A stretch of DNA of 64,000 bases. It comes from Sphingomonas sp. CL5.1 (GTDB lineage: Bacteria > Pseudomonadota > Alphaproteobacteria > Sphingomonadales > Sphingomonadaceae). Of this stretch, positions 1-64,000 are shown piece by piece (the first letter of the stretch is position 1; each line of letters begins with the position of its first letter). Under the pieces are notes generated by a model. The model searched no databases, was not told where the DNA came from, and saw nothing but the letters and a program-made list of their open reading frames with translations. The DNA lies in the NCBI RefSeq assembly GCF_013344685.1, contig NZ_CP050137.1, positions 1,182,001 to 1,246,000 of the forward strand, written 5' to 3'. The translations under genes and the position numbers were made by a program.

Positions 1-1
1 G

Positions 2-2143
2 AACGCCCTGCGGCAGCACTTCGCCGACATTATCAACGAGAAGCTCGCCGAGCGTAATGTTCGCCGCCGCTACGACCCACGGTCGTATCGGGAGATGCGG
101 ATCGACCAGGTGCCGTCCGAACATCTCGGCGGCGCGGCCGCAGCATTGGTCGCGGCCGGCCGGCCCGTCGAGATCGACCACCGCAACGCGGTGAAGGGTT
201 GGGCCGGCCGACAGCGTCAGGCAGCCGATCAGATCGGCGCCGAGCGGGCGCGACACGCGAGCCTCGTTGCCCGGATCGATGCCACGGATCCTGACAACGA
301 AGACCCCGCTCTGGCCACGCTGAAGGCCCGGTACATCGGACTCGCCGAACGCTTTGTTGCGATGCAGGCGACGCTCTCCACACATGATCTCCATGCGGCC
401 ATGGCGCGGTCCGCCGCCGAGCGACTGGCCGGCAAGTCCGGGGACATGCTGGACGCGATCGAGGCGGGCAGGGCCAGCCCCGACGAAGCGCGCGCGATCG
501 CTGCCTGGCGTGCCCGCAATGAGATCGCGCTAGCGCATCTCGACGCGATCGACGAGGCGCTTGAGCCGCACGCACAATGGGTCGAAGCCGCGCGCGACGA
601 GGTCGCCGATGGGCGCGTGGAATTGCGCGCGATCGAACAACAGATTGGCGCCCGGATCAAGCTTCGGGACCAGGTTGCGTCCGCTGAACGCGACGCTGAA
701 AAATGGGCGGCTGAGACTGTGTTGTCGCCCAAGCGGTATCCTGTTCGACTGGGGCCGCAGGAGCACTACGACGCGCTCCGCAAACAGCTTCTCGACCAGC
801 GGACGCCTGACGCCGACGAGCCTGTAGACCGTTTCATCTACATTGTCCGAAAGGGCGATTGGTTCGAACCCGTCGGCTTGCGCGCGGCCGATCGCGCGAT
901 CGTGGCGCGACAACCATATCGTCGACTTTTCGATGGCGTGCTGAGCAAGGCCGGCGAGATACAGGAGGTCGAGGTCGGTCGCGTGATCGCCTATATCGCC
1001 GCGCACGGCGAGGCGCCGTTGACGTTGAACGAAGCAACCGCCCCACGAACGCCGCGACGACACTATCGGCTGTATCAGCAGCACCCCACTTTCCGGCGCC
1101 TGCTGCCAGAGGCTCGGCGCAAGTTCGAGGCCATGCAGGGGCATGCCGGGGCGCGTGAACGGCCCGTCGCCGCGCTTCCTGTCGGTGCCTCGACCGCGGA
1201 CCTTGCGAGTGCATCTGCCACCACGACGGCGGTCTCGGCGCCCACGAAGAACCCGGGTGCGGCCGCATCGAGGTCGGCGTTCGAAGATACGTCGCCAGAA
1301 GGTGGCGAAGTGAGCCCCGCGCCCGCTGTCAACGAGACGCCGACAACCCGCTCGCCTGACGTCCCAGACGTCGCCTCGCCGGATCCGCGAAGTCGTTCAA
1401 TAGAAATAGGCATTGCCGAGTTCGACAGTGTCGGCGACAGACCCAGCCAGCGGGATGCCGATGCGCCGAAGCCTAATGTCATCGACCCGGTCAGAGCGCC
1501 GGAGCGAGCTCCGGCCGCAGCCGCCCCGCCTCGGTCGCCGCTGCCGGATGCCCCTGCCGAGCCCGAACGAGCGCGCACGACGCGAGCGCCCAAACCCATG
1601 TCGCAGGCGGTAGTCGAGAAGGGCAGCAGGTCATCGATCGAACAACTCCGCGAGGTCGTACGCGAGCGCACTGCCCACCGTCCCGCGCCGCGAGCGAGCA
1701 CCCCGTTGGACGGCGCGGATCAAAGTATACCGCTGCCTCCGGCAGTCGCCCACCCGGCCCCTCGGAGACCCGAGCCGACCCTGCTACAGAGGGTGAGTGG
1801 CCTTGTGAAAGGCTTCCGAGAAGGGTCGCTCTATGCGCGCCTTGCCGACGTAGAGCGGCGAGCGTTCGACGATCGCCTGCAGGAGCCGATGAACGACATC
1901 GTTGCCGGTCGCCTGGCGCTGCGAATCGGCGGCGGCACGCTCCAGGCCGCCACAACATCGGATGACGGGCTCACCGGTGTCCGAGCCCTCGCGAACAGCG
2001 ATGCCGGATACTGGCTCCTTGTCCGTCTCGCCGAAGGATTACCGTCGACCGGGAAGGCTCCTGGCACGTGGCACGCGGTCGAGCAAGGCTGCGATGCAGA
2101 AACGCCGGTACGCGGAAGACCGAGTCCCGGCATCGGCGAATAG
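2..2143 (+). CDS. MobA/MobL-type relaxase, C-terminal part (5' end outside window)
   Basis: The frame is open from the first bases, so the gene starts before the window. Its first visible residues include NEKLAERNVRRRYDPRSY, which resembles the end of the relaxase domain of plasmid MobA/MobL proteins. These proteins nick DNA at oriT for conjugative mobilisation. A long charged helical region follows. A low-complexity Pro/Ala/Arg stretch then runs over roughly residues 370-560 of the visible part, and a short basic globular tail ends the protein. The catalytic Tyr and His residues of the relaxase are not in view. Two co-oriented unknown genes follow after 147 bp. Family assignment rests on the N-terminal visible segment only; the tail has no recognised domain. 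An internal ATG at 95 is not the natural start, because the homologous frame extends upstream of it. Confidence 0.7.
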   Translation, partial: NALRQHFADIINEKLAERNVRRRYDPRSYREMRIDQVPSEHLGGAAAALVAAGRPVEIDHRNAVKGWAGRQRQAADQIGAERARHASLVARIDATDPDNEDPALATLKARYIGLAERFVAMQATLSTHDLHAAMARSAAERLAGKSGDMLDAIEAGRASPDEARAIAAWRARNEIALAHLDAIDEALEPHAQWVEAARDEVADGRVELRAIEQQIGARIKLRDQVASAERDAEKWAAETVLSPKRYPVRLGPQEHYDALRKQLLDQRTPDADEPVDRFIYIVRKGDWFEPVGLRAADRAIVARQPYRRLFDGVLSKAGEIQEVEVGRVIAYIAAHGEAPLTLNEATAPRTPRRHYRLYQQHPTFRRLLPEARRKFEAMQGHAGARERPVAALPVGASTADLASASATTTAVSAPTKNPGAAASRSAFEDTSPEGGEVSPAPAVNETPTTRSPDVPDVASPDPRSRSIEIGIAEFDSVGDRPSQRDADAPKPNVIDPVRAPERAPAAAAPPRSPLPDAPAEPERARTTRAPKPMSQAVVEKGSRSSIEQLREVVRERTAHRPAPRASTPLDGADQSIPLPPAVAHPAPRRPEPTLLQRVSGLVKGFREGSLYARLADVERRAFDDRLQEPMNDIVAGRLALRIGGGTLQAATTSDDGLTGVRALANSDAGYWLLVRLAEGLPSTGKAPGTWHAVEQGCDAETPVRGRPSPGIGE

Positions 2144-2290
2144 CGCGCGTTGCCACCCACCGCCTGACGGCCAAATCGGCTTAGCCGGAATGAGATTGGG
2201 AACACGCCTGCGGCTGTGCCGAAAAGGTGAAAATCCCCGCGCGCCTGACGCCTGCAGCCGGCGGCAGCGCGCTTAAAGAGAAGACCCCAA

Positions 2291-2821
2291 GTGACCAATG
2301 ACAATCACGCGCGCCGCGTCGCGGAAGCGCAGGTAATCGGTGCGAGCCTCGCGCTCATGAAAAAGACAGGCTGGACGATTCACAAGACGGCCACCACTGC
2401 CTTGCCGACCGACTTCTGGAACTACCTCTACGTACCGTGCCCCGAACTGCTGCTCGTGCCGACGATCGAGGATCCGCGACTGCTTCGTTCGACGGTCACC
2501 GAAGCCGTACGGGCGGCGCGCAGTGACGCGCTCGTGGTCTCGCTCGGCAAGACCGCGCGCGACGAGCTGCAGGCATCCGTGCGCATCTGCATGTGGTCGC
2601 GGATCGCCGCGCACTGGTATGGTCCGCACCTTCCCTGGCTGTCGCTGGACGGCCAACTGTGGCTGGTCCCGGATCACCGCGCACCGGTCGATGAGGAGCC
2701 GGCGTTCCGTCTCGGCGATGGCCGGCTGGCGCTGCGGGCTGCGCCGTTTACTTCGATGCTCGATCGCTATCGTGGCCTCGCGGCCGCGCGCGCGCTCGTC
2801 AACGAAGCGCTGCAGGGCTGA
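2291..2821 (+). CDS. hypothetical protein, plasmid-accessory type
   Basis: This 176-residue soluble protein uses a GTG start preceded by AAAGAGAAG. It has no signal peptide or membrane segment. It is rich in Trp and Leu and contains LYVPCPELLLVPTIEDP near residue 50. I do not recognise a family. It is followed after only 4 bp by another unknown gene, so the two are probably co-transcribed and may work together. Their position behind a relaxase suggests a role in plasmid or mobile-element biology, but this is inference from context alone. Confidence 0.6.
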   Translation: MTNDNHARRVAEAQVIGASLALMKKTGWTIHKTATTALPTDFWNYLYVPCPELLLVPTIEDPRLLRSTVTEAVRAARSDALVVSLGKTARDELQASVRICMWSRIAAHWYGPHLPWLSLDGQLWLVPDHRAPVDEEPAFRLGDGRLALRAAPFTSMLDRYRGLAAARALVNEALQG

Positions 2822-2825
2822 GCTG

Positions 2826-3455
2826 ATGAAATGGATCAGCCCCGCGCAAGCCATGGACATGGTCTATGACGATCCGGCGCGAATTGGGCCGGATGACGAA
2901 TTCGGGTTCGCCCTCTTGTGGGCGGGCAACGGCAAGGGAGGCAAACACTGCACCGCCGATCTTGCCCGCGCCAAGTTGCAGCCGCGCAAGCCGACCGCCC
3001 AGGAAATTACCGACGCCGGGCCCAACTGGGCGATCACCGCAGCGGACTATCGGCTTCTGCTTGCCGATGGCGTCGCCGATGTCCGTTCGGCACGCGAGCT
3101 GTTCGAAAGCTACGACGCTCAGGTCATGTCCGGCCAGAACCTGCTCGCCATCGTCCAGACCCTGCGGTTCTCGCCATCGATGCCCCGCCACGGCATGATG
3201 CATGCGGCCTATATGTATACTGCCCTGTGTCTCCAGCCGAAGAAGCTCAGCAGCCTGATCGTCCAGCATATGCCTTCGGATAGTCGGTCCGACCTGGCAC
3301 CGCATCTGCATATCGTCACGCCTGTCCTGACTCATCACCTGTCGGGGTACGCGGCTGTTCACCCAATATTCGAGGAGTCGCCTGCCGACATGCATCGAGC
3401 GTTCCAGGCTGACTGGCTACGTGTTCGGGAGGCGCTCGTAAAACTCGCTGCGTAA
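2826..3455 (+). CDS. hypothetical protein, partner of the preceding gene
   Basis: This 209-residue protein starts at an ATG 4 bp after the stop of the previous gene. A longer open frame reaches back to 2523, but that part lies wholly inside the upstream gene and is Arg/Ser-rich shadow sequence, so the ATG at 2826 is preferred. The product is predicted cytosolic, with no transmembrane segment. It begins MKWISPAQAMDMVYDDP and contains a His-rich stretch (PHLHIVTPVLTHH) near residues 158-170. No family is recognised. Tight spacing indicates an operon with the 2291 gene. Confidence 0.6.
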   Translation: MKWISPAQAMDMVYDDPARIGPDDEFGFALLWAGNGKGGKHCTADLARAKLQPRKPTAQEITDAGPNWAITAADYRLLLADGVADVRSARELFESYDAQVMSGQNLLAIVQTLRFSPSMPRHGMMHAAYMYTALCLQPKKLSSLIVQHMPSDSRSDLAPHLHIVTPVLTHHLSGYAAVHPIFEESPADMHRAFQADWLRVREALVKLAA

Positions 3456-3577
3456 CTCGTCCGCAGCGGACGTTGGAAATATCGATGGGTCGTGGGAATG
3501 TTTTTCCTCGCCTGTGGCAAGCCTAATTTACTCTCCCCCTTAGTCCATACCAAAATACTGGGATTAAGGGAGGCGAT

Positions 3578-3808
3578 ATGTTCAAAGTGAATTTAGGCGC
3601 GCTGATTGCGGGCGTTAGCCTGATGGGTGGTTTGACGCTTCAGCCCGCATATGCGGAGGAGGCCAAGGCGTCGGACTCCAAGGCTGGATCGGACGCCAAA
3701 CCCGTCGACGACCAATCGACCGACGCAAGCGGCGCCGAGATTATCGTAACGGCACGCCGGCGCAACGGGCGACAGGGTGAATATCGCTTGCCGGAATCAT
3801 CAGCGTAG
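3578..3808 (+). pseudogene. TonB-dependent receptor N-terminal remnant
   Basis: A good ribosome site (AAGGGAGG) precedes an ATG encoding 76 residues: a clear signal peptide with cleavage near LQPAYAEEA, an acidic linker, and then EIIVTARRRNG. That last motif is the conserved start of the mature plug region in sphingomonad TonB-dependent receptors. The frame ends about ten residues later, while intact receptors run to 700-900 residues, and no plug or barrel sequence follows before the next gene. I read it as the surviving 5' end of a deleted receptor gene. It could still be translated into a short periplasmic peptide. The 260 bp after it (3809-4068) hold no gene. Confidence 0.65.
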
Positions 3809-3981
3809 GATTTCGCCCCCTCCCGCAAACGACCCCAGAATGAATGCTTCTACCGCTGTCGCTCGAGCCTCGTCCCGAGGATCATCCGTCCCTCAGCGAT
3901 ATTTTCGCTCTAAGGCTCCATGACCTCGATTCTGTCATTCTGTCTTGGGACTCGCAGAGAGTGCGCCAGGAACATTATTAT

Positions 3982-4006
3982 TCAAAAGGAAACTATTGCT
4001 TTTTGA
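3982..4006. promoter_or_regulatory. Imperfect inverted repeat upstream of the MarR-FUSC operon
   Basis: The arms TCAAAAG (3982-3988) and CTTTTTGA (3999-4006) face each other across about 10 bp of AT-rich sequence. The site lies 63 bp before the marR start, in a region otherwise high in GC. MarR-family repressors commonly autoregulate through such AT-rich dyads that overlap the promoter. Binding is inferred, not shown. Confidence 0.35.
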
Positions 4007-4068
4007 TCTAGCCTGGTGCAGGTGGAGCTGCGCGAGCAGCCGGTCATTCGCGACGTAAGGAAAATCTC

Positions 4069-4527
4069 GTGCGCTCCGATGCATCGCTCTATGCCTTCAC
4101 CAACTCGCTTCAGCCGGTGCGGCGGGCGTGGACCCAGGCGGCGGGACGCGTGCTCGCGGGCATGGGGCTGTCGACATCGCTGGCGACGGTCGTGCTGCTC
4201 GCCTCGCGCCTCGGGCCGCACGTGCAACAGAAGATCCTGGCGCTGGAGCTCGGCATCAACCCGGCCGCGCTGGTGCGACTGCTCGATCAGGGCGAGGCGG
4301 CGGGGGTGCTGGTGCGCAACGACGTGGAAGGTGACCGGCGTAGCAAGGCCATCGAGCTGCTGCCGGAGGGCCGCCGCCTCGCGGAGCGGATGGAGCGCAC
4401 GCTGGCGGAGCTTCGGCGGCAGCTTCTGGGCGACGTCCCACGCGCGGAGATCGATGCCGCGACCCGGATGCTGCGATTGCTAGAAGAGCGGGCCGCTCGC
4501 TGGCTGCGAGACGACCGGGTCCGCTGA
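4069..4527 (+). CDS. MarR-family transcriptional regulator
   Basis: This 152-residue protein has the MarR winged-helix layout: an N-terminal dimerisation helix, a helix-turn-helix around residues 55-90 (QQKILALELGINPAALVRLLDQGEAAG), a wing with the usual D-x-E-G-D-R-R-S pattern (NDVEGDRRSKAIEL), and a C-terminal helix. The GTG start follows TAAGGA at good spacing. Its stop overlaps the ATG of the FUSC gene by one base (TGATG), so it heads the efflux operon. Such regulators typically repress their operon until a phenolic or aromatic acid ligand binds. Confidence 0.85.
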   Translation: MRSDASLYAFTNSLQPVRRAWTQAAGRVLAGMGLSTSLATVVLLASRLGPHVQQKILALELGINPAALVRLLDQGEAAGVLVRNDVEGDRRSKAIELLPEGRRLAERMERTLAELRRQLLGDVPRAEIDAATRMLRLLEERAARWLRDDRVR

Positions 4528-6497
4528 TGTTCGAGGCGGGGCGATGGCTGTTCGCGCTCAAGCTGTTCATGTCGGCGATGATCGCGTTCGCGATTTCGGT
4601 GCGGATCGGCCTGCCACAGAACTACTGGCCGGTCGTTACTTGCTGCGTGCTTGCCAATCCGCTCACCGCCGGCATCCGGTCGAAAGTGGTTTATCGCTTC
4701 ATGGGCACGCTGTGCGCCGGCGTCGTGTCGCTGATGCTCGCGGGGCTGTTTGGCAGCGCGCCGGTGCTTATGGTGATCGGGGCCGGGCTGGTCGGCACGA
4801 TCGCGTTCACCTTCGCGTATCTAGACCGCACGCCGCGCGCTTACGGCTTCCAGCTCTTTGGATTGACGCTGATGATCGTGCTGGTCGCCGGCATCGATCA
4901 CCCGGAAAAGATGTTCGACACCGCGCTCGCGCGCCTTTGCGAGATCAGCCTCGGCATCGTCTGCGCAACGACGATCGACACGATCGTCCTGCCACGTTCG
5001 CTGGGGCCGATCTTGCGGGGACGGCTGCGCACGTGGTTGCCCGACATGGAACGGTGGATGGATGATGCTCTTGCTGGCCGCGCCGATGGCGCGATCGGTG
5101 CCCACGACCGGCTCAAGGTGATCGCCGACATGATGAGCCTGTCGACGCTCGCAGGGCAGCTGCGTTACGACCCGATGGTCAGCCCGCGCCATCGGCAGAT
5201 CGTGTTCGCGATCCAGCGGCGGATGCTGCGGCTGGTGCCGCTCATCTCCGCCATCGGCGCGCGGCTCGCCGGCGTCGATGAGGCCAAGCGGCGCGAGCAT
5301 CTCCGGCAACTCGTCGGGGCGTGGGAGCGCGTCCGGACAGGCGGTACGGCGGAGGACGCGGGCGCGGAGCCGGCGACCGCTCTCCCCGATCCCGACCCCG
5401 CCACGCCGTGGCGACGGCTGGTGCGACAGAACGGCGCCGAGTTGGCGGCGGAGGCGCTCCGTCTGTGGGGCGAGCTTCGCCAGCTTGATGCCGCGCTGGA
5501 GAGCGGCGCGTCGCTCGGGGCCGAGCTCGAGCGGAGCATCGGCCAGGACGCGCCGTTCCCGCTACGGCCAGACTATCACATCGCGCTGCGCGTCAGCGCC
5601 GGCGTCCTGCTCACCTATACGGCGTTGTGCGGGCTCTGGCTGCTGACCGGCTGGACGCAAAGCCCAGGCGCGGTGCTAATCGGCACGGTGGCGCTCGCCT
5701 TTTTCGGGGGGGCCGACCAGGCCGACCGCGCAATCGCCCAATTTGCGAAGTTTTCCACGATCGCGATCCTGCTGGGCATAGTCCTGAGCTACTGGATGCT
5801 GCCGCTGGCGCACGACTTCCCGAGCTTCGTATTGGTGATGGGGCTGTTCATGCTTCCGCTCGCCGCCTGGGCCGCGACCAATCCGTTGGCACTTCTTTTG
5901 CTCGCCATGACGCTCAGCACGATCAACCTGCAAAGCAACTATAGTCCGCCCGGTTTTGCGGCCTATCTGGACGCTAACGTCGCCAGTCTGGTCGGCATCT
6001 TCATCGCCTTCGCCAGCCTTGTGCTGGTGCGGCAGATGGGCAGTTCGCACGCGCTCGCCCGCTTCGCCGCCGATGAGCGCGAAGATATGGTCGAGCTTAC
6101 CCTCCATGCGAGCCGCCGCGACCGCGACGCCTTTCTCGACCGAGCGCTCGACCGCATCGGACAGATGACCGCCCGCTTGGCCGCAGCGGGGGAGACAGAC
6201 CAGAGCGGCCGGCTGCTCACCCGGCTGCGTGCGGGTGCCAACATCGCCGATCTGCGCCGGGCGAGGTCCGCGATGCAGGGAGAACTGCGCGACTCGGCCG
6301 AGCGGCTGCTCGCCTCAGTGCGCGAGGAGATCGGCAAGGAGGAGCCCGCGCCGCGGCTCCTCGACGACATCGACGAGACGCTGACGACCGCCTGGCGCGA
6401 AGGCGGGGATCAGGCGCAACGCGGACTCATGAACAGTCTGGTCGGTCTGCGTCTGGCGTTGTTCGAACGGGCGCCCGCGTGGGAGCCGGCGGCATGA
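4527..6497 (+). CDS. FUSC-family inner-membrane efflux protein (AaeB-like), first copy
   Basis: This 656-residue protein has the FUSC (fusaric acid resistance / AaeB) architecture. An N-terminal block of about six hydrophobic segments starts with FALKLFMSAMIAFAISVRIG, a soluble region spans roughly residues 175-345, and a second hydrophobic block around residues 350-500 is followed by a cytosolic tail. The family exports aromatic carboxylic acids with a HlyD-type adaptor. The gene is translationally coupled at both ends: TGATG with marR and ATGA with the DUF1656 gene. The motif DRTPRAYGFQLFGLTLMIVL is typical of the family. Confidence 0.85.
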   Translation: MFEAGRWLFALKLFMSAMIAFAISVRIGLPQNYWPVVTCCVLANPLTAGIRSKVVYRFMGTLCAGVVSLMLAGLFGSAPVLMVIGAGLVGTIAFTFAYLDRTPRAYGFQLFGLTLMIVLVAGIDHPEKMFDTALARLCEISLGIVCATTIDTIVLPRSLGPILRGRLRTWLPDMERWMDDALAGRADGAIGAHDRLKVIADMMSLSTLAGQLRYDPMVSPRHRQIVFAIQRRMLRLVPLISAIGARLAGVDEAKRREHLRQLVGAWERVRTGGTAEDAGAEPATALPDPDPATPWRRLVRQNGAELAAEALRLWGELRQLDAALESGASLGAELERSIGQDAPFPLRPDYHIALRVSAGVLLTYTALCGLWLLTGWTQSPGAVLIGTVALAFFGGADQADRAIAQFAKFSTIAILLGIVLSYWMLPLAHDFPSFVLVMGLFMLPLAAWAATNPLALLLLAMTLSTINLQSNYSPPGFAAYLDANVASLVGIFIAFASLVLVRQMGSSHALARFAADEREDMVELTLHASRRDRDAFLDRALDRIGQMTARLAAAGETDQSGRLLTRLRAGANIADLRRARSAMQGELRDSAERLLASVREEIGKEEPAPRLLDDIDETLTTAWREGGDQAQRGLMNSLVGLRLALFERAPAWEPAA

Positions 6498-6706
6498 TCG
6501 GCGAGTTCGACGTTGCCGGCATCTTCATGTCGCCGCTGCTCCTGTGTCTGGTAGTGGCCTTTTTCGCCCGGCCGCTACTTTCGCAGGCGCTCCTGCGTGT
6601 AGGTTTCTATCGTATGGTGTGGAACCGGCCGTTGTTTGATCTTTCCTTGTTCCTGATCCTGCTGGGATTGTCCTTCGGGCTTCTCGAACTGCTAACCGCA
6701 AGTTGA
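6494..6706 (+). CDS. DUF1656 small membrane protein (AaeX-like)
   Basis: This is a 70-residue protein with two transmembrane segments (about residues 9-25 and 45-65) and the DUF1656 signature: an acidic N-terminus, F-x-S-P-L-L, then F-Y-R-x-V-W-x-R-P-L-F-D. Homologues such as AaeX sit between the FUSC pump and its adaptor gene. The ATG at 6494 overlaps the FUSC stop by 4 bp and fits the family start. An upstream start at 6479 would add five residues and is less likely. The biochemical role is unknown in the family. Confidence 0.85.
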   Translation: MIGEFDVAGIFMSPLLLCLVVAFFARPLLSQALLRVGFYRMVWNRPLFDLSLFLILLGLSFGLLELLTAS

Positions 6707-6713
6707 AATTGCC

Positions 6714-7622
6714 ATGCACCTGACTCGACAACGCATATTACAGGCACTGAAGGTTCTGCTGACGGTCGCGGTCGCCTGCCTTGGCGTCCTTGTCCTGTGG
6801 CACCTCTACAATTACTACACCTATGCGCCGCAGACGCGTGACGGCAAGATCCGCGCCGACGTGGTGCCGCTGGCGGCCGATGTCTCGGGCCGGGTGACCG
6901 CGATCTTCGTGCACGACAACGAGGTGGTACGCAAAGATCAAGTACTGTTCCAGGTGGATCGCGAACGGCTGGCGAACGCATTGGCGCGGGCGGATGCGGC
7001 GGTGGGCACGGCGAAGGCGAACATGACCGCCGCAGAGCGTGAGGATCGGCGCTATCGCAGCCTTGCCGGCGTGGTGTCGGGGCAGGATATCGATATACGC
7101 CGTTCCGCAGCGGAAGAAGCGAAGGCCGCTTATGCCCAGGCACTCGCCGACCGCGATCTCGCGCGCATTAATCTCGAACGCGCCGACGTGAAGGCGCCGG
7201 TCAACGGCACGATCACCAACTTTTCGCTGCGCCCCGGCGTCTACGCCACCGCTAGCCAGCCCGTCATGGCCATCGTCGATTCGGACAGCTATTACATCGC
7301 TGGCTATTTCGAGGAGACCAAGCTGTCGCACATCCGCGACGGATCGCGCGTGACGGTCTGGGTGATGGGGGAGGAGCGGCCGCTCAAGGGTCATGTCCAG
7401 GGGCTGGCCGCCGGGATCGACGATCGTGAGCGCACGACCGCTTCCGGTACGTTGCTCGCCAACGTCAACCCGACCTTTAGCTGGGTCCGCCTCGCCCAGC
7501 GCATCCCCGTCCGTATCGCAATCGACAGCGTTCCGGCAGGCCTGACACTGATTTCCGGACGGACCGTCACCGTTACGCTGGATGGCGCCGACAAGGCGCT
7601 CGATCCGAGGCGCAAGCCATGA
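6714..7622 (+). CDS. HlyD/EmrA-family periplasmic adaptor (AaeA-like)
   Basis: This 302-residue membrane-fusion protein has one N-terminal transmembrane helix (about residues 13-32). It is followed by the split lipoyl domain (VVPLAADVSGRVTAIFVHDN and later APVNGTITNFSLRPGVY), a short alpha-hairpin and a beta-barrel domain with IAGYFEETKLSHIRDG. It links the inner-membrane FUSC pump to the outer-membrane factor. The gene lies 7 bp after the DUF1656 gene and overlaps the following outer-membrane factor by 4 bp. Length and layout match AaeA. Confidence 0.88.
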   Translation: MHLTRQRILQALKVLLTVAVACLGVLVLWHLYNYYTYAPQTRDGKIRADVVPLAADVSGRVTAIFVHDNEVVRKDQVLFQVDRERLANALARADAAVGTAKANMTAAEREDRRYRSLAGVVSGQDIDIRRSAAEEAKAAYAQALADRDLARINLERADVKAPVNGTITNFSLRPGVYATASQPVMAIVDSDSYYIAGYFEETKLSHIRDGSRVTVWVMGEERPLKGHVQGLAAGIDDRERTTASGTLLANVNPTFSWVRLAQRIPVRIAIDSVPAGLTLISGRTVTVTLDGADKALDPRRKP

Positions 7623-9058
7623 TCCGCCGGGTTCCCCGGCGCGGCTGTTTCACCGTCGCCCTCGCAGCGATCCTCGCGGGCTGCACGATCGCGGGCCCCA
7701 CCTATGTCCCGCCCGAGCCGCTGGCGGGGATCGCCGACCGGCCGAACAGCGCGTTCGAGGCTTCGTCATCCCCGGCATTGGCGGATGTCCCGATGCCGTC
7801 GCACTGGTGGCGGCTCTATAACGATCCGAGGCTCGATGCGCTCGTCGAACAGGCGCTGGCGGCCAACACCGATTTGCGCGCGGCCGCCGCCAATCTGGAA
7901 CGCGCCCACGCGGTGGTGCGCGAGGTCCGTGCCGCGGCGGGCGCTCAGGCTACGGTCGAGGGCGGCCCCAGCGTCGGCCAGACCACGTCATTGGGCGTCG
8001 CTCCTTCCGCTGGCATCCATGCCCAGATCGACGCGGGGGTCGGCATCTCCTACCAGGTCGATGTGGTGGGGCGCATCCGCCGTGCGATCGAAGCCGCGAA
8101 CGCCGGCGCCGAGGCGCAGGCCGCCGCGCTCGATCTCGCCCGCACCACCGTCGCCGCGGGCGTCGTAGGTGCCTATACCAATGCCTGTGCGGCGGGCGCT
8201 CAGATCGACGTGGCACAGCAATCGCTGAACCTGCAAAGACGCAGCCTCGCCCTTACCGAGCGCGGCGTGCGCGGCGGGGTGTTCGCGCCACTCGACGCGG
8301 TACGGTCGCGTACGCTGGCCGCGCAGCTAGCGGCGACGCTGCCTCCCCTTGAGGCCAACCGCCGTGTCGCGCTCTATCAGCTCGCGGTGCTCACCGGAAA
8401 GGCGCCGACCGACTATCCGGCCGAACTGGCAACCTGCACGGCGATGCCGCACATCGACCGGCCGTTGCCGATCGGCGACGGTGCCGCGCTGATCCGGCGG
8501 CGGCCCGACATCCGGCAGGCGGAACGCCAGCTTGCTGCGGCCACTGCGACGATCGGGGTCGAAACGGCCGATCTCTACCCTAGCATCTCGATCGGGGCAT
8601 CGGCGGGAACGACCTCACGGCGCGTCAGCGGGCTGCTCAGCAGTTCGGCGCTGCGCTTCAACGTCGGTCCGCTGATCAGTTGGACCTTTCCCAATCGCGG
8701 CGTTGCCCGCGCCCGCATCGCGCAGGCCAACGCGGAGGCCAAGGCGGCGCTGGCCGGGTTCGACGGCACCGTGCTGACCGCGCTGCGTGAGGCGGAGAGC
8801 GCGCTCACGGTGTATGTGCGCGACCTCGAGGAAAATGCGCAACTGCGCGTGGCGCGTGACCAGAGCCGGAAGGCGGCGGGCATCCAGCGCCGTCTTTCGC
8901 GCGGCGGCACGGTCTCTGGGCTGGAGGCGCTCGACGTCGAACGGACGCTGGCCACGGCCGAAAGTGCGTTGGCGGCGTCCGACGCGAAACTGGCATCGGA
9001 TCGTGTCGCCATATTCCTCGCGCTGGGTGGTGGCTGGGAGCCGGATTCCCAGCCATGA
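7619..9058 (+). CDS. NodT/TolC-type outer-membrane efflux lipoprotein
   Basis: This 479-residue protein opens with a lipoprotein signal (AAILAGCTIAGPTY, lipobox LAGC). The two OEP repeats of the NodT family follow, including WWRLYNDPRLDALVEQAL and the conserved IRRRPDIRQAERQLAAATA. It should form the trimeric outer-membrane exit duct for the FUSC/HlyD pump. Its start overlaps the adaptor gene by 4 bp, and the second FUSC gene begins 13 bp after its stop. All parts of a tripartite pump are thus present in one operon. Confidence 0.9.
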   Translation: MIRRVPRRGCFTVALAAILAGCTIAGPTYVPPEPLAGIADRPNSAFEASSSPALADVPMPSHWWRLYNDPRLDALVEQALAANTDLRAAAANLERAHAVVREVRAAAGAQATVEGGPSVGQTTSLGVAPSAGIHAQIDAGVGISYQVDVVGRIRRAIEAANAGAEAQAAALDLARTTVAAGVVGAYTNACAAGAQIDVAQQSLNLQRRSLALTERGVRGGVFAPLDAVRSRTLAAQLAATLPPLEANRRVALYQLAVLTGKAPTDYPAELATCTAMPHIDRPLPIGDGAALIRRRPDIRQAERQLAAATATIGVETADLYPSISIGASAGTTSRRVSGLLSSSALRFNVGPLISWTFPNRGVARARIAQANAEAKAALAGFDGTVLTALREAESALTVYVRDLEENAQLRVARDQSRKAAGIQRRLSRGGTVSGLEALDVERTLATAESALAASDAKLASDRVAIFLALGGGWEPDSQP

Positions 9059-9071
9059 CGGCGCGGCTCGC

Positions 9072-10922
9072 ATGAAGCTGCCGCTCGGCCTCCCGGCGCT
9101 GATTTTCTCGATCAAGAGCTTCGCGGCTGCCGTGCTGGCGCTGTGGATTGCCTTTCATATCGGCCTGCCCAACCCCTATTGGGCGCTTGTCACTGTCTAT
9201 GTTGTGGCCCAGCCGCGCGTTGGTGCGGTTCTTTCCAAATCGGTTTATCGTATTGTCGGCACGATGACCGGCGCGATCGTCTCGGTCGCGCTGGTACCGC
9301 CGCTGGTCGATGCGCCTGAAATCCTGTCGTTGGCGATCGCGCTGTGGCTCGGGCTGTGCGTATTCGCATCCGGAATCGAGCGATCGTCGCGCTCCTATAT
9401 GTTCGCGCTGGCGGGATACAGCACGTGCATCATCGTCTTTGCCAGCGTTCAGAATCCAGGAGCGATCTTCGACACTGCCGTCGCCCGGTTCGAGGAAATA
9501 ACGCTCGGTATCCTTTGCAGCAGTATGATCCATGCGACGGTGCTCCCTGGCTCGGCGCGCGAACTGATGCTGTCCAAACTGGATGCCACGATGCAGACGG
9601 CGGCGCGATGGTCGGCCGATGCGCTGGTCATCCCTGGCGATCGTCAGCTAGATCGCGACCGGTGCCGGCTCGCTTCCGACGTCAACGAGATTCACGAACT
9701 TCTCGTCCACTCCGGTTTTGAGGGCGCCGGCATGCCGTTGCGCAAGGATGTGGTGCGCGCGCTGCTGGCGCAGGTGGAGCGGACATTGCCATTGTCTGCC
9801 GGAGTGGATGACCGGCTGAGCGAACTCGCGCGGCTGGGCGGCGCATCGCACGGCGTCGTGCCGCTGGTGTCCGACATCGAGCAATGGCTCCGTCAGATTG
9901 CCGATGGCGCCCCACATACGCCGGGCCTAGCAAGCGCCGCAGACGCGCTCCGGCGGCGCTGCCGCGAAGCCGAACCCGCGGTCGTTCCCGGCATGGGCTG
10001 GCGCGAGCGGCTGGAACTGAGCCTGCTAGCGCGGCTTGCTGATCTGATCCAGGTCAACGGCAACGCACTGCTCTTGCGCAAGGCGATGCGCGGCGATCGG
10101 CAGAGGGACAGCGAACGCAGGCGAATCCGCGTTCTTGTCGCTGGCGCGCAGCGCAGCGTCGAGCGCGACGTCGCCGGGGCGGCAGGGGCGGCGATCGCCA
10201 CGACGGCGACACTGTACCTCATCTGCCTGCTGTGGATCGCTTCAGGCTGGGAAGGCGGCGTCAACGGCGTGATGCTGGCGGGGGTCTATTTCTCCATTTA
10301 CGCGAACAACAGCGATCCCAGCCTTTTGTTGCGGAACAAGTTCATCGGGGTCGCGCTGCGGCTGCTGCTCGGCGCGGCCTATGTGCTGATCGTGCTGCCG
10401 GCGATCGACGGACTTCCGCTGTTCGTCCTCGCGCTGGCGCCGGTGCTGATCCTGTGCGGCGCGCTGCAGACGGTGCCGCGCTACGCCCCTCTGTCGTTCA
10501 ATTTCATCATCGGCACCTTGAGTCCCAATATCATTTCAGAACGGTTCGAGCCCGCCTTCGCCGATTATCTGAACGGTGGCCTGTCGACGCTGACCGGCAT
10601 CTATCTGGCGCTGGTCGCGATGAACCTCACCCAGTCGCTCTGGACCAGCGGCGCGGTCGCCCGCACGCTGAAGGCCGGGCAGCACGACATCGCGCGGGGC
10701 CGTTTCGGTGCGGGCAGCGCCGCCGCTTGGCGCAGCCGGATGCTGCACCGGATCGCGCTGACCACGCCCCGCCTGGCCCGCGACGAATCGGACGGTACCG
10801 GCACCACGCGGGATGTGCTGCGCGACATGATGGCCGGCCTTTCGCTCGCGCAGCTCGCCGGATTGCACGCGAGGCTGGAGCCGGGGGGGCAGCGGAGACC
10901 AGAGGCATTCTTTCTTCCGTGA
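9072..10922 (+). CDS. FUSC-family inner-membrane efflux protein, second copy
   Basis: This 616-residue protein is a second, divergent FUSC pump in the same operon. It starts at ATG 9072; the open frame reaches back to 8787, but only as shadow of the outer-membrane factor gene. The N-terminal hydrophobic block includes IKSFAAAVLALWIAFHIGLP and PYWALVTVYVVAQPRVG, a soluble middle follows, and a second block lies near residues 375-520. It may form a heteromeric pump with the first copy or give the operon a second substrate range. The stop overlaps the GTG of the next small gene by 4 bp. Confidence 0.85.
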   Translation: MKLPLGLPALIFSIKSFAAAVLALWIAFHIGLPNPYWALVTVYVVAQPRVGAVLSKSVYRIVGTMTGAIVSVALVPPLVDAPEILSLAIALWLGLCVFASGIERSSRSYMFALAGYSTCIIVFASVQNPGAIFDTAVARFEEITLGILCSSMIHATVLPGSARELMLSKLDATMQTAARWSADALVIPGDRQLDRDRCRLASDVNEIHELLVHSGFEGAGMPLRKDVVRALLAQVERTLPLSAGVDDRLSELARLGGASHGVVPLVSDIEQWLRQIADGAPHTPGLASAADALRRRCREAEPAVVPGMGWRERLELSLLARLADLIQVNGNALLLRKAMRGDRQRDSERRRIRVLVAGAQRSVERDVAGAAGAAIATTATLYLICLLWIASGWEGGVNGVMLAGVYFSIYANNSDPSLLLRNKFIGVALRLLLGAAYVLIVLPAIDGLPLFVLALAPVLILCGALQTVPRYAPLSFNFIIGTLSPNIISERFEPAFADYLNGGLSTLTGIYLALVAMNLTQSLWTSGAVARTLKAGQHDIARGRFGAGSAAAWRSRMLHRIALTTPRLARDESDGTGTTRDVLRDMMAGLSLAQLAGLHARLEPGGQRRPEAFFLP

Positions 10923-11131
10923 AGAATTATTTCGACCATCTCGCCCGTGGTCGATCGCTCAAGCCCTCGGAGGCCCTCCTGAGAATGATAGATCGGGAGT
11001 TAGACACCGTCGCTGTGGCGGATCCTCCCACACTTCGCCGAGACGCCGCATTGGCGCTGCTAAGCCTTCGCCGGAACCTTTTCCCGGATGCTCATCAGCC
11101 TGATGGCGAAGGATGTGTGACTTCCTGCTGA
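10919..11131 (+). CDS. small hypothetical protein coupled to the FUSC operon
   Basis: A 70-residue frame begins at GTG 10919 inside the FUSC stop (GTGA overlap) and reads VKNYFDHLARGRSLKPSEALL. It is soluble, charged, and ends GEGCVTSC. I know no family for it. The overlap of 4 bp is the usual sign of translational coupling, which argues for a real gene. Short length and the missing ribosome site keep the confidence moderate. Just after it the chromosome-like sequence is cut by an IS66 end at about 11175. Confidence 0.45.
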   Translation: MKNYFDHLARGRSLKPSEALLRMIDRELDTVAVADPPTLRRDAALALLSLRRNLFPDAHQPDGEGCVTSC

Positions 11132-11174
11132 ATCCCAAATATGGGGTATCAAGTGCCAACCTACCGGGCAAGCC

Positions 11175-11435
11175 GTAAGCATACCCGAGTACCGCGGCCT
11201 AGCTCAGACAGGCGGCGAGCGCGAGCTGGGCGGCCTTCCAATTCCATGGGAGCAGTTCGTCGAGGCGGCTGACGGGATGGTCGGCGATGCGGGCGAGGAC
11301 ATCAGCGAGCCATGCCTGCGGATCGACGTCGTTGAGGCGACAGGTCTGGATCAGCGAATAGGCGACCGCCGCCCGCTGGCCACCGCGATCCGATCCACAA
11401 AACAGCCACGATTTGCGCCCGAAAGGCATCTTGCC
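11175..11435 (-). mobile_element. IS66-family terminal fragment with truncated tnpC
   Basis: The minus frame 11199-11435 encodes the C-terminus of an IS66 TnpC transposase. Diagnostic pieces are RKSWLFCGSDRGGQRAA, RLNDVDPQAWLADVLARI and DELLPWNW. The nuclease core is missing, so it is dead. The sequence GTAAGCATACCCGAG beginning at 11175 fits the GTAA... terminal inverted repeat of IS66 elements, so one true end appears to be retained. The other side breaks near 11430, about 45 bp before the end of the catabolic cluster. The insertion marks the boundary between the efflux operon and the beta-oxidation genes. Confidence 0.75.
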
Positions 11436-11478
11436 CTTAAATTTCCTCACGCTTGCGGTCCTTCACGTCTTGGCCGGC

Positions 11479-12642
11479 TCAAAAGGATCGCGGCATCCCA
11501 AGGACATGCTGGCCGATATAGCTCAGGATCATGTTCGTCGAGATCGGCGCCACCTGGTAGAGGCGGGTTTCGCGGAACTTGCGCTCGACATCGTATTCCT
11601 CGGCAAAGCCGAAGCCGCCATGGAACTGGATGCAGGCATTCGCGGCTTCCCAGCTTGCCTTCGCCGCAAGATACTTCGACATGTTGGCCTCGGCGCCGCA
11701 GGGCTCGTTCGCGTCATACAGGTCGCAGGCGCGGAACCGCATCAGGTTGGCAGCCTCGGTCTCGATGTAGCATTCGGCGATCGGGAACTGCACACCCTGA
11801 TTCTGGCCGATGGGGCGACCGAAGACGACCCGCTCTTTCGCATAAGTGGTGGCGCGATCAATGAACCAGTAGGCGTCACCTATACACTCAGCCGCAATCA
11901 GCACCCGTTCGGCATTCAGCCCCGAGAGCAGGTGCTTGAAGCCCTGCCCCTCGGTGCCGACGAGGTTCTCGGCGGGAATTTCAAGGTTGTCGAAGAACAG
12001 CTCGTTGGTTTCGTGGTTCACCATGTTGGCAATCGGCTTGACCGTCAGCCCGTTCTTCTGCGCCTCCTTGATGTCAACCATGAAGATCGACATCCCCTGT
12101 GACGGTGTCTGACACTGCTCGACCGGCGTCGTGCGGGCCAGCAGGATCATCAGGTCGGAATGTTGCACCCGGCTGATCCAGACCTTCTGACCATTAACGA
12201 TGTACCGGTCGCCGCGCTTTGTAGCCGTGGTCTTGATCTTCGTCGTGTCGGTGCCGGTCGTGGGTTCGGTGACGGCCATCGACTGCAGGCGCAGCTGGCC
12301 CGCAGCGATGGGCAGCAGATACCTTTCCTTCTGTGCCGCCGAGCCGTGCTTGATCAGTGTGTTGATGACATACATCTGCCCGTGGCACGCACCCGAGTTG
12401 CCGCCCGAGCGGTTGATTTCCTCCATGATGACCGACGCTTCGGCAAGGCCAAGGCCCGAGCCGCCATGGTCCACCGGAATAAGCGCGGCAAGCCAGCCTG
12501 CGCGGATCAGCGCATTCACGAAGTCTTCGGGATAGGCCTTGGCCTGATCGACCTTGCGGTGATACTCGCTGGGGAATTGCGCGCAAAGGGCGCGGATGCC
12601 ATCGCGGATATCCTGATGGCGGTCGGTGGTCTTTGGCGACAT
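11479..12642 (-). CDS. acyl-CoA dehydrogenase
   Basis: This 387-residue flavoprotein of the acyl-CoA dehydrogenase family oxidises an acyl-CoA to the 2-enoyl-CoA and passes electrons to ETF. Visible signatures are the FAD/substrate region MAVTEPTTGTDTTKIKT, VNGQKVWISRVQHSD, and near the C-terminus ACIQFHGGFGFAEEYDVERK. The ATG at 12642 (MSPKTTDRHQD) follows AAGGAAA. The open frame reaches back to 12900, but the extra 86 residues are Arg-rich shadow sequence. It is the last gene of the long minus-strand convoy and lies 193 bp after the CoA-transferase gene. Confidence 0.9.
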   Translation of the reverse strand: MSPKTTDRHQDIRDGIRALCAQFPSEYHRKVDQAKAYPEDFVNALIRAGWLAALIPVDHGGSGLGLAEASVIMEEINRSGGNSGACHGQMYVINTLIKHGSAAQKERYLLPIAAGQLRLQSMAVTEPTTGTDTTKIKTTATKRGDRYIVNGQKVWISRVQHSDLMILLARTTPVEQCQTPSQGMSIFMVDIKEAQKNGLTVKPIANMVNHETNELFFDNLEIPAENLVGTEGQGFKHLLSGLNAERVLIAAECIGDAYWFIDRATTYAKERVVFGRPIGQNQGVQFPIAECYIETEAANLMRFRACDLYDANEPCGAEANMSKYLAAKASWEAANACIQFHGGFGFAEEYDVERKFRETRLYQVAPISTNMILSYIGQHVLGMPRSF

Positions 12643-12835
12643 TTCTGTGGTTTTCCTTGCCGTTTTGAGACCTTTTCGCAGCGAGCATCTCAGACGCGCG
12701 GACGATCTGTGTTTTCGTGCGGAAGCGCGCGACGTGATGGCTGACACCCTTCGCCGGTCTCCCATCCCTGCGCGGGACCGAACTTTGCCCAATGCAGGGG
12801 ACTGCGATTTTCCGATCCGGCGCTTGCCTGGCGCG

Positions 12836-14089
12836 TCATGACACCAGATCCTTTTCACGCACCGCGCGCGCAAGTGTCTCGCGCTGGTCCGGGTGGGCAA
12901 TAGCGATCATCCTTGCGGCGCGTTCGGCAAGGCTTGCACCCCGCAGATCCGCGATGCCGTACTCGGTTACGATGATGCAGGGATCGCTGCGCGCCACGGT
13001 GACCGGTCCGTTCAGCCGCGGAACGATCCGGCCAAGGGTCCCTGCCATCGAGGGAAGGGCAACAATGGGAAGCCCCCGAGGGGAAGCGCCCGCTGCTCGC
13101 AGGAAATCGTTAATGCCGCCAACGCCCCCGACGTAGGTGCCAGCAGTCTCTGAGTTGACTTGCCCGGTCAGGTCCACCTCGAGCGCGGAGTTGATCGCGA
13201 CCAGCCCCTCGATCCGACGAAGGCCGTCGCGGCCATGCGTATAGTCCGTCCCATGCAGTTGCAGGACCGGGTTGCAATGGGCAAACCGGCGCAGCGCGGC
13301 CCCGCCTATAATGATGCCGCCGATCGAGATGCCGCGATCAACGGACTTGCGGGTGTTGGTAATGACGCCGGCCTCGATCAGTCGCAGCGCGCCGTTGCCG
13401 ATAGAGCCGGAGTGCAGGCCCAACTCGCGATGCCCGGCCAACTGCCCGAGGACCGCATCAGGGATTGCACCAATACCGGTCTGCAATGTCGCCCCGTCTG
13501 TGACCAGAGAGGCGACATTGCGGCCGATCGCCTGTTCGATCGGTCCGATTTCCGCGGCCGGCAGGTCGGGCAGGTCGCTTTCGGATTCGACCAGCAGCGC
13601 GAAGTCTCCGGCGGTCAGATAGGGCCCGCCAAAGGTCCAAGGCACATCGGGATGGACCTCTCCGATGATGACCCGCGCTGTGGAAACCGCCGCGACTAGA
13701 TATTCACGGGCCTGACCCAAGCTGTAGCGACCGTGCACGTCCGGGGGCGAGACCTGCAACATAAGCACGTCGGTCCGCAGCCCGCCGCCCCTTATCAGCT
13801 TCGGAAGCTGCGAGTAATGCGCCGGCAGGATATCAAGGACCCCAGCCTTGGCCAGCCGGCGGTTCGTGCCTGATCCGCAATAGGACAGCAATCCGATGCT
13901 GTCGGCGTGTTCGGGGCCAAGCTGTCCCCCCGAGCCGATGCCAAGAAAGACGCGGATGCCCCCGAAACGGGCGCGCTGCTCGATGACCTTGGCGATCAGG
14001 CTTCGCGGTTCGGCAACCGACTGGCCCCACATCAGGCGGTCGCCCGGTCGGATCACACGGCTCAGGTCAAGATCCTGCGTTTTGAGCAT
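12836..14089 (-). CDS. acetyl-CoA hydrolase/CoA-transferase family protein (Cat1/AbfT fold)
   Basis: This 417-residue protein belongs to the family of 4-hydroxybutyrate and succinyl-CoA transferases and acetyl-CoA hydrolases. It shows GIGSGGQLGPEHAD, QTGIGAIPDAVL (about residues 203-214) and NSALEVDLTGQVNSETAG. In the well-studied transferases the catalytic Glu sits in an H-(S/T)-E motif. Here the aligned position reads LHSGSIGNG, with Gly instead of Glu, as I recall for a separate hydrolase-like subfamily. It could release CoA, or move CoA between a dicarboxylate and succinyl-CoA by a different residue. The ATG at 14089 is chosen over a TTG one codon upstream. Confidence 0.8.
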   Translation of the reverse strand: MLKTQDLDLSRVIRPGDRLMWGQSVAEPRSLIAKVIEQRARFGGIRVFLGIGSGGQLGPEHADSIGLLSYCGSGTNRRLAKAGVLDILPAHYSQLPKLIRGGGLRTDVLMLQVSPPDVHGRYSLGQAREYLVAAVSTARVIIGEVHPDVPWTFGGPYLTAGDFALLVESESDLPDLPAAEIGPIEQAIGRNVASLVTDGATLQTGIGAIPDAVLGQLAGHRELGLHSGSIGNGALRLIEAGVITNTRKSVDRGISIGGIIIGGAALRRFAHCNPVLQLHGTDYTHGRDGLRRIEGLVAINSALEVDLTGQVNSETAGTYVGGVGGINDFLRAAGASPRGLPIVALPSMAGTLGRIVPRLNGPVTVARSDPCIIVTEYGIADLRGASLAERAARMIAIAHPDQRETLARAVREKDLVS

Positions 14090-14109
14090 CAAAGGTTACC
14101 GCCTTTTGC

Positions 14110-15303
14110 TCAGGCGCGTTCGAATATTGCGGCCATGCCCTGCCCGCCTCCGACGCACATGGTTTCAAGCCCGTAGCGGATGCGCCGACGCTGCATTTCG
14201 TGGACCAGCGTCGCCATGATTCGCACGCCGGTCGCTCCAATCGGATGGCCAAGCGCGATGCCCGAGCCGTTAACGTTCAGCCTGTCGCGCTCGTCCCAGT
14301 CCATGCCCTTCAGGCAGGCCAGCACCTGGGCAGCAAAGGCTTCGTTGATCTCGACAAGCCCCATGTCTGACATTTTCAGCCCGGTCTTGCGCAGGACCTT
14401 GGCCGTCGCGGGAACCGGGCCGATGCCCATGCGCGAGGGGTCGCACCCCACGGCGGACCATCCGGCAAGGAAGGCCACGGGGGTCAGGCCAAGCGCAGCG
14501 AGTCTGTCTTCGGACACCACGAGGCAGGCGGCGGCGGCATCGTTCTGCTGCGCCGCGTTGCCGGCTGTGACGATCCCGCCCTTTTGCAGGACCTTGAGCT
14601 TTGCGAGCGACTCCGGCGTCGTTTCGCGTATCCCCTCGTCGCGGTCGAAGACCAAGGCCTCGGCGTTGCGCTGCGGGACAGTGACGGGCACAACCTCGTC
14701 GGCGAAGCATCCGCCGGCCCAGGCCGCCGCAGCCCGGCGATGGCTTTCGGCGGCATAGGCATCGGATTCCTCGCGGGTGATGCCATAGTCGAGGGCCAGA
14801 TTCTCGGCGGTCTCGACCATGCCCGAGATGTAGCCGAAGCGATGCTCGGGCTGCGAACGCTCGCGCCCGCGGTCCAGCCGGTCATAAAGGTGGGTGGTGC
14901 CGGCGCGCCGACCCCACCGCATGTCGGTGGTGTAGTATTCGATGTTGGACATCGACTCGACCCCGCCGGCCAGCACGACATCGCAGGCGCCCGTCTGCAC
15001 CATCATCGCCGCGGTCGCCAAGGCCTGAAGCCCGCCGCCACACCTGCGGTCGGTCTGAAGGCCGGGAATCTCGATCGGCAGACCCGCCTCCAGCGCGATC
15101 CAGCGGCCGACGCAGGGGGTTTCGGAATTGGCGTAGGATTGGGCAAAGACCATGTCCTCGATCAGCGCGGGATCAATGCCGGTCCGATCCACGATGGCCC
15201 GCGTGACGGTGCTGCCCAGCACTTCCACCGGAACGGAGCGCAAGGCCCCACCGAACTTGCCGACGGGTGTGCGGACGGGGCAGACAATTGCGGCGCGGCG
15301 CAT
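14110..15303 (-). CDS. thiolase (acetyl-CoA C-acyltransferase)
   Basis: This 397-residue thiolase cleaves 3-oxoacyl-CoA with CoA to release acetyl-CoA, the last step of a beta-oxidation round. The nucleophilic Cys88 lies in QTDRRCGGGLQAL, His353 in GHPIGATG and Cys383 in MCVGGGQG, so the catalytic set is complete. The second Gly in CGGG, where most thiolases have Ser (CGSG), is unusual. The ATG at 15303 follows GGAGA by 6 bp. An ATT-initiated extension of four residues is rejected. It lies 103 bp downstream of the SDR gene and 20 bp upstream of the CoA-transferase gene. Confidence 0.92.
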   Translation of the reverse strand: MRRAAIVCPVRTPVGKFGGALRSVPVEVLGSTVTRAIVDRTGIDPALIEDMVFAQSYANSETPCVGRWIALEAGLPIEIPGLQTDRRCGGGLQALATAAMMVQTGACDVVLAGGVESMSNIEYYTTDMRWGRRAGTTHLYDRLDRGRERSQPEHRFGYISGMVETAENLALDYGITREESDAYAAESHRRAAAAWAGGCFADEVVPVTVPQRNAEALVFDRDEGIRETTPESLAKLKVLQKGGIVTAGNAAQQNDAAAACLVVSEDRLAALGLTPVAFLAGWSAVGCDPSRMGIGPVPATAKVLRKTGLKMSDMGLVEINEAFAAQVLACLKGMDWDERDRLNVNGSGIALGHPIGATGVRIMATLVHEMQRRRIRYGLETMCVGGGQGMAAIFERA

Positions 15304-15406
15304 GGCTTTCTCCAATATCCTCTCGCATCACGGGCACGAAGCCGCGGTGATGCCGTATGCGGTGACGACGCCGAGACCGGATGATCGCCTCGGCCTTGCT
15401 GATTCT

Positions 15407-16321
15407 TCAGCAGGGATCCCAGCTGAAGACGTCCTGACTGCGGTCCAGCGGATAGAACGACGGGCTCATTGCCGGAATCGCGTGATCCCGGATCGTCTCC
15501 GGTGTCCAGTCGTCAGCAGTATGAACCGAACGGAGCGGGCGGCTCTGTCCCATTAGGAATATCTCGTTGCGGCGGGTCGCGAAGATCTGGCCCGTCACAT
15601 GGCTTGCGTCATCCGACCCGAGGAACACCGCCAGCGGCGCGTTCTTTTCCGGTGTCATTTTCTTCAGGTTCTCGACCCTGGCGATCTGGTCGGGTGTCTC
15701 GGCCGGGATGTTCGAGGTCATGCGCCCCCAGGCGAAGGGAGCGATACAGTTGGAACGGACGTTGTAGCGCTTCATATCCATCGCGATCGACTTCGACAGG
15801 GCCGCCACGCCCAGCTTGGCGGCCGAGTAGTTCGCCTGCCCCAGATTGCCGATCAGCCCCGAGGTCGAGACCATGTGGACGAACGAACCCGCCTCCTGCT
15901 CGCGGAACAGTTCGGCCGCGGCACGGCTGACGAAGAACGATCCGTTCAGATGCACGTTGATGACGGCCAGCCATTGTTCTGGCGTCATCTTGTGGAACAT
16001 CGCATCGCGCAGGATGCCGGCGTTGTTCACCACGATGTCGAGCCGGCCGAAACTGTCCTTCGCTTGCCTGACCATGCCCTGCGCGGCCTCCCAGTCCGAG
16101 ACGGACCCGGTGTTGATAACTGCCCGCCCGCTGAAAGCCTCGATCTCCGCCTTGACCGCCTCGGCCGGCGTGGCCGATCCGCCTTCGCCCGACAGCGAGA
16201 CGCCGACATCGTTGATCATCACCGCCGCGCCCGCGCGCGCCATCGCTATCGCGATGGCACGGCCGATGCCGCCGCCCGCCCCGGTGACAAGCGCGACCTT
16301 GCCGTTCAGTATCTCAGTCAT
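15407..16321 (-). CDS. short-chain dehydrogenase, likely 3-hydroxyacyl-CoA dehydrogenase type
   Basis: This 304-residue SDR has the cofactor motif TGAGGGIG (13-20), NNAG (99-102) and the catalytic triad Ser152, Tyr165, Lys169 (ANYSAAK). It resembles the SDR domain of peroxisomal multifunctional enzyme type 2, with an insert after beta-strand 2 (MINDVGVSLSGEGGSATPA). That type oxidises 3-hydroxyacyl-CoA. A C-terminal extension of about 50 residues (after TGQIFATRRNEIFLMGQSRP) fits the same subfamily. The start ATG at 16321 is preferred. The longer frame to 17119 is shadow of the upstream acyl-CoA dehydrogenase gene. Confidence 0.85.
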   Translation of the reverse strand: MTEILNGKVALVTGAGGGIGRAIAIAMARAGAAVMINDVGVSLSGEGGSATPAEAVKAEIEAFSGRAVINTGSVSDWEAAQGMVRQAKDSFGRLDIVVNNAGILRDAMFHKMTPEQWLAVINVHLNGSFFVSRAAAELFREQEAGSFVHMVSTSGLIGNLGQANYSAAKLGVAALSKSIAMDMKRYNVRSNCIAPFAWGRMTSNIPAETPDQIARVENLKKMTPEKNAPLAVFLGSDDASHVTGQIFATRRNEIFLMGQSRPLRSVHTADDWTPETIRDHAIPAMSPSFYPLDRSQDVFSWDPC

Positions 16322-16338
16322 GGTTTCCGACCTTCCTT

Positions 16339-17502
16339 TCAGCCGAGGTCCAGCACGGCCTTGGCGAGAATGTTCTTCTGGACTTGTGTGGTGCCGCCAT
16401 AGATCGAGACCGCGCGGGAGTTCAGGAACTGGGTCTGGACGGCAAGATCGCTCGATCCGTTCGGCGACTTGAGCAGCGCGCCATCCTCGGCCACTAGCTC
16501 CAGCCCATATTGCGTTATGCGCTGGTAGAGGTCCGAGAGGTTCAGCTTGAGGAAGCTGACCTCCGGCCCCAGGCGTCCGCCGCGCTTCAGCGTGTCGGCC
16601 ACACTGGAGAACAGCGCCTCGTGATCCTCCAGTTCCATCCGGAACTGGGTGTAGGCCGCGACAAAGCCTTCGTCCCCAGTAAGCCCGTAGTGGACGCCCA
16701 GTCGGCGCAGCTTCACCAGCGCGGCAGCCGCTAGCCTCGGGCTGCCAAGGAATATCCGCTCGAAGCCGAGCAGGTTCTTCGCCATCGTCCAGCCCTGGTT
16801 GACTTCGCCGACGATGTTGTCCTGTGGCACCCGGACATCGTCGAAGAAGACTTCCGAGAATTCCGTGTCTAGCTCGAGATTGATGATCGGCCGGACAGTC
16901 ACGCCGGGCGTGTTTAGCGGGATCAGCAGGAAGCTGATGCCCTCCTGCTTCTTGCGGGTCTTGTCGGTGCGCACCAAGCAGAAGATCCAGCTGGCATCGG
17001 TGGCAAGGGTCGTCCAGGTTTTCTGGCCGTTCACCACCCATTCGCCGCCGTCGAGCACGGCCTCGGTGCGCAGGCTCGCAAGGTCTGATCCGGCGTTCGG
17101 TTCGGAATAGCCCTGGCACCAGATATGCTCGCCCGAAAGAATCTTCGGCAGGAAATGCGCCTTCTGCGCCTCCGAGCCGTAGGTGATGAGCAACGGCCCC
17201 AGCAACATTATCCCGTGGTCGGGAGTGCGGGCGGCGCCGAACCTTTCGTATTCATCGACAATGACCAATTGCTTGGCCGGATCCAGCCCCATACCGCCAT
17301 GCTGCCTGGGCCAGTTCGGCGCCAGCCAGCCTGCCGCCGACAGGATCATGTACCACGGCTTGACCTCAATCCACCGCAGCCGCTTGGGGGGGTGGCGCAG
17401 CTCGGGCGGGTGGTTTTCGGTCAGAAAGCGGCGGATGAGGCTGCGGAACGCGTCGTCGCTCAGGGCATTGTAGTCGGCCCGCTGGTAGGCTTCATAGGTC
17501 AC
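16339..17502 (-). CDS. acyl-CoA dehydrogenase, subunit-like (pair with the gene at 17506)
   Basis: This 387-residue acyl-CoA dehydrogenase shows CQGYSEPNAGSDLASLRT, VNGQKTWTTLATDASW and a C-terminal SIYGGTTQVQKNILAKAVL. It starts with GTG at 17502, 3 bp after the stop of the preceding acyl-CoA dehydrogenase gene. Adjacent, unequal acyl-CoA dehydrogenase genes often encode alpha2beta2 enzymes in steroid and alicyclic acid degradation. That architecture is an inference here. The substrate would be a ring-derived or branched acyl-CoA. Members of this subgroup use FAD bound across the subunit interface. Confidence 0.88.
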   Translation of the reverse strand: MTYEAYQRADYNALSDDAFRSLIRRFLTENHPPELRHPPKRLRWIEVKPWYMILSAAGWLAPNWPRQHGGMGLDPAKQLVIVDEYERFGAARTPDHGIMLLGPLLITYGSEAQKAHFLPKILSGEHIWCQGYSEPNAGSDLASLRTEAVLDGGEWVVNGQKTWTTLATDASWIFCLVRTDKTRKKQEGISFLLIPLNTPGVTVRPIINLELDTEFSEVFFDDVRVPQDNIVGEVNQGWTMAKNLLGFERIFLGSPRLAAAALVKLRRLGVHYGLTGDEGFVAAYTQFRMELEDHEALFSSVADTLKRGGRLGPEVSFLKLNLSDLYQRITQYGLELVAEDGALLKSPNGSSDLAVQTQFLNSRAVSIYGGTTQVQKNILAKAVLDLG

Positions 17503-17505
17503 GGT

Positions 17506-18558
17506 TCAGCACTCCTGCTCGATCGGCTTCAGTTGCCCGAAACGCGCGCGATGCTGGGCCGGGCCGCCGAAACGTGGCGCCTCGACCATCGCCTTGCGCA
17601 GAAACAGGCCGATGTCGTGTTCGTCGGTGAAGCCGATGCCGCCGTGAAGCTGGATGCAGTCGCGCGTCACCTTCCGCGCCGCAGCCGAGGCCCGCGCTTT
17701 GGCGCGCGAGATCGCGGCATGGGCGGCGGAGCTGGCGCCTTGGGTGTCCCATTGCAGTGCGGCCTGGCCGATGCTGGCCCGGCTGAGCTGAATCTCCAGC
17801 CGCGCGTCCACGGCCATGTGCTGCAACACCTGGAACTGGTCGAGGGTTTTGCCGAATTGCACCCGCTGCCTGAGGTAGGCCAGCGTGATCTCCAGCGCGC
17901 CATCCATCAGGCCCAGAAGGTAAGCGGCGGTTGCCAGCGTCGCCTCGGCCAGGGCCGGTCGCGGATCGACCGCCAGCGCCTGGCAAGGGGCACCATCAAA
18001 CCGGACGTCGGCGACATGCCCGCCGTCCTGGGTCTGGTGCACCGTCACCTCGACGCCCGGCGCATCCGCGGCGACCAGCGCGCCCCTCGACGCGCCGACG
18101 ACAAGAAAGTCATCTGCGCCAGCGGCCAGCGGAACGTGGATCCTATGCGCGAAGAGCCGTCCGTCGCGGATATCCAGCGAACGCGCGGGCTCCAGGGCAT
18201 CACGCCCATCCATCCAAGCCGGCAGCACTAGCCTCTCGCCCGCGATATGCTGCTCATGCCTGACGCCGTCGAACAGACCGGAGGCAAGGATCGCCGGAAT
18301 CAGCGGCTCGGGCAGGAGCGCGCGCCCGGCCTCCTCGGCAAGCGCAGCATATGCCAGAAGGCTAAGGCCTGCGCCGCCCCGTTCTTCGGGAAGGCGCAGT
18401 GCGAGCCAGCCTAGAGAACACATCTCCGCCCAGACCGACCGGTCGAAGCCGGGCAAGGTGAAGCGCAACTTGCGGATTCGGCCAAGATCCTGACGGGCGA
18501 TGCCGCGCGCGCTGTCGCGGATCATTTCTATCGAGGAGAGAACGTCGTCGGGTATCAT
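17506..18558 (-). CDS. acyl-CoA dehydrogenase, shorter partner subunit
   Basis: At 350 residues this is shorter than typical acyl-CoA dehydrogenases. It keeps the N-terminal helical domain (GWLALRLPEERGGAGLSLLAYAALAEEAGRALLPEP, quoted in part), but its middle beta domain lacks the usual T-E-x-x-x-G-S-D motif. The C-terminal domain has RVQFGKTLDQFQVLQH and DCIQLHGGIGFTDEHD. The ATG at 18558 overlaps the stop of the hotdog gene by 4 bp. The open frame to 18669 is shadow. Loss of the mid-domain motif and tight coupling to the next acyl-CoA dehydrogenase gene support a heteromeric enzyme. Confidence 0.85.
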   Translation of the reverse strand: MIPDDVLSSIEMIRDSARGIARQDLGRIRKLRFTLPGFDRSVWAEMCSLGWLALRLPEERGGAGLSLLAYAALAEEAGRALLPEPLIPAILASGLFDGVRHEQHIAGERLVLPAWMDGRDALEPARSLDIRDGRLFAHRIHVPLAAGADDFLVVGASRGALVAADAPGVEVTVHQTQDGGHVADVRFDGAPCQALAVDPRPALAEATLATAAYLLGLMDGALEITLAYLRQRVQFGKTLDQFQVLQHMAVDARLEIQLSRASIGQAALQWDTQGASSAAHAAISRAKARASAAARKVTRDCIQLHGGIGFTDEHDIGLFLRKAMVEAPRFGGPAQHRARFGQLKPIEQEC

Positions 18559-19442
18559 GCTGGGCTCCGGATTCGTTGCTGTGGGGAGCAGTCGAGCCGG
18601 GCGAAGCCGCGGTCGACCACCACGACATCGCGCTCGACCACCCGGGCACGGAAGCTGCCGTCGCTCCATATTTCGGTGCGGATGGTTTCCCCGGGATAGG
18701 CCGGTTTCGAGAACCGCAGGCTCACGCCCCGCATGCTCTCGGCCGAATAGTCGCCGAGCGCGCGCAGCAACGCATGGCAGAGAACACCCATCGTGCAGAG
18801 CCCATGCAGGATGGGCCGTTCGAACCCCACCTGTCGCGCCAGGTCGGGGTCGCTGTGCAAGGGGTTCAGATCACCGTTCAGGCGGTAGAACAGCGCCTGT
18901 TCGGGACTAGTTGCAAGATCAACCACATGATCCGGCTGTCCTTCCGGTATCGGCCAGACCGGGTCGGAGATCGCGACCCCGACCGTGCCGCCAAAGCCGC
19001 CGCCGCCGCGTACGAAGGTGGTGCGGTTCAGCCGCGCGAAGGGGTTTCCAGCCGCGTCCCTGAGTTCGGTATCGGACAGGATCAGCGCAGGCCCGCCCGC
19101 GCCCTTGTCCACGACACCGGTGATGCGGGTCCGGCTGACGACCTCCCCCGCGGCGGGAAGCGGGGCGATCAGGGCAAATTCCTGTTCCACATGCAGCACC
19201 GCCTTCGGGTCCACGCCGGATTCTGGATCGGCGAGATAGAAGCCGGGGTGTGCCATGACCAGCACCATTGCTGGCATGACTACCGGTCCGCGAAGCGGAT
19301 CAACAAAGGGCAACTGGCGCGCATCGCAGGGATCGTGGCCCATGCCGATCGATAGGGCGTAAAAGGCGATGTCACGCGGGTTCAGCACCTGCCGGGCTGA
19401 AGGCGGCGAAAACTGCATCAGCCGGTCGATGTCAATCGGCAC
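18555..19442 (-). CDS. MaoC-type double-hotdog enoyl-CoA hydratase
   Basis: This 295-residue protein has two hotdog halves. The C-terminal half carries the hydratase-2 signature YRLNGDLNPLHSDPDLA, with catalytic Asp191, Asn193 and His196, followed by GFERPILHGLCTMG. It should add water to a trans-2-enoyl-CoA to give the (R)-3-hydroxyacyl-CoA. Layout is the same as in the peroxisomal MFE-2 hydratase unit, which suits the MFE-2-like SDR in this operon. The start is GTG 19442, overlapping the upstream gene by 11 bp. Confidence 0.9.
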   Translation of the reverse strand: MPIDIDRLMQFSPPSARQVLNPRDIAFYALSIGMGHDPCDARQLPFVDPLRGPVVMPAMVLVMAHPGFYLADPESGVDPKAVLHVEQEFALIAPLPAAGEVVSRTRITGVVDKGAGGPALILSDTELRDAAGNPFARLNRTTFVRGGGGFGGTVGVAISDPVWPIPEGQPDHVVDLATSPEQALFYRLNGDLNPLHSDPDLARQVGFERPILHGLCTMGVLCHALLRALGDYSAESMRGVSLRFSKPAYPGETIRTEIWSDGSFRARVVERDVVVVDRGFARLDCSPQQRIRSPA

Positions 19443-20289
19443 GGCACACCTCGCCCGTTGCCTTTGCCGCCATGGCGAGATAGCCGCCCGGCCCCTCGGC
19501 CCACAGGTCGAATCCCTCGCCGCCGAGCCGACCGCAGAGCACGACCGTGTCGCCGCAGAACAGCGGTGCCTGCCCGCGGAAGCTGAAGCTCCGCACCGTC
19601 CGGCCCGTCTGCTTCCGGTAGGCTTCGAGCAGAAGCGTCGCCGTCAGCGGCCCTTGCACCACGAGGCCCGGATAGCCCTCGACCTTCGTCGCGTAGGGCA
19701 GATCATAGTGGATGCGATGAGCGTTGAAGGTGACCGCCGACCAGCGGAACAAGTGCGTCGGATCGGTCGTGAAGGCCTCGCGCCAGTCCGCGTCCCGCAA
19801 GGGGGCGGGCGCAGCGGCAGAGCGCGGCGTCACCCCCGCTTCACGATAGACGATATCCTGCTCCTCCTCGACCGCCGGTCCCCCGACGTTCGAGAGGGTA
19901 TGGCGGATCGTCACGAAGACCAACGCGCCCTGCGCTCCAAATTTTTCGGATACCGAAAGGATCTCGGATTTGCGCGTCACGGTTTCCCCGATGCGCAGGG
20001 CGTGATGAAAGGTCAGCCGTCCGCCCGCCCACATCCGGCGCGGCAGCGGCACCGGGGGCAGGAAGCCGCCACGCCGCGCATGGCCATCGTCGCCAAGTTC
20101 GGAATGCGGAGCGTGAGGCGCGAAGTAGAGCCAGTGCCAGAGCGGCGGCAGCGGCTGGCCCTCTGCGGGGTGATGCCCGCGATCAAGCGTCGCGGCAAGC
20201 TGCATGGCCTGGAGAAGCGATAGCCCATCGGTCGCGGTTTCCGTCCGCCCGATCCACTGCCTGAGATGGTCAATGTCGATTTCGGTCAT
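19432..20289 (-). CDS. MaoC/FAS1-type dehydratase, mesaconyl-C4-CoA hydratase-like
   Basis: This 285-residue protein resembles HTD2 and mesaconyl-C4-CoA hydratase. Its N-terminal hotdog half includes PLPPLWHWLYFAP and RRMWAGGRLTFHHALRIGE, and its C-terminal half NAHRIHYDLPYATKVEGYPG with LVVQGPLTATLLLEAYR. The motif H-R-I-H-Y-D replaces the classical D-x-N-x-x-H and is usual for this branch. It would hydrate an unsaturated, possibly dicarboxylic or branched, CoA ester. It is coupled by TAATG to the CoA lyase gene. That pairing recalls C4/C5 dicarboxyl-CoA metabolism, but the exact substrate is unknown. Confidence 0.82.
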   Translation of the reverse strand: MTEIDIDHLRQWIGRTETATDGLSLLQAMQLAATLDRGHHPAEGQPLPPLWHWLYFAPHAPHSELGDDGHARRGGFLPPVPLPRRMWAGGRLTFHHALRIGETVTRKSEILSVSEKFGAQGALVFVTIRHTLSNVGGPAVEEEQDIVYREAGVTPRSAAAPAPLRDADWREAFTTDPTHLFRWSAVTFNAHRIHYDLPYATKVEGYPGLVVQGPLTATLLLEAYRKQTGRTVRSFSFRGQAPLFCGDTVVLCGRLGGEGFDLWAEGPGGYLAMAAKATGEVCRAD

Positions 20290-21191
20290 TATGCTTTCGG
20301 GTCCGCTGCGGCCATGCCGAGATATCGGTGCGCCAGTTTCAGATGGGCCCGGTCCACCATGCTCCCATCCACCACCGCGACGCCGGTGGTCGACGCGTCA
20401 AGCGCACCGATCGTGGTCCGCGCCCAGGCGAGCCTTTCGGGGTCGGGCCGGAAGGCCGCGTGAACCGGCGCGATCTGGTCGGGATGAATACAGAGCTTTC
20501 CTGCGAACCCCAGGGCCGCAGCCTGCCCTGCCTCGGCAACAAGGTGATCGGGCCGTCCCGGATCGGGAAAGGGCGTGTCGATGGCCATGACCCCGGCGGC
20601 TGAGGCCGCGATTACCACCCGGTGACGCGCGTACACAAGCAGCGGGTTCATCCCGTCCCCACGGCGGGCATCGACCCCCAGATCGGCAGCCAGATCCTCG
20701 GCGGCAAAGCACAGCGCGGCAAGCCGCGGCGTCACCCCGGCATAGGCCATGTCGGCCAGCGCGCCCGCCGTCTCGGTGATCAGCGGCAGGACCGCCGTGC
20801 CCTGATGCGGCAGTCCGAAGACCACTTCCAGCGCGTCAAGCCGGTCTGACAGTCGGCGAAGGGCTCGGGGTCCGTCGCACTTTGGCAGCATGATCGCATC
20901 GGGGGGCGCTGGCAGGATCGCCGCAAGGTCGGGCAGATGCCAGCCGGTGTCATCGGCGTTCACCCGGACAACCACCGGCACCGCGCGGTCTGCGGCCAAG
21001 ACCTGCGCGACCAGCGCCCGGGCTTCGGACTTGGCGTCGGGATGCACGGAATCCTCGAGATCAAGGATCACGGCATCGGCGCCCGCCGCCAGAGCCTTGT
21101 GGATACGCCTTTCGTGATTGCCCGCGCAAAACAGCAAGCTGCGCAGGGGGGCACCGCTTGTCGCCAAGAGATCAGGGAGGGCACCGACCAT
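20289..21191 (-). CDS. HpcH/HpaI-family CoA-ester lyase (CitE-like)
   Basis: This 300-residue protein has a CitE/malyl-CoA lyase-type TIM barrel. Signatures are LRSLLFCAGNHERRIHKAL, DAVILDLEDSVHP (metal and CoA region), VVRVN, DAIMLPKCD, ITETAGAL, CFAAEDLAADLG and GKLCIHPDQI. Enzymes of the family split or form beta-hydroxy-acyl-CoA esters such as malyl- or citramalyl-CoA, or act as thioesterases. Standard adipyl-CoA beta-oxidation needs no such lyase, so it hints at an extra branch in the pathway. The gene overlaps both neighbours by one base, so it is firmly part of the operon. Confidence 0.87.
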   Translation of the reverse strand: MVGALPDLLATSGAPLRSLLFCAGNHERRIHKALAAGADAVILDLEDSVHPDAKSEARALVAQVLAADRAVPVVVRVNADDTGWHLPDLAAILPAPPDAIMLPKCDGPRALRRLSDRLDALEVVFGLPHQGTAVLPLITETAGALADMAYAGVTPRLAALCFAAEDLAADLGVDARRGDGMNPLLVYARHRVVIAASAAGVMAIDTPFPDPGRPDHLVAEAGQAAALGFAGKLCIHPDQIAPVHAAFRPDPERLAWARTTIGALDASTTGVAVVDGSMVDRAHLKLAHRYLGMAAADPKA

Positions 21192-23308
21192 CAGTGGCCT
21201 CCCGCAGTTGCCGCGCCGGCGATTTCCAAAACCGCGTCAAGTGCGAAGGCACCCTGACCCTGCGGCATCGCCAGCACCGGATTGAGATCAACGGACCGTA
21301 GACCAGGCCCGGCGGCTATGGCGAACCGTGACAGCCGCGACAGCATCGCCGCGAGGGCGACGACATCGGCGGGCGGCCGGCTCCGCGCGCCTTTCAGGAT
21401 GGCCGCGGCCCGGATCGACAGGATCATCTCGCGCGCCGCCGCCTCGTCGAAAGGGCACTGGCGCACCGCGACATCTTTCAGGATCTCGACGAAGATGCCC
21501 CCCAGCCCGAAGACCGCGACCGGCCCGAAGGTCGGATCACGGCTGATGCCCATAAAGCATTCTACGCCTCCGGTCATCTGCCGGGCGACAAGAACGCCGG
21601 TGACGCGGGCATCGGGCGCTTCTTCCGCCACGGAGGCCATGATGGCGGCAAAGGCGCTCTGGACGCCATCGGGGTCGCGAATGTCCAGCTTGACGCCGCC
21701 GATATCGGATTTGTGCAAGATGTCGGGCGACAGCACCTTCATCACCACTGGATAACCGATCTGACCGGCGGCACGGATCGCTTCTTCCGCCGTCGTGGCC
21801 GTGCTCTCGGACGCGGTCACGATCCCCGCACCAATGAGAAGACGCTTGGCCTCCGCTTCGTCCGGCGTCCGGTCGGGTAGCGCCGGAGTCTGCAGGGGCA
21901 AGGGCGGCACCGGCGGCGGTAAGGCGAACGCGGCGTCAAGTCCGGACACGGCATGAAGGGCCCTAACCGCACGGCTCGGGTCCGTGAAGACCAGGAATCC
22001 GGCCTTCTCGTAGTCGTGCATGACCTCGTTCGAGCCGACGGCACAGATCACGATCAGCCGGTCGGGAAAATCCCTTCGCAGCGGCGCCATTGATTTCAGG
22101 ATGGTAGGCGCGAGGCTTGGGCTGCCCGCGACATAGGTCATGAAACAGATGACCGCACCATAGGCACCCTTCTCAAGTGCAGCGCGCGTGAACCGTTCGA
22201 ACAAGTCGGGCTGGTTCAGCGCCTGTGCCGTGCAGTCCAACGGGTTTGTCGGGGTCGAGATCGGCATCAGCGCCTTCAACTCGGTCTGCGCGGCGGCAGG
22301 CATCGGCGGCATAGCGAACCCGATAGCCTCGGCCTCGTCCGACGCGACAATGCCCGCACCGCCGGATACGGTGACGAAACCGAGCGTCGCCGACCGGGGC
22401 TGGATACGCTGATGGGCGACATAGGCTACGTCCATCAACTGTTCGCTGTCGCGCACCAGGATTGCGCCATGTGCCCGTAGGACCGTGTCGGCGACCAGCG
22501 CATCGCCGGTGAGCGAGGCGGTGTGCGACGCCGCAGCATGCGCGCCGATGGCGCTGCGCCCGGCTTTGAATACGATCACCGGCTTGCGTGCGACACGCGC
22601 GGCGTCAAGGCCCTCCAACAGCGAGCGCGGCGCGTTAATGCCTTCGAGATAGGCGCAGATCACGTCGATCTCGTCGCACTGCGCCATCCATCCTATGGCC
22701 TCGCCCACGGTGATGTCGGCCTCGTTGCCGGTCGCGATCAGCACCGATGCGCCCAGACCACGGTCGCGCGCGATCACTGCAAGATGGGCGCCGAAGGCCC
22801 CTGATTGGCTGGCGATGCCGATATTGCCAGGCAGGGGCAGGCCATTTTCGAGCGACGACGAAAAGGTGCCGAAATAGCGGTGGTTCGCGTTGAAAGCGCC
22901 CAGGGTATTCGGCCCGAGAATCCGCATCCCATAGCCGCGGGCGATTGTGAGGATCCGCTCCTGCTCCTGCCGACCGGCCTCGCCGGCCTCGGCGAAACCC
23001 GACGAGAACAGGGTGGCAGTCTTGCAGCCGCGCCGCCCCAGATCCTCGACGACGCCCGCGACATCTCTGGCTGCAACCGCGATCAGCGCGGCATCCGGGG
23101 TTTCGGGCAGCGCCGAGACCGAAGGATAGCAGGGCAGGCCCTGGATGGTGTCGCGCGTCGGGTTGACCGGCAGGATCCGGCCCTGGAACCCGGCGGCGAG
23201 CATGGTCGCAATCGGCCGCCCGCCGATCCGCGCGGGATCCGACGAGGCTCCGATCACGGCAACAGAGCGCGGGGCAAGCAGGTTGGAGATTGCAGAAAAG
23301 TCCATCAT
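21191..23308 (-). CDS. ADP-forming acyl-CoA synthetase (acetate-CoA ligase family, fused subunits)
   Basis: This 705-residue NDP-forming acyl-CoA synthetase has a CoA-binding domain first (SVAVIGASSDPARIGG), then succinyl-CoA-ligase-like domains with the phosphorylated His262 in ASHTASLTGDA. A C-terminal ATP-grasp domain holds GYPVVMKVLSPDILHKSDIG and GVECFMGISRDPTFGP. It would activate a free carboxylic acid such as a dicarboxylate made upstream. No AMP-forming ligase is present in this operon, so this is the best candidate for pathway CoA activation. Two consecutive ATG codons (23308 and 23305) are both possible starts. Confidence 0.88.
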   Translation of the reverse strand: MMDFSAISNLLAPRSVAVIGASSDPARIGGRPIATMLAAGFQGRILPVNPTRDTIQGLPCYPSVSALPETPDAALIAVAARDVAGVVEDLGRRGCKTATLFSSGFAEAGEAGRQEQERILTIARGYGMRILGPNTLGAFNANHRYFGTFSSSLENGLPLPGNIGIASQSGAFGAHLAVIARDRGLGASVLIATGNEADITVGEAIGWMAQCDEIDVICAYLEGINAPRSLLEGLDAARVARKPVIVFKAGRSAIGAHAAASHTASLTGDALVADTVLRAHGAILVRDSEQLMDVAYVAHQRIQPRSATLGFVTVSGGAGIVASDEAEAIGFAMPPMPAAAQTELKALMPISTPTNPLDCTAQALNQPDLFERFTRAALEKGAYGAVICFMTYVAGSPSLAPTILKSMAPLRRDFPDRLIVICAVGSNEVMHDYEKAGFLVFTDPSRAVRALHAVSGLDAAFALPPPVPPLPLQTPALPDRTPDEAEAKRLLIGAGIVTASESTATTAEEAIRAAGQIGYPVVMKVLSPDILHKSDIGGVKLDIRDPDGVQSAFAAIMASVAEEAPDARVTGVLVARQMTGGVECFMGISRDPTFGPVAVFGLGGIFVEILKDVAVRQCPFDEAAAREMILSIRAAAILKGARSRPPADVVALAAMLSRLSRFAIAAGPGLRSVDLNPVLAMPQGQGAFALDAVLEIAGAATAGGH

Positions 23309-23315
23309 TTAGCCT

Positions 23316-23741
23316 TCAAAGAGTGTCTTGCCATCCGAGGAATGCGGTCGCTGGGGCCAAGAAATGCCCCGCCATTGATGTTGGTGGGCAGCGCGCCGCC
23401 CCAGGCCCCTCAAGCCGCGCCAGCGCAGTGGCGCCGATCCGCGCGCTTTCGACGCCCGGCGCGCATGACTTCATCCGCGGGCCTTCCTCCTGCGTGACCG
23501 GCACCACCTTTTCTGTCATCCTCCGCCGGCGCGCGACGGTGGGCACGTAGATGGTTCCCGGGCCCGAAGCCTCGACCCACTCGAGATCACAGGCGCCAAA
23601 ATGATCGGCGAGTCGGGGCCAGAACACATAGTCTCCGGTTAGACACGCACGCTGAATCACCAACAACCCTTGGGCCAGCAACACCTCGTAGGCGGCTTTG
23701 AGGGCCATTTGGCTCTCTGCTGAAGGCGGCGCGACAGGCAT
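23316..23741 (-). CDS. DUF35 OB-fold protein with degenerate zinc ribbon
   Basis: This 141-residue protein aligns with DUF35/ChsH2-type proteins: LEWVEASGPGTIY at the ribbon-OB junction, then EEGPRMKS and ESARIGATALARLEG in the OB fold. The zinc ribbon normally has two CxxC pairs. Here only RACLTG and FGACD remain, so zinc binding is probably lost. Partners of such proteins are thiolases and MaoC hydratases, both of which are present in the operon. It starts 1 bp after the aldehyde dehydrogenase stop. It could be a decaying gene or a zinc-free scaffold. Confidence 0.7.
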   Translation of the reverse strand: MPVAPPSAESQMALKAAYEVLLAQGLLVIQRACLTGDYVFWPRLADHFGACDLEWVEASGPGTIYVPTVARRRRMTEKVVPVTQEEGPRMKSCAPGVESARIGATALARLEGPGAARCPPTSMAGHFLAPATAFLGWQDTL

Positions 23742-23742
23742 C

Positions 23743-25185
23743 TCAAATTGCCGCCTGAGTGACTAGTTTAGAAATCAGATACGAGTCGATGGCTTCCGAT
23801 CCGCCCTCGCTTCCGAAGCCGGAATCCTTGACCCCGCCAAGCGGCAATTCTGGCAATCCCAGCAGGGTGTGGTTGATGGCGAGCATGCCAACTTCCAGTT
23901 CGGTCTGGAGCCGCTGCGAATTGCGGATTGAAGAGGTGAATGCATAGGCGGCAAGACCGTAGGGAAGACGGTTCGCCTCGGTTATCGCCTCGTCGATCGT
24001 GTCGAAGGGCGACAGGATCGCAACCGGTCCGAAGGGCTCGTCGTTCTGGATGCGCGACGAGAGGCTGACCCCGGTAAGGATCGTGGGGGCATGAAAGAAT
24101 CCCGGCTGCGGCGTCGCTTCGCCCGAAGCGAGGATATGCGCCCCCTCCTGGATCGCCTCCTCGATCATCCCCGAAACCGCCTTCAGCCTGCGTTCGCTGA
24201 CAAGCGGACCCATCGAGGTTCCGGGCTTCAAGCCCGACCCGACCCGGACTTTCCCGACATGTTCGGCCAGCGCCGCCGCGAAACGCTCGTAGATGCCCTT
24301 CTGGACCAGAACCCGCGTCGGAGAGATGCAGACTTGCCCAGCATTGCGGACCTTGAAGCCCGCAACGGCTGCGGCCGCAGTCTCGACGTTCGCGTCGTCA
24401 CAGACGATCACCGGATTGTGGCCGCCCAGTTCCATCGTGATGCGCTTCATGTGCTTGCCGGCCAGGGCCGCAAGCTGCTTGCCCACCGGAACCGATCCGG
24501 TGAAAGACACTTTTCGGATCACCGGATGCGGAATGAGGTAGTCCGCGATTTGCGCCGGTTCGCCGAAGACGATGTTGAGGACACCTGCGGGAAGCCCCGC
24601 ATCCAGCAGCGCCCGCGCAAGTGCGGCGGGCGAGGCGGGCGTATCCTCGGGCGGCTTGGCGATGACGGTGCAGCCGACCGACAGCGCCGGCCCCAGCTTT
24701 CGCACCAGTTGCGACATCGGGAAGTTCCACGGCGTGAAGGCGGCGACCGGGCCCACGGGCTGTTTCAGCACCATCTGGGTCACGTTCGGCGTCCGTGCCG
24801 GGATCACCTGGCCATAGGCCCGCCGGCCTTCACCGGCAAACCAGTCGAGCAGGTCGGCCGACGACATCACCTCGGCCCGCGCTTCGATCAGGGGCTTGCC
24901 CATTTCGGTGGTGATGAGTTCCGCAAGCTGGTCGGCACGCTCGCGCAGAAGAACGCCCGCGCGGCGCAGGATGCCGCTTCGCGCATAGGCCCCCGCGTCG
25001 CGCCAGGGGGCAAAGGCAGTGCCGGCGGACTGTATCGCCTCTTCGAGGTCGGCAGGTTCGGCCATGGCATAGTGGCCGATCACCGAGGCCGTTGCCGGGT
25101 CGTAGACGGCAGAGCGGCGCTTCATCGCTCCGTCCCTCCAGCTTCCGTTGATCAGAAGCTGTGTGTCAGGGTAGATCACGCTCAT
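23743..25185 (-). CDS. NAD(P)-dependent semialdehyde dehydrogenase (ChnE candidate)
   Basis: This 480-residue aldehyde dehydrogenase of the succinate-semialdehyde type has FTPWNFP (150-156), KPPEDTP, FTGSVPVGK, the general base Glu252 in MELGGHNP and the nucleophile Cys286 in GQVCISPT. In a chn-like route it would oxidise 6-oxohexanoate to adipate. Its start overlaps the preceding alcohol dehydrogenase stop by 4 bp, as expected if the two act in sequence. The motif alone would also fit succinate or glutarate semialdehyde. The chn assignment rests on context. Confidence 0.88.
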   Translation of the reverse strand: MSVIYPDTQLLINGSWRDGAMKRRSAVYDPATASVIGHYAMAEPADLEEAIQSAGTAFAPWRDAGAYARSGILRRAGVLLRERADQLAELITTEMGKPLIEARAEVMSSADLLDWFAGEGRRAYGQVIPARTPNVTQMVLKQPVGPVAAFTPWNFPMSQLVRKLGPALSVGCTVIAKPPEDTPASPAALARALLDAGLPAGVLNIVFGEPAQIADYLIPHPVIRKVSFTGSVPVGKQLAALAGKHMKRITMELGGHNPVIVCDDANVETAAAAVAGFKVRNAGQVCISPTRVLVQKGIYERFAAALAEHVGKVRVGSGLKPGTSMGPLVSERRLKAVSGMIEEAIQEGAHILASGEATPQPGFFHAPTILTGVSLSSRIQNDEPFGPVAILSPFDTIDEAITEANRLPYGLAAYAFTSSIRNSQRLQTELEVGMLAINHTLLGLPELPLGGVKDSGFGSEGGSEAIDSYLISKLVTQAAI

Positions 25186-26276
25186 CGGACCCTCTGATCT
25201 GCTGCTTCGGGCAGGTAATCGCCGACGCCGGTCAAGACCGCCCGACCGATGATCTTGCCCTCGGCCAAGCGGTTGAGGACGGCCTCCGCCTCGTCCAGCT
25301 GGTAGCGTGTCGTGGGAATGGGGCTGATCTCACCCTTGCGGGCAAGCTCCATCAGCTGCGCGAACTCTCCGGGCGAGCCGGCGTAGCTGCCGCGGATCGT
25401 GATGGATTTCAGCGCGATCAGCGGCAGGGACCAGGGGGCGCCGCCACCGAATAGGCCGACAACGACATAGGTTCCGCCCTTGCTCACGGCGTTGAACCCG
25501 AGCTCGGCCGTCGTTTCGGCACCGACGAAGTCGATCACGGCGAGGGGTGCCCCGCCGGCGGCGGCATGGATCTCCGCCACCACGTCCGGCGCGCTGGGGT
25601 CGATCGCCGCGCAGGCGCCCGCCGCAAGGGCTGCTTCGCGCTTGACGGGATCGAGATCCACGAAGACCGGCGCCTGTGCACCCATTGCCCGCAAGAGCTG
25701 CGCGCACATCAGGCCCAAGCCGCCCGCCCCGATGATCAGCGGCGCATGGTCCTTCAGCGTGTTCTCGACCTTCTTCAGCGCACCGAAGGCGGTAAGCCCT
25801 GAACATGCCAGCGGCGCGGCAGTTTCGGGCGGCATGTTGCCGATCTCAAAAAGATATTTAGGATGCGGCACCCGGATTTGCGTGGCATAGCCGCCATCTA
25901 CATGGATGCCGAGGAATTTCGGGGTCCCGCACAATTGCTCGTTCCCGCCCTTGCAGACCGCACAGGTGCCGCAGCCGATCCAGGGGTAGACCACATAGGT
26001 CTTTCGGGTGTCGATGTTACCGGCATCGGGTCCCGTGGCAACGACCTTGCCCGCAGTTTCATGGCCCATCACGAGAGGCAGCGAGATTCCCCGCTTGGCG
26101 AACTCCAACTTGCGTCCGCGACCGAGGTCATAGCCGCCGTCGCGAATGTGCAAGTCGGTATGGCAGACGCCCGCAGCCGTCACCGACAGAACGACTTCGG
26201 TTCCCTGCGGGGCTAGATCCGGCCTGTCATCCGAACGGAGGGGCCGGCCGAATTCATGAACGCACTGACAATGCAT
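25182..26276 (-). CDS. zinc-dependent alcohol dehydrogenase (ChnD candidate, hydroxyacid dehydrogenase)
   Basis: This 364-residue medium-chain dehydrogenase has catalytic zinc ligands Cys38 and His72 (GHETAG) with Cys158. The structural zinc site is Cys102, 105, 108 and 116 (CGTCAVCKGGNEQLC), and the NAD site is GAGGLG at 183-188. In a chn-like pathway it would oxidise 6-hydroxyhexanoate to 6-oxohexanoate before the coupled aldehyde dehydrogenase acts. The ATG at 26276 starts MHCQCVHEFG, an N-terminus I associate with ChnD-type enzymes. The 141 bp upstream hold no gene and may contain an internal promoter. Confidence 0.88.
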   Translation of the reverse strand: MHCQCVHEFGRPLRSDDRPDLAPQGTEVVLSVTAAGVCHTDLHIRDGGYDLGRGRKLEFAKRGISLPLVMGHETAGKVVATGPDAGNIDTRKTYVVYPWIGCGTCAVCKGGNEQLCGTPKFLGIHVDGGYATQIRVPHPKYLFEIGNMPPETAAPLACSGLTAFGALKKVENTLKDHAPLIIGAGGLGLMCAQLLRAMGAQAPVFVDLDPVKREAALAAGACAAIDPSAPDVVAEIHAAAGGAPLAVIDFVGAETTAELGFNAVSKGGTYVVVGLFGGGAPWSLPLIALKSITIRGSYAGSPGEFAQLMELARKGEISPIPTTRYQLDEAEAVLNRLAEGKIIGRAVLTGVGDYLPEAADQRVR

Positions 26277-26417
26277 GGATTTTCCTTCTGCTTGCTGCGG
26301 ATCCCTGGGACGCTCCCTGATCGCGCCGTCATTCGTTTCGACCAGGACAGCATCACCACGTTGAAACCGGGCAGTGCCGTCCTGCCATCACGTTATCGAA
26401 CCACTTCTCCGACCAGC

Positions 26418-27305
26418 CTAAAAGAACTTCGCAAGCCGAAGGGTTAATGTCGCATCGCGCTTGAAATTGTTTTTCGCCTCCACGTCGTGACCGACTTCTA
26501 TCAGGAACTGGGTGGTCGGATTCAGCATCTGCGACCAGTCCGCCCGCACCGTGGTGGACGTCACGTCCGCACCCTTGACGCCTCCAATGGTTTCCGCCCC
26601 ACCGCGGTTCGTTATGCCCCCGAATGAGAGCGTCGTCTTGTCGCTAGCCTGATAGTTCAGCCAGCCGAGCGCAGTATAGCTCGCATCCTTCCGGATGGTC
26701 GTCGCACCAGCGCCATCATGGTTGTCCCCGTAGATCGTAGTGCCGCCGACAAGATCGACCGACCACTTGGGGGCAATTTTGAAACGGAAGCCAGGTTGAA
26801 TGGCTACGGACCATCGATTGGCGGCAAGGCCGGGCCTGGTAGCCGAATAGTCGCCGGTGGGAAGCGTCAGATAGGTGGCAATCCCGAAGTATCGGCCCTT
26901 CTTGGGATCGTTCAGTGGCCAGACTGTGCCGACAAGCGTCAAGTCTCCGGGTGTGAACTCCTTAGTGCCGATTTTTCGCCCGCCGAGCCTCATGTTGTGC
27001 AGCCCTCCGAAGGGTTGCAGCACGTTCACGTCAGCGCGCACGCCCGCCACGTCGAAATAATAGACGTAGCGCAGGAGGAGCACATTCGTGTCAAGGCTTG
27101 ATGCAGGCACATCATTGCCTTTGGCATCCACGAAGTTGTCGGACGTGCTGCCAAGATAGTACACGAGTCCGAGTTGCGTTCCCGCTGGAGCGGTCACAAA
27201 ATCGCCCGGTTGTGCGTCTTGGGCGTATGCGGCGGTGGTCGGCAATGCCGCGACCGACCCGACCGCCATGAGAACGCAACAGCGTATTTCCCTCGAGGTC
27301 TTCAT
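26418..27305 (-). CDS. outer-membrane channel of the phenol/MetA degradation family
   Basis: This 295-residue protein has a signal peptide cleaved near TAAYAQDAQ. A beta-strand-rich body with alternating aromatic residues ends in LRLAKFF, a typical C-terminal Phe of outer-membrane barrels. It resembles proteins found in aromatic and alicyclic degradation operons, thought to move hydrophobic substrates across the outer membrane. Its place between the oxygenase genes and the downstream dehydrogenases supports a transport role for the pathway substrate. An AGGAGAG ribosome site precedes the ATG at 27305. Confidence 0.8.
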   Translation of the reverse strand: MKTSREIRCCVLMAVGSVAALPTTAAYAQDAQPGDFVTAPAGTQLGLVYYLGSTSDNFVDAKGNDVPASSLDTNVLLLRYVYYFDVAGVRADVNVLQPFGGLHNMRLGGRKIGTKEFTPGDLTLVGTVWPLNDPKKGRYFGIATYLTLPTGDYSATRPGLAANRWSVAIQPGFRFKIAPKWSVDLVGGTTIYGDNHDGAGATTIRKDASYTALGWLNYQASDKTTLSFGGITNRGGAETIGGVKGADVTSTTVRADWSQMLNPTTQFLIEVGHDVEAKNNFKRDATLTLRLAKFF

Positions 27306-27407
27306 GTTCTCTCTCCTCTCCTGAATTCTATTTTCTGTTATTGGCCAACGGCGGCGCGCTCCTGCGATGACGGTCGAATGCGTACGCCGCCGCCAGCGCT
27401 GCTGCCG

Positions 27408-28160
27408 TCAGTTGGCGGTGTAGCCACCGTCCACCAGGAGTTCCGCGCCATGCACGAAGGACGATTCGTCCGAGGCAAGGAACAGCACCGCTTTCGACAC
27501 TTCGACCGGCAGGCACGGCCGGTCGAATAGGGTCGCCCCCATGATCGCCTTGCGGGTCGCGGCATCCCCGTGGAGCAGATCCTTGGTCATCGAGGTGTCG
27601 ATGACGCCCGGATGGACCGAGTTCACGCGGATGCCGTACTGGATCAGATCGACGGCGCAGGATTTCGTCAGCAACCGCACCGCACCCTTCGACGCGATGT
27701 AGGCGCCCGCCGCCGGCGCCCCGACGATTCCGTAGATCGACGAGATGTTGACGATCGAGGCCTTGCGCCCCTTCATCAGGGGTACGCAGGCGCGGATGCC
27801 CAGCCAGACACCGCGCACGTTGACATTGAAGACGGAGTCCCATTCGTCGTTAGTGGTTTCATGCGCGGGCTTCAGGACGAGTATCCCGGCGTTGTTGACA
27901 AGGATGTCGAGGTGGCCCACTTTCTTGGTGATCGCCGCAATCACGCTGTTCCAGTCGCTTTCGCTGGTCACGTCATGCTGGATGAAGTCGGCTTTGCCAC
28001 CCGCAGCGACGATGCCCTTAACCACCGCTTCGCCCGCCGCTGTTTCGCGGTCGGTTACGAAGACATGAGCGCCCTCTTTGGCGAGTTCCTCGGAATGGGT
28101 CCTGCCCATCCCCATCGCTCCACCGGTAACCAGCGCCACCTTTCCTTGTACGCGTCCCAT
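27408..28160 (-). CDS. SDR alcohol dehydrogenase (ChnA candidate)
   Basis: This classical 250-residue SDR has cofactor motif TGGAMGMG (12-19), NNAG (89-92), catalytic Ser141, Tyr154 and Lys158, and a PG motif near residue 184. Such enzymes oxidise cyclic secondary alcohols, for example cyclohexanol to cyclohexanone, or hydroxysteroids. The gene is 84 bp downstream of the Baeyer-Villiger monooxygenase gene, which makes a cyclic alcohol dehydrogenase role natural. GGAGAGGG precedes the ATG at 28160. Confidence 0.88.
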   Translation of the reverse strand: MGRVQGKVALVTGGAMGMGRTHSEELAKEGAHVFVTDRETAAGEAVVKGIVAAGGKADFIQHDVTSESDWNSVIAAITKKVGHLDILVNNAGILVLKPAHETTNDEWDSVFNVNVRGVWLGIRACVPLMKGRKASIVNISSIYGIVGAPAAGAYIASKGAVRLLTKSCAVDLIQYGIRVNSVHPGVIDTSMTKDLLHGDAATRKAIMGATLFDRPCLPVEVSKAVLFLASDESSFVHGAELLVDGGYTAN

Positions 28161-28244
28161 ATGCTTTCCCTCTCCGGCATTGAGTGAAGGCGGGGGCCGG
28201 GGGGCCGGTTCCCCCGACGGCCGATTTGGTTCGGGAGCCCAAGC

Positions 28245-29861
28245 TCAGTGATCGAAGTCGAGCGTGGCGTAGTCGGCGTCCACGACTTTCTGAAGCTCGG
28301 TCCGGTAGGCGCCGAGCCCTGCCAGATAGAAGCGCACCGCATTCTTCTTGCCCGGTATGTTTGCCCCGAAGATCCAGGATTGGGCTTTCGGGAACAGCGT
28401 CATGTCGGCGATGGTCTGACAGGTGTCGATCCAGCTGTCGCGCGCTTCCAGCTTCGGCTCGATGGTCTTGCGACCCTCAGCTTCCATCATTGCCACAGTG
28501 TCGGCGATCCATTCGACTTGCACCTCGATGCTGGGCACCAGGTTGGTGAACGGCCCGTTGGGGCCAAGGATCATGAACAGGTTGGGGAAATCGCATTCCA
28601 TGATTCCCAAGTAGCCAAGCGGGCCATCCTTCCACAGCTGGTTCATCGTCACTCCACCCCTGCCGCGCATGTCGATCTTGGTGTAGTTGCCTTCCACCGC
28701 ATCGAAACCCGTTGCAAAGACCACGATATCCAGTTCATGCTCCGCACCGCTGGCCAGCTTGATGCCCTTCGGGGTGAACTCGGCGATCGGATCCGCCTTC
28801 ACATCCACCAGGTTGACGTTGTCGCGGTTGTAGACTTCGTAGTAGTCCATTCCGCAGAGCGGGCGCTTGGCATAGAGATCGGTCGGCATCAGCTTGCGCG
28901 CGGTTTCGGGGTCCTTCACGATCTGTGCGATCTTGCGCTTTATGAAGTTCGACGCCGCGTCGTTGGCCTCCTGGTTGGTGGCGATGTCGCAGAAGGTCTC
29001 GAACATGAAGCGGAAACCGCCGCCGCGCTGCCAGGCTTCCTCGAACACGCGCTCGCGCTCGGCCTCAGAGACCGAGATCGCGGGAACCGTGCTTTCGTGG
29101 AAGCCGAAAGCGACGGCCGAGGATCTGATCTGCTTCCAGATGTCGTCGTAGCGGGCCTTGTAGTCATTGATCTTCGCCTGATCCTCCGGCCAGTTGCCGA
29201 TCGGCACGACATACTGAGCCGACCGCTGGAACACCGTCAGGTGGCTAGCAACCGGCGCCAGCGCGATGATGACCTGCACCCCGGTCGAGCCGGTGCCAAC
29301 GACGCCGACGCGCTTGCCGCGGAGGTCGACGCCTTCCGGCCACGCCCCGGTGTGGTAGATATTGCCCTTGAACGTGTCGATGCCCTTGAACTGCGGGGTA
29401 TTGGTGGCCGAAAGCAGCCCAAGCCCGGTAACAAGGTATTTCGCGGTGATCGTCTGGCCCTCGTCGGTCGTCACGCTCCACAGACTCGTCGCCTCGTCGA
29501 AGCGCGTGGCCGTGACGCTGGTGTTGAACTGATAGCTGCGTCGGATATCGTAACGGTCGGCAAAATCGTTAAAATAGCTGATGATTTCGGGCTGCGTCAG
29601 ATAGCGCGATTTCCACTGGCCCTGCTGGAGCAGATCCTTGTCGAAGGAAAAACGGTAGCAGAAGCTTTCGGTATCCGAGAGCGCGCCGGGATAGCGGTTC
29701 CAGAACCAAGTTCCGCCGACATCCCCGCCGTTGTCGTAAGCCTGCACCGACAGGCCAAGCTCATCGCGGAGCTTGTGGACAGCGTACAGTCCCCCAAAAC
29801 CCGCGCCGATAACCACGGCGTCGACATCAGCGCCCTTGGTCTTGCTGACATTCATGTTCAT
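28245..29861 (-). CDS. Baeyer-Villiger monooxygenase (cyclohexanone monooxygenase type, ChnB candidate)
   Basis: This 538-residue flavoprotein has two Rossmann motifs, GAGFGG at 19-24 (FAD) and GTGSTG at 189-194 (NADPH). Between them lies the type I Baeyer-Villiger fingerprint FKGNIYHTGAW at 164-174 (F-x-G-x-x-x-H-x-x-x-W). It also has DVGGTWFWNRYPGALSD and YSIxTG-like VFATGFDAVEGNY. It inserts oxygen next to a ketone to make a lactone. Length matches cyclohexanone monooxygenase rather than the longer steroid or cyclopentadecanone enzymes. Two in-frame ATGs open the gene (residues 1 and 3); AAGGGA lies just upstream. Ring size of the substrate cannot be read from sequence. Confidence 0.92.
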   Translation of the reverse strand: MNMNVSKTKGADVDAVVIGAGFGGLYAVHKLRDELGLSVQAYDNGGDVGGTWFWNRYPGALSDTESFCYRFSFDKDLLQQGQWKSRYLTQPEIISYFNDFADRYDIRRSYQFNTSVTATRFDEATSLWSVTTDEGQTITAKYLVTGLGLLSATNTPQFKGIDTFKGNIYHTGAWPEGVDLRGKRVGVVGTGSTGVQVIIALAPVASHLTVFQRSAQYVVPIGNWPEDQAKINDYKARYDDIWKQIRSSAVAFGFHESTVPAISVSEAERERVFEEAWQRGGGFRFMFETFCDIATNQEANDAASNFIKRKIAQIVKDPETARKLMPTDLYAKRPLCGMDYYEVYNRDNVNLVDVKADPIAEFTPKGIKLASGAEHELDIVVFATGFDAVEGNYTKIDMRGRGGVTMNQLWKDGPLGYLGIMECDFPNLFMILGPNGPFTNLVPSIEVQVEWIADTVAMMEAEGRKTIEPKLEARDSWIDTCQTIADMTLFPKAQSWIFGANIPGKKNAVRFYLAGLGAYRTELQKVVDADYATLDFDH

Positions 29862-29975
29862 GTTCTTTTCCCTTGAGGGGACGCGGCACCAGGCTGCGTC
29901 ACCGCAGGCAACAGGTGCGCGTCCGAAATGTTAGATGCAGTCGGCGCTGATGGCCGTCAGGCACGCGCGGGCGGA

Positions 29976-30881
29976 TCAGGGTCGGAGCGCCTTGTACCAA
30001 GCGGCGATGTTCGCCAGTTCGGCGTTGGCTTCCGGCGCGCGGCCGGACAGGGCGAGAAAGACGTGCTGCATGCCGGGCACGACCGAAAGCTGCGCCTTCA
30101 CGCCGGCGGCCTTCACCTTGCTGAAAAGGCTTTCCGAATCGCTCCTGAGCGTTTCGGCGCTGCCGCATGCGATGTAGATCGGCGGGAAGCCAGCGAAATC
30201 GTTTTCCAGCGGGTTCGCCAGTTTGTCCAGCGGGTCGGTCTTACCACCCAGGAACATTCCGGCCATCCCTTCAAGGACGGCACGGCTGACCAGCGCATCG
30301 GTAGCCGCGTTCGTCTTCAACGTGTCGCCGCGCAGCGCCATGTCGAGCCAGGGCGAATAAGCGATAACCGCGCCCGGCAGCGGCAGACCGAGGTCGCGGA
30401 ACTTCAGCACGCTCGAGACCGCGAGATTGCCGCCCGCACTGTCACCTGCCGTCAGGATGTTGCGGGCCTCGTATCCCTTGGCGAGCAGGGCCTTGTAGGC
30501 CGAAACGGCATCCTCGATCTGCGCCGGGTAGGGATGCTCGGGCGCACGGCGATAATGCAAGATCACCGCCGTGACACCAAGCGCCTTGGCCAGGTGCCCG
30601 GCGATCTTGCGGTGGCTTTCCGCCGAGCCGACGGCAAAGCCGCCGCCATGGGTGTACTGGATGACGCGAGTCTTGTCCGCACCCGCAGGCAGGGCCCAGA
30701 GCGCATCGACGCCGCCGACAACATCGCTCTTGTAGCTGACATCCTCGGGCTCCAGCGCAGGCTGGCCCCATTCATCGAACATGCTGCGTAGGTTCAGGAT
30801 CGTCAGGTTCGGATTCGCGACCATCTGGTCGGTCCAACTCTGATAAAGCGCGCGCAGAACGTCGGCTTCCTTGCTAATCAT
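29976..30881 (-). CDS. HSL-family alpha/beta hydrolase (ChnC candidate, lactone hydrolase)
   Basis: This 301-residue hydrolase of the hormone-sensitive lipase family has oxyanion motif HGGGF (78-82), nucleophile Ser148 in GDSAGGN and catalytic His273 in GMQHVF. It would open the lactone made by the Baeyer-Villiger monooxygenase to a hydroxy acid. It is the first gene of the long minus-strand operon, with AGGAGAGAG before the ATG, and is divergent from the IclR regulator. Spacing to the monooxygenase gene is 114 bp. Confidence 0.87.
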   Translation of the reverse strand: MISKEADVLRALYQSWTDQMVANPNLTILNLRSMFDEWGQPALEPEDVSYKSDVVGGVDALWALPAGADKTRVIQYTHGGGFAVGSAESHRKIAGHLAKALGVTAVILHYRRAPEHPYPAQIEDAVSAYKALLAKGYEARNILTAGDSAGGNLAVSSVLKFRDLGLPLPGAVIAYSPWLDMALRGDTLKTNAATDALVSRAVLEGMAGMFLGGKTDPLDKLANPLENDFAGFPPIYIACGSAETLRSDSESLFSKVKAAGVKAQLSVVPGMQHVFLALSGRAPEANAELANIAAWYKALRP

Positions 30882-30903
30882 TCATCTCTCTCCTGAGAAT
30901 TTA

Positions 30904-30937
30904 GTTCGTCCAGTATTCCGGTTCGTCCTGAATTATA
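30904..30937 (-). promoter_or_regulatory. Putative promoter of the long catabolic operon with direct repeats
   Basis: On the minus strand a perfect TATAAT lies at 30937-30932, about 50 bp before the hydrolase start. No good -35 box is visible at 16-18 bp. Two copies of GTTCGTCC followed by (T/A)-ATT lie 17 bp apart at 30904 and 30921, covering and following the -10 box. A strong -10 without a -35 suits an activator-dependent promoter, and the repeats could bind the AraC-type or IclR-type regulator. Function is inferred. Confidence 0.4.
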
Positions 30938-31068
30938 GAACGCGCCAAGGCGGCCGGTATTGGACGTTCTTGCGCGACGCATTGAACGGTCTTGGCACTC
31001 CGGCGAGCCGGCGTATGTCTGTCAGTCCTCACCGGAGCGGTGCTTGTAGCTTGCGGTTATCCCGCAGA

Positions 31069-31085
31069 GCGGAATAAAATTCCGC
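31069..31085. promoter_or_regulatory. 17-bp perfect palindrome, candidate IclR operator
   Basis: GCGGAAT-AAA-ATTCCGC is a perfect inverted repeat with a 3-bp spacer. It lies 63 bp before the IclR start codon in the divergent intergenic region. Size and spacing fit IclR-family operators, so autoregulation and control of the divergent operon are both plausible. Confidence 0.5.
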
Positions 31086-31147
31086 AATTTGACGAATGCG
31101 GCGGCCTCGGGCTACTCTTTCGCGAGGCGCCACCAAGGGGGAGTCGG

Positions 31148-31939
31148 ATGAGACCAAGGAAGGAGCCCAGTCCCGAGCTGGAGCAGGATCGCAATTTCGT
31201 CGTCGCCCTGTCGCGCGGGCTGGAGATTCTGCGCGCCTTTGGCCGCGAGGGCGAGGCGCTAGGCAACCGGGACTTTGCCCAGCGCACCGGGATGTCCAAG
31301 TCCACCATCTCGCGGCTGACCTACACATTGCACAAACTGGGCTATCTCAGCCATGACGCGGATACGGCCCGTTACAGACTAGCCCCGCCGGTCCTGACGC
31401 TTGGCTATGCCTGCCTTGCCGGACTTCCCCTTCGGAAGTTGTCCAAACCGCTGATGCAGGAAATCGCCGATTACACCGGGATGCCAGTGGCGATGGTCGC
31501 CCGTGACAAGATGTCGATGGTGTATCTTGAGCGATGCAAGGGCACTAATGCATTGACCCTAGCCATCGAGGTTGGCGCCCATGTCAAGATGGCGACCAGC
31601 GCCGCGGGTCGCGCCAGCGTTGCCGCCATGGCGACGAATGGGTACCCCGAAATTCTCGAGGAGCTCCGCGACCACGAGGGCGAGAACTGGACGCTGGTCG
31701 AGCCGGGAATCGAAGCAGCGATCGAAAGCTACCTAAAGCGCGGTTTTTGCACCTCATACGGAGAGTGGCGCAGCGACGTGAATGCTGTCGCGGTGCCGCT
31801 TCTACCGCGCGATGGTTCGCCAGTCATGGCCTTCAACTGCGGCGGCCCTTCGCATTCTCTCACGCGCGACTGGATCGAGAGTGACGTAGCGGCACGCATG
31901 GTTTCGCTCGTCCGGCGCGTGTCGGAGTTCGCCTCATGA
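31148..31939 (+). CDS. IclR-family transcriptional regulator
   Basis: This 263-residue regulator has an N-terminal winged helix (RGLEILRAFGREG, then RDFAQRTGMSKSTISRLTYTLHKLGYL) and a C-terminal IclR effector domain (VYLERCKGTNAL, AAGRASVAAM, NAVAVPLLPRDG). The ATG at 31148 follows AAGGGGGAG and fits family length; the open frame reaching 30992 is only upstream sequence. It is divergent from the degradation operon and shares a 4-bp overlap with an AraC-type gene, so the two regulators are made together. PcaR/PobR-like members activate aromatic acid pathways with a pathway metabolite as signal. Confidence 0.88.
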   Translation: MRPRKEPSPELEQDRNFVVALSRGLEILRAFGREGEALGNRDFAQRTGMSKSTISRLTYTLHKLGYLSHDADTARYRLAPPVLTLGYACLAGLPLRKLSKPLMQEIADYTGMPVAMVARDKMSMVYLERCKGTNALTLAIEVGAHVKMATSAAGRASVAAMATNGYPEILEELRDHEGENWTLVEPGIEAAIESYLKRGFCTSYGEWRSDVNAVAVPLLPRDGSPVMAFNCGGPSHSLTRDWIESDVAARMVSLVRRVSEFAS

Positions 31940-33003
31940 TGACCCGCCTTGCAGCCGGTTCGGTAACGCGCGACAGCGTCTCGGGGCTCGTGCATCCCGA
32001 CGCTCCGATGCCGCTTGCTCCCGGTGCGGGGGGCGTCGGACGGCTCGCCGAATGTCAAACGGGACATTCCCCGCCGGGCCCGAGCTACGATCCCCGCAGA
32101 GGCCTGAACGGACGGCAGGACGGGACTAAACACCTAGTGCCGCCGGATAGGATTCCCGAGTGGATTCCGGGCGTGCAGACCTTGGATTCTTCGTACCAGG
32201 ACTGGAGCGGCATCACCCTGAAGGGTTATGACTACGACCGCCAGTCGGCAGCAATCCCGCCCATGCGTGATTACATGATTGTCGGCTACGGGGGCAGCCC
32301 GACCTCAATGCATCGAACCGCCGGCAGAGCACGTGAAGAAGGGGAAGTCGGCCCCGGTCGGGTATCCCTACTGACCCGAGCGGAACAATCCACTTGGGCT
32401 TGGCGCGATCCGATCCAGGTCCGGCACATATATCTTGGTCACGAGGAAATCGAGACCGCAGCGCAGGGCGTGTTCGATCGCGATCCGCTCTCTATCGAGA
32501 TCTCTGACTGCGTGTCGACCGAAGATCCCCTGATCGTGAACTGTTTCGACATACTTGGAGCCGAACTGAAATGTGGCGAGTTCGGCCAGCGGCTGATGGT
32601 GGACGCCGTGCGCAGCCTGCTGGCTGTGCACCTTCTGCGCCACTACGCCAGGATTCAGCTGCCCGACGAGCAGAATGCCGGGCTTACAGCTGTGCAAAGG
32701 AACCGGATCGTCGACCTGATCAATTCGCGACTGGACGAGAATATCAGCCTCGACGAACTCGCCCGCATTGCGGGCACGAGCCCCTTCCAGTTCTCGCGCA
32801 GGTTCAAGGTCGATTTCGGGATAGCCCCCTATAGATATGTCATCCGCGCGCGAGTAGCCAAGGCACAGGAAATGCTGCGCCGTCGTAAGGTCCCACACAA
32901 GGTCATCGCTTTCGAGTGCGGCTTTTCGGATCAAAGCCATTTCTGCCGCACATTTCGGAGGATAACCGGCGTGTCGCCGAGTGAATACCAGAGCAAAGCC
33001 TGA
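31936..33003 (+). CDS. AraC/XylS-family transcriptional regulator
   Basis: This 355-residue protein has the two AraC helix-turn-helix motifs in its last 100 residues: ISLDELARIAGTSPFQFSRR and VIAFECGFSDQSHFCRTFRR. The end is GVSPSEYQ. The N-terminal part resembles sensor regions of XylS-type proteins, with HIYLGHEEIETAA. ChnR, the activator of cyclohexanone monooxygenase in Acinetobacter, belongs to this family, so it is the natural candidate activator of the divergent operon. Its ATG lies in the IclR stop (ATGATG). Residues 1-70 are Gly/Pro-rich and may not all be translated; a later start is possible. Confidence 0.85.
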   Translation: MMTRLAAGSVTRDSVSGLVHPDAPMPLAPGAGGVGRLAECQTGHSPPGPSYDPRRGLNGRQDGTKHLVPPDRIPEWIPGVQTLDSSYQDWSGITLKGYDYDRQSAAIPPMRDYMIVGYGGSPTSMHRTAGRAREEGEVGPGRVSLLTRAEQSTWAWRDPIQVRHIYLGHEEIETAAQGVFDRDPLSIEISDCVSTEDPLIVNCFDILGAELKCGEFGQRLMVDAVRSLLAVHLLRHYARIQLPDEQNAGLTAVQRNRIVDLINSRLDENISLDELARIAGTSPFQFSRRFKVDFGIAPYRYVIRARVAKAQEMLRRRKVPHKVIAFECGFSDQSHFCRTFRRITGVSPSEYQSKA

Positions 33004-33178
33004 TCTCGTCTGGCATGTCTCGTGGCGTCCGTGTTGATCGGAACATCTCGATCCGCCAGAGGTTCTGGCTGTGAGACCCGATACAGCACGACCAAGCTCC
33101 GGTTCGGCCAGTGCGGACAGATCTATGAAGCCCTCAAGGGATCAACACCGCCTCGCTGTGCAATTACAGATCCGGACC

Positions 33179-35215
33179 CTAGGCGCGACCCATCCGCATT
33201 AAATACATTTGCCGTAGGTCGGCAAATTCTTGGATCAGTTCTGGATTATACATGGTAGCTGGATCTAATTCGGATGATGGCTCGGACCCCTCGAATATTT
33301 TTTTCACGGGTATTTCCTGCTTTTTCATGGAAAGAGTGCGTGGGATACCCGTTGCCGCGATGATGTCGTCCGGTACAAAGCGTGGTGATAATTCGGTGCG
33401 TATGGCCTGATTGACTTCGTTCACGACAGTCTGGCTCAGCGGGTCGGACGTGACCAGAAACAGCAACAAAGCTGAACGCCCGCTTTCGATTCGGACATCG
33501 ATCATCATCGAATCCAGCACGCCGGGATGCGATTCCACGACATCGTAGATCTCGCTGGTTCCCAGACGATGCCCGCCGCGATTGATCGTGGCGTCGCTTC
33601 TTCCGAAGATCTCGCATGTGCCGCGCTCGTCAATCAGCAGCCAGTCGCCGTGCCGCCAGACACCGTCGTAGACGCCGAAATAGGTCTCGCGATATCGCTC
33701 GCCGTTGTCGTCACCCCAAAGAAACAGCGGCATCGACGGCAACGGTTTGACGCAGACAAGCTCGCCGATCTCGCCAACCAATGGGCGCCCGTTGGCGTCC
33801 CACGCTTCGACGGCGGCCCCCAGTTGCCGGCATTGCAGCTTGCCCGGTGTCGCGGGCAGTTCCCGATTGCCGGTGCAGAACGCGCCGCAAATGTCGGTTC
33901 CGCCCGAAATGTTAAGCCACCATGGATCCGCATAACCTGACCCGACGAGCGCTCGCGATAGGTGTTGCTGTACCTCGGCGGGCAGTGGCGACCCGGTACT
34001 ACCGAGGGCGCGCAGCCTGCCGAGATCGCCGACTGCTGCGACATCAACGCGCATCTTTACACATTGGGTGTAATAGGCAGCCCCGGCGCCGAAGAACGTG
34101 ATCCGATGGCGTGCCGCGAAGCGCCACAGCCGGCTCCAATCGGGTTGCTCTTTCGTACCCGCGGCGCTGCCGTCGAAGAGACAGATCGTCGTTCCGCTCA
34201 ATAGCCCGGCCACCTGGCTGTTCCACATGATCCAACCAGTCGAGCTGTACCAGTGGAATCGTTCGCCGAGTGCGGCCGGCACATAGCTCGGCTGGAGGTC
34301 CATATGTAGGCGCGTCGCCAGCGCACCAAGCAGTACACCCCCATGGCTGTGGACGAGCGCCTTCGGCTTTCCCGTCGTCCCGCTCGAATAGACGATCCAC
34401 AACGGCTGGTCGAACCGTACCCAATCGGGCTGGAACACACGCGTATCCGCGTCGTCGCGCGACGCGAGCTCAGCGAACGATACATGGCCGCGATTCGGTT
34501 CCGTCGCAGGCATCTCGCCTGAACCCACGACGATGCAGGTCTTCACGCTCGGCAGTTGTTGCAACAGCTCTTCGATCAACGCCCGTCGATCTACCAGCCT
34601 CCCGGTGTAATAGGTCGCTTCGCACGCGATGAGAACGCAGGGCTCGATCTGCTGGAAGCGGGCAAGCACGGCACGCGCGCCCATGTCTGGCGCGCACACG
34701 CTCCAGATCGCGCCGATTGACGCGCAAGCGAGAAAGGCAATGACGGCTTCGGTGCGGTTTGGCAGGTAGGCCGCGACGCGATCGCCACGACCGACGCCGC
34801 GCGCGCGCAGCGCTAGAGCCAGCGATGCGGTCCGCCGACGCAGTGTCGGCCAATCCGTTTCGATCACCTCGCCCCGTTCGTCTTCGGCGATGATCGCTGG
34901 CTGGCCTGCCGCATCGGCTGGCTCGACGTGCGAGAAGACATGCCGCGCATAATTGAGTTGCGCGCCGGCAAACCACGTCGCGCCGGGCATGCGCGCGTCG
35001 GACAAGACCGCAGAAAAGGGCGTAGGCGTGACGATGCCCTCGAAACGCCATAGCGCGCCCCAGAAGGCGTCCTGATTGGCCACCGACCATCGGTGCATCG
35101 CTTCATAGTCCGTGAACGCCAACCCCAGTTCCTCGCCGAGCCAGGCGCGGAACTGCGCGATCACAGGAAACGGTCCGCCATGATCCGCACCTCCGTCCGA
35201 CGCGGCTTGGATCAT
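33179..35215 (-). CDS. acetoacetate-CoA ligase
   Basis: This 678-residue AMP-forming ligase has the acetoacetyl-CoA synthetase layout: an N-terminal W-rich region, AMP motif IVYSSGTTGKPKALVHSHGG, a second motif around SGGTDICGAF, the hinge region with GRSDATINRGGHRLGTSEIY, and the C-terminal MKKQEIPVKKIF containing the adenylation Lys. It converts acetoacetate to acetoacetyl-CoA. The ATG at 35215 overlaps the HMG-CoA lyase stop by 4 bp (ATGA). A frame to 35377 is shadow. With the upstream lyase, which releases acetoacetate, the pair would feed acetyl-CoA into central metabolism. It is the last gene of this operon. Confidence 0.9.
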   Translation of the reverse strand: MIQAASDGGADHGGPFPVIAQFRAWLGEELGLAFTDYEAMHRWSVANQDAFWGALWRFEGIVTPTPFSAVLSDARMPGATWFAGAQLNYARHVFSHVEPADAAGQPAIIAEDERGEVIETDWPTLRRRTASLALALRARGVGRGDRVAAYLPNRTEAVIAFLACASIGAIWSVCAPDMGARAVLARFQQIEPCVLIACEATYYTGRLVDRRALIEELLQQLPSVKTCIVVGSGEMPATEPNRGHVSFAELASRDDADTRVFQPDWVRFDQPLWIVYSSGTTGKPKALVHSHGGVLLGALATRLHMDLQPSYVPAALGERFHWYSSTGWIMWNSQVAGLLSGTTICLFDGSAAGTKEQPDWSRLWRFAARHRITFFGAGAAYYTQCVKMRVDVAAVGDLGRLRALGSTGSPLPAEVQQHLSRALVGSGYADPWWLNISGGTDICGAFCTGNRELPATPGKLQCRQLGAAVEAWDANGRPLVGEIGELVCVKPLPSMPLFLWGDDNGERYRETYFGVYDGVWRHGDWLLIDERGTCEIFGRSDATINRGGHRLGTSEIYDVVESHPGVLDSMMIDVRIESGRSALLLFLVTSDPLSQTVVNEVNQAIRTELSPRFVPDDIIAATGIPRTLSMKKQEIPVKKIFEGSEPSSELDPATMYNPELIQEFADLRQMYLMRMGRA

Positions 35216-36174
35216 ATAGGCATCGTGTGCGGAATGATACCGGCGTTCATGGTCTTTCCCGGTAGCGGATGCCCGACGATATCGGCGGCGAGCTTGGCGG
35301 CGTCGATCAGCGCTGGCAGATCGACGCCCGTTTCGATTCCCATCTCCTCGAACATCAGCGCCATGTCCTCGGTGCACACGTTGCCGGCAGCGGCACGGTT
35401 GCCGGCGAATGGGCAGCCTCCCAGCCCCCCTACGGACGAGTCAAAGCGGTCGACACCCAGTTCCAGGCCGGCCAGAATGTTGGCCATACCCATTCCGCGC
35501 GTGTCATGCAGATGAAGCGCGAAGGAAAGGTCGGGCCAGCGCTCGCGGGCTAGATCCAGCAGCCTGCGGATCGATGGCGGGCTGGCAAACCCCACAGTGT
35601 CGCAGAAATAGACCGTTCCTGGGCACTCACCCTCGTCCGCGCAGATGTCAAGGAGCCGTGCCAGCGTGTCCACCGCGAGCTGCGGCGGCACATCGCCTTC
35701 GAACATGCAGCCGAACGCGGTGAAGACATAGGTGACGGTGGTGGCAAGCCTGGCCGCGCGATAACGCTGGATCAGCTGACGCTGGCCCTCGAGCACATCG
35801 ACCGCGGACCGATTGTTGTTTTTTCGGGCGAAGCTGTCGCTGGTGATAGCGAACACCGATCCGACCAGATCGAGTCTCGATACCTCGGCGCGATCGAAGC
35901 CCTTCGCGTTGAGCCACGTGCCCGTGTAGTGCACACCCGGCTCGCGCCGCAGTTCGGCGGCGACGCGTTCCGCGTCCGCCATCTGCGGCACGCGCTCCCG
36001 GTCCACGAAGGAAACGCAGTTGATTTCCTTCAGTCCCGTCCGGGCAAGCGCGTGGATGAGCTCGAGCTTGCGCTCGGTCGGCACCACCGTGCGCTCGCTT
36101 TGAAAACCCTCGCGTGGCCCCTCCTCGCAGATCGAAACCCGCGAAGGCGTGTTGAGCGGTCGGACGCGTCCCAT
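35212..36174 (-). CDS. hydroxymethylglutaryl-CoA lyase
   Basis: This 320-residue HMGL-like TIM-barrel enzyme cleaves 3-hydroxy-3-methylglutaryl-CoA to acetyl-CoA and acetoacetate. Signatures are EEGPREGFQSE near the N-terminus (usually R-D-G-L-Q, here R-E-G-F-Q), LHLHDTRGMGMAN (metal His pair), and SVGGLGGCPFAGNRAAAGNVCTED with the catalytic Cys. The ATG at 36174 overlaps the upstream enoyl-CoA hydratase stop by one base. A longer frame to 36378 is shadow. Next to acetoacetyl-CoA synthetase this assignment is well supported. The altered first motif could reflect a related substrate. Confidence 0.87.
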   Translation of the reverse strand: MGRVRPLNTPSRVSICEEGPREGFQSERTVVPTERKLELIHALARTGLKEINCVSFVDRERVPQMADAERVAAELRREPGVHYTGTWLNAKGFDRAEVSRLDLVGSVFAITSDSFARKNNNRSAVDVLEGQRQLIQRYRAARLATTVTYVFTAFGCMFEGDVPPQLAVDTLARLLDICADEGECPGTVYFCDTVGFASPPSIRRLLDLARERWPDLSFALHLHDTRGMGMANILAGLELGVDRFDSSVGGLGGCPFAGNRAAAGNVCTEDMALMFEEMGIETGVDLPALIDAAKLAADIVGHPLPGKTMNAGIIPHTMPI

Positions 36175-36953
36175 CAGCGGCCAGTCCATTGTGGGGGCCG
36201 CTTGTCGTTGAAGGAGGCCAGCCCTTCCTCCGCATCCTTGGTGAGGCGCATCATCTGGATCTGTCCTTCCGTGTACGCGATTGATTGGGCGAAGGTCATG
36301 TCGGTGATTGCGAGCAACGCATGCTTCCCGATCCTGACTGCGGTCGGCGACTTGTCGATAATCCGGCCGACGAGCCACTGCAGTCGCTCATCCAGCTGCG
36401 CGCGCGGCACGACGTAATTGATGAGCCCGAAATCGGCCGCGTCTTGCGCGCTGATCGGCTCGCCCGTCAGGCACATCTCGCGGAAGCGGCGCTGCGGGAT
36501 GAGATGCTGCATCAGACTTGCGACCTGCATCGGAAACATGCCGATTTTGACCTCTGGCAGCCCGAAAATGACGTCGTCGGCTGCCACCGCCATGTCGCAC
36601 ATCGAAAGCACGCCCATTCCGCCGGCCATGCAGGCGCCGTTAACCCGCGCCACGATCGGAATGTCGCACTGCATCACCTTGCGCAGCATCTGCGCATAAC
36701 CAGTAGTCGGTTGCGAATAATCGTGATCGAACATTCCCGAGCCACGTTTCAGGTCGCCGCCCGCGCAGAATGCGCGTTCGCCCGCGCCGGTCACGACGAT
36801 CGCCAGCGCGTCGCCGCGCGTCGCCTCGTCGATGCCTGCGGACAAGCCCGCAACGACCGCATCGTTCAGCGCATTTCGGCGATCCGGGCGGTTGATGACC
36901 AGGTGGATGACCCGTTCGGACCATTTGTATTGTACGGCTGGTTCGTCAGTCAT
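36174..36953 (-). CDS. enoyl-CoA hydratase/isomerase family protein
   Basis: This 259-residue crotonase-fold protein has RPDRRNALNDAV, the oxyanion-hole segment AFCAGGDLKRGSGMF and ACMAGGMGVLSMCDMAVAADD, then FGLPEVKIGMFPM with a Glu in the usual catalytic region. It would hydrate an unsaturated CoA ester, such as a 3-methylglutaconyl-type compound, to make the lyase substrate. That order (hydratase then HMG-CoA lyase) mirrors leucine and acyclic terpene catabolism. AAGGAGAGAGAG precedes the ATG at 36953. Confidence 0.88.
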   Translation of the reverse strand: MTDEPAVQYKWSERVIHLVINRPDRRNALNDAVVAGLSAGIDEATRGDALAIVVTGAGERAFCAGGDLKRGSGMFDHDYSQPTTGYAQMLRKVMQCDIPIVARVNGACMAGGMGVLSMCDMAVAADDVIFGLPEVKIGMFPMQVASLMQHLIPQRRFREMCLTGEPISAQDAADFGLINYVVPRAQLDERLQWLVGRIIDKSPTAVRIGKHALLAITDMTFAQSIAYTEGQIQMMRLTKDAEEGLASFNDKRPPQWTGR

Positions 36954-36988
36954 CTCTCTCTCTCCTTAAAGCGGCCGGTCAGCCGACA

Positions 36989-38362
36989 TCAGATCAACGC
37001 TTCGTCGGCCGACGCGATCGGCGTCGTGCCATGCGTGCGCTCGATGGCACGGCGGACCGGCTCCAAGCCGACAAAGGCGGACAAGGTGGCGATCGGGCCG
37101 AGTATTCCAATCAGCAATACCGCAGAATGTCCTATTCCCGCCGTACCGAACAAACGGTCGCTAAGCACGCCAATGAGAAGTGGACCGAGACCGTTGCCGA
37201 ACAGGATGAGCATCATGACGTATAGACCGGCCATTCTCGCCCGCGCCGCTACAGGAGAGACAAGCTGCACCAGAGCCGAGGCATAGCCGGTAAAAGAAAA
37301 GGCGAAGAAATGCGCCACGAAAATCAAGGCCAGGAACAGATAGGGGGTGCGGCAGAGGAAGGCCGCCAGCGCGCACGGGGCGCCGACGACCGTACACCAA
37401 CCGAACACCCGAAGATGGGCGTCGATCATCCCGCCACTGAACAGCCGATCCACCAGTGCGCCGAACACGAGCGTGCCTAAGCCGGATCCGACGAGATGCA
37501 CCGCACCGTAACTGATCCCGATCTGGTCCGGCTGCCAGCCATAGGCGCGCGCCATGAAGGTCGGCGTCCATAATACGATCGCAAACAGCAGGAGCGCCGT
37601 GGTCACAAAGCTGCCGAAGATTGCGGCCAGAGCGCCCTTATTGTCTTTCAGCGCCGAGCCGAACGACGTCGTCGTCGTGCCGCGTGAAACCGGTTCATTC
37701 CCACCGGCGCGGAAGGTGAACGCCAGCGCTGCGCTCAGCACGCCGCAAGTGCCGAGCACGATGAACGGCATCTGCCAGCCGCGCACCACGAGCCCGCCGA
37801 CGAGCGCGATTCCCGGCCAATGCGCAAAATGGCTAACGGCAATTCCGCCCAGTGCCGTCGACGCGCTGCTGCCGAAGATGCCGCCGAAATAGAAAATCGA
37901 CATCGCCATGCTCAGCCGCTCGCGTGGGAAACGGTCGGCCATCAGCGCATGCGCGGCCGGCATGAGCGAAGCTTCGCCGATCCCGAGGACCATCCGAGCG
38001 AGCAGGAGTTCCCCGTAGGTTGCCGCGATACCACAAGCAATCGTGGCCGCAGACCAGACCAGAACGCCAGTAAATAGGACGGCGCGTCGTGAGAACCGAT
38101 CGATCAACGCTCCGATCGGCCAACCGAAGAAGCCGTAGAACACGGCGAACGCCATACCCAGGAGCAGGCCGACCTGCGTATCTGAGGCGCCCATGTCCTC
38201 TTTCACGTGCGGGACCATCAGCGAAAGGACGGTGCGGTCGAACGAATTGAGAAAATAAAACAGGATAAGCACCGCCACCATGTACCAGGCCGACATAGGA
38301 CTGGCTGCCCTGGCCGACCAAGGACCAGGTTCGCCGCTTGGCGGGAGGATTAATTCCTTCAT
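36989..38362 (-). CDS. MFS transporter, ACS (anion:cation symporter)-like
   Basis: This 457-residue protein has about twelve transmembrane segments. The first pair holds LNSFDRTVLSLMVPHVKEDMG and GWPIGALIDRFSRRAVL, the conserved MFS loop 2-3 motif. It resembles importers of organic acids found in sphingomonad catabolic operons. With a TonB receptor upstream, it likely carries the pathway substrate across the inner membrane. The ATG at 38362 lies 35 bp after the TonB-receptor stop; a longer frame to 39007 is shadow. Confidence 0.87.
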   Translation of the reverse strand: MKELILPPSGEPGPWSARAASPMSAWYMVAVLILFYFLNSFDRTVLSLMVPHVKEDMGASDTQVGLLLGMAFAVFYGFFGWPIGALIDRFSRRAVLFTGVLVWSAATIACGIAATYGELLLARMVLGIGEASLMPAAHALMADRFPRERLSMAMSIFYFGGIFGSSASTALGGIAVSHFAHWPGIALVGGLVVRGWQMPFIVLGTCGVLSAALAFTFRAGGNEPVSRGTTTTSFGSALKDNKGALAAIFGSFVTTALLLFAIVLWTPTFMARAYGWQPDQIGISYGAVHLVGSGLGTLVFGALVDRLFSGGMIDAHLRVFGWCTVVGAPCALAAFLCRTPYLFLALIFVAHFFAFSFTGYASALVQLVSPVAARARMAGLYVMMLILFGNGLGPLLIGVLSDRLFGTAGIGHSAVLLIGILGPIATLSAFVGLEPVRRAIERTHGTTPIASADEALI

Positions 38363-38397
38363 GAGATGATCTTCATCGTCAGCAACTCCCGGCCATC

Positions 38398-40569
38398 TCA
38401 AAAATTGATCGTGCCGCGGATACCGTACGTAGCCGGACGCATGTAGCTGGCGAGATCGCCCGTTGAGAAACCGACGACCTGAAGCGGATATCGGACGTCG
38501 GTGATGTTGCGGCCCCACAAGGCGATTTCGAACCTGTCCGCCGAAGACCGCCACGTCAGCTGCGCGTTGACGATCGCATATTCCGGCTGACGAAGCCGGC
38601 CATCCACGGTGAAGTTCATCGGCCCCTGATAATAGGCATTGGCTCCGATGGTGACCTGACCGCTCAGCGCTGCGAACGTGTAATCGATACCAGCGTTGCC
38701 ACTGCGCTGAGGCGTTCGCAGCAGCGGTTTGTTGGCGGCATCTACGAACGCGGCGACGTTGCCGCCGCCGGGACGCGGAACGAAGACCTGGGCATTGGGA
38801 AACTGCTTGTACGTGGCGCTCAACGCAGAAACACCGACGCGCAGGTTCAGGCCGCTGGTCGGCTGGACGACGATTTCCGCCTCGCCGCCGTAGATTTCGG
38901 CCTTGGCGGCATTTTGCAAGATGACGGCGTTGCTGACCGGGTCCCTGCTGTTGACCTGGATATCGCGGTAATCCGTATAATATCCGGCAACGTTGATGCG
39001 CAGCCAAGGCGCCGGATCGGACTTGAGCCCGAGTTCATAGCTCTTCACGTGTTCAGGGTCAGCCGGGACGGGAGAGAAACCCGGCGCGTTGAAGACACCC
39101 GCTTTGTAGGCCTGCGCATAGCGTGCATACAGCTTCAGCTTTTCGCTCGCGCGCCAGTCGAGCGTGAAGCTGGGATCGACGCTGGTCCAGGTTTTACACG
39201 TCCTGGGGAGCGTCTGGGTGCCGACGTAATTGTCAGCGGCGCCGCATTTGCGGTCGTTGCTATAGCGTGCGCCGGCAGTAACGGTCAGGGCGTCCGTCAG
39301 CTTGTACGAGCCTTGCGCATAAAGGGCGAACGCGCGCAACGTCAGCGCCGCCTTGAGCGACGACGTGTTGACGGTCCGGGGCTTGAAACCGGAATCGTCG
39401 TGGATGTAGAAACCACCGATAACCCACGAGAAACGCTGTTTGTCGGACGACGCGAGATACAAGTCTTCAGTCAGCCCGTTGTCATATTGATGCGCGCTCT
39501 GAGTTTGAATCGCGAGCGGCGACATATCGAGATCTAGCCGGTAGTTGTTCATGTTTTCGGAATAGCCGGTGATCGACGTTAGCGTGGCACCGGAAAAACG
39601 GTGGACGAGCGTACCGCTGAAGGACGTTTGGCTCATTGCCACCTGAGGCGGTTCGGTCAGGCGAACTTGACGGTTTGTATAGGCGAGTGGCACGTTGGGA
39701 TCGATCTGTCTCGCGACCGTATTGCCGTTCAACGGGAAGTTGGCGATCGTGGTGTCTTTCCGCTTGAAATACCCAGCGGCCAGGGTGATGTCGGTGTCGC
39801 CGTCCGGTTGAAACAGCAATTTGCCGCGCACCAGATAATTGTGTTGCGACGCCGTGCGGGTATTGGTGGTCAGTTCGGTCACATAGCCGTCGTCGTCGAG
39901 ATACTGGGCTACGATGCTTCCCGCCAGGTGGCCGGTTCCGCCGGTAAGGTAAAGCGAGCCCTGAAGCTCGTTGAAGCGGCCATAGCTCGCCACGACCTTC
40001 CCGCCGGGCTCAAAACTCGGCGCCTTGGTGATGATGTTGATCGCGCCCGCCGTGGCATTGCGGCCGAGCAGCGTCCCCTGCGGGCCTTTAAGCACCTCGA
40101 CCCGCTCGATGTTCGCGAGTTCGAAAAGTCCTCCGGTGATGAATGGCTGGTAGACGCCGTCGACGTACGTCGGCACGACCTCCTCGTCGCCTGGGTTCGC
40201 GCCCCGGGTGCCGATCCCGCGGATCGTCGGTTGCGGCGTGAAGGTCGACTGCACGAAATTCAGGCTGGGCGTGACCAGTTGGATGTCGCGCGTATCCTGG
40301 ACGCCTGCCTGCGCGAGCTGCCGCTCGCTCAGCGCGGTAATCGCGATCGGCACATCCTGGAGACGCTCGTTGCGACGCTGCGCCGTGACCACGATATCGC
40401 CGATCCCATTGTTCTGATCGGTGGCTGCCTGCGGTTGCAGCGCCTGGACAGGGGCCGATACCGGCGACGAGCTTTGCGCGGTGGCTGCGTGCGGAAAGCC
40501 GATCGCAAGCGCCAAAAGCGATGCCTCCAAGGATCTGTTGCGCCTTGCCGCGACCTCGAACTCAATCAT
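38398..40569 (-). CDS. TonB-dependent outer-membrane receptor
   Basis: This 723-residue receptor has a signal peptide cleaved near HAATAQSS, the sphingomonad-type DIVVTAQRRNERLQDVPIAI start, and plug motifs IRGIGTRG and VLKGPQGTLLGRNATAGAI. A 22-strand barrel should follow, ending in GIRGTINF with a terminal Phe. Energised uptake of a pathway substrate is the likely role. AAGGAGG stands before the ATG at 40569. The start lies inside the last codons of the CoA-transferase gene (8-bp overlap), so uptake and activation are co-expressed. The longer frame to 40650 is shadow. Confidence 0.92.
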   Translation of the reverse strand: MIEFEVAARRNRSLEASLLALAIGFPHAATAQSSSPVSAPVQALQPQAATDQNNGIGDIVVTAQRRNERLQDVPIAITALSERQLAQAGVQDTRDIQLVTPSLNFVQSTFTPQPTIRGIGTRGANPGDEEVVPTYVDGVYQPFITGGLFELANIERVEVLKGPQGTLLGRNATAGAINIITKAPSFEPGGKVVASYGRFNELQGSLYLTGGTGHLAGSIVAQYLDDDGYVTELTTNTRTASQHNYLVRGKLLFQPDGDTDITLAAGYFKRKDTTIANFPLNGNTVARQIDPNVPLAYTNRQVRLTEPPQVAMSQTSFSGTLVHRFSGATLTSITGYSENMNNYRLDLDMSPLAIQTQSAHQYDNGLTEDLYLASSDKQRFSWVIGGFYIHDDSGFKPRTVNTSSLKAALTLRAFALYAQGSYKLTDALTVTAGARYSNDRKCGAADNYVGTQTLPRTCKTWTSVDPSFTLDWRASEKLKLYARYAQAYKAGVFNAPGFSPVPADPEHVKSYELGLKSDPAPWLRINVAGYYTDYRDIQVNSRDPVSNAVILQNAAKAEIYGGEAEIVVQPTSGLNLRVGVSALSATYKQFPNAQVFVPRPGGGNVAAFVDAANKPLLRTPQRSGNAGIDYTFAALSGQVTIGANAYYQGPMNFTVDGRLRQPEYAIVNAQLTWRSSADRFEIALWGRNITDVRYPLQVVGFSTGDLASYMRPATYGIRGTINF

Positions 40570-41872
40570 CTGCCCCCTCCTTGTCCGTTTCATTTTCCGT
40601 TTCACTGAAACGATGCGAGTTGTCTGCTTGTCGGGCGGCGCCCGGTGCATCGAGCTGGTCGATCTCCGCGTTGCTCAAGCCAGCCTCGCGCAGCACCTCG
40701 ACGGTGTGCTCGCCGATCAATGGTGCCGGCCGGAGCGGGCCCAGTGTCGTCCCATGCCATTCGCTGGGCACAGCCGTCTCGACGTACCGGCCGATGGCAG
40801 GATGTTCGAGGTCGGTGAAAAAGCCGATGTCGGTAAGATGCGGATCGTTCACCAGGCTCGCCATCGTGTGCACGGGAAAGACCGGGATGTCGGCTTCCAG
40901 TAAGAGCGCGCACCATTCGGCCGTGGTGCGTTTCGCCATCTCGTCGCGCACTAGCCCACTTGTGTAACTGCTGTTGGCGGTGCGAGCCGCGATCGACCCC
41001 AGCTTCGGATCGTCCGTCCATTTTTCAGGCTGTCCGATAATGGTCAGGAACGCGCGCCAATTGGCATCACTGTAAATCGTGCAGCACACGAAATCATCGC
41101 GTGTGCGATAAGGTTGCCGTTCCTTGGTCATGATGCGCGGGTAGCCGAAGCCGCCCCGCGCGGGCCGATACTTTTGCCCCCAGAAATGATCGCCAAGCAC
41201 GAATGGCACCATGGTCTCGAACATCGGCACGTCGACCTGCTGGCCGGTGCCGGTACGCTCTCTCGCGTACAGCGCCGACGCGATCACGCCGAAAGCGTAA
41301 AGGCCGACCGCTCGATCCATCACGTTCATTGGCACGTAGCGCGGTCCATCGTCGTTGTGTTCGGCGATGAGCGATGGGATCCCGGTCGCCGCCTGAATTA
41401 GATCATCGAACGCCGGAGAAGGACCGTATCGGCCGCGTTGTGAAAACCCGATAAGATTGGCGTAGATTAGTCGCGGATTGATGGCCTGCATCACCTCGAA
41501 CGTCAGGCCCAGCCGCCGCATGCCGGCCGGACGCACGTTGCATACGAGGACGTCGGCTCCGACCAGCAGGCGCTTGAACGCGGAAACCCCTGCGGCGTTC
41601 TTGAGATCGAGCACAACGCTGCGCTTGTTGCGATTACTGCTCAAAAACATCGGCCCCATGCCGATGTCGCCAAAAGGTCCGACCCGCCGGATCGGGTCGC
41701 CTTCTGGACCTTCGACCTTGATAACGTCGGCTCCGAGGTCGGCCAGCATCTGCGAAGCGGACGCCGCCATGACAATGGTGGTGAGGTCGATGATCCGCAC
41801 GCCAGCCATTGGCCCAGCACCTGCTGAGGCGGTCGCTCCAGTTGTCGATGGATTGGTGGTGGTCACGACCAT
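40562..41872 (-). CDS. class III CoA-transferase (CaiB/BaiF family)
   Basis: This 436-residue CoA-transferase shows MAGVRIIDLTTIVMAAS, LADLGADVIKVEGPEGDP, RNKRSVVLDLKN and the region AFDDLIQAATG with the catalytic Asp. It transfers CoA to an organic acid from another CoA ester and thus starts the operon's pathway. It is the first gene of the operon and divergent from an IclR regulator. The ATG at 41872 opens with a Thr/Ser/Ala-rich 20-residue extension before the conserved core, so a downstream start (MAGVRII) is possible. Confidence 0.88.
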   Translation of the reverse strand: MVVTTTNPSTTGATASAGAGPMAGVRIIDLTTIVMAASASQMLADLGADVIKVEGPEGDPIRRVGPFGDIGMGPMFLSSNRNKRSVVLDLKNAAGVSAFKRLLVGADVLVCNVRPAGMRRLGLTFEVMQAINPRLIYANLIGFSQRGRYGPSPAFDDLIQAATGIPSLIAEHNDDGPRYVPMNVMDRAVGLYAFGVIASALYARERTGTGQQVDVPMFETMVPFVLGDHFWGQKYRPARGGFGYPRIMTKERQPYRTRDDFVCCTIYSDANWRAFLTIIGQPEKWTDDPKLGSIAARTANSSYTSGLVRDEMAKRTTAEWCALLLEADIPVFPVHTMASLVNDPHLTDIGFFTDLEHPAIGRYVETAVPSEWHGTTLGPLRPAPLIGEHTVEVLREAGLSNAEIDQLDAPGAARQADNSHRFSETENETDKEGADD

Positions 41873-41944
41873 GTGCAGCCGGTCGGTGTCGTCGACGTCA
41901 TCCCACTCCCTCCCGCTTTAGCGAGTCACACGTCTTTGCAGTAA

Positions 41945-41987
41945 TATGTTCCGATATGCAAGCTAGTTTTCTGCTATGTTCCGATAT
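41945..41987. promoter_or_regulatory. Two perfect 13-bp direct repeats between CoA-transferase and IclR genes
   Basis: TATGTTCCGATAT occurs at 41945-41957 and again at 41975-41987. The offset of 30 bp is close to three helical turns, so both copies face the same side of DNA. The intergenic region is AT-rich compared with its surroundings. The repeats are good candidate operators for the divergent IclR protein and may overlap the promoter of the minus-strand operon. Confidence 0.6.
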
Positions 41988-42080
41988 CAGAGCACCAGCG
42001 ATTTGACAGCTGGTGCGGTTCGTGAAAAAAACCGCACCTCGCGCTGCTGCTGCAACCACACTCGTACAGGTCGATAGGTT

Positions 42081-42836
42081 ATGGTGACTGACAATCCGGA
42101 CCGTTTCCCGCGGGCGCCGGTTCGGGCACTACAATTGGTGGAACTCCTCGCGCGATATGCCGATGGCATCACGCTGAGCGTTGCCAGCAAGGAGCTGCGG
42201 ATTCCCAAGACGAGCACGCTGCAGCTGCTGCGTGCCCTCATTCAGAGCGGCTATCTCGTGCATGCCGATGGGCGCTACCGCCTCGGACTGTTGAGCCGGC
42301 GATTGGCATTGCTTATCGAGCGGCACACCGCAGTGCATGGCGTCAGGTCTGTACTTGAGGCGCTGCGCGAGCAGATCGGCGAATCCGTGTCTTTCTGCGT
42401 GCTGGATCGCACCGGCATTTGGGTGGAACATGTCGAAGTCGTACAGAGCGAGAAAGTGGTCCGCTACGTCATCGCTCCCGGTACGAGGCGTCCACTATAC
42501 TGTTCGTCACCGGGGCAGATCTTGCTCGCGTGGCAAGCGCCCGCCGACGTTGACCGCTATCTAAGCAGGGTGAAACTGGACCGCCTGACGCCCAACACCA
42601 TCGTGTCGCGCGACCAATTGTTGGCACGTTTGAGAGATGTCCGTAACAATGGCTTTGTGGTGATCGACTCCGAGATGACTCCGGACGTCGTCGGCGCGGC
42701 GGTTCCCGTCTTTGATGCCGATGGTCAGGTCCTGGCTGCGCTGGCGATGGGCGCACCGCAACGGCGGGGGGCGTCCCACATCGACGAGTATGTGGCGGCT
42801 CTGCGCAGGAGTGCGGCGCAATTGTCAGCCGTGTAA
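42081..42836 (+). CDS. IclR-family transcriptional regulator, second copy
   Basis: This 251-residue IclR regulator has a winged helix with VRALQLVELLARYADGITL and ASKELRIPKTSTLQLLRALI, and an effector domain with RPLYCSSPGQILLAW and IDSEMTPDVVGAAVPVFDADG. It is transcribed away from the CoA-transferase/TonB-receptor/HMG-CoA-lyase operon and most likely controls it. The shared region carries the 13-bp repeats at 41945 and 41975. Its sequence is only distantly like that of the IclR protein at 31148. Confidence 0.88.
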   Translation: MVTDNPDRFPRAPVRALQLVELLARYADGITLSVASKELRIPKTSTLQLLRALIQSGYLVHADGRYRLGLLSRRLALLIERHTAVHGVRSVLEALREQIGESVSFCVLDRTGIWVEHVEVVQSEKVVRYVIAPGTRRPLYCSSPGQILLAWQAPADVDRYLSRVKLDRLTPNTIVSRDQLLARLRDVRNNGFVVIDSEMTPDVVGAAVPVFDADGQVLAALAMGAPQRRGASHIDEYVAALRRSAAQLSAV

Positions 42837-43189
42837 CGGACATGCTGTCAGGCCATTGAACTGGATGGCACTGACGCGCAGTGCCTCTCGCACCAACAAT
42901 CCGAGCGCAGCGGTGCGAGATCGATAATCGCGGTGTAGCGCAGCTTGGGCCGGAAGATGTCGGCGATCACGTGGACGAGTTGTCGTTCGCACTCGACCGG
43001 CAGGATCGCGCCGATCTTGGCGACCACAGAGTCCGCCGCGTTGGCCAGCGCCAGCGCGATCAGCGCGACCAGCCCGCCCACTTCCAGCAGCGCCCCAAAG
43101 CCGCGCAGGATACTACGGATATTTGGTTCAATCGCACGCCTTTTCGAACAACATAAGCGCCGACGAAAGGCGGCATTGACGCGAGGTCA
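42837..43189. other. Region without a recognised gene
   Basis: These 353 bp carry open frames on both strands, but none looks like a known protein. A minus frame at 42848-43081 has a hydrophobic start (GGLVALIALALANAADSVVA) then IADIFRPKLRYTAIIDLAPL. It lacks a ribosome site and could be a remnant of a membrane protein. It borders the decayed mobile DNA that follows. Confidence 0.4.
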
Positions 43190-43758
43190 TCAGCGTGTTG
43201 TCCGCGGCTTTGGCGCCCAATTTTTCGCAAGGGTCGCGAGCTTGGTTTCGATGAGGGTGATATTGGGCGGCCGGTTCGGGTCGTATTCCTCGCCGAGGTT
43301 TTCCAACGCTTCTTCATGATATTCGCGCTCCGCAAAGCAGCGCCTTGAGCATCTCAGCATAGCCGTACGGCCCACCGGAGTCATCGGGCGGGCGCTCGCC
43401 GATCGCCTTCAGGATCCGGGGATAGGTCAGTTGAGGATCGGTCGGCGCGGCCTGCTCGATCTTTACGCTGTGCTCCCAGGCGTCGCCGAAGTCGTAGAGG
43501 TGCTGGAATGGTCTTGCGCCATGTATCGCGAAGCGCCTGGGCCAGGGTGGCTTTCCGCGCATCGATCGGCCCATCGAAGCCGTATTCAGGATCGAGCACG
43601 CCGAACCCGGTTCGCTCGAACGTCATCTCCCACAGATGGGAGTCGGTCCAGGCCAACGCTGCCTGGAACACCGCGTGCAACCGATCAAGCCGGAAAACTA
43701 GCGGGACCTCGATGGTGCGACTGACCGGCGGCGCAACGTCGTCCAGCGTGATCTTCAT
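43190..43758 (-). pseudogene. pRiA4b ORF-3-like (IS1096-associated) protein, frameshifted
   Basis: Three minus-strand frames, read in order, make one pRiA4b ORF-3-type protein: MKITLDDVAPPVSRTIEVP (start 43758), then FQHLYDFGDAWEHSVKIE with GGPYGYAEMLKAL, then LENLGEEYDPNRPPNIT. Frame changes near 43510 and 43325 disrupt it. Such proteins are common passengers of plasmids and IS-rich DNA and have no firm function. It is abutted upstream by an IS66 fragment. Confidence 0.7.
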
Positions 43759-43945
43759 TCGCACGACCGTGCCGGTGCTCCCGCGGCTTCCTCCAGATGC
43801 ACTTCCCGGCGTGCAGCCTGCCATTGCCAGGGCAGGAAGTCATCGTTCCGATTGATGGGATGGTCGCCGACGCGCTCGATGACGTCGCTGAACCATGCCT
43901 CAAGCTCGATGCCGTTGAGGCGCCAGGTGCCAGCCAGCGCGCACA
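43755..43945 (-). mobile_element. IS66-family tnpC C-terminal fragment
   Basis: The minus frame carries WRLNGIELEAWFSDVIERVG and DHPINRNDDFLPWQWQ, the last part of an IS66 transposase. It is a different IS66 member from the fragment at 11.2 kb (FLPWQWQ against LLPWNWK). Everything upstream of this piece is missing. It runs directly into the integrase remnant on the other strand near 43945. Confidence 0.65.
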
Positions 43946-44201
43946 TAGCCAGGAGGAGATGACGGCGCAAGGCTTCCGCGCGATGGCAGCGAACCTGCTC
44001 AACGAAATGGGCATCTGGAACCCAGACGCTATCGAGAAGCAGCTCGCCCATCTCGACACCTCGATGGTTCGCCGTGCCTACACGCGGGGCGAATATTGTG
44101 ACGAGCGCGTCCGCATGATGCAGCACTGGTCCGACTATCTCGACCAGCTCCGGGACGGTGCGAAGATTCTCCGGCCACAATTCGGAAGGGGCCGGGACAG
44201 A
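43941..44201 (+). pseudogene. Phage/island tyrosine-integrase C-terminal remnant
   Basis: The plus frame reads SQEEMTAQGFRAMAANLLNE, then WNPDAIEKQLAHLDTSMVRRAY and DYLDQLRDGAKILRP. This is the last third of a P4-type integrase, with the second catalytic Arg in GFR and a decayed His (QGFR instead of HGFR). The N-terminal domain and the rest of the catalytic core are gone, cut by the IS66 fragment. The C-terminal active Tyr lies in the RRAYTRGEY segment. It suggests that an integrative island once ended here. Confidence 0.75.
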
Positions 44202-44411
44202 GGAGCCAAGGGAAGTCGGCGTCTACGCCTTCTCCGCCGCCTCAGCGCGTGGCGCGAATGATGGCTTTTGTTCGGGCAGGCTGCTTACAAACCTGTTTGT
44301 CTCCAACATTGCGCAAATCAATGCTGGTGAGGAACGCACAGGGAACGCTATGCTTCCACTGGAAGAAGCATGAAGAAGGTTGCTCGTAGCGACATCATAG
44401 GCCAGCGCGGC
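44202..44411. other. Short region without a recognised gene
   Basis: No supported gene is seen. A minus frame ending at 44223 has a protein-like tail (TNRFVSSLPEQKPSFAPRAE) but no identifiable family or start. Confidence 0.3.
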
Positions 44412-44645
44412 ATGGCTCACATTGACGGCGTGGTCCATTCGATGGGCTACGTCTTCTATCCAAGCGATTTGCGCGACGGGAATCCGCCACCCTTCCCCTG
44501 GCTGCGCCACGTGTTCGCCGATGGCGGCTGTGCCGGCGACAAACTTCGTAATGCGCTCAAAAGTCGGCTCGGAGCAGTCAAACTCGCGCGATACTACTAT
44601 TACGAAGATTTCGGAGTGCCCCACCCCAGTCCCAACGCCTTTTGA
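44412..44645 (+). pseudogene. IS5-family transposase fragment
   Basis: The plus frame contains YPSDLRDGNPPPFPWLRHVF and ADGGCAGDKLRNALK. This resembles the D-Q-D-R-D-G ... V-F-A-D-G-G-Y-A-G-D-K-L core of IS5-family transposases, with an internal deletion and no ends. The last 46 bp lie within the 3' end of the convergent outer-membrane factor gene, so the IS scar may have supplied that gene's terminal codons. Confidence 0.6.
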
Positions 44646-46033
44646 AGTGCGATGAAAGCCCGGGTCAGCTCGCCTTGCGCTACAACCGAAGACTGAGCCG
44701 CCGCTAAAGCTGCGCGCTGGGCATCGAGCGACGCTGTGAGCGGCACGGCACCGCGATCAAACCGCTGCGCCGCATAATCGGCGGACTGGCGCGCGCCTTC
44801 GGCGCTCCGGTAGGCCGACAGCAGATTCTTGCGCTGGTTGCCAAAGCGGGAAAGACTCGTCTCAGCGTCGGTCAATGCGGCCAACACGGCTTTGCGATAC
44901 TGGGCCTCGGCTTCGTCGCGATCGGCGCGGGATTGATCAACCCGCGCGCGGTTGCGCCCGAGATCGAGGAAGCTCCAGTTGATCCTGGGGAGCAGGAGGC
45001 TGGACACGTTGTCTGTGTCGAGCACGTCGCCGATATTCGGACCCCCGAGTCCGATGATGCCCATGATGCTGATCGACGGAAATTGGCGGGCGACGTTCGC
45101 GCCGATCTGGGCGGTGGCGGCGGCGAGCTGTCGCTCGGCCGCGCGGATGTCAGGCCGCCGCCGCAGCATCGCCGCCGGATCGCCAATCGGCACGCTTGCA
45201 GGGAGCATCGGGATCGCGGCGGGCACCGCCAAGGTCGCGTCGTGCGTCCCAGGCTCATCGCCGGTGAGCAGCGCCAGCTGGTCAAGCGTAACGGCGATCT
45301 GCCCTTCGACCGGTAGCATGTCGCCTCGTGTTCGATTCAACTCTGTCCGCAGCCGCAAGACATCGTCGCGGGAGGACGCGCCGCGTTGCTCGCGCTGCTC
45401 GAGCAACGCAAGCGACTGGGCAAGCAACTCGGTCGAGCGCCGGGCTAGAATCAATCTCTGCTGAAGCTCGCGAAGCGTGATGTAGTTACTAGCGACTTCG
45501 GCCGACAACCGAACTTGGGCGTCGGCTAAATTCGCCTGCGCCGCGCTGGCCTGCGCGGAAGCAGCCTGGGCGGCCCGTCGGCGGCCGCCGAACAGGTCGA
45601 TCTCCCAAGACGCGTCGAGGCCCACATTGTAGAATTCTGCCTTGATCCGGTCAGACTGCTGGCCTTGCGACGGCAACGCCAGCGATCCCGCCGGCAGCTC
45701 GGCGATGATCGCAGTTCCCGTCGCCGATAAGCTGGGCAACTGGTTCGCACGCTGCTCGCGCAGCGTGGCGCGTGCCTTTCGGACCCGCGCCTCGGCGATC
45801 GCGATGTCGGGACTGGCGGCCAGCGCGCGGTCGATCAGCGCGGTCAGTTGCGCATCTCCCAGCGACGTCCACCAGCGGGCGAGCGGCGGCTGCGGGACCG
45901 TCTGCGCGGCGTCGGCGCGCCGGAACTGCGCTCCCGCGCGCTCGGCGTTCGCGACGGGGCTCGGACCGCCATAGTCGGGTCCGACGGTGCAGCCGGCGAG
46001 GAACAGCGGAAGAAAAATAATGTATCGGGTCAT
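44600..46033 (-). CDS. NodT/TolC-type outer-membrane efflux lipoprotein, second copy
   Basis: This 477-residue outer-membrane factor has lipobox LAGC (FLPLFLAGCTVGPDY), RWWTSLGDAQLTALIDRAL and RRRPDIRAAERQLAAATAQIG. It completes the EmrAB-like pump encoded just upstream, with a one-base junction (stop and start share 46033). The last codons overlap an IS5 remnant on the other strand. The C-terminus (ALQKALGLGWGTPKSS) still looks normal for the family. Confidence 0.9.
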   Translation of the reverse strand: MTRYIIFLPLFLAGCTVGPDYGGPSPVANAERAGAQFRRADAAQTVPQPPLARWWTSLGDAQLTALIDRALAASPDIAIAEARVRKARATLREQRANQLPSLSATGTAIIAELPAGSLALPSQGQQSDRIKAEFYNVGLDASWEIDLFGGRRRAAQAASAQASAAQANLADAQVRLSAEVASNYITLRELQQRLILARRSTELLAQSLALLEQREQRGASSRDDVLRLRTELNRTRGDMLPVEGQIAVTLDQLALLTGDEPGTHDATLAVPAAIPMLPASVPIGDPAAMLRRRPDIRAAERQLAAATAQIGANVARQFPSISIMGIIGLGGPNIGDVLDTDNVSSLLLPRINWSFLDLGRNRARVDQSRADRDEAEAQYRKAVLAALTDAETSLSRFGNQRKNLLSAYRSAEGARQSADYAAQRFDRGAVPLTASLDAQRAALAAAQSSVVAQGELTRAFIALQKALGLGWGTPKSS

Positions 46034-47559
46034 CAGTGCATCGCCATTTGCGTGCCGGAGGGAATTGGGCGGAGAAACAACGCCAGCGGGGTCGTGATTG
46101 CGACTGCGACTCCGAGCGCGAAGAAAAGGTCGTTATAGGCCATGACTGTCGCCTGCCGGAGCATCTGACCGGCCAGCTGCCGATAGGCACCGGCTTCACC
46201 GGCCGGACCCGCCATGGCGTGCGCAAACCATTCCTGCGTCGTCGCGGAATTGGCCGACACCATCTCGCCGAGCCGGTTGAAATGGATGAACGTCTGGCGG
46301 TCCTGGAGCGTCGCCATTAGCGCCAGGCCGATCGATCCCCCGAGATTGCGTCCCGCATTGAACAGCGCGGACGCGTCGCCAGCATCTTCTGGCGCGACGG
46401 CGCTGATCGCCGCCTGGTTCAGGAACATCATCGCGAAAATCTGGCCAAACCCGCGCACCAACTGCGAATAGGTCATGTCGCCGCCCGATGATTGCGTGGT
46501 AAGATGCCAGTCCATCGCGCAGCTAAGGCCGATCAGCACCATGCCGACCATCACGGCAACCCGTACGTCGAGATATTTGAACGCCAAAGGCAGGAACGGC
46601 ATCATGAAGAGCGCTGGAACGCCGGAGATGAAGACGACTTGGCCCGACTGCAGCGCGCTGTAACCGGCGTTGATCGCGAGGAACTGGGGGATCAGGAATG
46701 TCACGCCATAGAGCACGACGCCGATCACCAGGCTGAGAATGAAAACGCTGCCGAACGAGCGACTGAAGACGAGCCTAAGCTTTAACACCGGGTTTTCGGC
46801 GCGCACCTGTCCCACCGTGATCAGCGCGAAACCGAACACCGTCGCGATGGCGAGCTTCACGATCATCGCTGACTCGAACCACATCTCGCGTTGCCCTTCT
46901 TCGAGCATCACGGTTAGCGAACCCAGGCCGATCACCAGCCCGGCGATCCCGAGCCAATCAGCCTTGCGCAGCTCGTTGAGACGGAGGCGCTCATGGTCGA
47001 GTCCAAACAGAAGCAGCATCGCCAGTCCGGCACAGACAGGCACATTGAGAAAGAAAGCATAGTGCCAACTGTAATTGTCTGTCAGCCAGCCGCCGATGAT
47101 TGGCCCCAGCACAGGCCCCAGGATTGCCGTCCCGCCGAATGCCGCTGTTCCAATCGGCTGCTGTGAGGGCGGGAGGCGCGTTGCGATGATCGTCATCGCC
47201 GTCGGAATCAGAGCGCCCCCCGTAAACCCTTGACCGACGCGACCGGCGATCATCGTCGGCAAGGTCGTCGACAAGCCGCAGGCGACCGAGAATGCGGTGA
47301 ACGACACCGCGGCTCCGAGCAGGAAGTTGCGCAGGCCGAACAGTCGGACAAGGAAAGGGCTGAGCGGAATCATCACGATCTCCGCGACCAAATAAGACGT
47401 AGCGACCCAAGTGCCTTCTGTACCACTCGCGCCGATCTCACCTTGAATTGTCGGCAAAGCGGCGTTGACGATCGAAATGTCCAGCAGCGCCATGAACGAC
47501 CCGATCGTTCCTGCCGCCACCGCGATCCAGTCTCGCGCACGAGCGCCATGAGAAGCCAT
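46033..47559 (-). CDS. emrB: DHA2-family MFS drug efflux pump (EmrB-like)
   Basis: This 508-residue protein has about fourteen transmembrane segments. DHA2 motifs include SFMALLDISIVNAALPTIQ, the GR-rich loop AGRVGQGFTGGALIPTAMT and LGPVLGPIIGGWLTDNYSW (motif C). It exports hydrophobic toxins by proton antiport, working with the EmrA-like adaptor and the outer-membrane factor. ATG 47559 overlaps the adaptor stop (TGATG); a GTG one codon upstream is also possible. Confidence 0.88.
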   Translation of the reverse strand: MASHGARARDWIAVAAGTIGSFMALLDISIVNAALPTIQGEIGASGTEGTWVATSYLVAEIVMIPLSPFLVRLFGLRNFLLGAAVSFTAFSVACGLSTTLPTMIAGRVGQGFTGGALIPTAMTIIATRLPPSQQPIGTAAFGGTAILGPVLGPIIGGWLTDNYSWHYAFFLNVPVCAGLAMLLLFGLDHERLRLNELRKADWLGIAGLVIGLGSLTVMLEEGQREMWFESAMIVKLAIATVFGFALITVGQVRAENPVLKLRLVFSRSFGSVFILSLVIGVVLYGVTFLIPQFLAINAGYSALQSGQVVFISGVPALFMMPFLPLAFKYLDVRVAVMVGMVLIGLSCAMDWHLTTQSSGGDMTYSQLVRGFGQIFAMMFLNQAAISAVAPEDAGDASALFNAGRNLGGSIGLALMATLQDRQTFIHFNRLGEMVSANSATTQEWFAHAMAGPAGEAGAYRQLAGQMLRQATVMAYNDLFFALGVAVAITTPLALFLRPIPSGTQMAMH

Positions 47560-48785
47560 CACTGCTGCGCCCTCGCCCCACCGCGCGTCAGCCGGTCGCT
47601 TTCCTCCTCGATTCGCTGCCTGCTTCCCTTTGCCCCAACCGTGTCAACGGTGACTTCGACCGACAGACCCGGCCGCAGCACCTTTCGCGCCTCCGGCCCT
47701 GCCTCGATGTTGATCCGCACGGGCACTCGCTGAACGATCTTGGTGAAGTTCCCCGTTGCGTTCTCGGGGGGCAGCAGGGAGAATTGCGCGCCGGTGCCCG
47801 GAGAGAAACTCGCGACCCTGCCACGCAACTCGGCACCATCGAGCGCATCGACCTTGATCGTCACTGGCTGGCCGACCCGCATGAGCGCAACCTGTGTCTC
47901 CTTGAAGTTTGCCTGCACGTAGATCTGATCGGTCGGCACGATCGACATCAGCCGGGTTCCCGGTTGAACGAACTGGCCGGCACGCACCGCCTTGTCCGCG
48001 ACAACGCCATCGATGCTGCTGCGTATCTCAATCGATCCGAGGTCGATTGAGGCTCGCGAGAGCTGCGCCTCGGCCGCCCCACGCTGTGCCAGCGCCTGAC
48101 CGATACGCGCGTCTTGAGTGGCCAGCATACGGCGTGCAGCGACGGCGGCGGCGCGTTGTGCCCGCAGATTTGCGAATGACCGGTCGCGATCTAAGACAAG
48201 CGCCGCCAGACGTTCGCGCGATTCAGCGCCGGACTGGGCAAGTGGCTCATAGCGGCGCACCTCGTTCGCTGCAGCGGCGGCGGCGGCAGCGGCGCTTGCC
48301 ACCTGGGCGTTCGCCTGAGCGATCGACGCACGCTGCTCGTCTAAGGTACGCCGCGCGGTGCGAATACCTGCTTCGGCAGCCGAGACCTGGGCCTGCGCCT
48401 CGGCAACACCGGAGCGGAAGTCGCGCGGGTCGAGGACTGCCAGTAGCTGGCCTTTGCGCACCGGCTGGTTGTCGCTAACCAACACACGCTCAATATAGCC
48501 GCCAAGCTTCGGCGATATCGTCACGAAGTCAGCGCGGACATACGCATTGTTGGTCGATTGGCGGTATTGCCCCGTCTGCTCGTAATCCAGATACCACAGG
48601 CCGGCTGCTAAGATGCCCGCTACCAGAGTGGCTACGAGCACGACGCGAATGATTGGATAACGCGTGAGCAGGCCAGGCTTGCCCACGTCGGTATCGCCAT
48701 CACCCGATTCTCCCGCATGACCTTTCTGCCCCCGACCTTCGTCGCGACTGTCCGCCGCGTCAGTCTTCGGATGCTCAACCGCCAT
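47559..48785 (-). CDS. emrA: HlyD/EmrA-family periplasmic adaptor
   Basis: This 408-residue adaptor has a 45-residue acidic cytosolic tail, a transmembrane helix around residues 46-66, and YVRADFVTISPKLGGYIERV as the first lipoyl half. A long Ala/Gln-rich coiled coil covers about residues 130-250. SIEIRSSIDGVVADKAVRAGQ is the second lipoyl half and VQANFKETQVALMRVGQP the barrel. It is the first gene of the emrA-emrB-omf operon. The length and coiled coil match EmrA. Confidence 0.9.
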   Translation of the reverse strand: MAVEHPKTDAADSRDEGRGQKGHAGESGDGDTDVGKPGLLTRYPIIRVVLVATLVAGILAAGLWYLDYEQTGQYRQSTNNAYVRADFVTISPKLGGYIERVLVSDNQPVRKGQLLAVLDPRDFRSGVAEAQAQVSAAEAGIRTARRTLDEQRASIAQANAQVASAAAAAAAAANEVRRYEPLAQSGAESRERLAALVLDRDRSFANLRAQRAAAVAARRMLATQDARIGQALAQRGAAEAQLSRASIDLGSIEIRSSIDGVVADKAVRAGQFVQPGTRLMSIVPTDQIYVQANFKETQVALMRVGQPVTIKVDALDGAELRGRVASFSPGTGAQFSLLPPENATGNFTKIVQRVPVRINIEAGPEARKVLRPGLSVEVTVDTVGAKGSRQRIEEESDRLTRGGARAQQ

Positions 48786-48802
48786 GCTGGAACCTTAAGA
48801 TA

Positions 48803-48822
48803 TGTAAACCGTTCCGTATCCT
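48803..48822. promoter_or_regulatory. Candidate TetR-type operator upstream of emrA
   Basis: The sequence TAAACCGTTCCGTAT at 48805-48819 lies 20 bp before the emrA start. It resembles operators of the A-A-C-C-G-T-T-C type used by TetR regulators of efflux pumps, though the dyad is imperfect. The nearby TetR gene is truncated. Confidence 0.25.
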
Positions 48823-49024
48823 AGAGAAGCGAGGAACTCGTTTCCAGCCGCTTTTCCGTTGCAAATAGGGGTCTCGTCAAAAAATTATCGTCACGGACAA
48901 AGAGCCGCCTGGTTGGTCGCGCGCGCGCTTGTGCTGGCAATGGCACTCGCCGGCGCGATTACGGCGTCGAACGCCAAGGCCCAAACAAGCGATGAGTCCG
49001 ACGATGCGCGCCGGTTCTCGCGCG
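48823..49024 (+). other. Possible signal-peptide remnant before the IS21 scar
   Basis: A plus-strand frame from about 48890 to 49020 reads LVLAMALAGAITASNAKAQT, which looks like a Sec signal peptide with an AKA cleavage site. It then changes abruptly at the IS21-derived sequence. It may be the 5' end of an exported protein gene destroyed by the insertion. No ribosome site is clear. Confidence 0.3.
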
Positions 49025-49222
49025 ACCAGCTGCGACGTCGTCATCAACATCTTGACCCGCCAGCGGCAGCCACCGGCGCCGCTCACCATCGCCACGCCCG
49101 AAGGACTGCAGCTGCGTCACGAACCCGTGGCGGACTGCGCCCGCTATGACAGCCTGAGGGGGTCCTATGGAACGCCACACGATCCTGGAGATGATGGGAA
49201 CGCTCAAGCTCGCAGGCATGCG
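49025..49222 (+). mobile_element. IS21-family remnant (istA end plus istB start)
   Basis: One frame reads CDVVINILTRQRQPPAPLTI and LRHEPVADCARYDSLRG, the C-terminal end of an IS21 IstA transposase. At 49167 an ATG opens MERHTILEMMGTLKLAGMRH, the N-terminus of the IstB helper ATPase. The order istA then istB with close spacing is right for IS21, but both genes are cut. The istB frame then runs into TetR-like sequence. Confidence 0.65.
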
Positions 49223-49783
49223 GCATGACACGCCGATCCCCGCTTCGTCCGAACACGTGCGGCGCTGCGCTGAGCGCTGCTTCGAACACTTTAGCGGATG
49301 GAGCTGGCACAAGTGACCGTGCAGATGGTCGTCGCCGAAGCCGGCATCGGCTACGCCACGTTCTTCCGGCACTTCGCCTCGATCGATGCGCTGCTGATGG
49401 CTGTTTCGGAAACCATGATCGGCGAGATTGTTGAGCGGATCGGGCCGGCACTGGCTTCGGGCGATCAGGACGCGCTACTGAAAGCGGCTGCCACATATAT
49501 CGCCGAGCAACGACGGCCGATTGCTGCAATTTTGATCGGCGGCGGCGAGCGCACACGGAAAGCAATCACTGCGCAGGCGATCGCCCGCGCCGAACACGTG
49601 CCCCTTGTGCTGGATCCTGGGCTACCGCCCGCGCTTGCCGTGACTCACCTGGTCGGCAGTGCGATCGACGTCGTGGCCTGGTGGGTGATCAATGGCGACG
49701 GCCACGACGCGGAGCGGCTTGTCGAAATGCTGCGGCGCCTCGCGCTCGCCCCCGTCACGGCAAGCGAACCGGCATCACGCTGA
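49223..49783 (+). pseudogene. TetR-family regulator, truncated and frameshifted at the N-terminus
   Basis: From 49298 the frame gives 161 residues with the recognition helix of a TetR protein (MVVAEAGIGYATFFRHFASIDALL) and a normal C-terminal ligand domain. The first helix of the DNA-binding domain (VRRCAERCFEHFSGWSWHK) lies in another frame, fused to the istB remnant. A frameshift near 49300 separates the two. An ATG at 49298 could still make a protein lacking part of the helix-turn-helix scaffold. It is divergent from the emrAB operon, which it probably once controlled. Confidence 0.65.
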
Positions 49784-50182
49784 CAGAGCGAACTCGCACT
49801 GGGCGGCGCAGACGGGCGAACTGAAATCTTCCTGCCAAGCGTCAGCGTGGACAACGGCGATGCGTCTTCCCGTGCGGAGGATTGTCGGTTGGGTGGTAAT
49901 ATCCCGCAAGCGCATCGGGGCCAGAAACTGTACGTTGACACTGATGAGCCGCGGCAGGACTTCACGGTCGAGGCTATGGGCTACAATGGCTCCGCACGCC
50001 AGTTCAAGGAACGCCGTTGCCGCGCCGCCATGGAGGGCGGGAAGGAGCGGATTGCCGATCAGATCGGGGCGTGGAGACAGGGTCCACGTCAAGCCGTCTT
50101 GCGTGACCTCGATCATCTCGCCCAACTTTGCGCCGAAGGCCGATGACGCGATGATCGTGGCCAAGCGTCCGTCCATGTTCAC
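49775..50182 (-). CDS. hotdog-fold thioesterase-like protein (PaaI type)
   Basis: This 135-residue protein has the PaaI-like hotdog pattern: LLPALHGGAATAFLELACGA (helix with active-site neighbourhood), VNVQFLAPMRLRDIT and VVHADAW. Such enzymes hydrolyse acyl-CoA thioesters. The GTG at 50182 overlaps the stop of the preceding hotdog gene by 4 bp and is preferred; the open frame to 50416 is shadow. The 3' end overlaps the TetR remnant by 9 bp. Substrate unknown. Confidence 0.75.
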   Translation of the reverse strand: MNMDGRLATIIASSAFGAKLGEMIEVTQDGLTWTLSPRPDLIGNPLLPALHGGAATAFLELACGAIVAHSLDREVLPRLISVNVQFLAPMRLRDITTQPTILRTGRRIAVVHADAWQEDFSSPVCAAQCEFALSA

Positions 50183-50634
50183 GCCGTTATCGGCCGGTTG
50201 ATCGAGAATACACCCTGCGCTGAGGCGAACACATCTGCCGCATCCTGCTCCCACACTTCTGCACGCACAAACGCCCTGTCGCTCGTAAGTCGGTAACAGT
50301 GGGCCCATACCGTCACCGGGCACTTTGAGGCCGACGGGCGAATGTGATCGATCTTTAGATTCAAGGTCGAGATCAAGACCGGTCGTGCAAGCTTGGACAT
50401 GACGGCAGCGCCGCATCCGTGGTCGATCAGGCTTGCCACCGCGCCGCTCGCCGCTCCTCCGTCTTGGTCCGACAAGTCCTTGCGCCAGGGCATCCGAAGT
50501 GCTGCCAGGCCGTCACCCGACGACAGAAACTCGATTTCCAGTGCGGCACTCCAAGGGATAGCGACCATACCGGCTTCTGACAGCACAGACAACATATACC
50601 CCCGCAATCCGTCGCGCACGTCAATTTTCAGCAT
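50179..50634 (-). CDS. hotdog-fold thioesterase-like protein, partner
   Basis: This 151-residue protein also has a hotdog layout: PWSAALEIEFLSSGDGLAAL, GGAASGAVASLIDHGCGAAV and STLNLKIDHIRPSA. It is translationally coupled to the other hotdog gene (GTGA overlap). A tandem pair suggests a heteromeric double-hotdog enzyme. The upstream 84 bp to the divergent MCE gene should hold the promoter of both. Confidence 0.75.
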   Translation of the reverse strand: MLKIDVRDGLRGYMLSVLSEAGMVAIPWSAALEIEFLSSGDGLAALRMPWRKDLSDQDGGAASGAVASLIDHGCGAAVMSKLARPVLISTLNLKIDHIRPSASKCPVTVWAHCYRLTSDRAFVRAEVWEQDAADVFASAQGVFSINRPITA

Positions 50635-50718
50635 CGAACGAGCGGCGTCAACCGTGCATACGAAACTATACCGTGCGGTTTACATCTTAGCGAGGCGCCA
50701 GTATCTTGGACGGCGGAT

Positions 50719-51696
50719 ATGGAGACCACTTCAAACCGACTGCTCGTATTCGCTGCCGTCGGCGTCCTCCTTCTATCGCTCGTTACGTTCTCGATATGGC
50801 TGCACTCTGCAAGCAATCCGACGGGTCGCGACTACCTTATTAGGTTCAAAGATAGCGTCTCCGGCATCCGTATAGGTTCTTCGGTCAGCTATTCGGGGGT
50901 GCCGGTCGGCTCGGTCACCTCTGTGCGCCTGACCGTGAACGATCCCTCGACGGTATTGGTCACCATCCGACTCGATCCTGAAGTTCCGATCCTGCACGGC
51001 GTAACGGCATCGATATCGCGTTCGCTCGTCGGGGGCGGGGCCGCCATCAGCCTCGATGGATCGCTGAAAGGAGCGTCAACAATCGTTGCGGTCAACGGCG
51101 AAGCGCTTCCCGTCATCCCGGCCAAAAACGGCGGCCTCCTCGGATCGGGAGGAGACCCGATGGCAATGGTCGAAAAGATCAGCCGCACTATCGACAAGGT
51201 GTCGACCAATTTCGACGCCCGCGGGCAGCAGCGTGCGCGCGATCGGCTCGCAGCGCTGGCCGATAGCTCGTCGGCATGGTCCAGCCGTGCCGCGCGCATT
51301 TCCGATTCGCTAACGGGCGCGCGCGGGAGGATATTGCGTGTCGGCACCTCCATCGCCAGCGCAGGGGAAGGAGCGGACCGATTAAGAGCAAAGATCAACG
51401 GGCAGCAAGGCGACGCGTTCAGTTCGGCCGATGAAAAGTTGCGCAGGGTGCAGCGCGGTATCGTGGCATTTGACCGCAGTGTCAGCGCCGCGCGGCCCTC
51501 GATCCGAGCGATCGACGCAAAGGGCAAGGCTATTACCGGCCGGGTTCGCTCGGTTCGCGCGAAGACGCGCGGCATCGCCGATCAGGCGGAACAGATCGAT
51601 CGGATAGGCCTTCAGGTAGGTGCGCCCAGGCTTCCGGACTACAAGCGCGGGAAAAGAAGTGTCAGACCGCCCAGCGCCCCGCCGCCCACCCAATAA
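50719..51696 (+). CDS. MlaD/MCE-family lipid-transport protein
   Basis: This 325-residue protein has one N-terminal transmembrane helix (about residues 8-27) and an MCE domain at roughly 37-115 (FKDSVSGIRIGSSVSYSGVPVG then VRLTVNDPSTVLVTIRLDP). A long Ala/Arg/Ser-rich helical tail follows. MCE proteins form periplasmic rings that move lipids or hydrophobic compounds with an MlaE permease and MlaF ATPase. Neither of these is in the window, so the protein is an orphan here. Confidence 0.82.
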   Translation: METTSNRLLVFAAVGVLLLSLVTFSIWLHSASNPTGRDYLIRFKDSVSGIRIGSSVSYSGVPVGSVTSVRLTVNDPSTVLVTIRLDPEVPILHGVTASISRSLVGGGAAISLDGSLKGASTIVAVNGEALPVIPAKNGGLLGSGGDPMAMVEKISRTIDKVSTNFDARGQQRARDRLAALADSSSAWSSRAARISDSLTGARGRILRVGTSIASAGEGADRLRAKINGQQGDAFSSADEKLRRVQRGIVAFDRSVSAARPSIRAIDAKGKAITGRVRSVRAKTRGIADQAEQIDRIGLQVGAPRLPDYKRGKRSVRPPSAPPPTQ

Positions 51697-51970
51697 TCAG
51701 ACCGCCGACCAGGCCCGTCGTCAGGATCGGCACGTAGGCCCTGGTGATCACCGCGTCCGGAACGCTGAGGAGTAGCCCGACAACCGCGCCTATGACCCAC
51801 ACCGGAATGGGCATCTTCACCAAGGGGATCAGAAAGCCGATGGCGAACCTGCTGCAAAACGCCCCGAGTAACGCCGTTTTTTTGTCGGGGAAGTCCATTG
51901 GCACCATCAGCCCCATATCGATTGTACCGAACACGACGCCAGCAACTGTGCCGAATATCACTGGGTTCAT
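51662..51970 (-). CDS. small integral membrane protein, unknown
   Basis: This 102-residue hydrophobic protein has about three membrane segments: IFGTVAGVVFGTIDMGLMVP, VWVIGAVVGLLLSVPDAVI and TTGLVGGLIIGWAAGRWA. The ATG at 51970 follows AAGGGAAG. A GTG further upstream (51997) would add nine basic residues. The gene is convergent with mlaD and overlaps its 3' end by 35 bp. No family is recognised, but codon pattern and ribosome site support a real gene. Confidence 0.65.
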   Translation of the reverse strand: MNPVIFGTVAGVVFGTIDMGLMVPMDFPDKKTALLGAFCSRFAIGFLIPLVKMPIPVWVIGAVVGLLLSVPDAVITRAYVPILTTGLVGGLIIGWAAGRWAV

Positions 51971-52167
51971 AAGCTTCCCTTTGCGCTTGTTGTTCACCGA
52001 ACCAGCTCATAGATGTCCACTCGGGGTTGATGGTGTGCTCGTGAGCGAACGCTGTCTCGTCCGCGCGAAGCACAATGCGCACCGCGTTCTGCTGCCCTCC
52101 AAGGTTGCGCACAACCTGCGCGATCGACTTGGCCTCGGCGCCGTTATCACAGAACTAGGGGCCGGAC
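51971..52167 (-). other. Possible gene remnant cut by the IS5-family element
   Basis: A minus-strand frame reads CDNGAEAKSIAQVVRNLGGQ, then NAVRIVLRADETAFAHEHTI and NPEWTSMSW. The sequence looks like true coding DNA but has no start and begins exactly at the IS5-family element. I do not recognise the protein. It is best read as a 3' remnant. Confidence 0.4.
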
Positions 52168-52960
52168 TCATAACCACCAGATGACGGTAGCGGCGATGGC
52201 GATGGTAGCCATGAAGGTTTTGATGTTTCGGTCGAAGCGCATGGCGACACGGCGCCAGTCCTTGAAGCGGCAGAACATACGCTCGATGACGTTGCGCTGT
52301 TTGTAGATGACGGGATCGCAGTCGAGTTTGACCCTGCGATGCCGCTTGGGCGGAATGACAGCGGCGGTGCCGCGCTCGGCAAGCCAGGCACGCAAGTCGT
52401 TGCTGTCGTATCCCTTGTCGGCGACGAGTTCGGCCGAGGGAGGCATGGCCGCGATGCAAGCCTTGGCGACCCGCATGTCATGGACGTTGCCGGGCGTCAG
52501 CAGGAGGACGTGCGGCCTGCCCCTTGTGTCGCAGATGGCGTGGAGCTTGGTGTTCCTGCCGCCACGCGTCTGGCCGATAGCATTGGCCAAGGCCCCCCTT
52601 TTGCGCCGCCGGCGGTGCGGTGGACCTTGATGCAAGAGCTGTCGATGAACAGCCGATCGGGCGCGTCGTCGGCCCCGGCCAGTGCCGAGAAGATATCTTC
52701 CCACACCCCGCGCTCCGCCCAGCGTACGAACCGATTGTAGAGCGTCTTCTTGGGCCCATAGACTTGCTCGGGACAGTCACTCCACCGCCCGCCCGACTGC
52801 AACGCGTGGACGATGCCCGACAGTACCCGCCGATCATCGACCCGCGGCATCCCCCGCGTATCGGTCGGTAAAAGCGGCGCTATCCGCGCCCACTGCGCAT
52901 CCGAAAACCAAAAGAAATCCGCCACATCCAACGCCTCCTCAACGGACGCGTTGAATCATA
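52150..52960 (-). mobile_element. IS5-family (IS427-group-like) insertion sequence
   Basis: The element holds a two-frame transposase. The exact ends are not clear to me because no convincing terminal inverted repeats could be matched on both sides, so the limits given are approximate. It lies between an unknown gene remnant and the IS110 element. Confidence 0.65.
52168..52931 (-). CDS. IS5-family transposase expressed by frameshift (orfA/orfB)
   Basis: OrfA (52931-52497) begins MDVADFFWFSDAQWARIAPL and includes SGGRWSDCPEQVYGPKKTLY. OrfB (to 52168) includes GGRNTKLHAICDTRGRPHVL, ELVADKGYDSNDLRAWL and NVIERMFCRFKDWRRVAMRF, the DDE core. The two frames overlap. The run AAAAGGGGGG (minus strand, 52602-52593) lies where both frames carry equivalent sequence, and is a classic slippery site for this group. 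A full-length fusion of about 254 residues would result. Confidence 0.8.
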
Positions 52961-53054
52961 TGTGGACCTCGGGTAATCGCGGCATCGAGTCGAATGATCG
53001 ATAGTGTTGCGATCCGGGCGCTTGGCCCGGTGGTAAGCACCATCGGAGGTTTCA

Positions 53055-54086
53055 ATGCCACACTCAGTAGGTTTGGACGTATCACAGAAGACCACGGCGA
53101 TCTGCGTGGTCGATAGCGAAGGGCGGCGGATCTGGAGAGGAAGCTGCCCAACTGACCCTTGTTCGATCTCGAAACTCATCTCCAGGTATGCTGGCGCTGA
53201 CGCGAAGTTGGGTGTCGAGACCGGAGCGATGACACCGTGGCTTGTGCACGGCCTGCGTGCTGCTGGTCCCGATGTCGCGGTCCTTGACGCCCGCCGGGTG
53301 AAAGCAGCGCTGCAAATGAGGTTGAACAAGACCGACCAAAATGACGCGGAAGGGCTGGCGCAGGTGGTACGGACAGGCTGGTACCGCTCCGTCCACGTCA
53401 AGTCGTTGGATGCTCACCAAGCACGATCCCTTCTCGGCGCGCGAGCCCAACTCGTTGGAATGCGGACGCGCCTCTCCAACATGGTGCGCGGCGTGCTCAA
53501 GACATTCGGCCTGCTGCCGGGTGCTGACCGCGGGCTCAGGTTCGATCGCCGCGTCGAAGCAATGGTCGAGGATACGCCGGACGTCGCGTTGATCGTGCGA
53601 CCGCTCCTTGCCACCTGGAGACAGCTTCGCGAACAGATTGCCGTCTTCGACGCGGCCGTTCAGCGCCGGGTGAAGGCAGACGCGACCTGCAGATTGCTGA
53701 TGACAGTTCCGGGCATCGGCGCCCTGTCGGCGCTCGCATTCGTCAGCACGATCGAAGATCCAGCACGTTTCTCTCGCTCGAGATCCGTCGGAGCGCATCT
53801 CGGCCTGACGCCGCGGCGTTACCAGTCAGGTGAGATCGACCGTAGCGGGCGCATTTCTGGATGCGGCGACGTCCTCGCGCGAACGCTCATGTACGAGGCC
53901 GCCATCGTGATCCTCCATCGAGTGAAACGAGCGCTGCACCTGAAGGACTGGGCTCTGGCGATCGCCGAGCGAGCCGGACCAGGCAAGGCGAGGGTCGCGC
54001 TGGCGCGGAAACTGTCGGTGATCCTGCACAGCGTGTGGCGCTCGGGTGAGCCGTTCCGCTGGGAGCCAGTCCCTTCCGCAGCCTAA
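53055..54086 (+). CDS. IS110-family transposase (DEDD, full length)
   Basis: This 343-residue IS110 transposase has an N-terminal RuvC-like DEDD domain (VGLDVSQKTTAICVVD, VETGAMTPWLVHGL, RLNKTDQNDAEGLAQ in part). Its C-terminal domain carries VPGIGALSALAFVSTIEDP and YQSGEIDRSGRISGCGD with the conserved Ser. GGAGG precedes the ATG. IS110 elements move by a recombinase guided by a bridge RNA encoded in a non-coding end. From 53528 on, the gene and its 3' flank are duplicated in tandem. Confidence 0.9.
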   Translation: MPHSVGLDVSQKTTAICVVDSEGRRIWRGSCPTDPCSISKLISRYAGADAKLGVETGAMTPWLVHGLRAAGPDVAVLDARRVKAALQMRLNKTDQNDAEGLAQVVRTGWYRSVHVKSLDAHQARSLLGARAQLVGMRTRLSNMVRGVLKTFGLLPGADRGLRFDRRVEAMVEDTPDVALIVRPLLATWRQLREQIAVFDAAVQRRVKADATCRLLMTVPGIGALSALAFVSTIEDPARFSRSRSVGAHLGLTPRRYQSGEIDRSGRISGCGDVLARTLMYEAAIVILHRVKRALHLKDWALAIAERAGPGKARVALARKLSVILHSVWRSGEPFRWEPVPSAA

Positions 54087-54312
54087 CCAGATCGTCCGGC
54101 ACGAGCCGGATGTACGTGTCGCCTCGGGCGGGGTGTGGGTGACTGCGCGGTAGGGGCCATGGGCACGTGATCTGACGTCAGCCCGTTGTGGACCTTGCAG
54201 CGCCCGCGCTTTTCCGACCGGACCAGATGCTGCGGCGGCCAATGCCGACCGCGAAGAGAACCATGACCCGGAAGGCGACTAAGATGTTGACCAAGGAGCC
54301 ACGATTAGAGAA
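53528..54312 (+). repeat. 785-bp tandem direct repeat, copy 1
   Basis: This segment covers the last 559 bp of the IS110 transposase gene and 226 bp of 3' non-coding sequence. It is followed at once by a second copy with an offset of exactly 785 bp. I see no difference between the copies. The junction shares only 2-3 bp (AC or ACC), as expected for slippage or microhomology-mediated duplication. Confidence 0.9.
54087..54312 (+). other. IS110 3' non-coding segment, possible structured RNA region
   Basis: The 226 bp after the transposase stop are GC-rich with short hairpins (CCGGCACGAGCCGG at about 54097, then a G-rich stretch). Members of one IS110 branch (IS1111 group) encode their bridge RNA in this position, while others use the 5' end. 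An RNA here is a guess; the sequence is also present in the second repeat copy. Confidence 0.3.
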
Positions 54313-55097
54313 CCGCGGGCTCAGGTTCGATCGCCGCGTCGAAGCAATGGTCGAGGATACGCCGGACGTCGCGTTGATCGTGCGACCGCTCCTTGCCACC
54401 TGGAGACAGCTTCGCGAACAGATTGCCGTCTTCGACGCGGCCGTTCAGCGCCGGGTGAAGGCAGACGCGACCTGCAGATTGCTGATGACAGTTCCGGGCA
54501 TCGGCGCCCTGTCGGCGCTCGCATTCGTCAGCACGATCGAAGATCCAGCACGTTTCTCTCGCTCGAGATCCGTCGGAGCGCATCTCGGCCTGACGCCGCG
54601 GCGTTACCAGTCAGGTGAGATCGACCGTAGCGGGCGCATTTCTGGATGCGGCGACGTCCTCGCGCGAACGCTCATGTACGAGGCCGCCATCGTGATCCTC
54701 CATCGAGTGAAACGAGCGCTGCACCTGAAGGACTGGGCTCTGGCGATCGCCGAGCGAGCCGGACCAGGCAAGGCGAGGGTCGCGCTGGCGCGGAAACTGT
54801 CGGTGATCCTGCACAGCGTGTGGCGCTCGGGTGAGCCGTTCCGCTGGGAGCCAGTCCCTTCCGCAGCCTAACCAGATCGTCCGGCACGAGCCGGATGTAC
54901 GTGTCGCCTCGGGCGGGGTGTGGGTGACTGCGCGGTAGGGGCCATGGGCACGTGATCTGACGTCAGCCCGTTGTGGACCTTGCAGCGCCCGCGCTTTTCC
55001 GACCGGACCAGATGCTGCGGCGGCCAATGCCGACCGCGAAGAGAACCATGACCCGGAAGGCGACTAAGATGTTGACCAAGGAGCCACGATTAGAGAA
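54313..55097 (+). repeat. 785-bp tandem direct repeat, copy 2
   Basis: This is the exact second copy of the 785-bp unit. It joins copy 1 at GAGAACCGCGGG, and it ends at GAGAACGG where the single-copy flank resumes. The unit brings a second transposase C-terminal domain and a second 3' non-coding segment. Confidence 0.9.
54315..54871 (+). pseudogene. Duplicated C-terminal half of the IS110 transposase
   Basis: Identical to the last 185 residues of the upstream transposase, this copy lacks the DEDD domain. An open frame from 54188 fuses about 43 residues of translated non-coding DNA (MDLAAPALFRPDQMLRRP...) to it, so a 227-residue protein with an intact Ser domain could be made. It has no natural start and is treated as a pseudogene. 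Confidence 0.85.
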
Positions 55098-55098
55098 C

Positions 55099-55394
55099 GG
55101 CCTCCGCTTACAAGGCATTGAGCAGATAAAAGTGACGGATCGCTTGCGATCATATGTCCGGCCTGTTGTTGCGGTCGCACGTGACCGCTGGCCAAAATGG
55201 CCTCCGCGACGAGGGTTCCAAACAACCTGGCGACCTGATGAAGGCCATTGATTCAAACGGATTGTCCCTCGTCGTGGATCGATCGATCACACCATCTGCT
55301 GCTCGTCTTGCAAGTTACGGCCTCATCTCGGCACGGTCGCATCGTTGTTGCTCCCCGTGCCGGCTGAACTTCAGGCGGCTTGTGCGATCGGCTG
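55099..55394. other. Non-coding spacer between IS110 and IS3 sequences
   Basis: No gene is seen in these 296 bp. The motif GGCCTCCGC occurs at 55099 and again about 100 bp further, and the right end of the IS110 element probably lies in this stretch. The IS3 orfB frame breaks off at about 55395. Confidence 0.4.
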
Positions 55395-56039
55395 TCGGCC
55401 ATGAGCCGCTGGAACTGCTCGCTGGTATATTGGGCGGATTCAACCGGTCGTCGCAACACCCTGGTCGGAGTGATGCAACAGGGCATCGGGCTTGCCACGA
55501 CGCCAGATCGCCATGACCAGCGCGTCGGTGACGAGTTGCGCCGTCATCGTGTCGCTCATCGACCAGCCGACCACACGCTTGGAGAACAGGTCGATCACTG
55601 CCGCCACGTAGAGCCAGCCTTCGATCGTCCAGATATAGGTGAAGTCGGCGACCCACTTGCGGTTCGGGGCATCCGCGCTGAACTGGCGATCGAGCACATT
55701 GTCCGCGATTATCGAGCGTTCGCCGGCGTCCTTGGGCAGCCCGCGACGCCGGGGCCGCGCCTTCAGCCCGTGCAGGCGCATCAGCCGTTCGATGCGGTGC
55801 AGGCCGCATGCAAGGCCTTCGGCCAGAAGATCGTGCCAGACGCGACGCGCGCCATAGGTCCGATCGCTGGCGATGAAGCTGGCGCGGATCTTCGCGCTGA
55901 ACGCCTCGTCGCTGGATGAGCGTGCGCTCGGCGCGCGCGTGAGCCAGGCATGAAAGCCGCTGCGCGAGACCCCGAGCACCTCGCAAATCCACGATACCGG
56001 CCAGATCCCCCGGTGCTTCGCGATGAAGGCGAACCTCAT
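55395..56039 (-). pseudogene. IS3-family OrfB (integrase-core transposase), broken
   Basis: The frame from 56039 gives 199 residues with the HTH_21 region (SDRTYGARRVWHDLLAEGL) and the first catalytic motif WVADFTYIWTIEGWLYVAAV of the rve core, and then HHSDQGVATTG. A frameshift near 55455 moves the reading to SAQYTSEQFQRLMAD, where similarity ends at about 55395. The final Glu motif is absent, so it cannot transpose. Confidence 0.8.
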
Positions 56040-56327
56040 ATCGAGTCCTTCGCGAAGTAGGCCGCCGCTTTTTTTAGGATGTCGCGCTCCGCCTTCACCC
56101 TGACAAGCTCGCGGCGAAGCCGCTCAATCTCAAGCTGCTCGGGCTTCATGTTGCCGTGACCGGGAAATGCCGCTCCCGCATCGGCCGCCGCCTCGTGGAC
56201 CCATTTGCGCAGCACATTTACATGTAAATCCAGATCGCGCGCGGCCTGCGCCACGATCGTGTCCCACCGCGTGGTGTAGCTTCACCGCCTCCAGCTTGAA
56301 CTCCCGGCTGAACTTCCGTCGTTGCAT
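56036..56327 (-). pseudogene. IS3-family OrfA (helix-turn-helix), frameshifted
   Basis: MQRRKFSREFKLEAVKL starts at 56327. After a frame change near 56265 the protein continues as AQAARDLDLHVNVLRKWVHE, then ERLRRELVRVKAERDILKKA and AAYFAKDSI. The parts make a normal OrfA of the IS3 type with leucine-zipper helix, but the shift breaks it. Confidence 0.75.
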
Positions 56328-56465
56328 TGTCACCCTCCGGTTCCATAAACACCTTATCTCGGTGTCCACGAAACCGGCAGCAGCTCACGCGTACCTGTCC
56401 GCCTCAAACCAAAAGTTGGTAAGAAACCCGGGGTAACTATCGACATCCTCTCTCGTCAGGCGCGC

Positions 56466-57179
56466 ATGAAGCGAGTAGTGCTGTGGCGGGAGACGGTGTT
56501 GAGAGACGCAAACGAGGAGCGCCCGAAGCGCGCGCGAAAAATGGGGCGGCCCACGATCGTTGAAGCCGCCCGTCTCGCGCCTCACATACTCAGAAGCGCG
56601 CGTGACGTCTTTTTCGAGCGCGGGTTCGACGGAGCAAGTTCGGACATGATTGCCGAACGGGCCCGGATTTCGAAGCGAACGCTCTATGCGCGTTTCGGCA
56701 GCAAGGCGCGCGTGTTCGAAGCGGTGATCCTCGACGAAATCGACACCCAATTGCGCGCACTGGAGCCGACGATCGACGATCAACTCGATGTCGCCGTGAG
56801 GCTCAAGTCGATCGCGGACGTATTGCTGGCATGGTTGTTGACCACGCGAATCGCGTCGATGGAACGGGTCGTCATTGCCCAGGCCGTGCGCTTTCCCGCG
56901 CTCGCGGCGAACATCCATGATTTCGGATTTCAGCGCGCCGTTCAATGGGTCGCAAGCATCCTCGCGCATGCAGCGGCGAAGGGCGAAATAACCGTGTCCG
57001 ACCCGGTCTTCGCCGCCGAACAGTTCGTCACGCTCGTCGTGGTCGCGCCCATGCGGCGGTCGGCGCTGGGCCTCGCGCCAGCGGCGTACGATGCAGCGGC
57101 AAAGGACCGCGTCAGTCGCGGCATCGACCTGTTCCTGACCGGCTGTCGGCCCGGCACCCCGGCCGACGATGGCGCGTAA
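56466..57179 (+). CDS. TetR/AcrR-family transcriptional regulator
   Basis: This 237-residue TetR protein has an N-terminal helix-turn-helix at about residues 40-85 (ILRSARDVFFERGFDGASSD, then ERARISKRTLYARFGSKARV) and a C-terminal AcrR-like domain. Its stop TAA overlaps the ATG of the UbiB-type gene (TAATG), so it probably controls that gene. The start is uncertain: the first 25 residues are basic and non-conserved, and MGRPTIVEAAR at residue 26 is a plausible start. Confidence 0.85.
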   Translation: MKRVVLWRETVLRDANEERPKRARKMGRPTIVEAARLAPHILRSARDVFFERGFDGASSDMIAERARISKRTLYARFGSKARVFEAVILDEIDTQLRALEPTIDDQLDVAVRLKSIADVLLAWLLTTRIASMERVVIAQAVRFPALAANIHDFGFQRAVQWVASILAHAAAKGEITVSDPVFAAEQFVTLVVVAPMRRSALGLAPAAYDAAAKDRVSRGIDLFLTGCRPGTPADDGA

Positions 57180-58789
57180 TGATCGAGGAAGACGTTCCGA
57201 TCGGTGAGCGCGCTCGTTTCGCAGAATTGGCCGGGATATTCGTCCGCCACGGCCTTGGCGGGCTTGCGGCACGCTTGGGTCTGGCTTTGGGAAGCCCGGA
57301 TCAGACAGGTGAGAAGGACGCTCCCGGGCGAGTGGTCGCCATGCTGCGCGAGCTCGGACCGGTCGCCGTCAAGCTAGGCCAGGTGCTGGCGACGCGCGAG
57401 GATCTGCTGACGCCAGAATGGGTGGCGGCGTTGGCCACGCTTCAGGATCAGGTCACGCCGCTCCCCTTCGAGCAGATCGAAGCAGATCTGGCAGCCTCGC
57501 TCGGCGCACCGGTCGACCAGGTGTTCGCACGCTTCGATCGGACGCCCATCGCAGCCGCGTCGATCGCGCAGGTTCACTCTGCGGCGCTCCAGGACGGGAC
57601 CGAGGTCGTGGTCAAGATCCGCCGTCCCGGTATTGCCACGCGGGTCGATGCTGATCTGCGGCTGTTACGACGGGTCGCGCGATTGGCGGAGAAGCAATCG
57701 CCTGAGGTGCGTCGCCTCAAGCCCGACGAACTCCTGCGCTCCTTCGCCGAAGGTCTGTCGCAGGAAATGGACCTCAGCGCGGAAGCCGCGGCCTGCGAGA
57801 GCATCGGCGCGTATCTGACGACCCTTGGCGTATATACACCGAGGTTCTTCTGGGACCATGTCGGCCGACGGGTCAATGTGCAGGAAAGGCTGGTCGGCCA
57901 ATCCGTCCGTGCGATCACGGCCGTTCCGATCGATCGATCAACCGCAAAGGCGATCGCCGGCACCTACGCCGATGCAGTGCTTCGCATGATCATCTTCAAC
58001 GGGCGCTTCCATGCCGATCCCCATCCCGGCAACGTGTTCGTGCAACCTGACGGGACGATCGCGTTCATAGACTTCGGTGCGGTGGGAACGCTGACCCCCG
58101 CCCGCCGCTCCGAACTGGTCAGCCTGGTACTGTCCATTGCGGGCGATGATGCCCGCGGGGTCGGCGACGTGCTGATGCGATGGTCCGGCGACTATACCGT
58201 CGATGCGCGTTCGCTCCACCGAGACCTTGAAGAACTGATAGGCGAATTCCGCGGCGCCGTCCTTGAGCAGATTCAGCTATCGGTGATTTTCCAACGCGTC
58301 TTCGCGTTGCTCCGCGACTATCGCCTCGCGCTGCCGCCTGATCTGGCGCTGTTGCTGCGCACCCTTCTTACCGCCGAGGGGTTCGTCCGTTCGCTCGACC
58401 CTGAATTCGACATCGCGGCGAGGGCGATGCCGATCGCTCGCGAGCTGATGCGTGAACGCCTAAGTCCTGCCGATCTCAAGAAGGGCGGACGCCGATTGGT
58501 TGCCAGCTTGGGGAGGCTGGCGGCGGCTTCGCCAGAACTAGTGGCCCTTGCGGAAAGCGTGGCGCGATCGGGTGCACTCCCGGTGGAGGTCAGGACCACG
58601 GCCCGACCTTCTTCAAACATTACAGGGCGCGTCGGCGACCCCAATGTTCTCACGGTAGGCTTCTTGGTAGCTGGAGCGCTGTTGGCGGACAGTCACACAG
58701 TTCCTGCTACGATTCTGTTCGCCGCCGCCATCGCCAACTTTGTTCTCAGTTGGTGGGTTCGCAAAGGCGAGGGTCCGAGGGGGCCATAG
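57179..58789 (+). CDS. ABC1/UbiB-family atypical kinase
   Basis: This 536-residue protein of the AarF/UbiB/ADCK family has the KxGQ motif (VKLGQVLATREDLL), the A-rich loop AAASIAQVHSA, Lys in VVVKIRRPG, the catalytic HADPHPGNVF and the metal-binding DFGAVG. Two C-terminal transmembrane helices (about 490-530) anchor it. The family supports ubiquinone synthesis as ATPases or kinases. A TetR-linked, mobile-DNA-flanked copy is probably accessory, not the housekeeping ubiB. The ATG at 57179 is chosen over the longer shadow frame. Confidence 0.88.
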   Translation: MIEEDVPIGERARFAELAGIFVRHGLGGLAARLGLALGSPDQTGEKDAPGRVVAMLRELGPVAVKLGQVLATREDLLTPEWVAALATLQDQVTPLPFEQIEADLAASLGAPVDQVFARFDRTPIAAASIAQVHSAALQDGTEVVVKIRRPGIATRVDADLRLLRRVARLAEKQSPEVRRLKPDELLRSFAEGLSQEMDLSAEAAACESIGAYLTTLGVYTPRFFWDHVGRRVNVQERLVGQSVRAITAVPIDRSTAKAIAGTYADAVLRMIIFNGRFHADPHPGNVFVQPDGTIAFIDFGAVGTLTPARRSELVSLVLSIAGDDARGVGDVLMRWSGDYTVDARSLHRDLEELIGEFRGAVLEQIQLSVIFQRVFALLRDYRLALPPDLALLLRTLLTAEGFVRSLDPEFDIAARAMPIARELMRERLSPADLKKGGRRLVASLGRLAAASPELVALAESVARSGALPVEVRTTARPSSNITGRVGDPNVLTVGFLVAGALLADSHTVPATILFAAAIANFVLSWWVRKGEGPRGP

Positions 58790-58820
58790 ATAGCATGCAG
58801 CGCCGAACCGTCTTGGTGGC

Positions 58821-59876
58821 TAGAGCAAAATCTGATCTGATAGATTCGCTTTGGGATTCCCTTAGGATCAAAAGTCTGATTCATGATGCCGTCCGAGCGG
58901 AGGTCGGCGTGTCATGGCGAAATCTTTATCTGCGGATCTTCGTTCTCGTGTGATCGCGGCGGTCGATGGCGGTCTGTCACGACGGGCAGCGGCCGACAGG
59001 TTCGGTGTCGGTGCCGCCAGCGCGATCCGTTGGGTGCGCGAGTGGCGCGATAGCGGTACGACCAGTGCGAAGCCGCAAGGTGGCGACCGGCGATCCCGAC
59101 GGATCGAAGCGTATCGAGAGGTGATTTTAGCGACGATCGAGCAGCAGGTGGACATCACGCTGGTCGAATTGGCCGAGATGCTTCGGGCCGAGCATGGTGC
59201 CGCGTTCGCGGCGAGCACGATCTGGCGTTTTCTCGACCGTCACGACATGACCTTGAAAAAAACGGCGCACGCGAGCGAGCAGGAGCGGCCCGACGTCGCC
59301 GCGCGGCGACACGCCTGGTTCGATGCCCAGCCTGATCTCGATCCCGAGCAGTTGGTGTTCATCGACGAAACCGGCGCCTCTACCAAGATGGCTCGTCTGC
59401 GGGGACGCGCAAAGCGCGGCATGCGATGCCGATCATCCATCCCACACGGCCATTGGAAGACGACCACCTTCACCGGCGCGCTCCGCCTGTCCGGCATGAC
59501 CGCGCCGATGGTGCTCGACGGACCGATGACAGGGGAATGGTTCGTCGCCTATGTCGAGCACGTCCTCGTCCCGACCTTACGGCCCGGCAATGTCGTGATC
59601 CTCGACAACCTTCCTGCCCACAAGAACGTCGCCGCCCGCGAAGCCATCGAAGCGACGGGCGCGCGGATGCTCTTCCTCCCGCCATACAGCCCCGACTTCA
59701 ATCCGATCGAGAATGCCTTCTCAAAGCTCAAGGCCATCCTGCGAAAGGCTGCTGCTCAAACCATCCCCGACCTGTGGGACACAATCCGCGACGCCCTGCC
59801 GTGCTTCACGCCAGAAGAGTGCGCAAACTACTTCTCGGCCGCCGGATATGAACTGGAATGATCGGAATCTGCTCTA
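58821..59876 (+). mobile_element. IS630-family insertion sequence, apparently complete
   Basis: The ends TAGAGCAAAATCTGATC (58821) and, on the other strand, TAGAGCAGATTCCGATC (59876) form a 17-bp inverted repeat with a few mismatches. Each ends in TA, the duplicated target of IS630/Tc1-type elements. The 1056-bp element holds one intact transposase gene. Confidence 0.85.
58914..59861 (+). CDS. IS630-family DDE transposase
   Basis: This 315-residue protein has an N-terminal helix-turn-helix (GLSRRAAADRFGVGAASAIRW), then the DDE domain: VFIDETGAS (first Asp), VVILDNLPAHK (second Asp) and LPPYSPDFNPIENAFSKLK (Glu). All three catalytic residues are present. Unlike many IS630 members, it is one uninterrupted frame. 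The transposase should be active. Confidence 0.92.
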   Translation: MAKSLSADLRSRVIAAVDGGLSRRAAADRFGVGAASAIRWVREWRDSGTTSAKPQGGDRRSRRIEAYREVILATIEQQVDITLVELAEMLRAEHGAAFAASTIWRFLDRHDMTLKKTAHASEQERPDVAARRHAWFDAQPDLDPEQLVFIDETGASTKMARLRGRAKRGMRCRSSIPHGHWKTTTFTGALRLSGMTAPMVLDGPMTGEWFVAYVEHVLVPTLRPGNVVILDNLPAHKNVAAREAIEATGARMLFLPPYSPDFNPIENAFSKLKAILRKAAAQTIPDLWDTIRDALPCFTPEECANYFSAAGYELE

Positions 59877-59979
59877 GGCAGTGCCCGATCTGACGGAACC
59901 GTGATAATTCGAAAAAAAGAATTTGGGCAAAATGCCCCACCATTTCGGAAGGCGTGATTCGACATTGCCCGGCAGAGTC

Positions 59980-60165
59980 ACCTATAGTCGCTGATCTGAC
60001 CGGCGGTAATGAAGAAACTCAACGGGCGATCATTCGCATCGGTAAAGGCATGGGGCTTGGTGTTCATGCCGCCTTTGATTCGGCCAATCAGTCGGCCAAG
60101 ATCCCCCTTTTTATCGTCAGCCTCGATGCCGCGCGGCGCGTCTTCAGATGGGACACGTCGATCAT
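59980..60165 (-). pseudogene. IS5-family (IS1031-like) transposase fragment
   Basis: The minus frame from 60165 reads MIDVSHLKTRRAASRLTIKK, then GRLIGRIKGGMNTKPHAFTD and RPLSFFITAGQISDY. This is the core of an IS5/IS1031-like transposase with a normal first Asp motif. Both the N-terminal half and the C-terminal half are gone. Confidence 0.75.
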
Positions 60166-60497
60166 CACCGGTTCACCTCAAGCCAGCTCCAAAGGTCGGC
60201 CAGCGGTTCGGCGATTTGCCGCTCATCGAAGGCGCGCGCTGCTGCCAGGTGCAGCGTCTCCGCGACAGCGCGTACTGTCACCAAGCTTCGTGCCATTGTC
60301 GCGCTCGCACCTGTCCGCTGGCGCCTACGACGCGCTTTCTGGTCTGGGCTGGCCTCCACCGGCGACCTCGATGTTATCACGGCGGGAATGTGCTGGGCGA
60401 CATCAGCATCGTGTTCGAACCTGCTGTGAGTCCGCACCTATTGCATTTACTCTTTCCAGCAGGTTGCCCAAGCCCGCTGCTCGGCGGTGCGTGACTC
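60166..60497. other. Region without a recognised gene
   Basis: No supported gene is seen in these 332 bp. A minus frame ending at 60165 contains ETLHLAAARAFDERQIAEPL, which looks protein-like but is unplaced. The stretch is probably decayed mobile DNA between the IS5 scar and the atuA operon. Confidence 0.35.
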
Positions 60498-62282
60498 TCA
60501 GTGTGGGCCATTTCGTGCGGCGAGAGCCAGCGGTAACGCCATAACTTTGGACCTGACATACTCCCCCAAGGCCTTGGCTTGGGTGTCGAAGCGCAGTGTC
60601 TCAGTCGCACCGCCATCGAGGAGGGCCTTGATCACGAAGTTAACGGCGCAAAGGTTAGGGAGGGCGTAACGCTCGATCGTCAACCCGGCCGTTTCCGGCA
60701 ACAGGCTCGCCAATGTCTCGACCGTGAGCTTTGAGACCAGCCACTCATATCCGAGATCATCCTTCGCCCATATCCCGACGTTCCCGTTACCACCCTTGTC
60801 TCCCGAGCGAGCATCGAACGCCGTCCCGATCGGCGCATCGACAGTGTCGCCCCAATCCCGCTCGGTATAGGTTGTCGCGGGTTGCCGAAGCTCGATCCAG
60901 GCCATGACGGGTGGTCGAGCAGCCTCCAACCGCGTGCCGTCCGCCAGCACCGCGACATGAGCGAGCAGATCCTGAAAAACGACTGCGGGCCAATAGACGC
61001 CAAACGCGGTCGCGCCTCGAGTTCCAGCCCGGAGCGAGAATAGGCCGGGATAGCTAGCCAAACCAAGCTCGACCGACGCGTCGAAGAAGTTCCGCCCGAC
61101 AGCAGCCTCCGACCCTTGCGCGCTGACCTTAAGGAAGCTCGTTGCCGCGAGTTGATCCGCTGGGCGCGGATCCACCCCGCCAATCAGGTCGAAGCGCAGC
61201 GCGGTGAGGTCGGCGTCCACCAGCTGCGCGCGGAATCCCCGCTCCAGCAGATGCGCCTTCTCAGCGCGATCGAGGCCAGTCAGCACGAACATCATGCTGT
61301 TCTCGAAGCCGCCGAGGGCAGTGATCGCGACTTTAGTCGTGACCGAAGGCGGAGTACCACGCGTGCCGTAAAGACGAACGCGGTCCTGACCCAGCTCCTC
61401 GAGCTGGATCGTATCGAGCTGCACGGTCACGTCGGGATTGAGATAGTCGAGCCCCTGGATCTCGTATAGCAGCTGCGCCGTGACGGTGCCGGCCGTCACG
61501 GCTCCCCCGGTCCCGGGATGCTTAGTGATGACGCTACTTCCATCGGCAGCTATCTCGGCGAGTGGAAAGCCTGGACGGATCGGATCCGCGATAGCGGCGA
61601 CGCCGGAGTAGTTGCCGCCGGTCGCCTGCGTTCCGCACTCAATCACATGCGCCGCGGCGACCGCGCCGGCGAGCGCGTCCCATTGATCGAGTGGCCAGCC
61701 GTGCCACCAGGCTGCGGCGCCAACCACGACGGAAGCGTCCGTAACCCGAGGGCAGATCACGATGTCGGCTCCCGCGCCGAGTGCCGCCACGATACCCCAG
61801 GCGCCGAGATAGGCGTTCGCGGTGAGGGGCCGGTGGCCCCAAGATGACAGCGGTTTCCCCGTGTCGAGGTGTGAAAGGGGGTTTCCTTCTTCCTGGAGGG
61901 CATCCAGCCTCGGCAACAGGTCGTCGCCTTCGACATGGGCAATCGAGAGGGGGACCCCCCGCGCGCCGCACGTGCGACGCAGCCGCTCGGCAAGTGTCGC
62001 CGGCGCGAGTCCGCCGGCATTGACCACGACCTTCACCCCGCGTGCCGCGATCTCCTCAAGTAGGGGGTCGATCTGCCGTTCGAAGGTCTTGGCGTAGCCT
62101 GTCTCGGGATCCTTCAACCGGTTCTTCGCGAGCACCAGCATGGTGACCTCGGCGAGGTAGTCGCCGGTAATCACGTCCACCTCGCCGCCCCGCAGGACCT
62201 CCTCCATCGCGCTTAGGCGATCGCCGTAGAATCCCGAGCAGTTGGCGATACGGACGGGGCGATTTCCCCTTTCATCGGTCAT
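60498..62282 (-). CDS. atuA: acyclic terpene utilisation protein AtuA-like
   Basis: This 594-residue protein has the DUF1446 domain of AtuA: IANCSGFYGDRLSAMEEVL, DVITGDYLAEVTMLVLAK, VKVVVNAGGLAPATLAERL and ADIVICPRVTDASVVVG. A C-terminal AtuA-like ferredoxin-fold domain includes ARSGDKGGNGNVGIWA. In Pseudomonas AtuA belongs to citronellol/geraniol catabolism, where its exact reaction is unproven. The gene is coupled (4 bp) to a class III CoA-transferase gene. No geranyl-CoA carboxylase (AtuC/AtuF) lies in the window, so the substrate may be another branched acid. Confidence 0.88.
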   Translation of the reverse strand: MTDERGNRPVRIANCSGFYGDRLSAMEEVLRGGEVDVITGDYLAEVTMLVLAKNRLKDPETGYAKTFERQIDPLLEEIAARGVKVVVNAGGLAPATLAERLRRTCGARGVPLSIAHVEGDDLLPRLDALQEEGNPLSHLDTGKPLSSWGHRPLTANAYLGAWGIVAALGAGADIVICPRVTDASVVVGAAAWWHGWPLDQWDALAGAVAAAHVIECGTQATGGNYSGVAAIADPIRPGFPLAEIAADGSSVITKHPGTGGAVTAGTVTAQLLYEIQGLDYLNPDVTVQLDTIQLEELGQDRVRLYGTRGTPPSVTTKVAITALGGFENSMMFVLTGLDRAEKAHLLERGFRAQLVDADLTALRFDLIGGVDPRPADQLAATSFLKVSAQGSEAAVGRNFFDASVELGLASYPGLFSLRAGTRGATAFGVYWPAVVFQDLLAHVAVLADGTRLEAARPPVMAWIELRQPATTYTERDWGDTVDAPIGTAFDARSGDKGGNGNVGIWAKDDLGYEWLVSKLTVETLASLLPETAGLTIERYALPNLCAVNFVIKALLDGGATETLRFDTQAKALGEYVRSKVMALPLALAARNGPH

Positions 62283-63484
62283 TTTGTCTCTCCGAATGCG
62301 CCTTCACGGCGCCACATCGCTATCTGTTCGTCACCGGCTTCCAGCAATTCGGCCAGGATCGCGTTGGTGCCTTCCGCTAGTTCGGGGGCGGCGCGCACCT
62401 CGACGGACGAGTCGCCCAGACGGATGGGCGATCCAGGCACCGGGATGGTTCCCCGCAGCGGATGCTCCACGTCGCGGATCATGCCCCGCTCGCGCAGATG
62501 GGGATCTTCGGCTACCTCGCGGACGGTCAGCACGGGGGCCGAAGGCACACCCTTCTCCGCCAGCATGCGCACCAAGGCCCATCGATCGAAGCCGCGGGTC
62601 CACGCCTCTACTTGCGCGTCGAGCTCGTCCATATGCTCGAGCCGTGAATACCGGGTGGCATACCTCGGGTCCGACGTCATCTCCGCGCCGCCGGCCAGTT
62701 CCATCACGCCGATCGCGTGCCGTTCGTTCGCGGACATGATCGCGATGTGTCCGTCGGCCGCGCGGTAGACGTTGTAGGGGGCGACCGCGAGGCCACTGTG
62801 CCTGTTCCCCGTGCGCTCAGGCACGACCCGCGCGGGATCATTGTAGAGCGCACCCAACACGGAAGCCAGAGCGGGATAGATCGTATCGTGCATGGACACC
62901 TCGACCGCTTGCCCGCGTCCTGTATGCTCGCGCTGATAAAGGGCCGTGGCGATCCCCGCAAACAGATGAATTCCGCCCATGATGTCCGCGAACGCCGGCC
63001 CTGCTTTGACCGGCGGACCATCGGGAAACCCCGTAGAGGCGATTACCCCGGCCATCGCCTGGACCGTGATGTCCATGGCCGCCATGTGGGCATAGGGGCC
63101 CTGGTTGCCGTAGCCCTTGCCCGAGGCGAATATCAGTCTCGGATTCCGCTCCATCAGCGTCGTCGGCGAGAGCCCCATCCGCTCCATTGCGCCGGGCGCG
63201 AAGTTCTCGATCACCACGTCGACCTCGGACGCGAGGTCCAGGAACAGCGACTTCCCGGCCTCGGTCTTCAGGTCGAGTACGATGCTGCGCTTGTTCGAGT
63301 TCAGCATCATAAACTCGTGCGTCTCGACGGCGTCGGTCGACCGGAAGCGAAGCCGTTCGCCTCCGGGTGGTTCGACCTTGATGACGTCGGCGCCGAGAAG
63401 CCCAAGCAGCAGGCCGCAATAGGGACCGTTGTAGATCTGTCCCATGTCCAGCACGCGCAGTCCGCTAAATGCCTTGTCCGTCAT
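62279..63484 (-). CDS. class III CoA-transferase (CaiB/BaiF family), second copy
   Basis: This 401-residue CoA-transferase shows FSGLRVLDMGQIYNGPYCG, LLGADVIKVEPPGGE, NSNKRSIVLDLKTEAGK and MAAMDITVQAMAG with the catalytic Asp. It activates an organic acid by CoA transfer. The gene sits 8 bp after a TonB receptor gene and overlaps atuA by 4 bp, so uptake, activation and AtuA function are encoded together. ATG 63484 is preferred; GTG 63487 is one codon upstream. Confidence 0.9.
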   Translation of the reverse strand: MTDKAFSGLRVLDMGQIYNGPYCGLLLGLLGADVIKVEPPGGERLRFRSTDAVETHEFMMLNSNKRSIVLDLKTEAGKSLFLDLASEVDVVIENFAPGAMERMGLSPTTLMERNPRLIFASGKGYGNQGPYAHMAAMDITVQAMAGVIASTGFPDGPPVKAGPAFADIMGGIHLFAGIATALYQREHTGRGQAVEVSMHDTIYPALASVLGALYNDPARVVPERTGNRHSGLAVAPYNVYRAADGHIAIMSANERHAIGVMELAGGAEMTSDPRYATRYSRLEHMDELDAQVEAWTRGFDRWALVRMLAEKGVPSAPVLTVREVAEDPHLRERGMIRDVEHPLRGTIPVPGSPIRLGDSSVEVRAAPELAEGTNAILAELLEAGDEQIAMWRREGAFGETK

Positions 63485-63492
63485 CACGCTCC

Positions 63493-64000
63493 TTAGAACT
63501 TTGCCTGGAAACCGAAAGTGAAGTAACGTCCGATCACGTCGTAGAGCGCGAAGTTCGTGCTGCGGTAGCCACCATAGGGGATGGTCGGCACGATCGGCGG
63601 TTGCCGGTTGAACAGGTTGTTGACGGTGAGGAAGAACTGCCCCGTCCCGCCCATACCCGGCGCGCTGAAACGGGCGGTTACGTCCGTATACCAGACCGCA
63701 CCGACATGGTTATCGGCGAACGTGCCCGCCGCGGCGGTGGTGTCGATTTTGCCCGAGCCAATAAAACGTTCCTGCGCGAACAGATCGACCGGCCCCGCAA
63801 CGTAGTTGACCGATAAGGTGCCGCTCCACCGTGGGGTTCCCGTGGTGCCGATGTCGCCTGCACGTTCGATCGGTGCCGTGCCCGGCAAGGTCGTCTCGTA
63901 TTTGTCGAGGTAGGTGAGGAGCCCGCGCAGCTTCAGGTCGCCACCGCCGAGCTTGATCGAGTAAAGGGCTTCCATATCGACGCCGCTGGTCTTGATCGAC
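63493..64000 (-). CDS. TonB-dependent receptor, C-terminal part (gene continues past the window)
   Basis: The visible 169 residues form the last strands of a TonB-receptor barrel: DMEALYSIKLGGGDLKLRGL, FLTVNNLFNRQPPIVP and a final strand ending FTFGFQAKF with the terminal Phe needed for outer-membrane assembly. The frame is open to the window edge, so the ATG at 63975 is only internal. NNLFNRQPP is typical of large sphingomonad receptors. Confidence 0.88.
   Translation of the reverse strand, partial: SIKTSGVDMEALYSIKLGGGDLKLRGLLTYLDKYETTLPGTAPIERAGDIGTTGTPRWSGTLSVNYVAGPVDLFAQERFIGSGKIDTTAAAGTFADNHVGAVWYTDVTARFSAPGMGGTGQFFLTVNNLFNRQPPIVPTIPYGGYRSTNFALYDVIGRYFTFGFQAKF

Follow-up and report, generated by a model that had tools for sequence, protein, structure and literature searches.

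A chn-type gene run in Sphingomonas sp. CL5.1 possibly devoted to methyl-bearing cyclohexanol and cyclohexanone rings

Results

Analysis of a 64,000-nucleotide stretch of Sphingomonas sp. CL5.1 DNA (the window) revealed that a chn-type gene set heads a same-direction run of 17 genes, which reaches position 11479 and includes candidates for a downstream methylsuccinyl-CoA/itaconyl-CoA branch. Such a branch is unneeded for plain adipate and was absent from the original prediction. The gene content and order, the clade of the monooxygenase, the family of each enzyme and the recurrence of the linkage are established from the sequence; that the run fully degrades a methyl-bearing cyclohexanol or cyclohexanone ring, ending in pyruvate and acetyl-CoA, is a reading in which our confidence is about evenly balanced.

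The chn part of the run is well supported. Positions 23743-30881 carry, on the minus strand and with the boundaries originally predicted, six intact, stop-free open reading frames. They encode an HSL-type alpha/beta hydrolase, candidate lactone hydrolase (ChnC-like; 29976..30881; PF07859, 6.5e-52; HGGG, GDSAG); a type I Baeyer-Villiger monooxygenase (BVMO; ChnB-like; 28245..29861); an SDR, candidate cyclohexanol dehydrogenase (ChnA-like; 27408..28160; PF13561, 1.8e-64; YIASK); a putative outer-membrane channel (26418..27305; PF13557, Phenol_MetA_deg, 1.6e-21); a zinc alcohol dehydrogenase (ADH), candidate 6-hydroxyhexanoate dehydrogenase (ChnD-like; 25182..26276; PF00107, PF08240; GHE, CxxCxxCx7C); and an SSADH-like aldehyde dehydrogenase (ALDH), candidate 6-oxohexanoate dehydrogenase (ChnE-like; 23743..25185; PF00171, 3e-154; GQVC). 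Because the best Pfam E-values of the six range from 2e-16 to 3e-154, chance matches are excluded. The SDR, the hydrolase and the alcohol and aldehyde dehydrogenases, assigned by family and motif, are linked and have their catalytic motifs, and the hydrolase gene adjoins the BVMO gene in relatives as well. Among the best 120 of 5885 protein matches, none to the ADH was named as a characterised 6-hydroxyhexanoate dehydrogenase. Homologues in Actibacterium and two genomes of the same genus (G461, G513) are 68-70% identical for the channel and 85-86% for the ALDH. The prediction of a complete chn-type set was thus borne out for all five enzyme classes by Pfam and motifs, with a monooxygenase of the cyclohexanone monooxygenase (CHMO) clade, as was the linkage of a channel gene, which lies between the SDR and ADH genes.

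Type I BVMOs share the fingerprint FxGxxxHxxxWP. The window's BVMO satisfies it through FKGNIYHTGAWP and has two Rossmann motifs, GAGFGG and GTGSTG. Its best PDB match was TmCHMO (764 bits), with PAMO at 479-494, STMO at 469 and OTEMO at 425 bits. It is 73% identical to a Xanthobacter protein named CHMO and 61% to TmCHMO, and a midpoint-rooted tree placed it with both in a 35-row clade (support 100/98). STMO and two own-genome paralogs fell outside this clade, one of the paralogs (L003, the same gene as in L066) grouping with STMO. Clustering with steroid, terpenoid or acyclic-ketone enzymes, which would have spoken against the original prediction, was not seen, as judged for the steroid monooxygenase STMO by the tree and for the phenylacetone and terpenoid enzymes PAMO and OTEMO by the PDB scores; a steroid-type identity for 28245..29861 was rejected on tree placement and PDB scores. 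At E<=1e-200, the BVMO was detected in one of 385 genomes of the class (the window's own), two of 397 of the family and five of 295 of the genus, and a first scan of relatives at E<=1e-150 found it in one of 61, again the own genome.

Intergenic gaps measure 84-141 bp among the first five genes of the run, whereas from the ADH gene through the second SDR gene (SDR2) neighbours overlap or are separated by no more than 17 bp once likely start codons are considered. Gaps of 91 and 17 bp precede the thiolase and CoA transferase genes, and one of about 193 bp precedes the last dehydrogenase gene, provided that it starts at 12642. The predicted one-direction fusion to beta-oxidation genes is real, being a minus-strand run with mostly overlaps or short gaps. 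A scan of 11300-31200 detected one promoter-like and eight terminator-like sites, against shuffle means of 3.3 and 13.3; both counts are below the means and hence say nothing about transcripts. Profile matches identified two plus-strand regulator genes next to the run. One, divergent from it, encodes an IclR regulator (30992..31939; the listed start is probably too far upstream), and homologues (60-69%) adjoin the chn genes of Actibacterium, G461, G513, Roseibium and Sulfitobacter. The other encodes an AraC-family regulator in a ChnR-like position (31936..33003); several tabulated loci have a homologue of it (40-77%) next to their chn genes. The neighbouring region, 33179-41872, contains an HMG-CoA lyase/acetoacetyl-CoA synthetase group.

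Downstream of the chn-type genes, all on the minus strand, the run continues with a divergent OB-fold (ChsH2-C/DUF35-like) protein gene without a Pfam match (23316..23741). Its product is 45-48% identical over 69% of its own length to that of a gene in Actibacterium, G461 and G513, and the Actibacterium homologue matches PF01796; the gene is possibly a relic lacking its thiolase-like partner. An ADP-forming acyl-CoA synthetase (21191..23308; PF13549, PF13607, PF13380), 62-65% identical to counterparts in other chn loci, is a candidate (methyl)adipate activator. Candidate beta-oxidation enzymes are a MaoC/MFE-2 type enoyl-CoA hydratase 2 (MaoC2; 18555..19442; PF01575, PF22622 and PDB matches); PimD-like small (17506..18558, start probably 18558; PF00441) and PimC-like large (16339..17502) acyl-CoA dehydrogenase subunits, at 108 bits with the pimD model (cut-off 653) and 282 bits with pimC (cut-off 624); and SDR2, a candidate 3-hydroxyacyl-CoA dehydrogenase (15407..16321, start probably 16321; PF00106; best model PRK07791, under cut-off). 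The thiolase (14110..15315) belongs to the PRK06205 subfamily (643 bits, cut-off 551) and is not PcaF (329 bits, cut-off 597), a score that speaks against a plain pcaF adipate pathway, which is nevertheless kept as an alternative below. Profile matches place a PF13336-type CoA transferase at 12836..14092.

Three further genes are candidates for the methylsuccinyl-CoA/itaconyl-CoA branch. The acyl-CoA dehydrogenase at 11479..12642, candidate (RS)-methylsuccinyl-C4-CoA dehydrogenase (Mcd), is 74% identical (382 aa) to its counterpart in a Cupriavidus necator N-1 locus and 76% identical (387 aa) to the one in a Variovorax cluster that has all five itaconate/methylsuccinate gene types. Its longest reading frame begins at 12900; we chose 12642 because the resulting 387 aa match the Variovorax homolog. 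The MaoC-type hydratase MaoC1 (19432..20289), candidate itaconyl-/mesaconyl-C4-CoA hydratase (Ich), matched just two PDB entries, both of equal length and at 249 bits each: 8khg, which is named itaconyl-CoA hydratase, and 8huc. It is 51-52% identical to the Cupriavidus and Variovorax cluster proteins. Homology thus suggests that the candidate Mcd, by two such loci, and the candidate Ich belong to an itaconate/methylsuccinate set. The CitE/HpcH family lyase (20289..21191; PF03328), candidate (S)-citramalyl-CoA lyase (Ccl), scored 166 bits with the NCBIfam RipC model (cut-off 375) and 110-115 bits with PDB acyl-CoA lyases, and is only 36-41% identical to lyases of itaconate/methylsuccinate clusters. 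According to PMC12290011, such a dehydrogenase yields mesaconyl-C4-CoA, from which hydratase and lyase produce pyruvate and acetyl-CoA. The Cupriavidus/Pseudomonas cluster described there shares with the window the Mcd (74-76%), the Ich (51-52%) and a candidate Ccl-type lyase, whereas the window's run is joined to a ring-opening pathway and has no close Ict or MmgE/PrpD isomerase. In place of a CaiB-type itaconate CoA transferase the run has the PF13336 transferase (the window's CaiB gene, 40562-41872, is 29% identical to Ict), and Pfam scans of the 17 run genes and 23 other window reading frames detected no MmgE/PrpD isomerase.

Comparison with chn loci elsewhere altered two parts of the original prediction. 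Neither the novelty of the order C-B-A-channel-D-E nor the insertion of the channel gene held up, since seven others of 34 tabulated loci have this order, with the channel at the same place: Variovorax sp. 679, a Hydrogenophaga MAG, Pigmentiphaga sp., Actibacterium plasmid pNS6002 and the same-genus genomes G461, G513 and G618. Several are near-identical to one another, so the seven represent two or three lineages. The table excludes shorter copies (L029 and L036, of L060 and L061), partial matches of 26-29% (L026-L028) and own-genome paralogs (L002-L008); of the plasmid records, 33 had a BVMO at E<=1e-165 and 11 of these were compared, and thresholds were chosen per gene (e.g., channel 28%, Mcd 55%, CitE 36%). 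Passages from PMC7542165 and PMC4591350 say nothing on gene order. The Acinetobacter pathway, with ChnA-E roles given in a figure legend of PMC4738008 and ChnR in its reference list, has in common with the window the five enzyme classes and an adjacent AraC-family regulator; the window adds the channel, IclR, the ADP-forming CoA synthetase, beta-oxidation and the Mcd/Ich/Ccl genes.

Both Mcd and Ich genes lie near chn genes in six of the 34 BVMO loci: the window; G461, G513 and G618, which hardly differ from each other and are counted as a single event; and two roseobacter plasmids, of Actibacterium (L060) and Pseudosulfitobacter (L061; its lyase, annotated as citryl-CoA lyase, falls under the CitE threshold). 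They are absent from the other 28 within the compared flanks, many of which are <=12 kb. These 28 include the closest relative with context, a Roseovarius MAG (L009; BVMO 86%) that has no channel or ALDH gene within 10 kb. The Variovorax, Hydrogenophaga and Pigmentiphaga loci (L013, L014, L024) share the window's order but have no Mcd/Ich/Ccl genes in flanks of only 1-7 kb, and six plasmid-borne chn loci in which pcaF is annotated, of two near-uniform types, have no Mcd or Ich in flanks of 12-20 kb. pNS6002 and G461/G513/G618 share with the window the C-B-A-channel-D-E order, Mcd, Ich, Ccl, CoA synthetase, MaoC2, the acyl-CoA dehydrogenase pair and SDR2. Unlike the window's run, they have several gene groups on both strands and a CaiB-type CoA transferase, and their lyase, hydratase and beta-oxidation genes belong to a different lineage.

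The downstream block itself resembles one in Paracoccus versutus (pBEN/pTAV4; L058, L087), where CitE, MaoC1, MaoC2, both acyl-CoA dehydrogenases, SDR2 and thiolase follow the window's order at 63-86% identity, with an Mcd at 81%; that cluster differs in having two MmgE/PrpD genes, ETF and ETF-QO, and no chn genes in the compared flanks. In trees, the window's CitE, PimC-like dehydrogenase (a five-row tree), SDR2 and Mcd join those of Paracoccus versutus (SH-aLRT 98-99) rather than the Actibacterium/G461 set; for MaoC1 this placement is weak (SH-aLRT 91). The window's Mcd/Ich/Ccl set was thus probably recruited separately, and its pairing with chn genes apparently came about on two or more occasions. 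Within the genus, an Mcd-like gene (E<=1e-140) occurs in all four genomes with a CHMO of >=74% identity (own included), compared with 41 of the remaining 291 (Fisher 5e-4). With the Mcd cut-off set to >=74% identity, a value picked once the data had been seen, the counts are four of four and two of 291 (Fisher 5e-8); both tests ignore shared ancestry.

Discussion

The run can be arranged into one candidate route, for which we presume a methyl substituent, co-transcription and the operation of every reaction in this organism. The SDR would oxidize the alcohol, the CHMO-type BVMO convert the ketone to a lactone and the HSL hydrolase open it, after which ADH and ALDH would yield a methyladipate. 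CoA may be added by the ADP-forming synthetase or else by the CoA transferase. One beta-oxidation round by the PimC/D-like pair, MaoC2, SDR2 and thiolase would release acetyl-CoA and methylsuccinyl-CoA, and Mcd, Ich and Ccl would take methylsuccinyl-C4-CoA through mesaconyl-C4-CoA and then citramalyl-CoA, with pyruvate and acetyl-CoA as the products. For example, 3-methylcyclohexanone could pass through the proximal lactone, 2-methyladipate and its C6-CoA ester to methylsuccinyl-C4-CoA. Rings with a 4-methyl group would yield the C1-CoA ester, with no direct fit to a C4-specific dehydrogenase. Eleven P450 matches occur in the own genome, all of them outside the window, and no ring hydroxylase was linked to the run.

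Alternatively, though we think it rather unlikely, the run may degrade plain cyclohexanol or cyclohexanone through adipate to acetyl-CoA and succinyl-CoA, its Mcd, Ich and Ccl neighbours serving separately imported itaconate or methylsuccinate. The CHMO clade and the complete A-E set fit this reading, and another thiolase could serve adipate. The Mcd branch is common in the genus (an Mcd-like gene at E<=1e-140 in 45 of 295 genomes), and the Paracoccus block, found without chn genes in the compared flanks, is therefore not specific to ring ketones. Against it, CitE and MaoC1 are embedded in the tightly spaced part of the run, flanked by the CoA synthetase gene on one side and the beta-oxidation genes on the other; different lineages of the same Mcd-branch functions recur beside chn genes; and the thiolase does not belong to the PcaF type, although pcaF is present in six further plasmid-borne chn loci. 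We regard it as distinctly improbable that another branched substrate (a larger methyl ring ketone, a terpenoid fragment or a branched dicarboxylate) likewise ends in methylsuccinyl-CoA here: CHMO-type enzymes are promiscuous, the dehydrogenase pair is PimC/D-like and the HMG-CoA lyase/acetoacetyl-CoA synthetase group adjoins, but the OTEMO, STMO and PAMO scores are far under that of CHMO, and the presence of ADH and ALDH implies that ring opening yields a primary alcohol. A recent joining of pieces without shared function, to which differing GC contents (C-B-A-channel 61.4%, D-E 64.7%, downstream 65.3%), the orphan OB-fold gene, which suggests a deletion, and a BVMO of >=74% identity in only four of 295 genus genomes might point, is very improbable given intact reading frames, gaps that stay short along most of its length and linkage that recurs in other loci.

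Returning to the methyl-ring reading, we tentatively suggest, with somewhat more doubt than conviction, that bacteria have at least twice joined a chn upper pathway, methyladipyl-CoA beta-oxidation and the methylsuccinyl-C4-CoA branch into one complete aerobic route for methyl-substituted cyclohexanols and cyclohexanones. Among the matches listed from the open-licence PMC literature, none joined chn genes to methylsuccinate, which is weak evidence of absence, and none gave a gene-level route for methyl-branched rings via methylsuccinyl-CoA. Methylcyclohexane is a common component of crude oil. If our reading is true, a single gene run would offer a route, open to testing, by which methyl rings are taken to pyruvate and acetyl-CoA, and the presence of Mcd/Ich or instead of pcaF next to chn genes would serve in genomes and metagenomes as a simple marker for degraders of methyl rings versus plain rings. 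Such a run would also represent a natural aerobic source of methylsuccinyl-CoA, unnoticed until now, and would help to explain the recurrence of methylsuccinyl-CoA genes among environmental bacteria.

The chn-like run and its surroundings

Six genes had been predicted on the minus strand at 23743-30881, and all six proved to be intact ORFs with those coordinates; their assigned products hold up in Pfam searches and motif checks. They encode an HSL-type alpha/beta hydrolase (C), a type I Baeyer-Villiger monooxygenase (BVMO; B), an SDR (A), an outer-membrane channel (PF13557, recognized by Pfam), a zinc alcohol dehydrogenase (ADH; D) and an aldehyde dehydrogenase (ALDH; E). The first five, from hydrolase to ADH, are spaced by 84-141 bp, and packing is tight from the ADH as far as SDR2, a candidate 3-hydroxyacyl-CoA dehydrogenase. 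After the ALDH, this packed stretch comprises an OB-fold-like ORF and genes for an ADP-forming acyl-CoA synthetase, a lyase of CitE type, two hydratases of MaoC type and two acyl-CoA dehydrogenases, with SDR2 last. Beyond SDR2, with somewhat wider gaps, come genes for a thiolase and a CoA transferase and then the third acyl-CoA dehydrogenase (11479-12642, minus strand, start set at 12642). IclR and AraC regulators (30992-33003) diverge from the run.

The OB-fold gene (23316-23741, minus strand) is divergent and ChsH2-C-like. Its Actibacterium homolog adjoins a Thiolase_C_1 gene; no such gene separates it from the synthetase in the window, which suggests a deletion. The neighboring minus-strand group at 33179-41872 (acetoacetyl-CoA synthetase, HMG-CoA lyase, enoyl-CoA hydratase, MFS, TonB receptor and CaiB transferase), beside a second IclR gene at 42081, looks like 3-methylglutaconyl/HMG-CoA catabolism. 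An IS110-type transposase gene lies at 53055-54086 (plus strand), and IS110 genes are also close to chn genes on Actibacterium pNS6002 and Polaromonas JS666 plasmid 2.

The monooxygenase and the chn gene order

The top PDB matches of the BVMO are cyclohexanone monooxygenases (TmCHMO, 764 bits); OTEMO and the phenylacetone and steroid enzymes reach 425-494 bits. A Xanthobacter flavus protein named cyclohexanone 1,2-monooxygenase in UniRef shares 73% identity with the BVMO. In a midpoint-rooted tree of 38 rows, the BVMO falls within a 35-row clade (100/98) that includes TmCHMO and the Xanthobacter protein, while the steroid monooxygenase STMO and two paralogs from the same genome lie outside; the clustering with steroid enzymes that would have refuted the original prediction was not seen. 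Its nearest relatives (86-91% identity) are a protein of a Roseovarius metagenome-assembled genome (MAG) and others whose source is not named. Elsewhere in the genome, a second BVMO (locus L066, G000:C1:2435535-2441322) groups with STMO and adjoins another set of Mcd-like (61%), CaiB and Ich-like (48%) genes together with aromatic-ring genes.

The gene order had been thought new but is not. Among 34 tabulated loci with BVMO identity of at least 54%, contiguous C-B-A-channel-D-E occurs in eight: the window, Variovorax sp. 679, a Hydrogenophaga MAG, Pigmentiphaga sp., Actibacterium, and three same-genus genomes (G461, G513 and G618). The Variovorax, Hydrogenophaga and Pigmentiphaga loci are near-identical to one another, as are the three same-genus loci, which lie near Actibacterium in the BVMO tree, so that, apart from the window, the order is shared by two or three lineages. 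In three further loci (L011, L012 and L015) and one copy in L032, C-B-A-D-E is not interrupted by the channel gene, which lies elsewhere or is missing; gene absences in this table are weak since many flanks are short. L032, a plasmid of Pseudomonas kurunegalensis, carries two adjacent chn copies from different clades, one of them partial, amid transposase genes. The BVMO, ALDH and channel frames of the G618 locus (L080, G618:C112) are broken, through decay or assembly error.

Downstream enzymes and a putative pathway

The run's last acyl-CoA dehydrogenase shares 76% identity with its counterpart in a Variovorax stretch, where genes for a MaoC, an MmgE/PrpD protein, a CoA transferase and a CoA ester lyase also lie, and 74% with the one encoded at a plasmid locus of Cupriavidus necator N-1. 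According to Gonner et al. (2025, PMC12290011), the C. necator and Pseudomonas aeruginosa cluster enzymes are (RS)-methylsuccinyl-C4-CoA dehydrogenases (Mcd), which supply mesaconyl-C4-CoA to a hydratase and a lyase. MaoC1, the candidate itaconyl-/mesaconyl-C4-CoA hydratase (Ich), has only two PDB matches, itaconyl-CoA hydratase 8khg and 8huc, of equal length and score. CitE, the candidate (S)-citramalyl-CoA lyase (Ccl), is of the right superfamily, yet just 36-41% identical to the cluster lyases, and it scores under the RipC cut-off; it is the weakest link of this putative assignment. The thiolase belongs to subfamily PRK06205 and not to the 3-oxoadipyl-CoA thiolases (PcaF).

Unsubstituted cyclohexanol would pass through adipyl-CoA to succinyl-CoA with no need of Mcd, Ich or Ccl, whereas a methyl-substituted ring would require all three. 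From the chemistry, 3-methylcyclohexanone would yield the proximal lactone and then 2-methyladipate, whose C6-CoA ester would give acetyl-CoA and methylsuccinyl-C4-CoA, the Mcd substrate, in one round of beta-oxidation; 4-methyl rings would lead to the C1 ester instead. No joining of chn genes to methylsuccinate was found among the matches listed from the open-licence literature.

Recurrence and probable origin of the downstream block

Mcd and Ich homologs occur near chn genes in six of the 34 loci: the window, G461, G513, G618, Actibacterium pNS6002 and Pseudosulfitobacter pSMR1-4. A BVMO at E<=1e-200 is present in 5 of 295 genomes of the genus, four of them, including the window's own, at 74% identity or more. 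All four carry an Mcd-like gene (E<=1e-140), compared with 41 of the 291 others (Fisher p 5e-4); at Mcd identity of at least 74%, a threshold chosen after the data were seen, the counts are four of four and 2 of 291 (p 5e-8), both p-values being too optimistic because G461, G513 and G618 share ancestry. The closest relative with genomic context, the Roseovarius locus (BVMO 86%), has C-B-A-D but, within 10 kb, neither the channel nor the ALDH nor any of the downstream genes, which counts against the methyl-ring reading. In contrast to the six loci with Mcd and Ich, six chn loci on alphaproteobacterial plasmids, falling into two near-uniform types, carry a gene annotated as pcaF and have neither Mcd nor Ich in the flanking DNA. 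A near-uniform chn, ETF and pcaF cassette, often close to conjugation or partition genes, is found on roseobacter, Roseibium and Labrenzia plasmids (L030, L031, L035, L084, L085 and L086).

In gene trees built by a quick method, CitE, SDR2, Mcd and the PimC-like large acyl-CoA dehydrogenase (whose tree has just 5 rows) group with Paracoccus versutus (SH-aLRT 98-99), and MaoC1 does so weakly (SH-aLRT 91); all five stand apart from the Actibacterium/G461 set. In Paracoccus, the cluster keeps the genes from CitE to thiolase in identical order (63-86% identity) and includes Mcd. It also has two MmgE/PrpD genes, ETF and ETF-QO, but the flanks fetched for it contain no chn genes. Given this grouping, the window probably acquired its downstream block independently of the Actibacterium/G461 set, and such separate recruitment argues for function over chance. 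Judged from sequence, the chn part alone is very probable, and the chances are about even that the full reading holds, in which a chn pathway for a methyl-substituted ring would feed an Mcd/Ich/Ccl branch.
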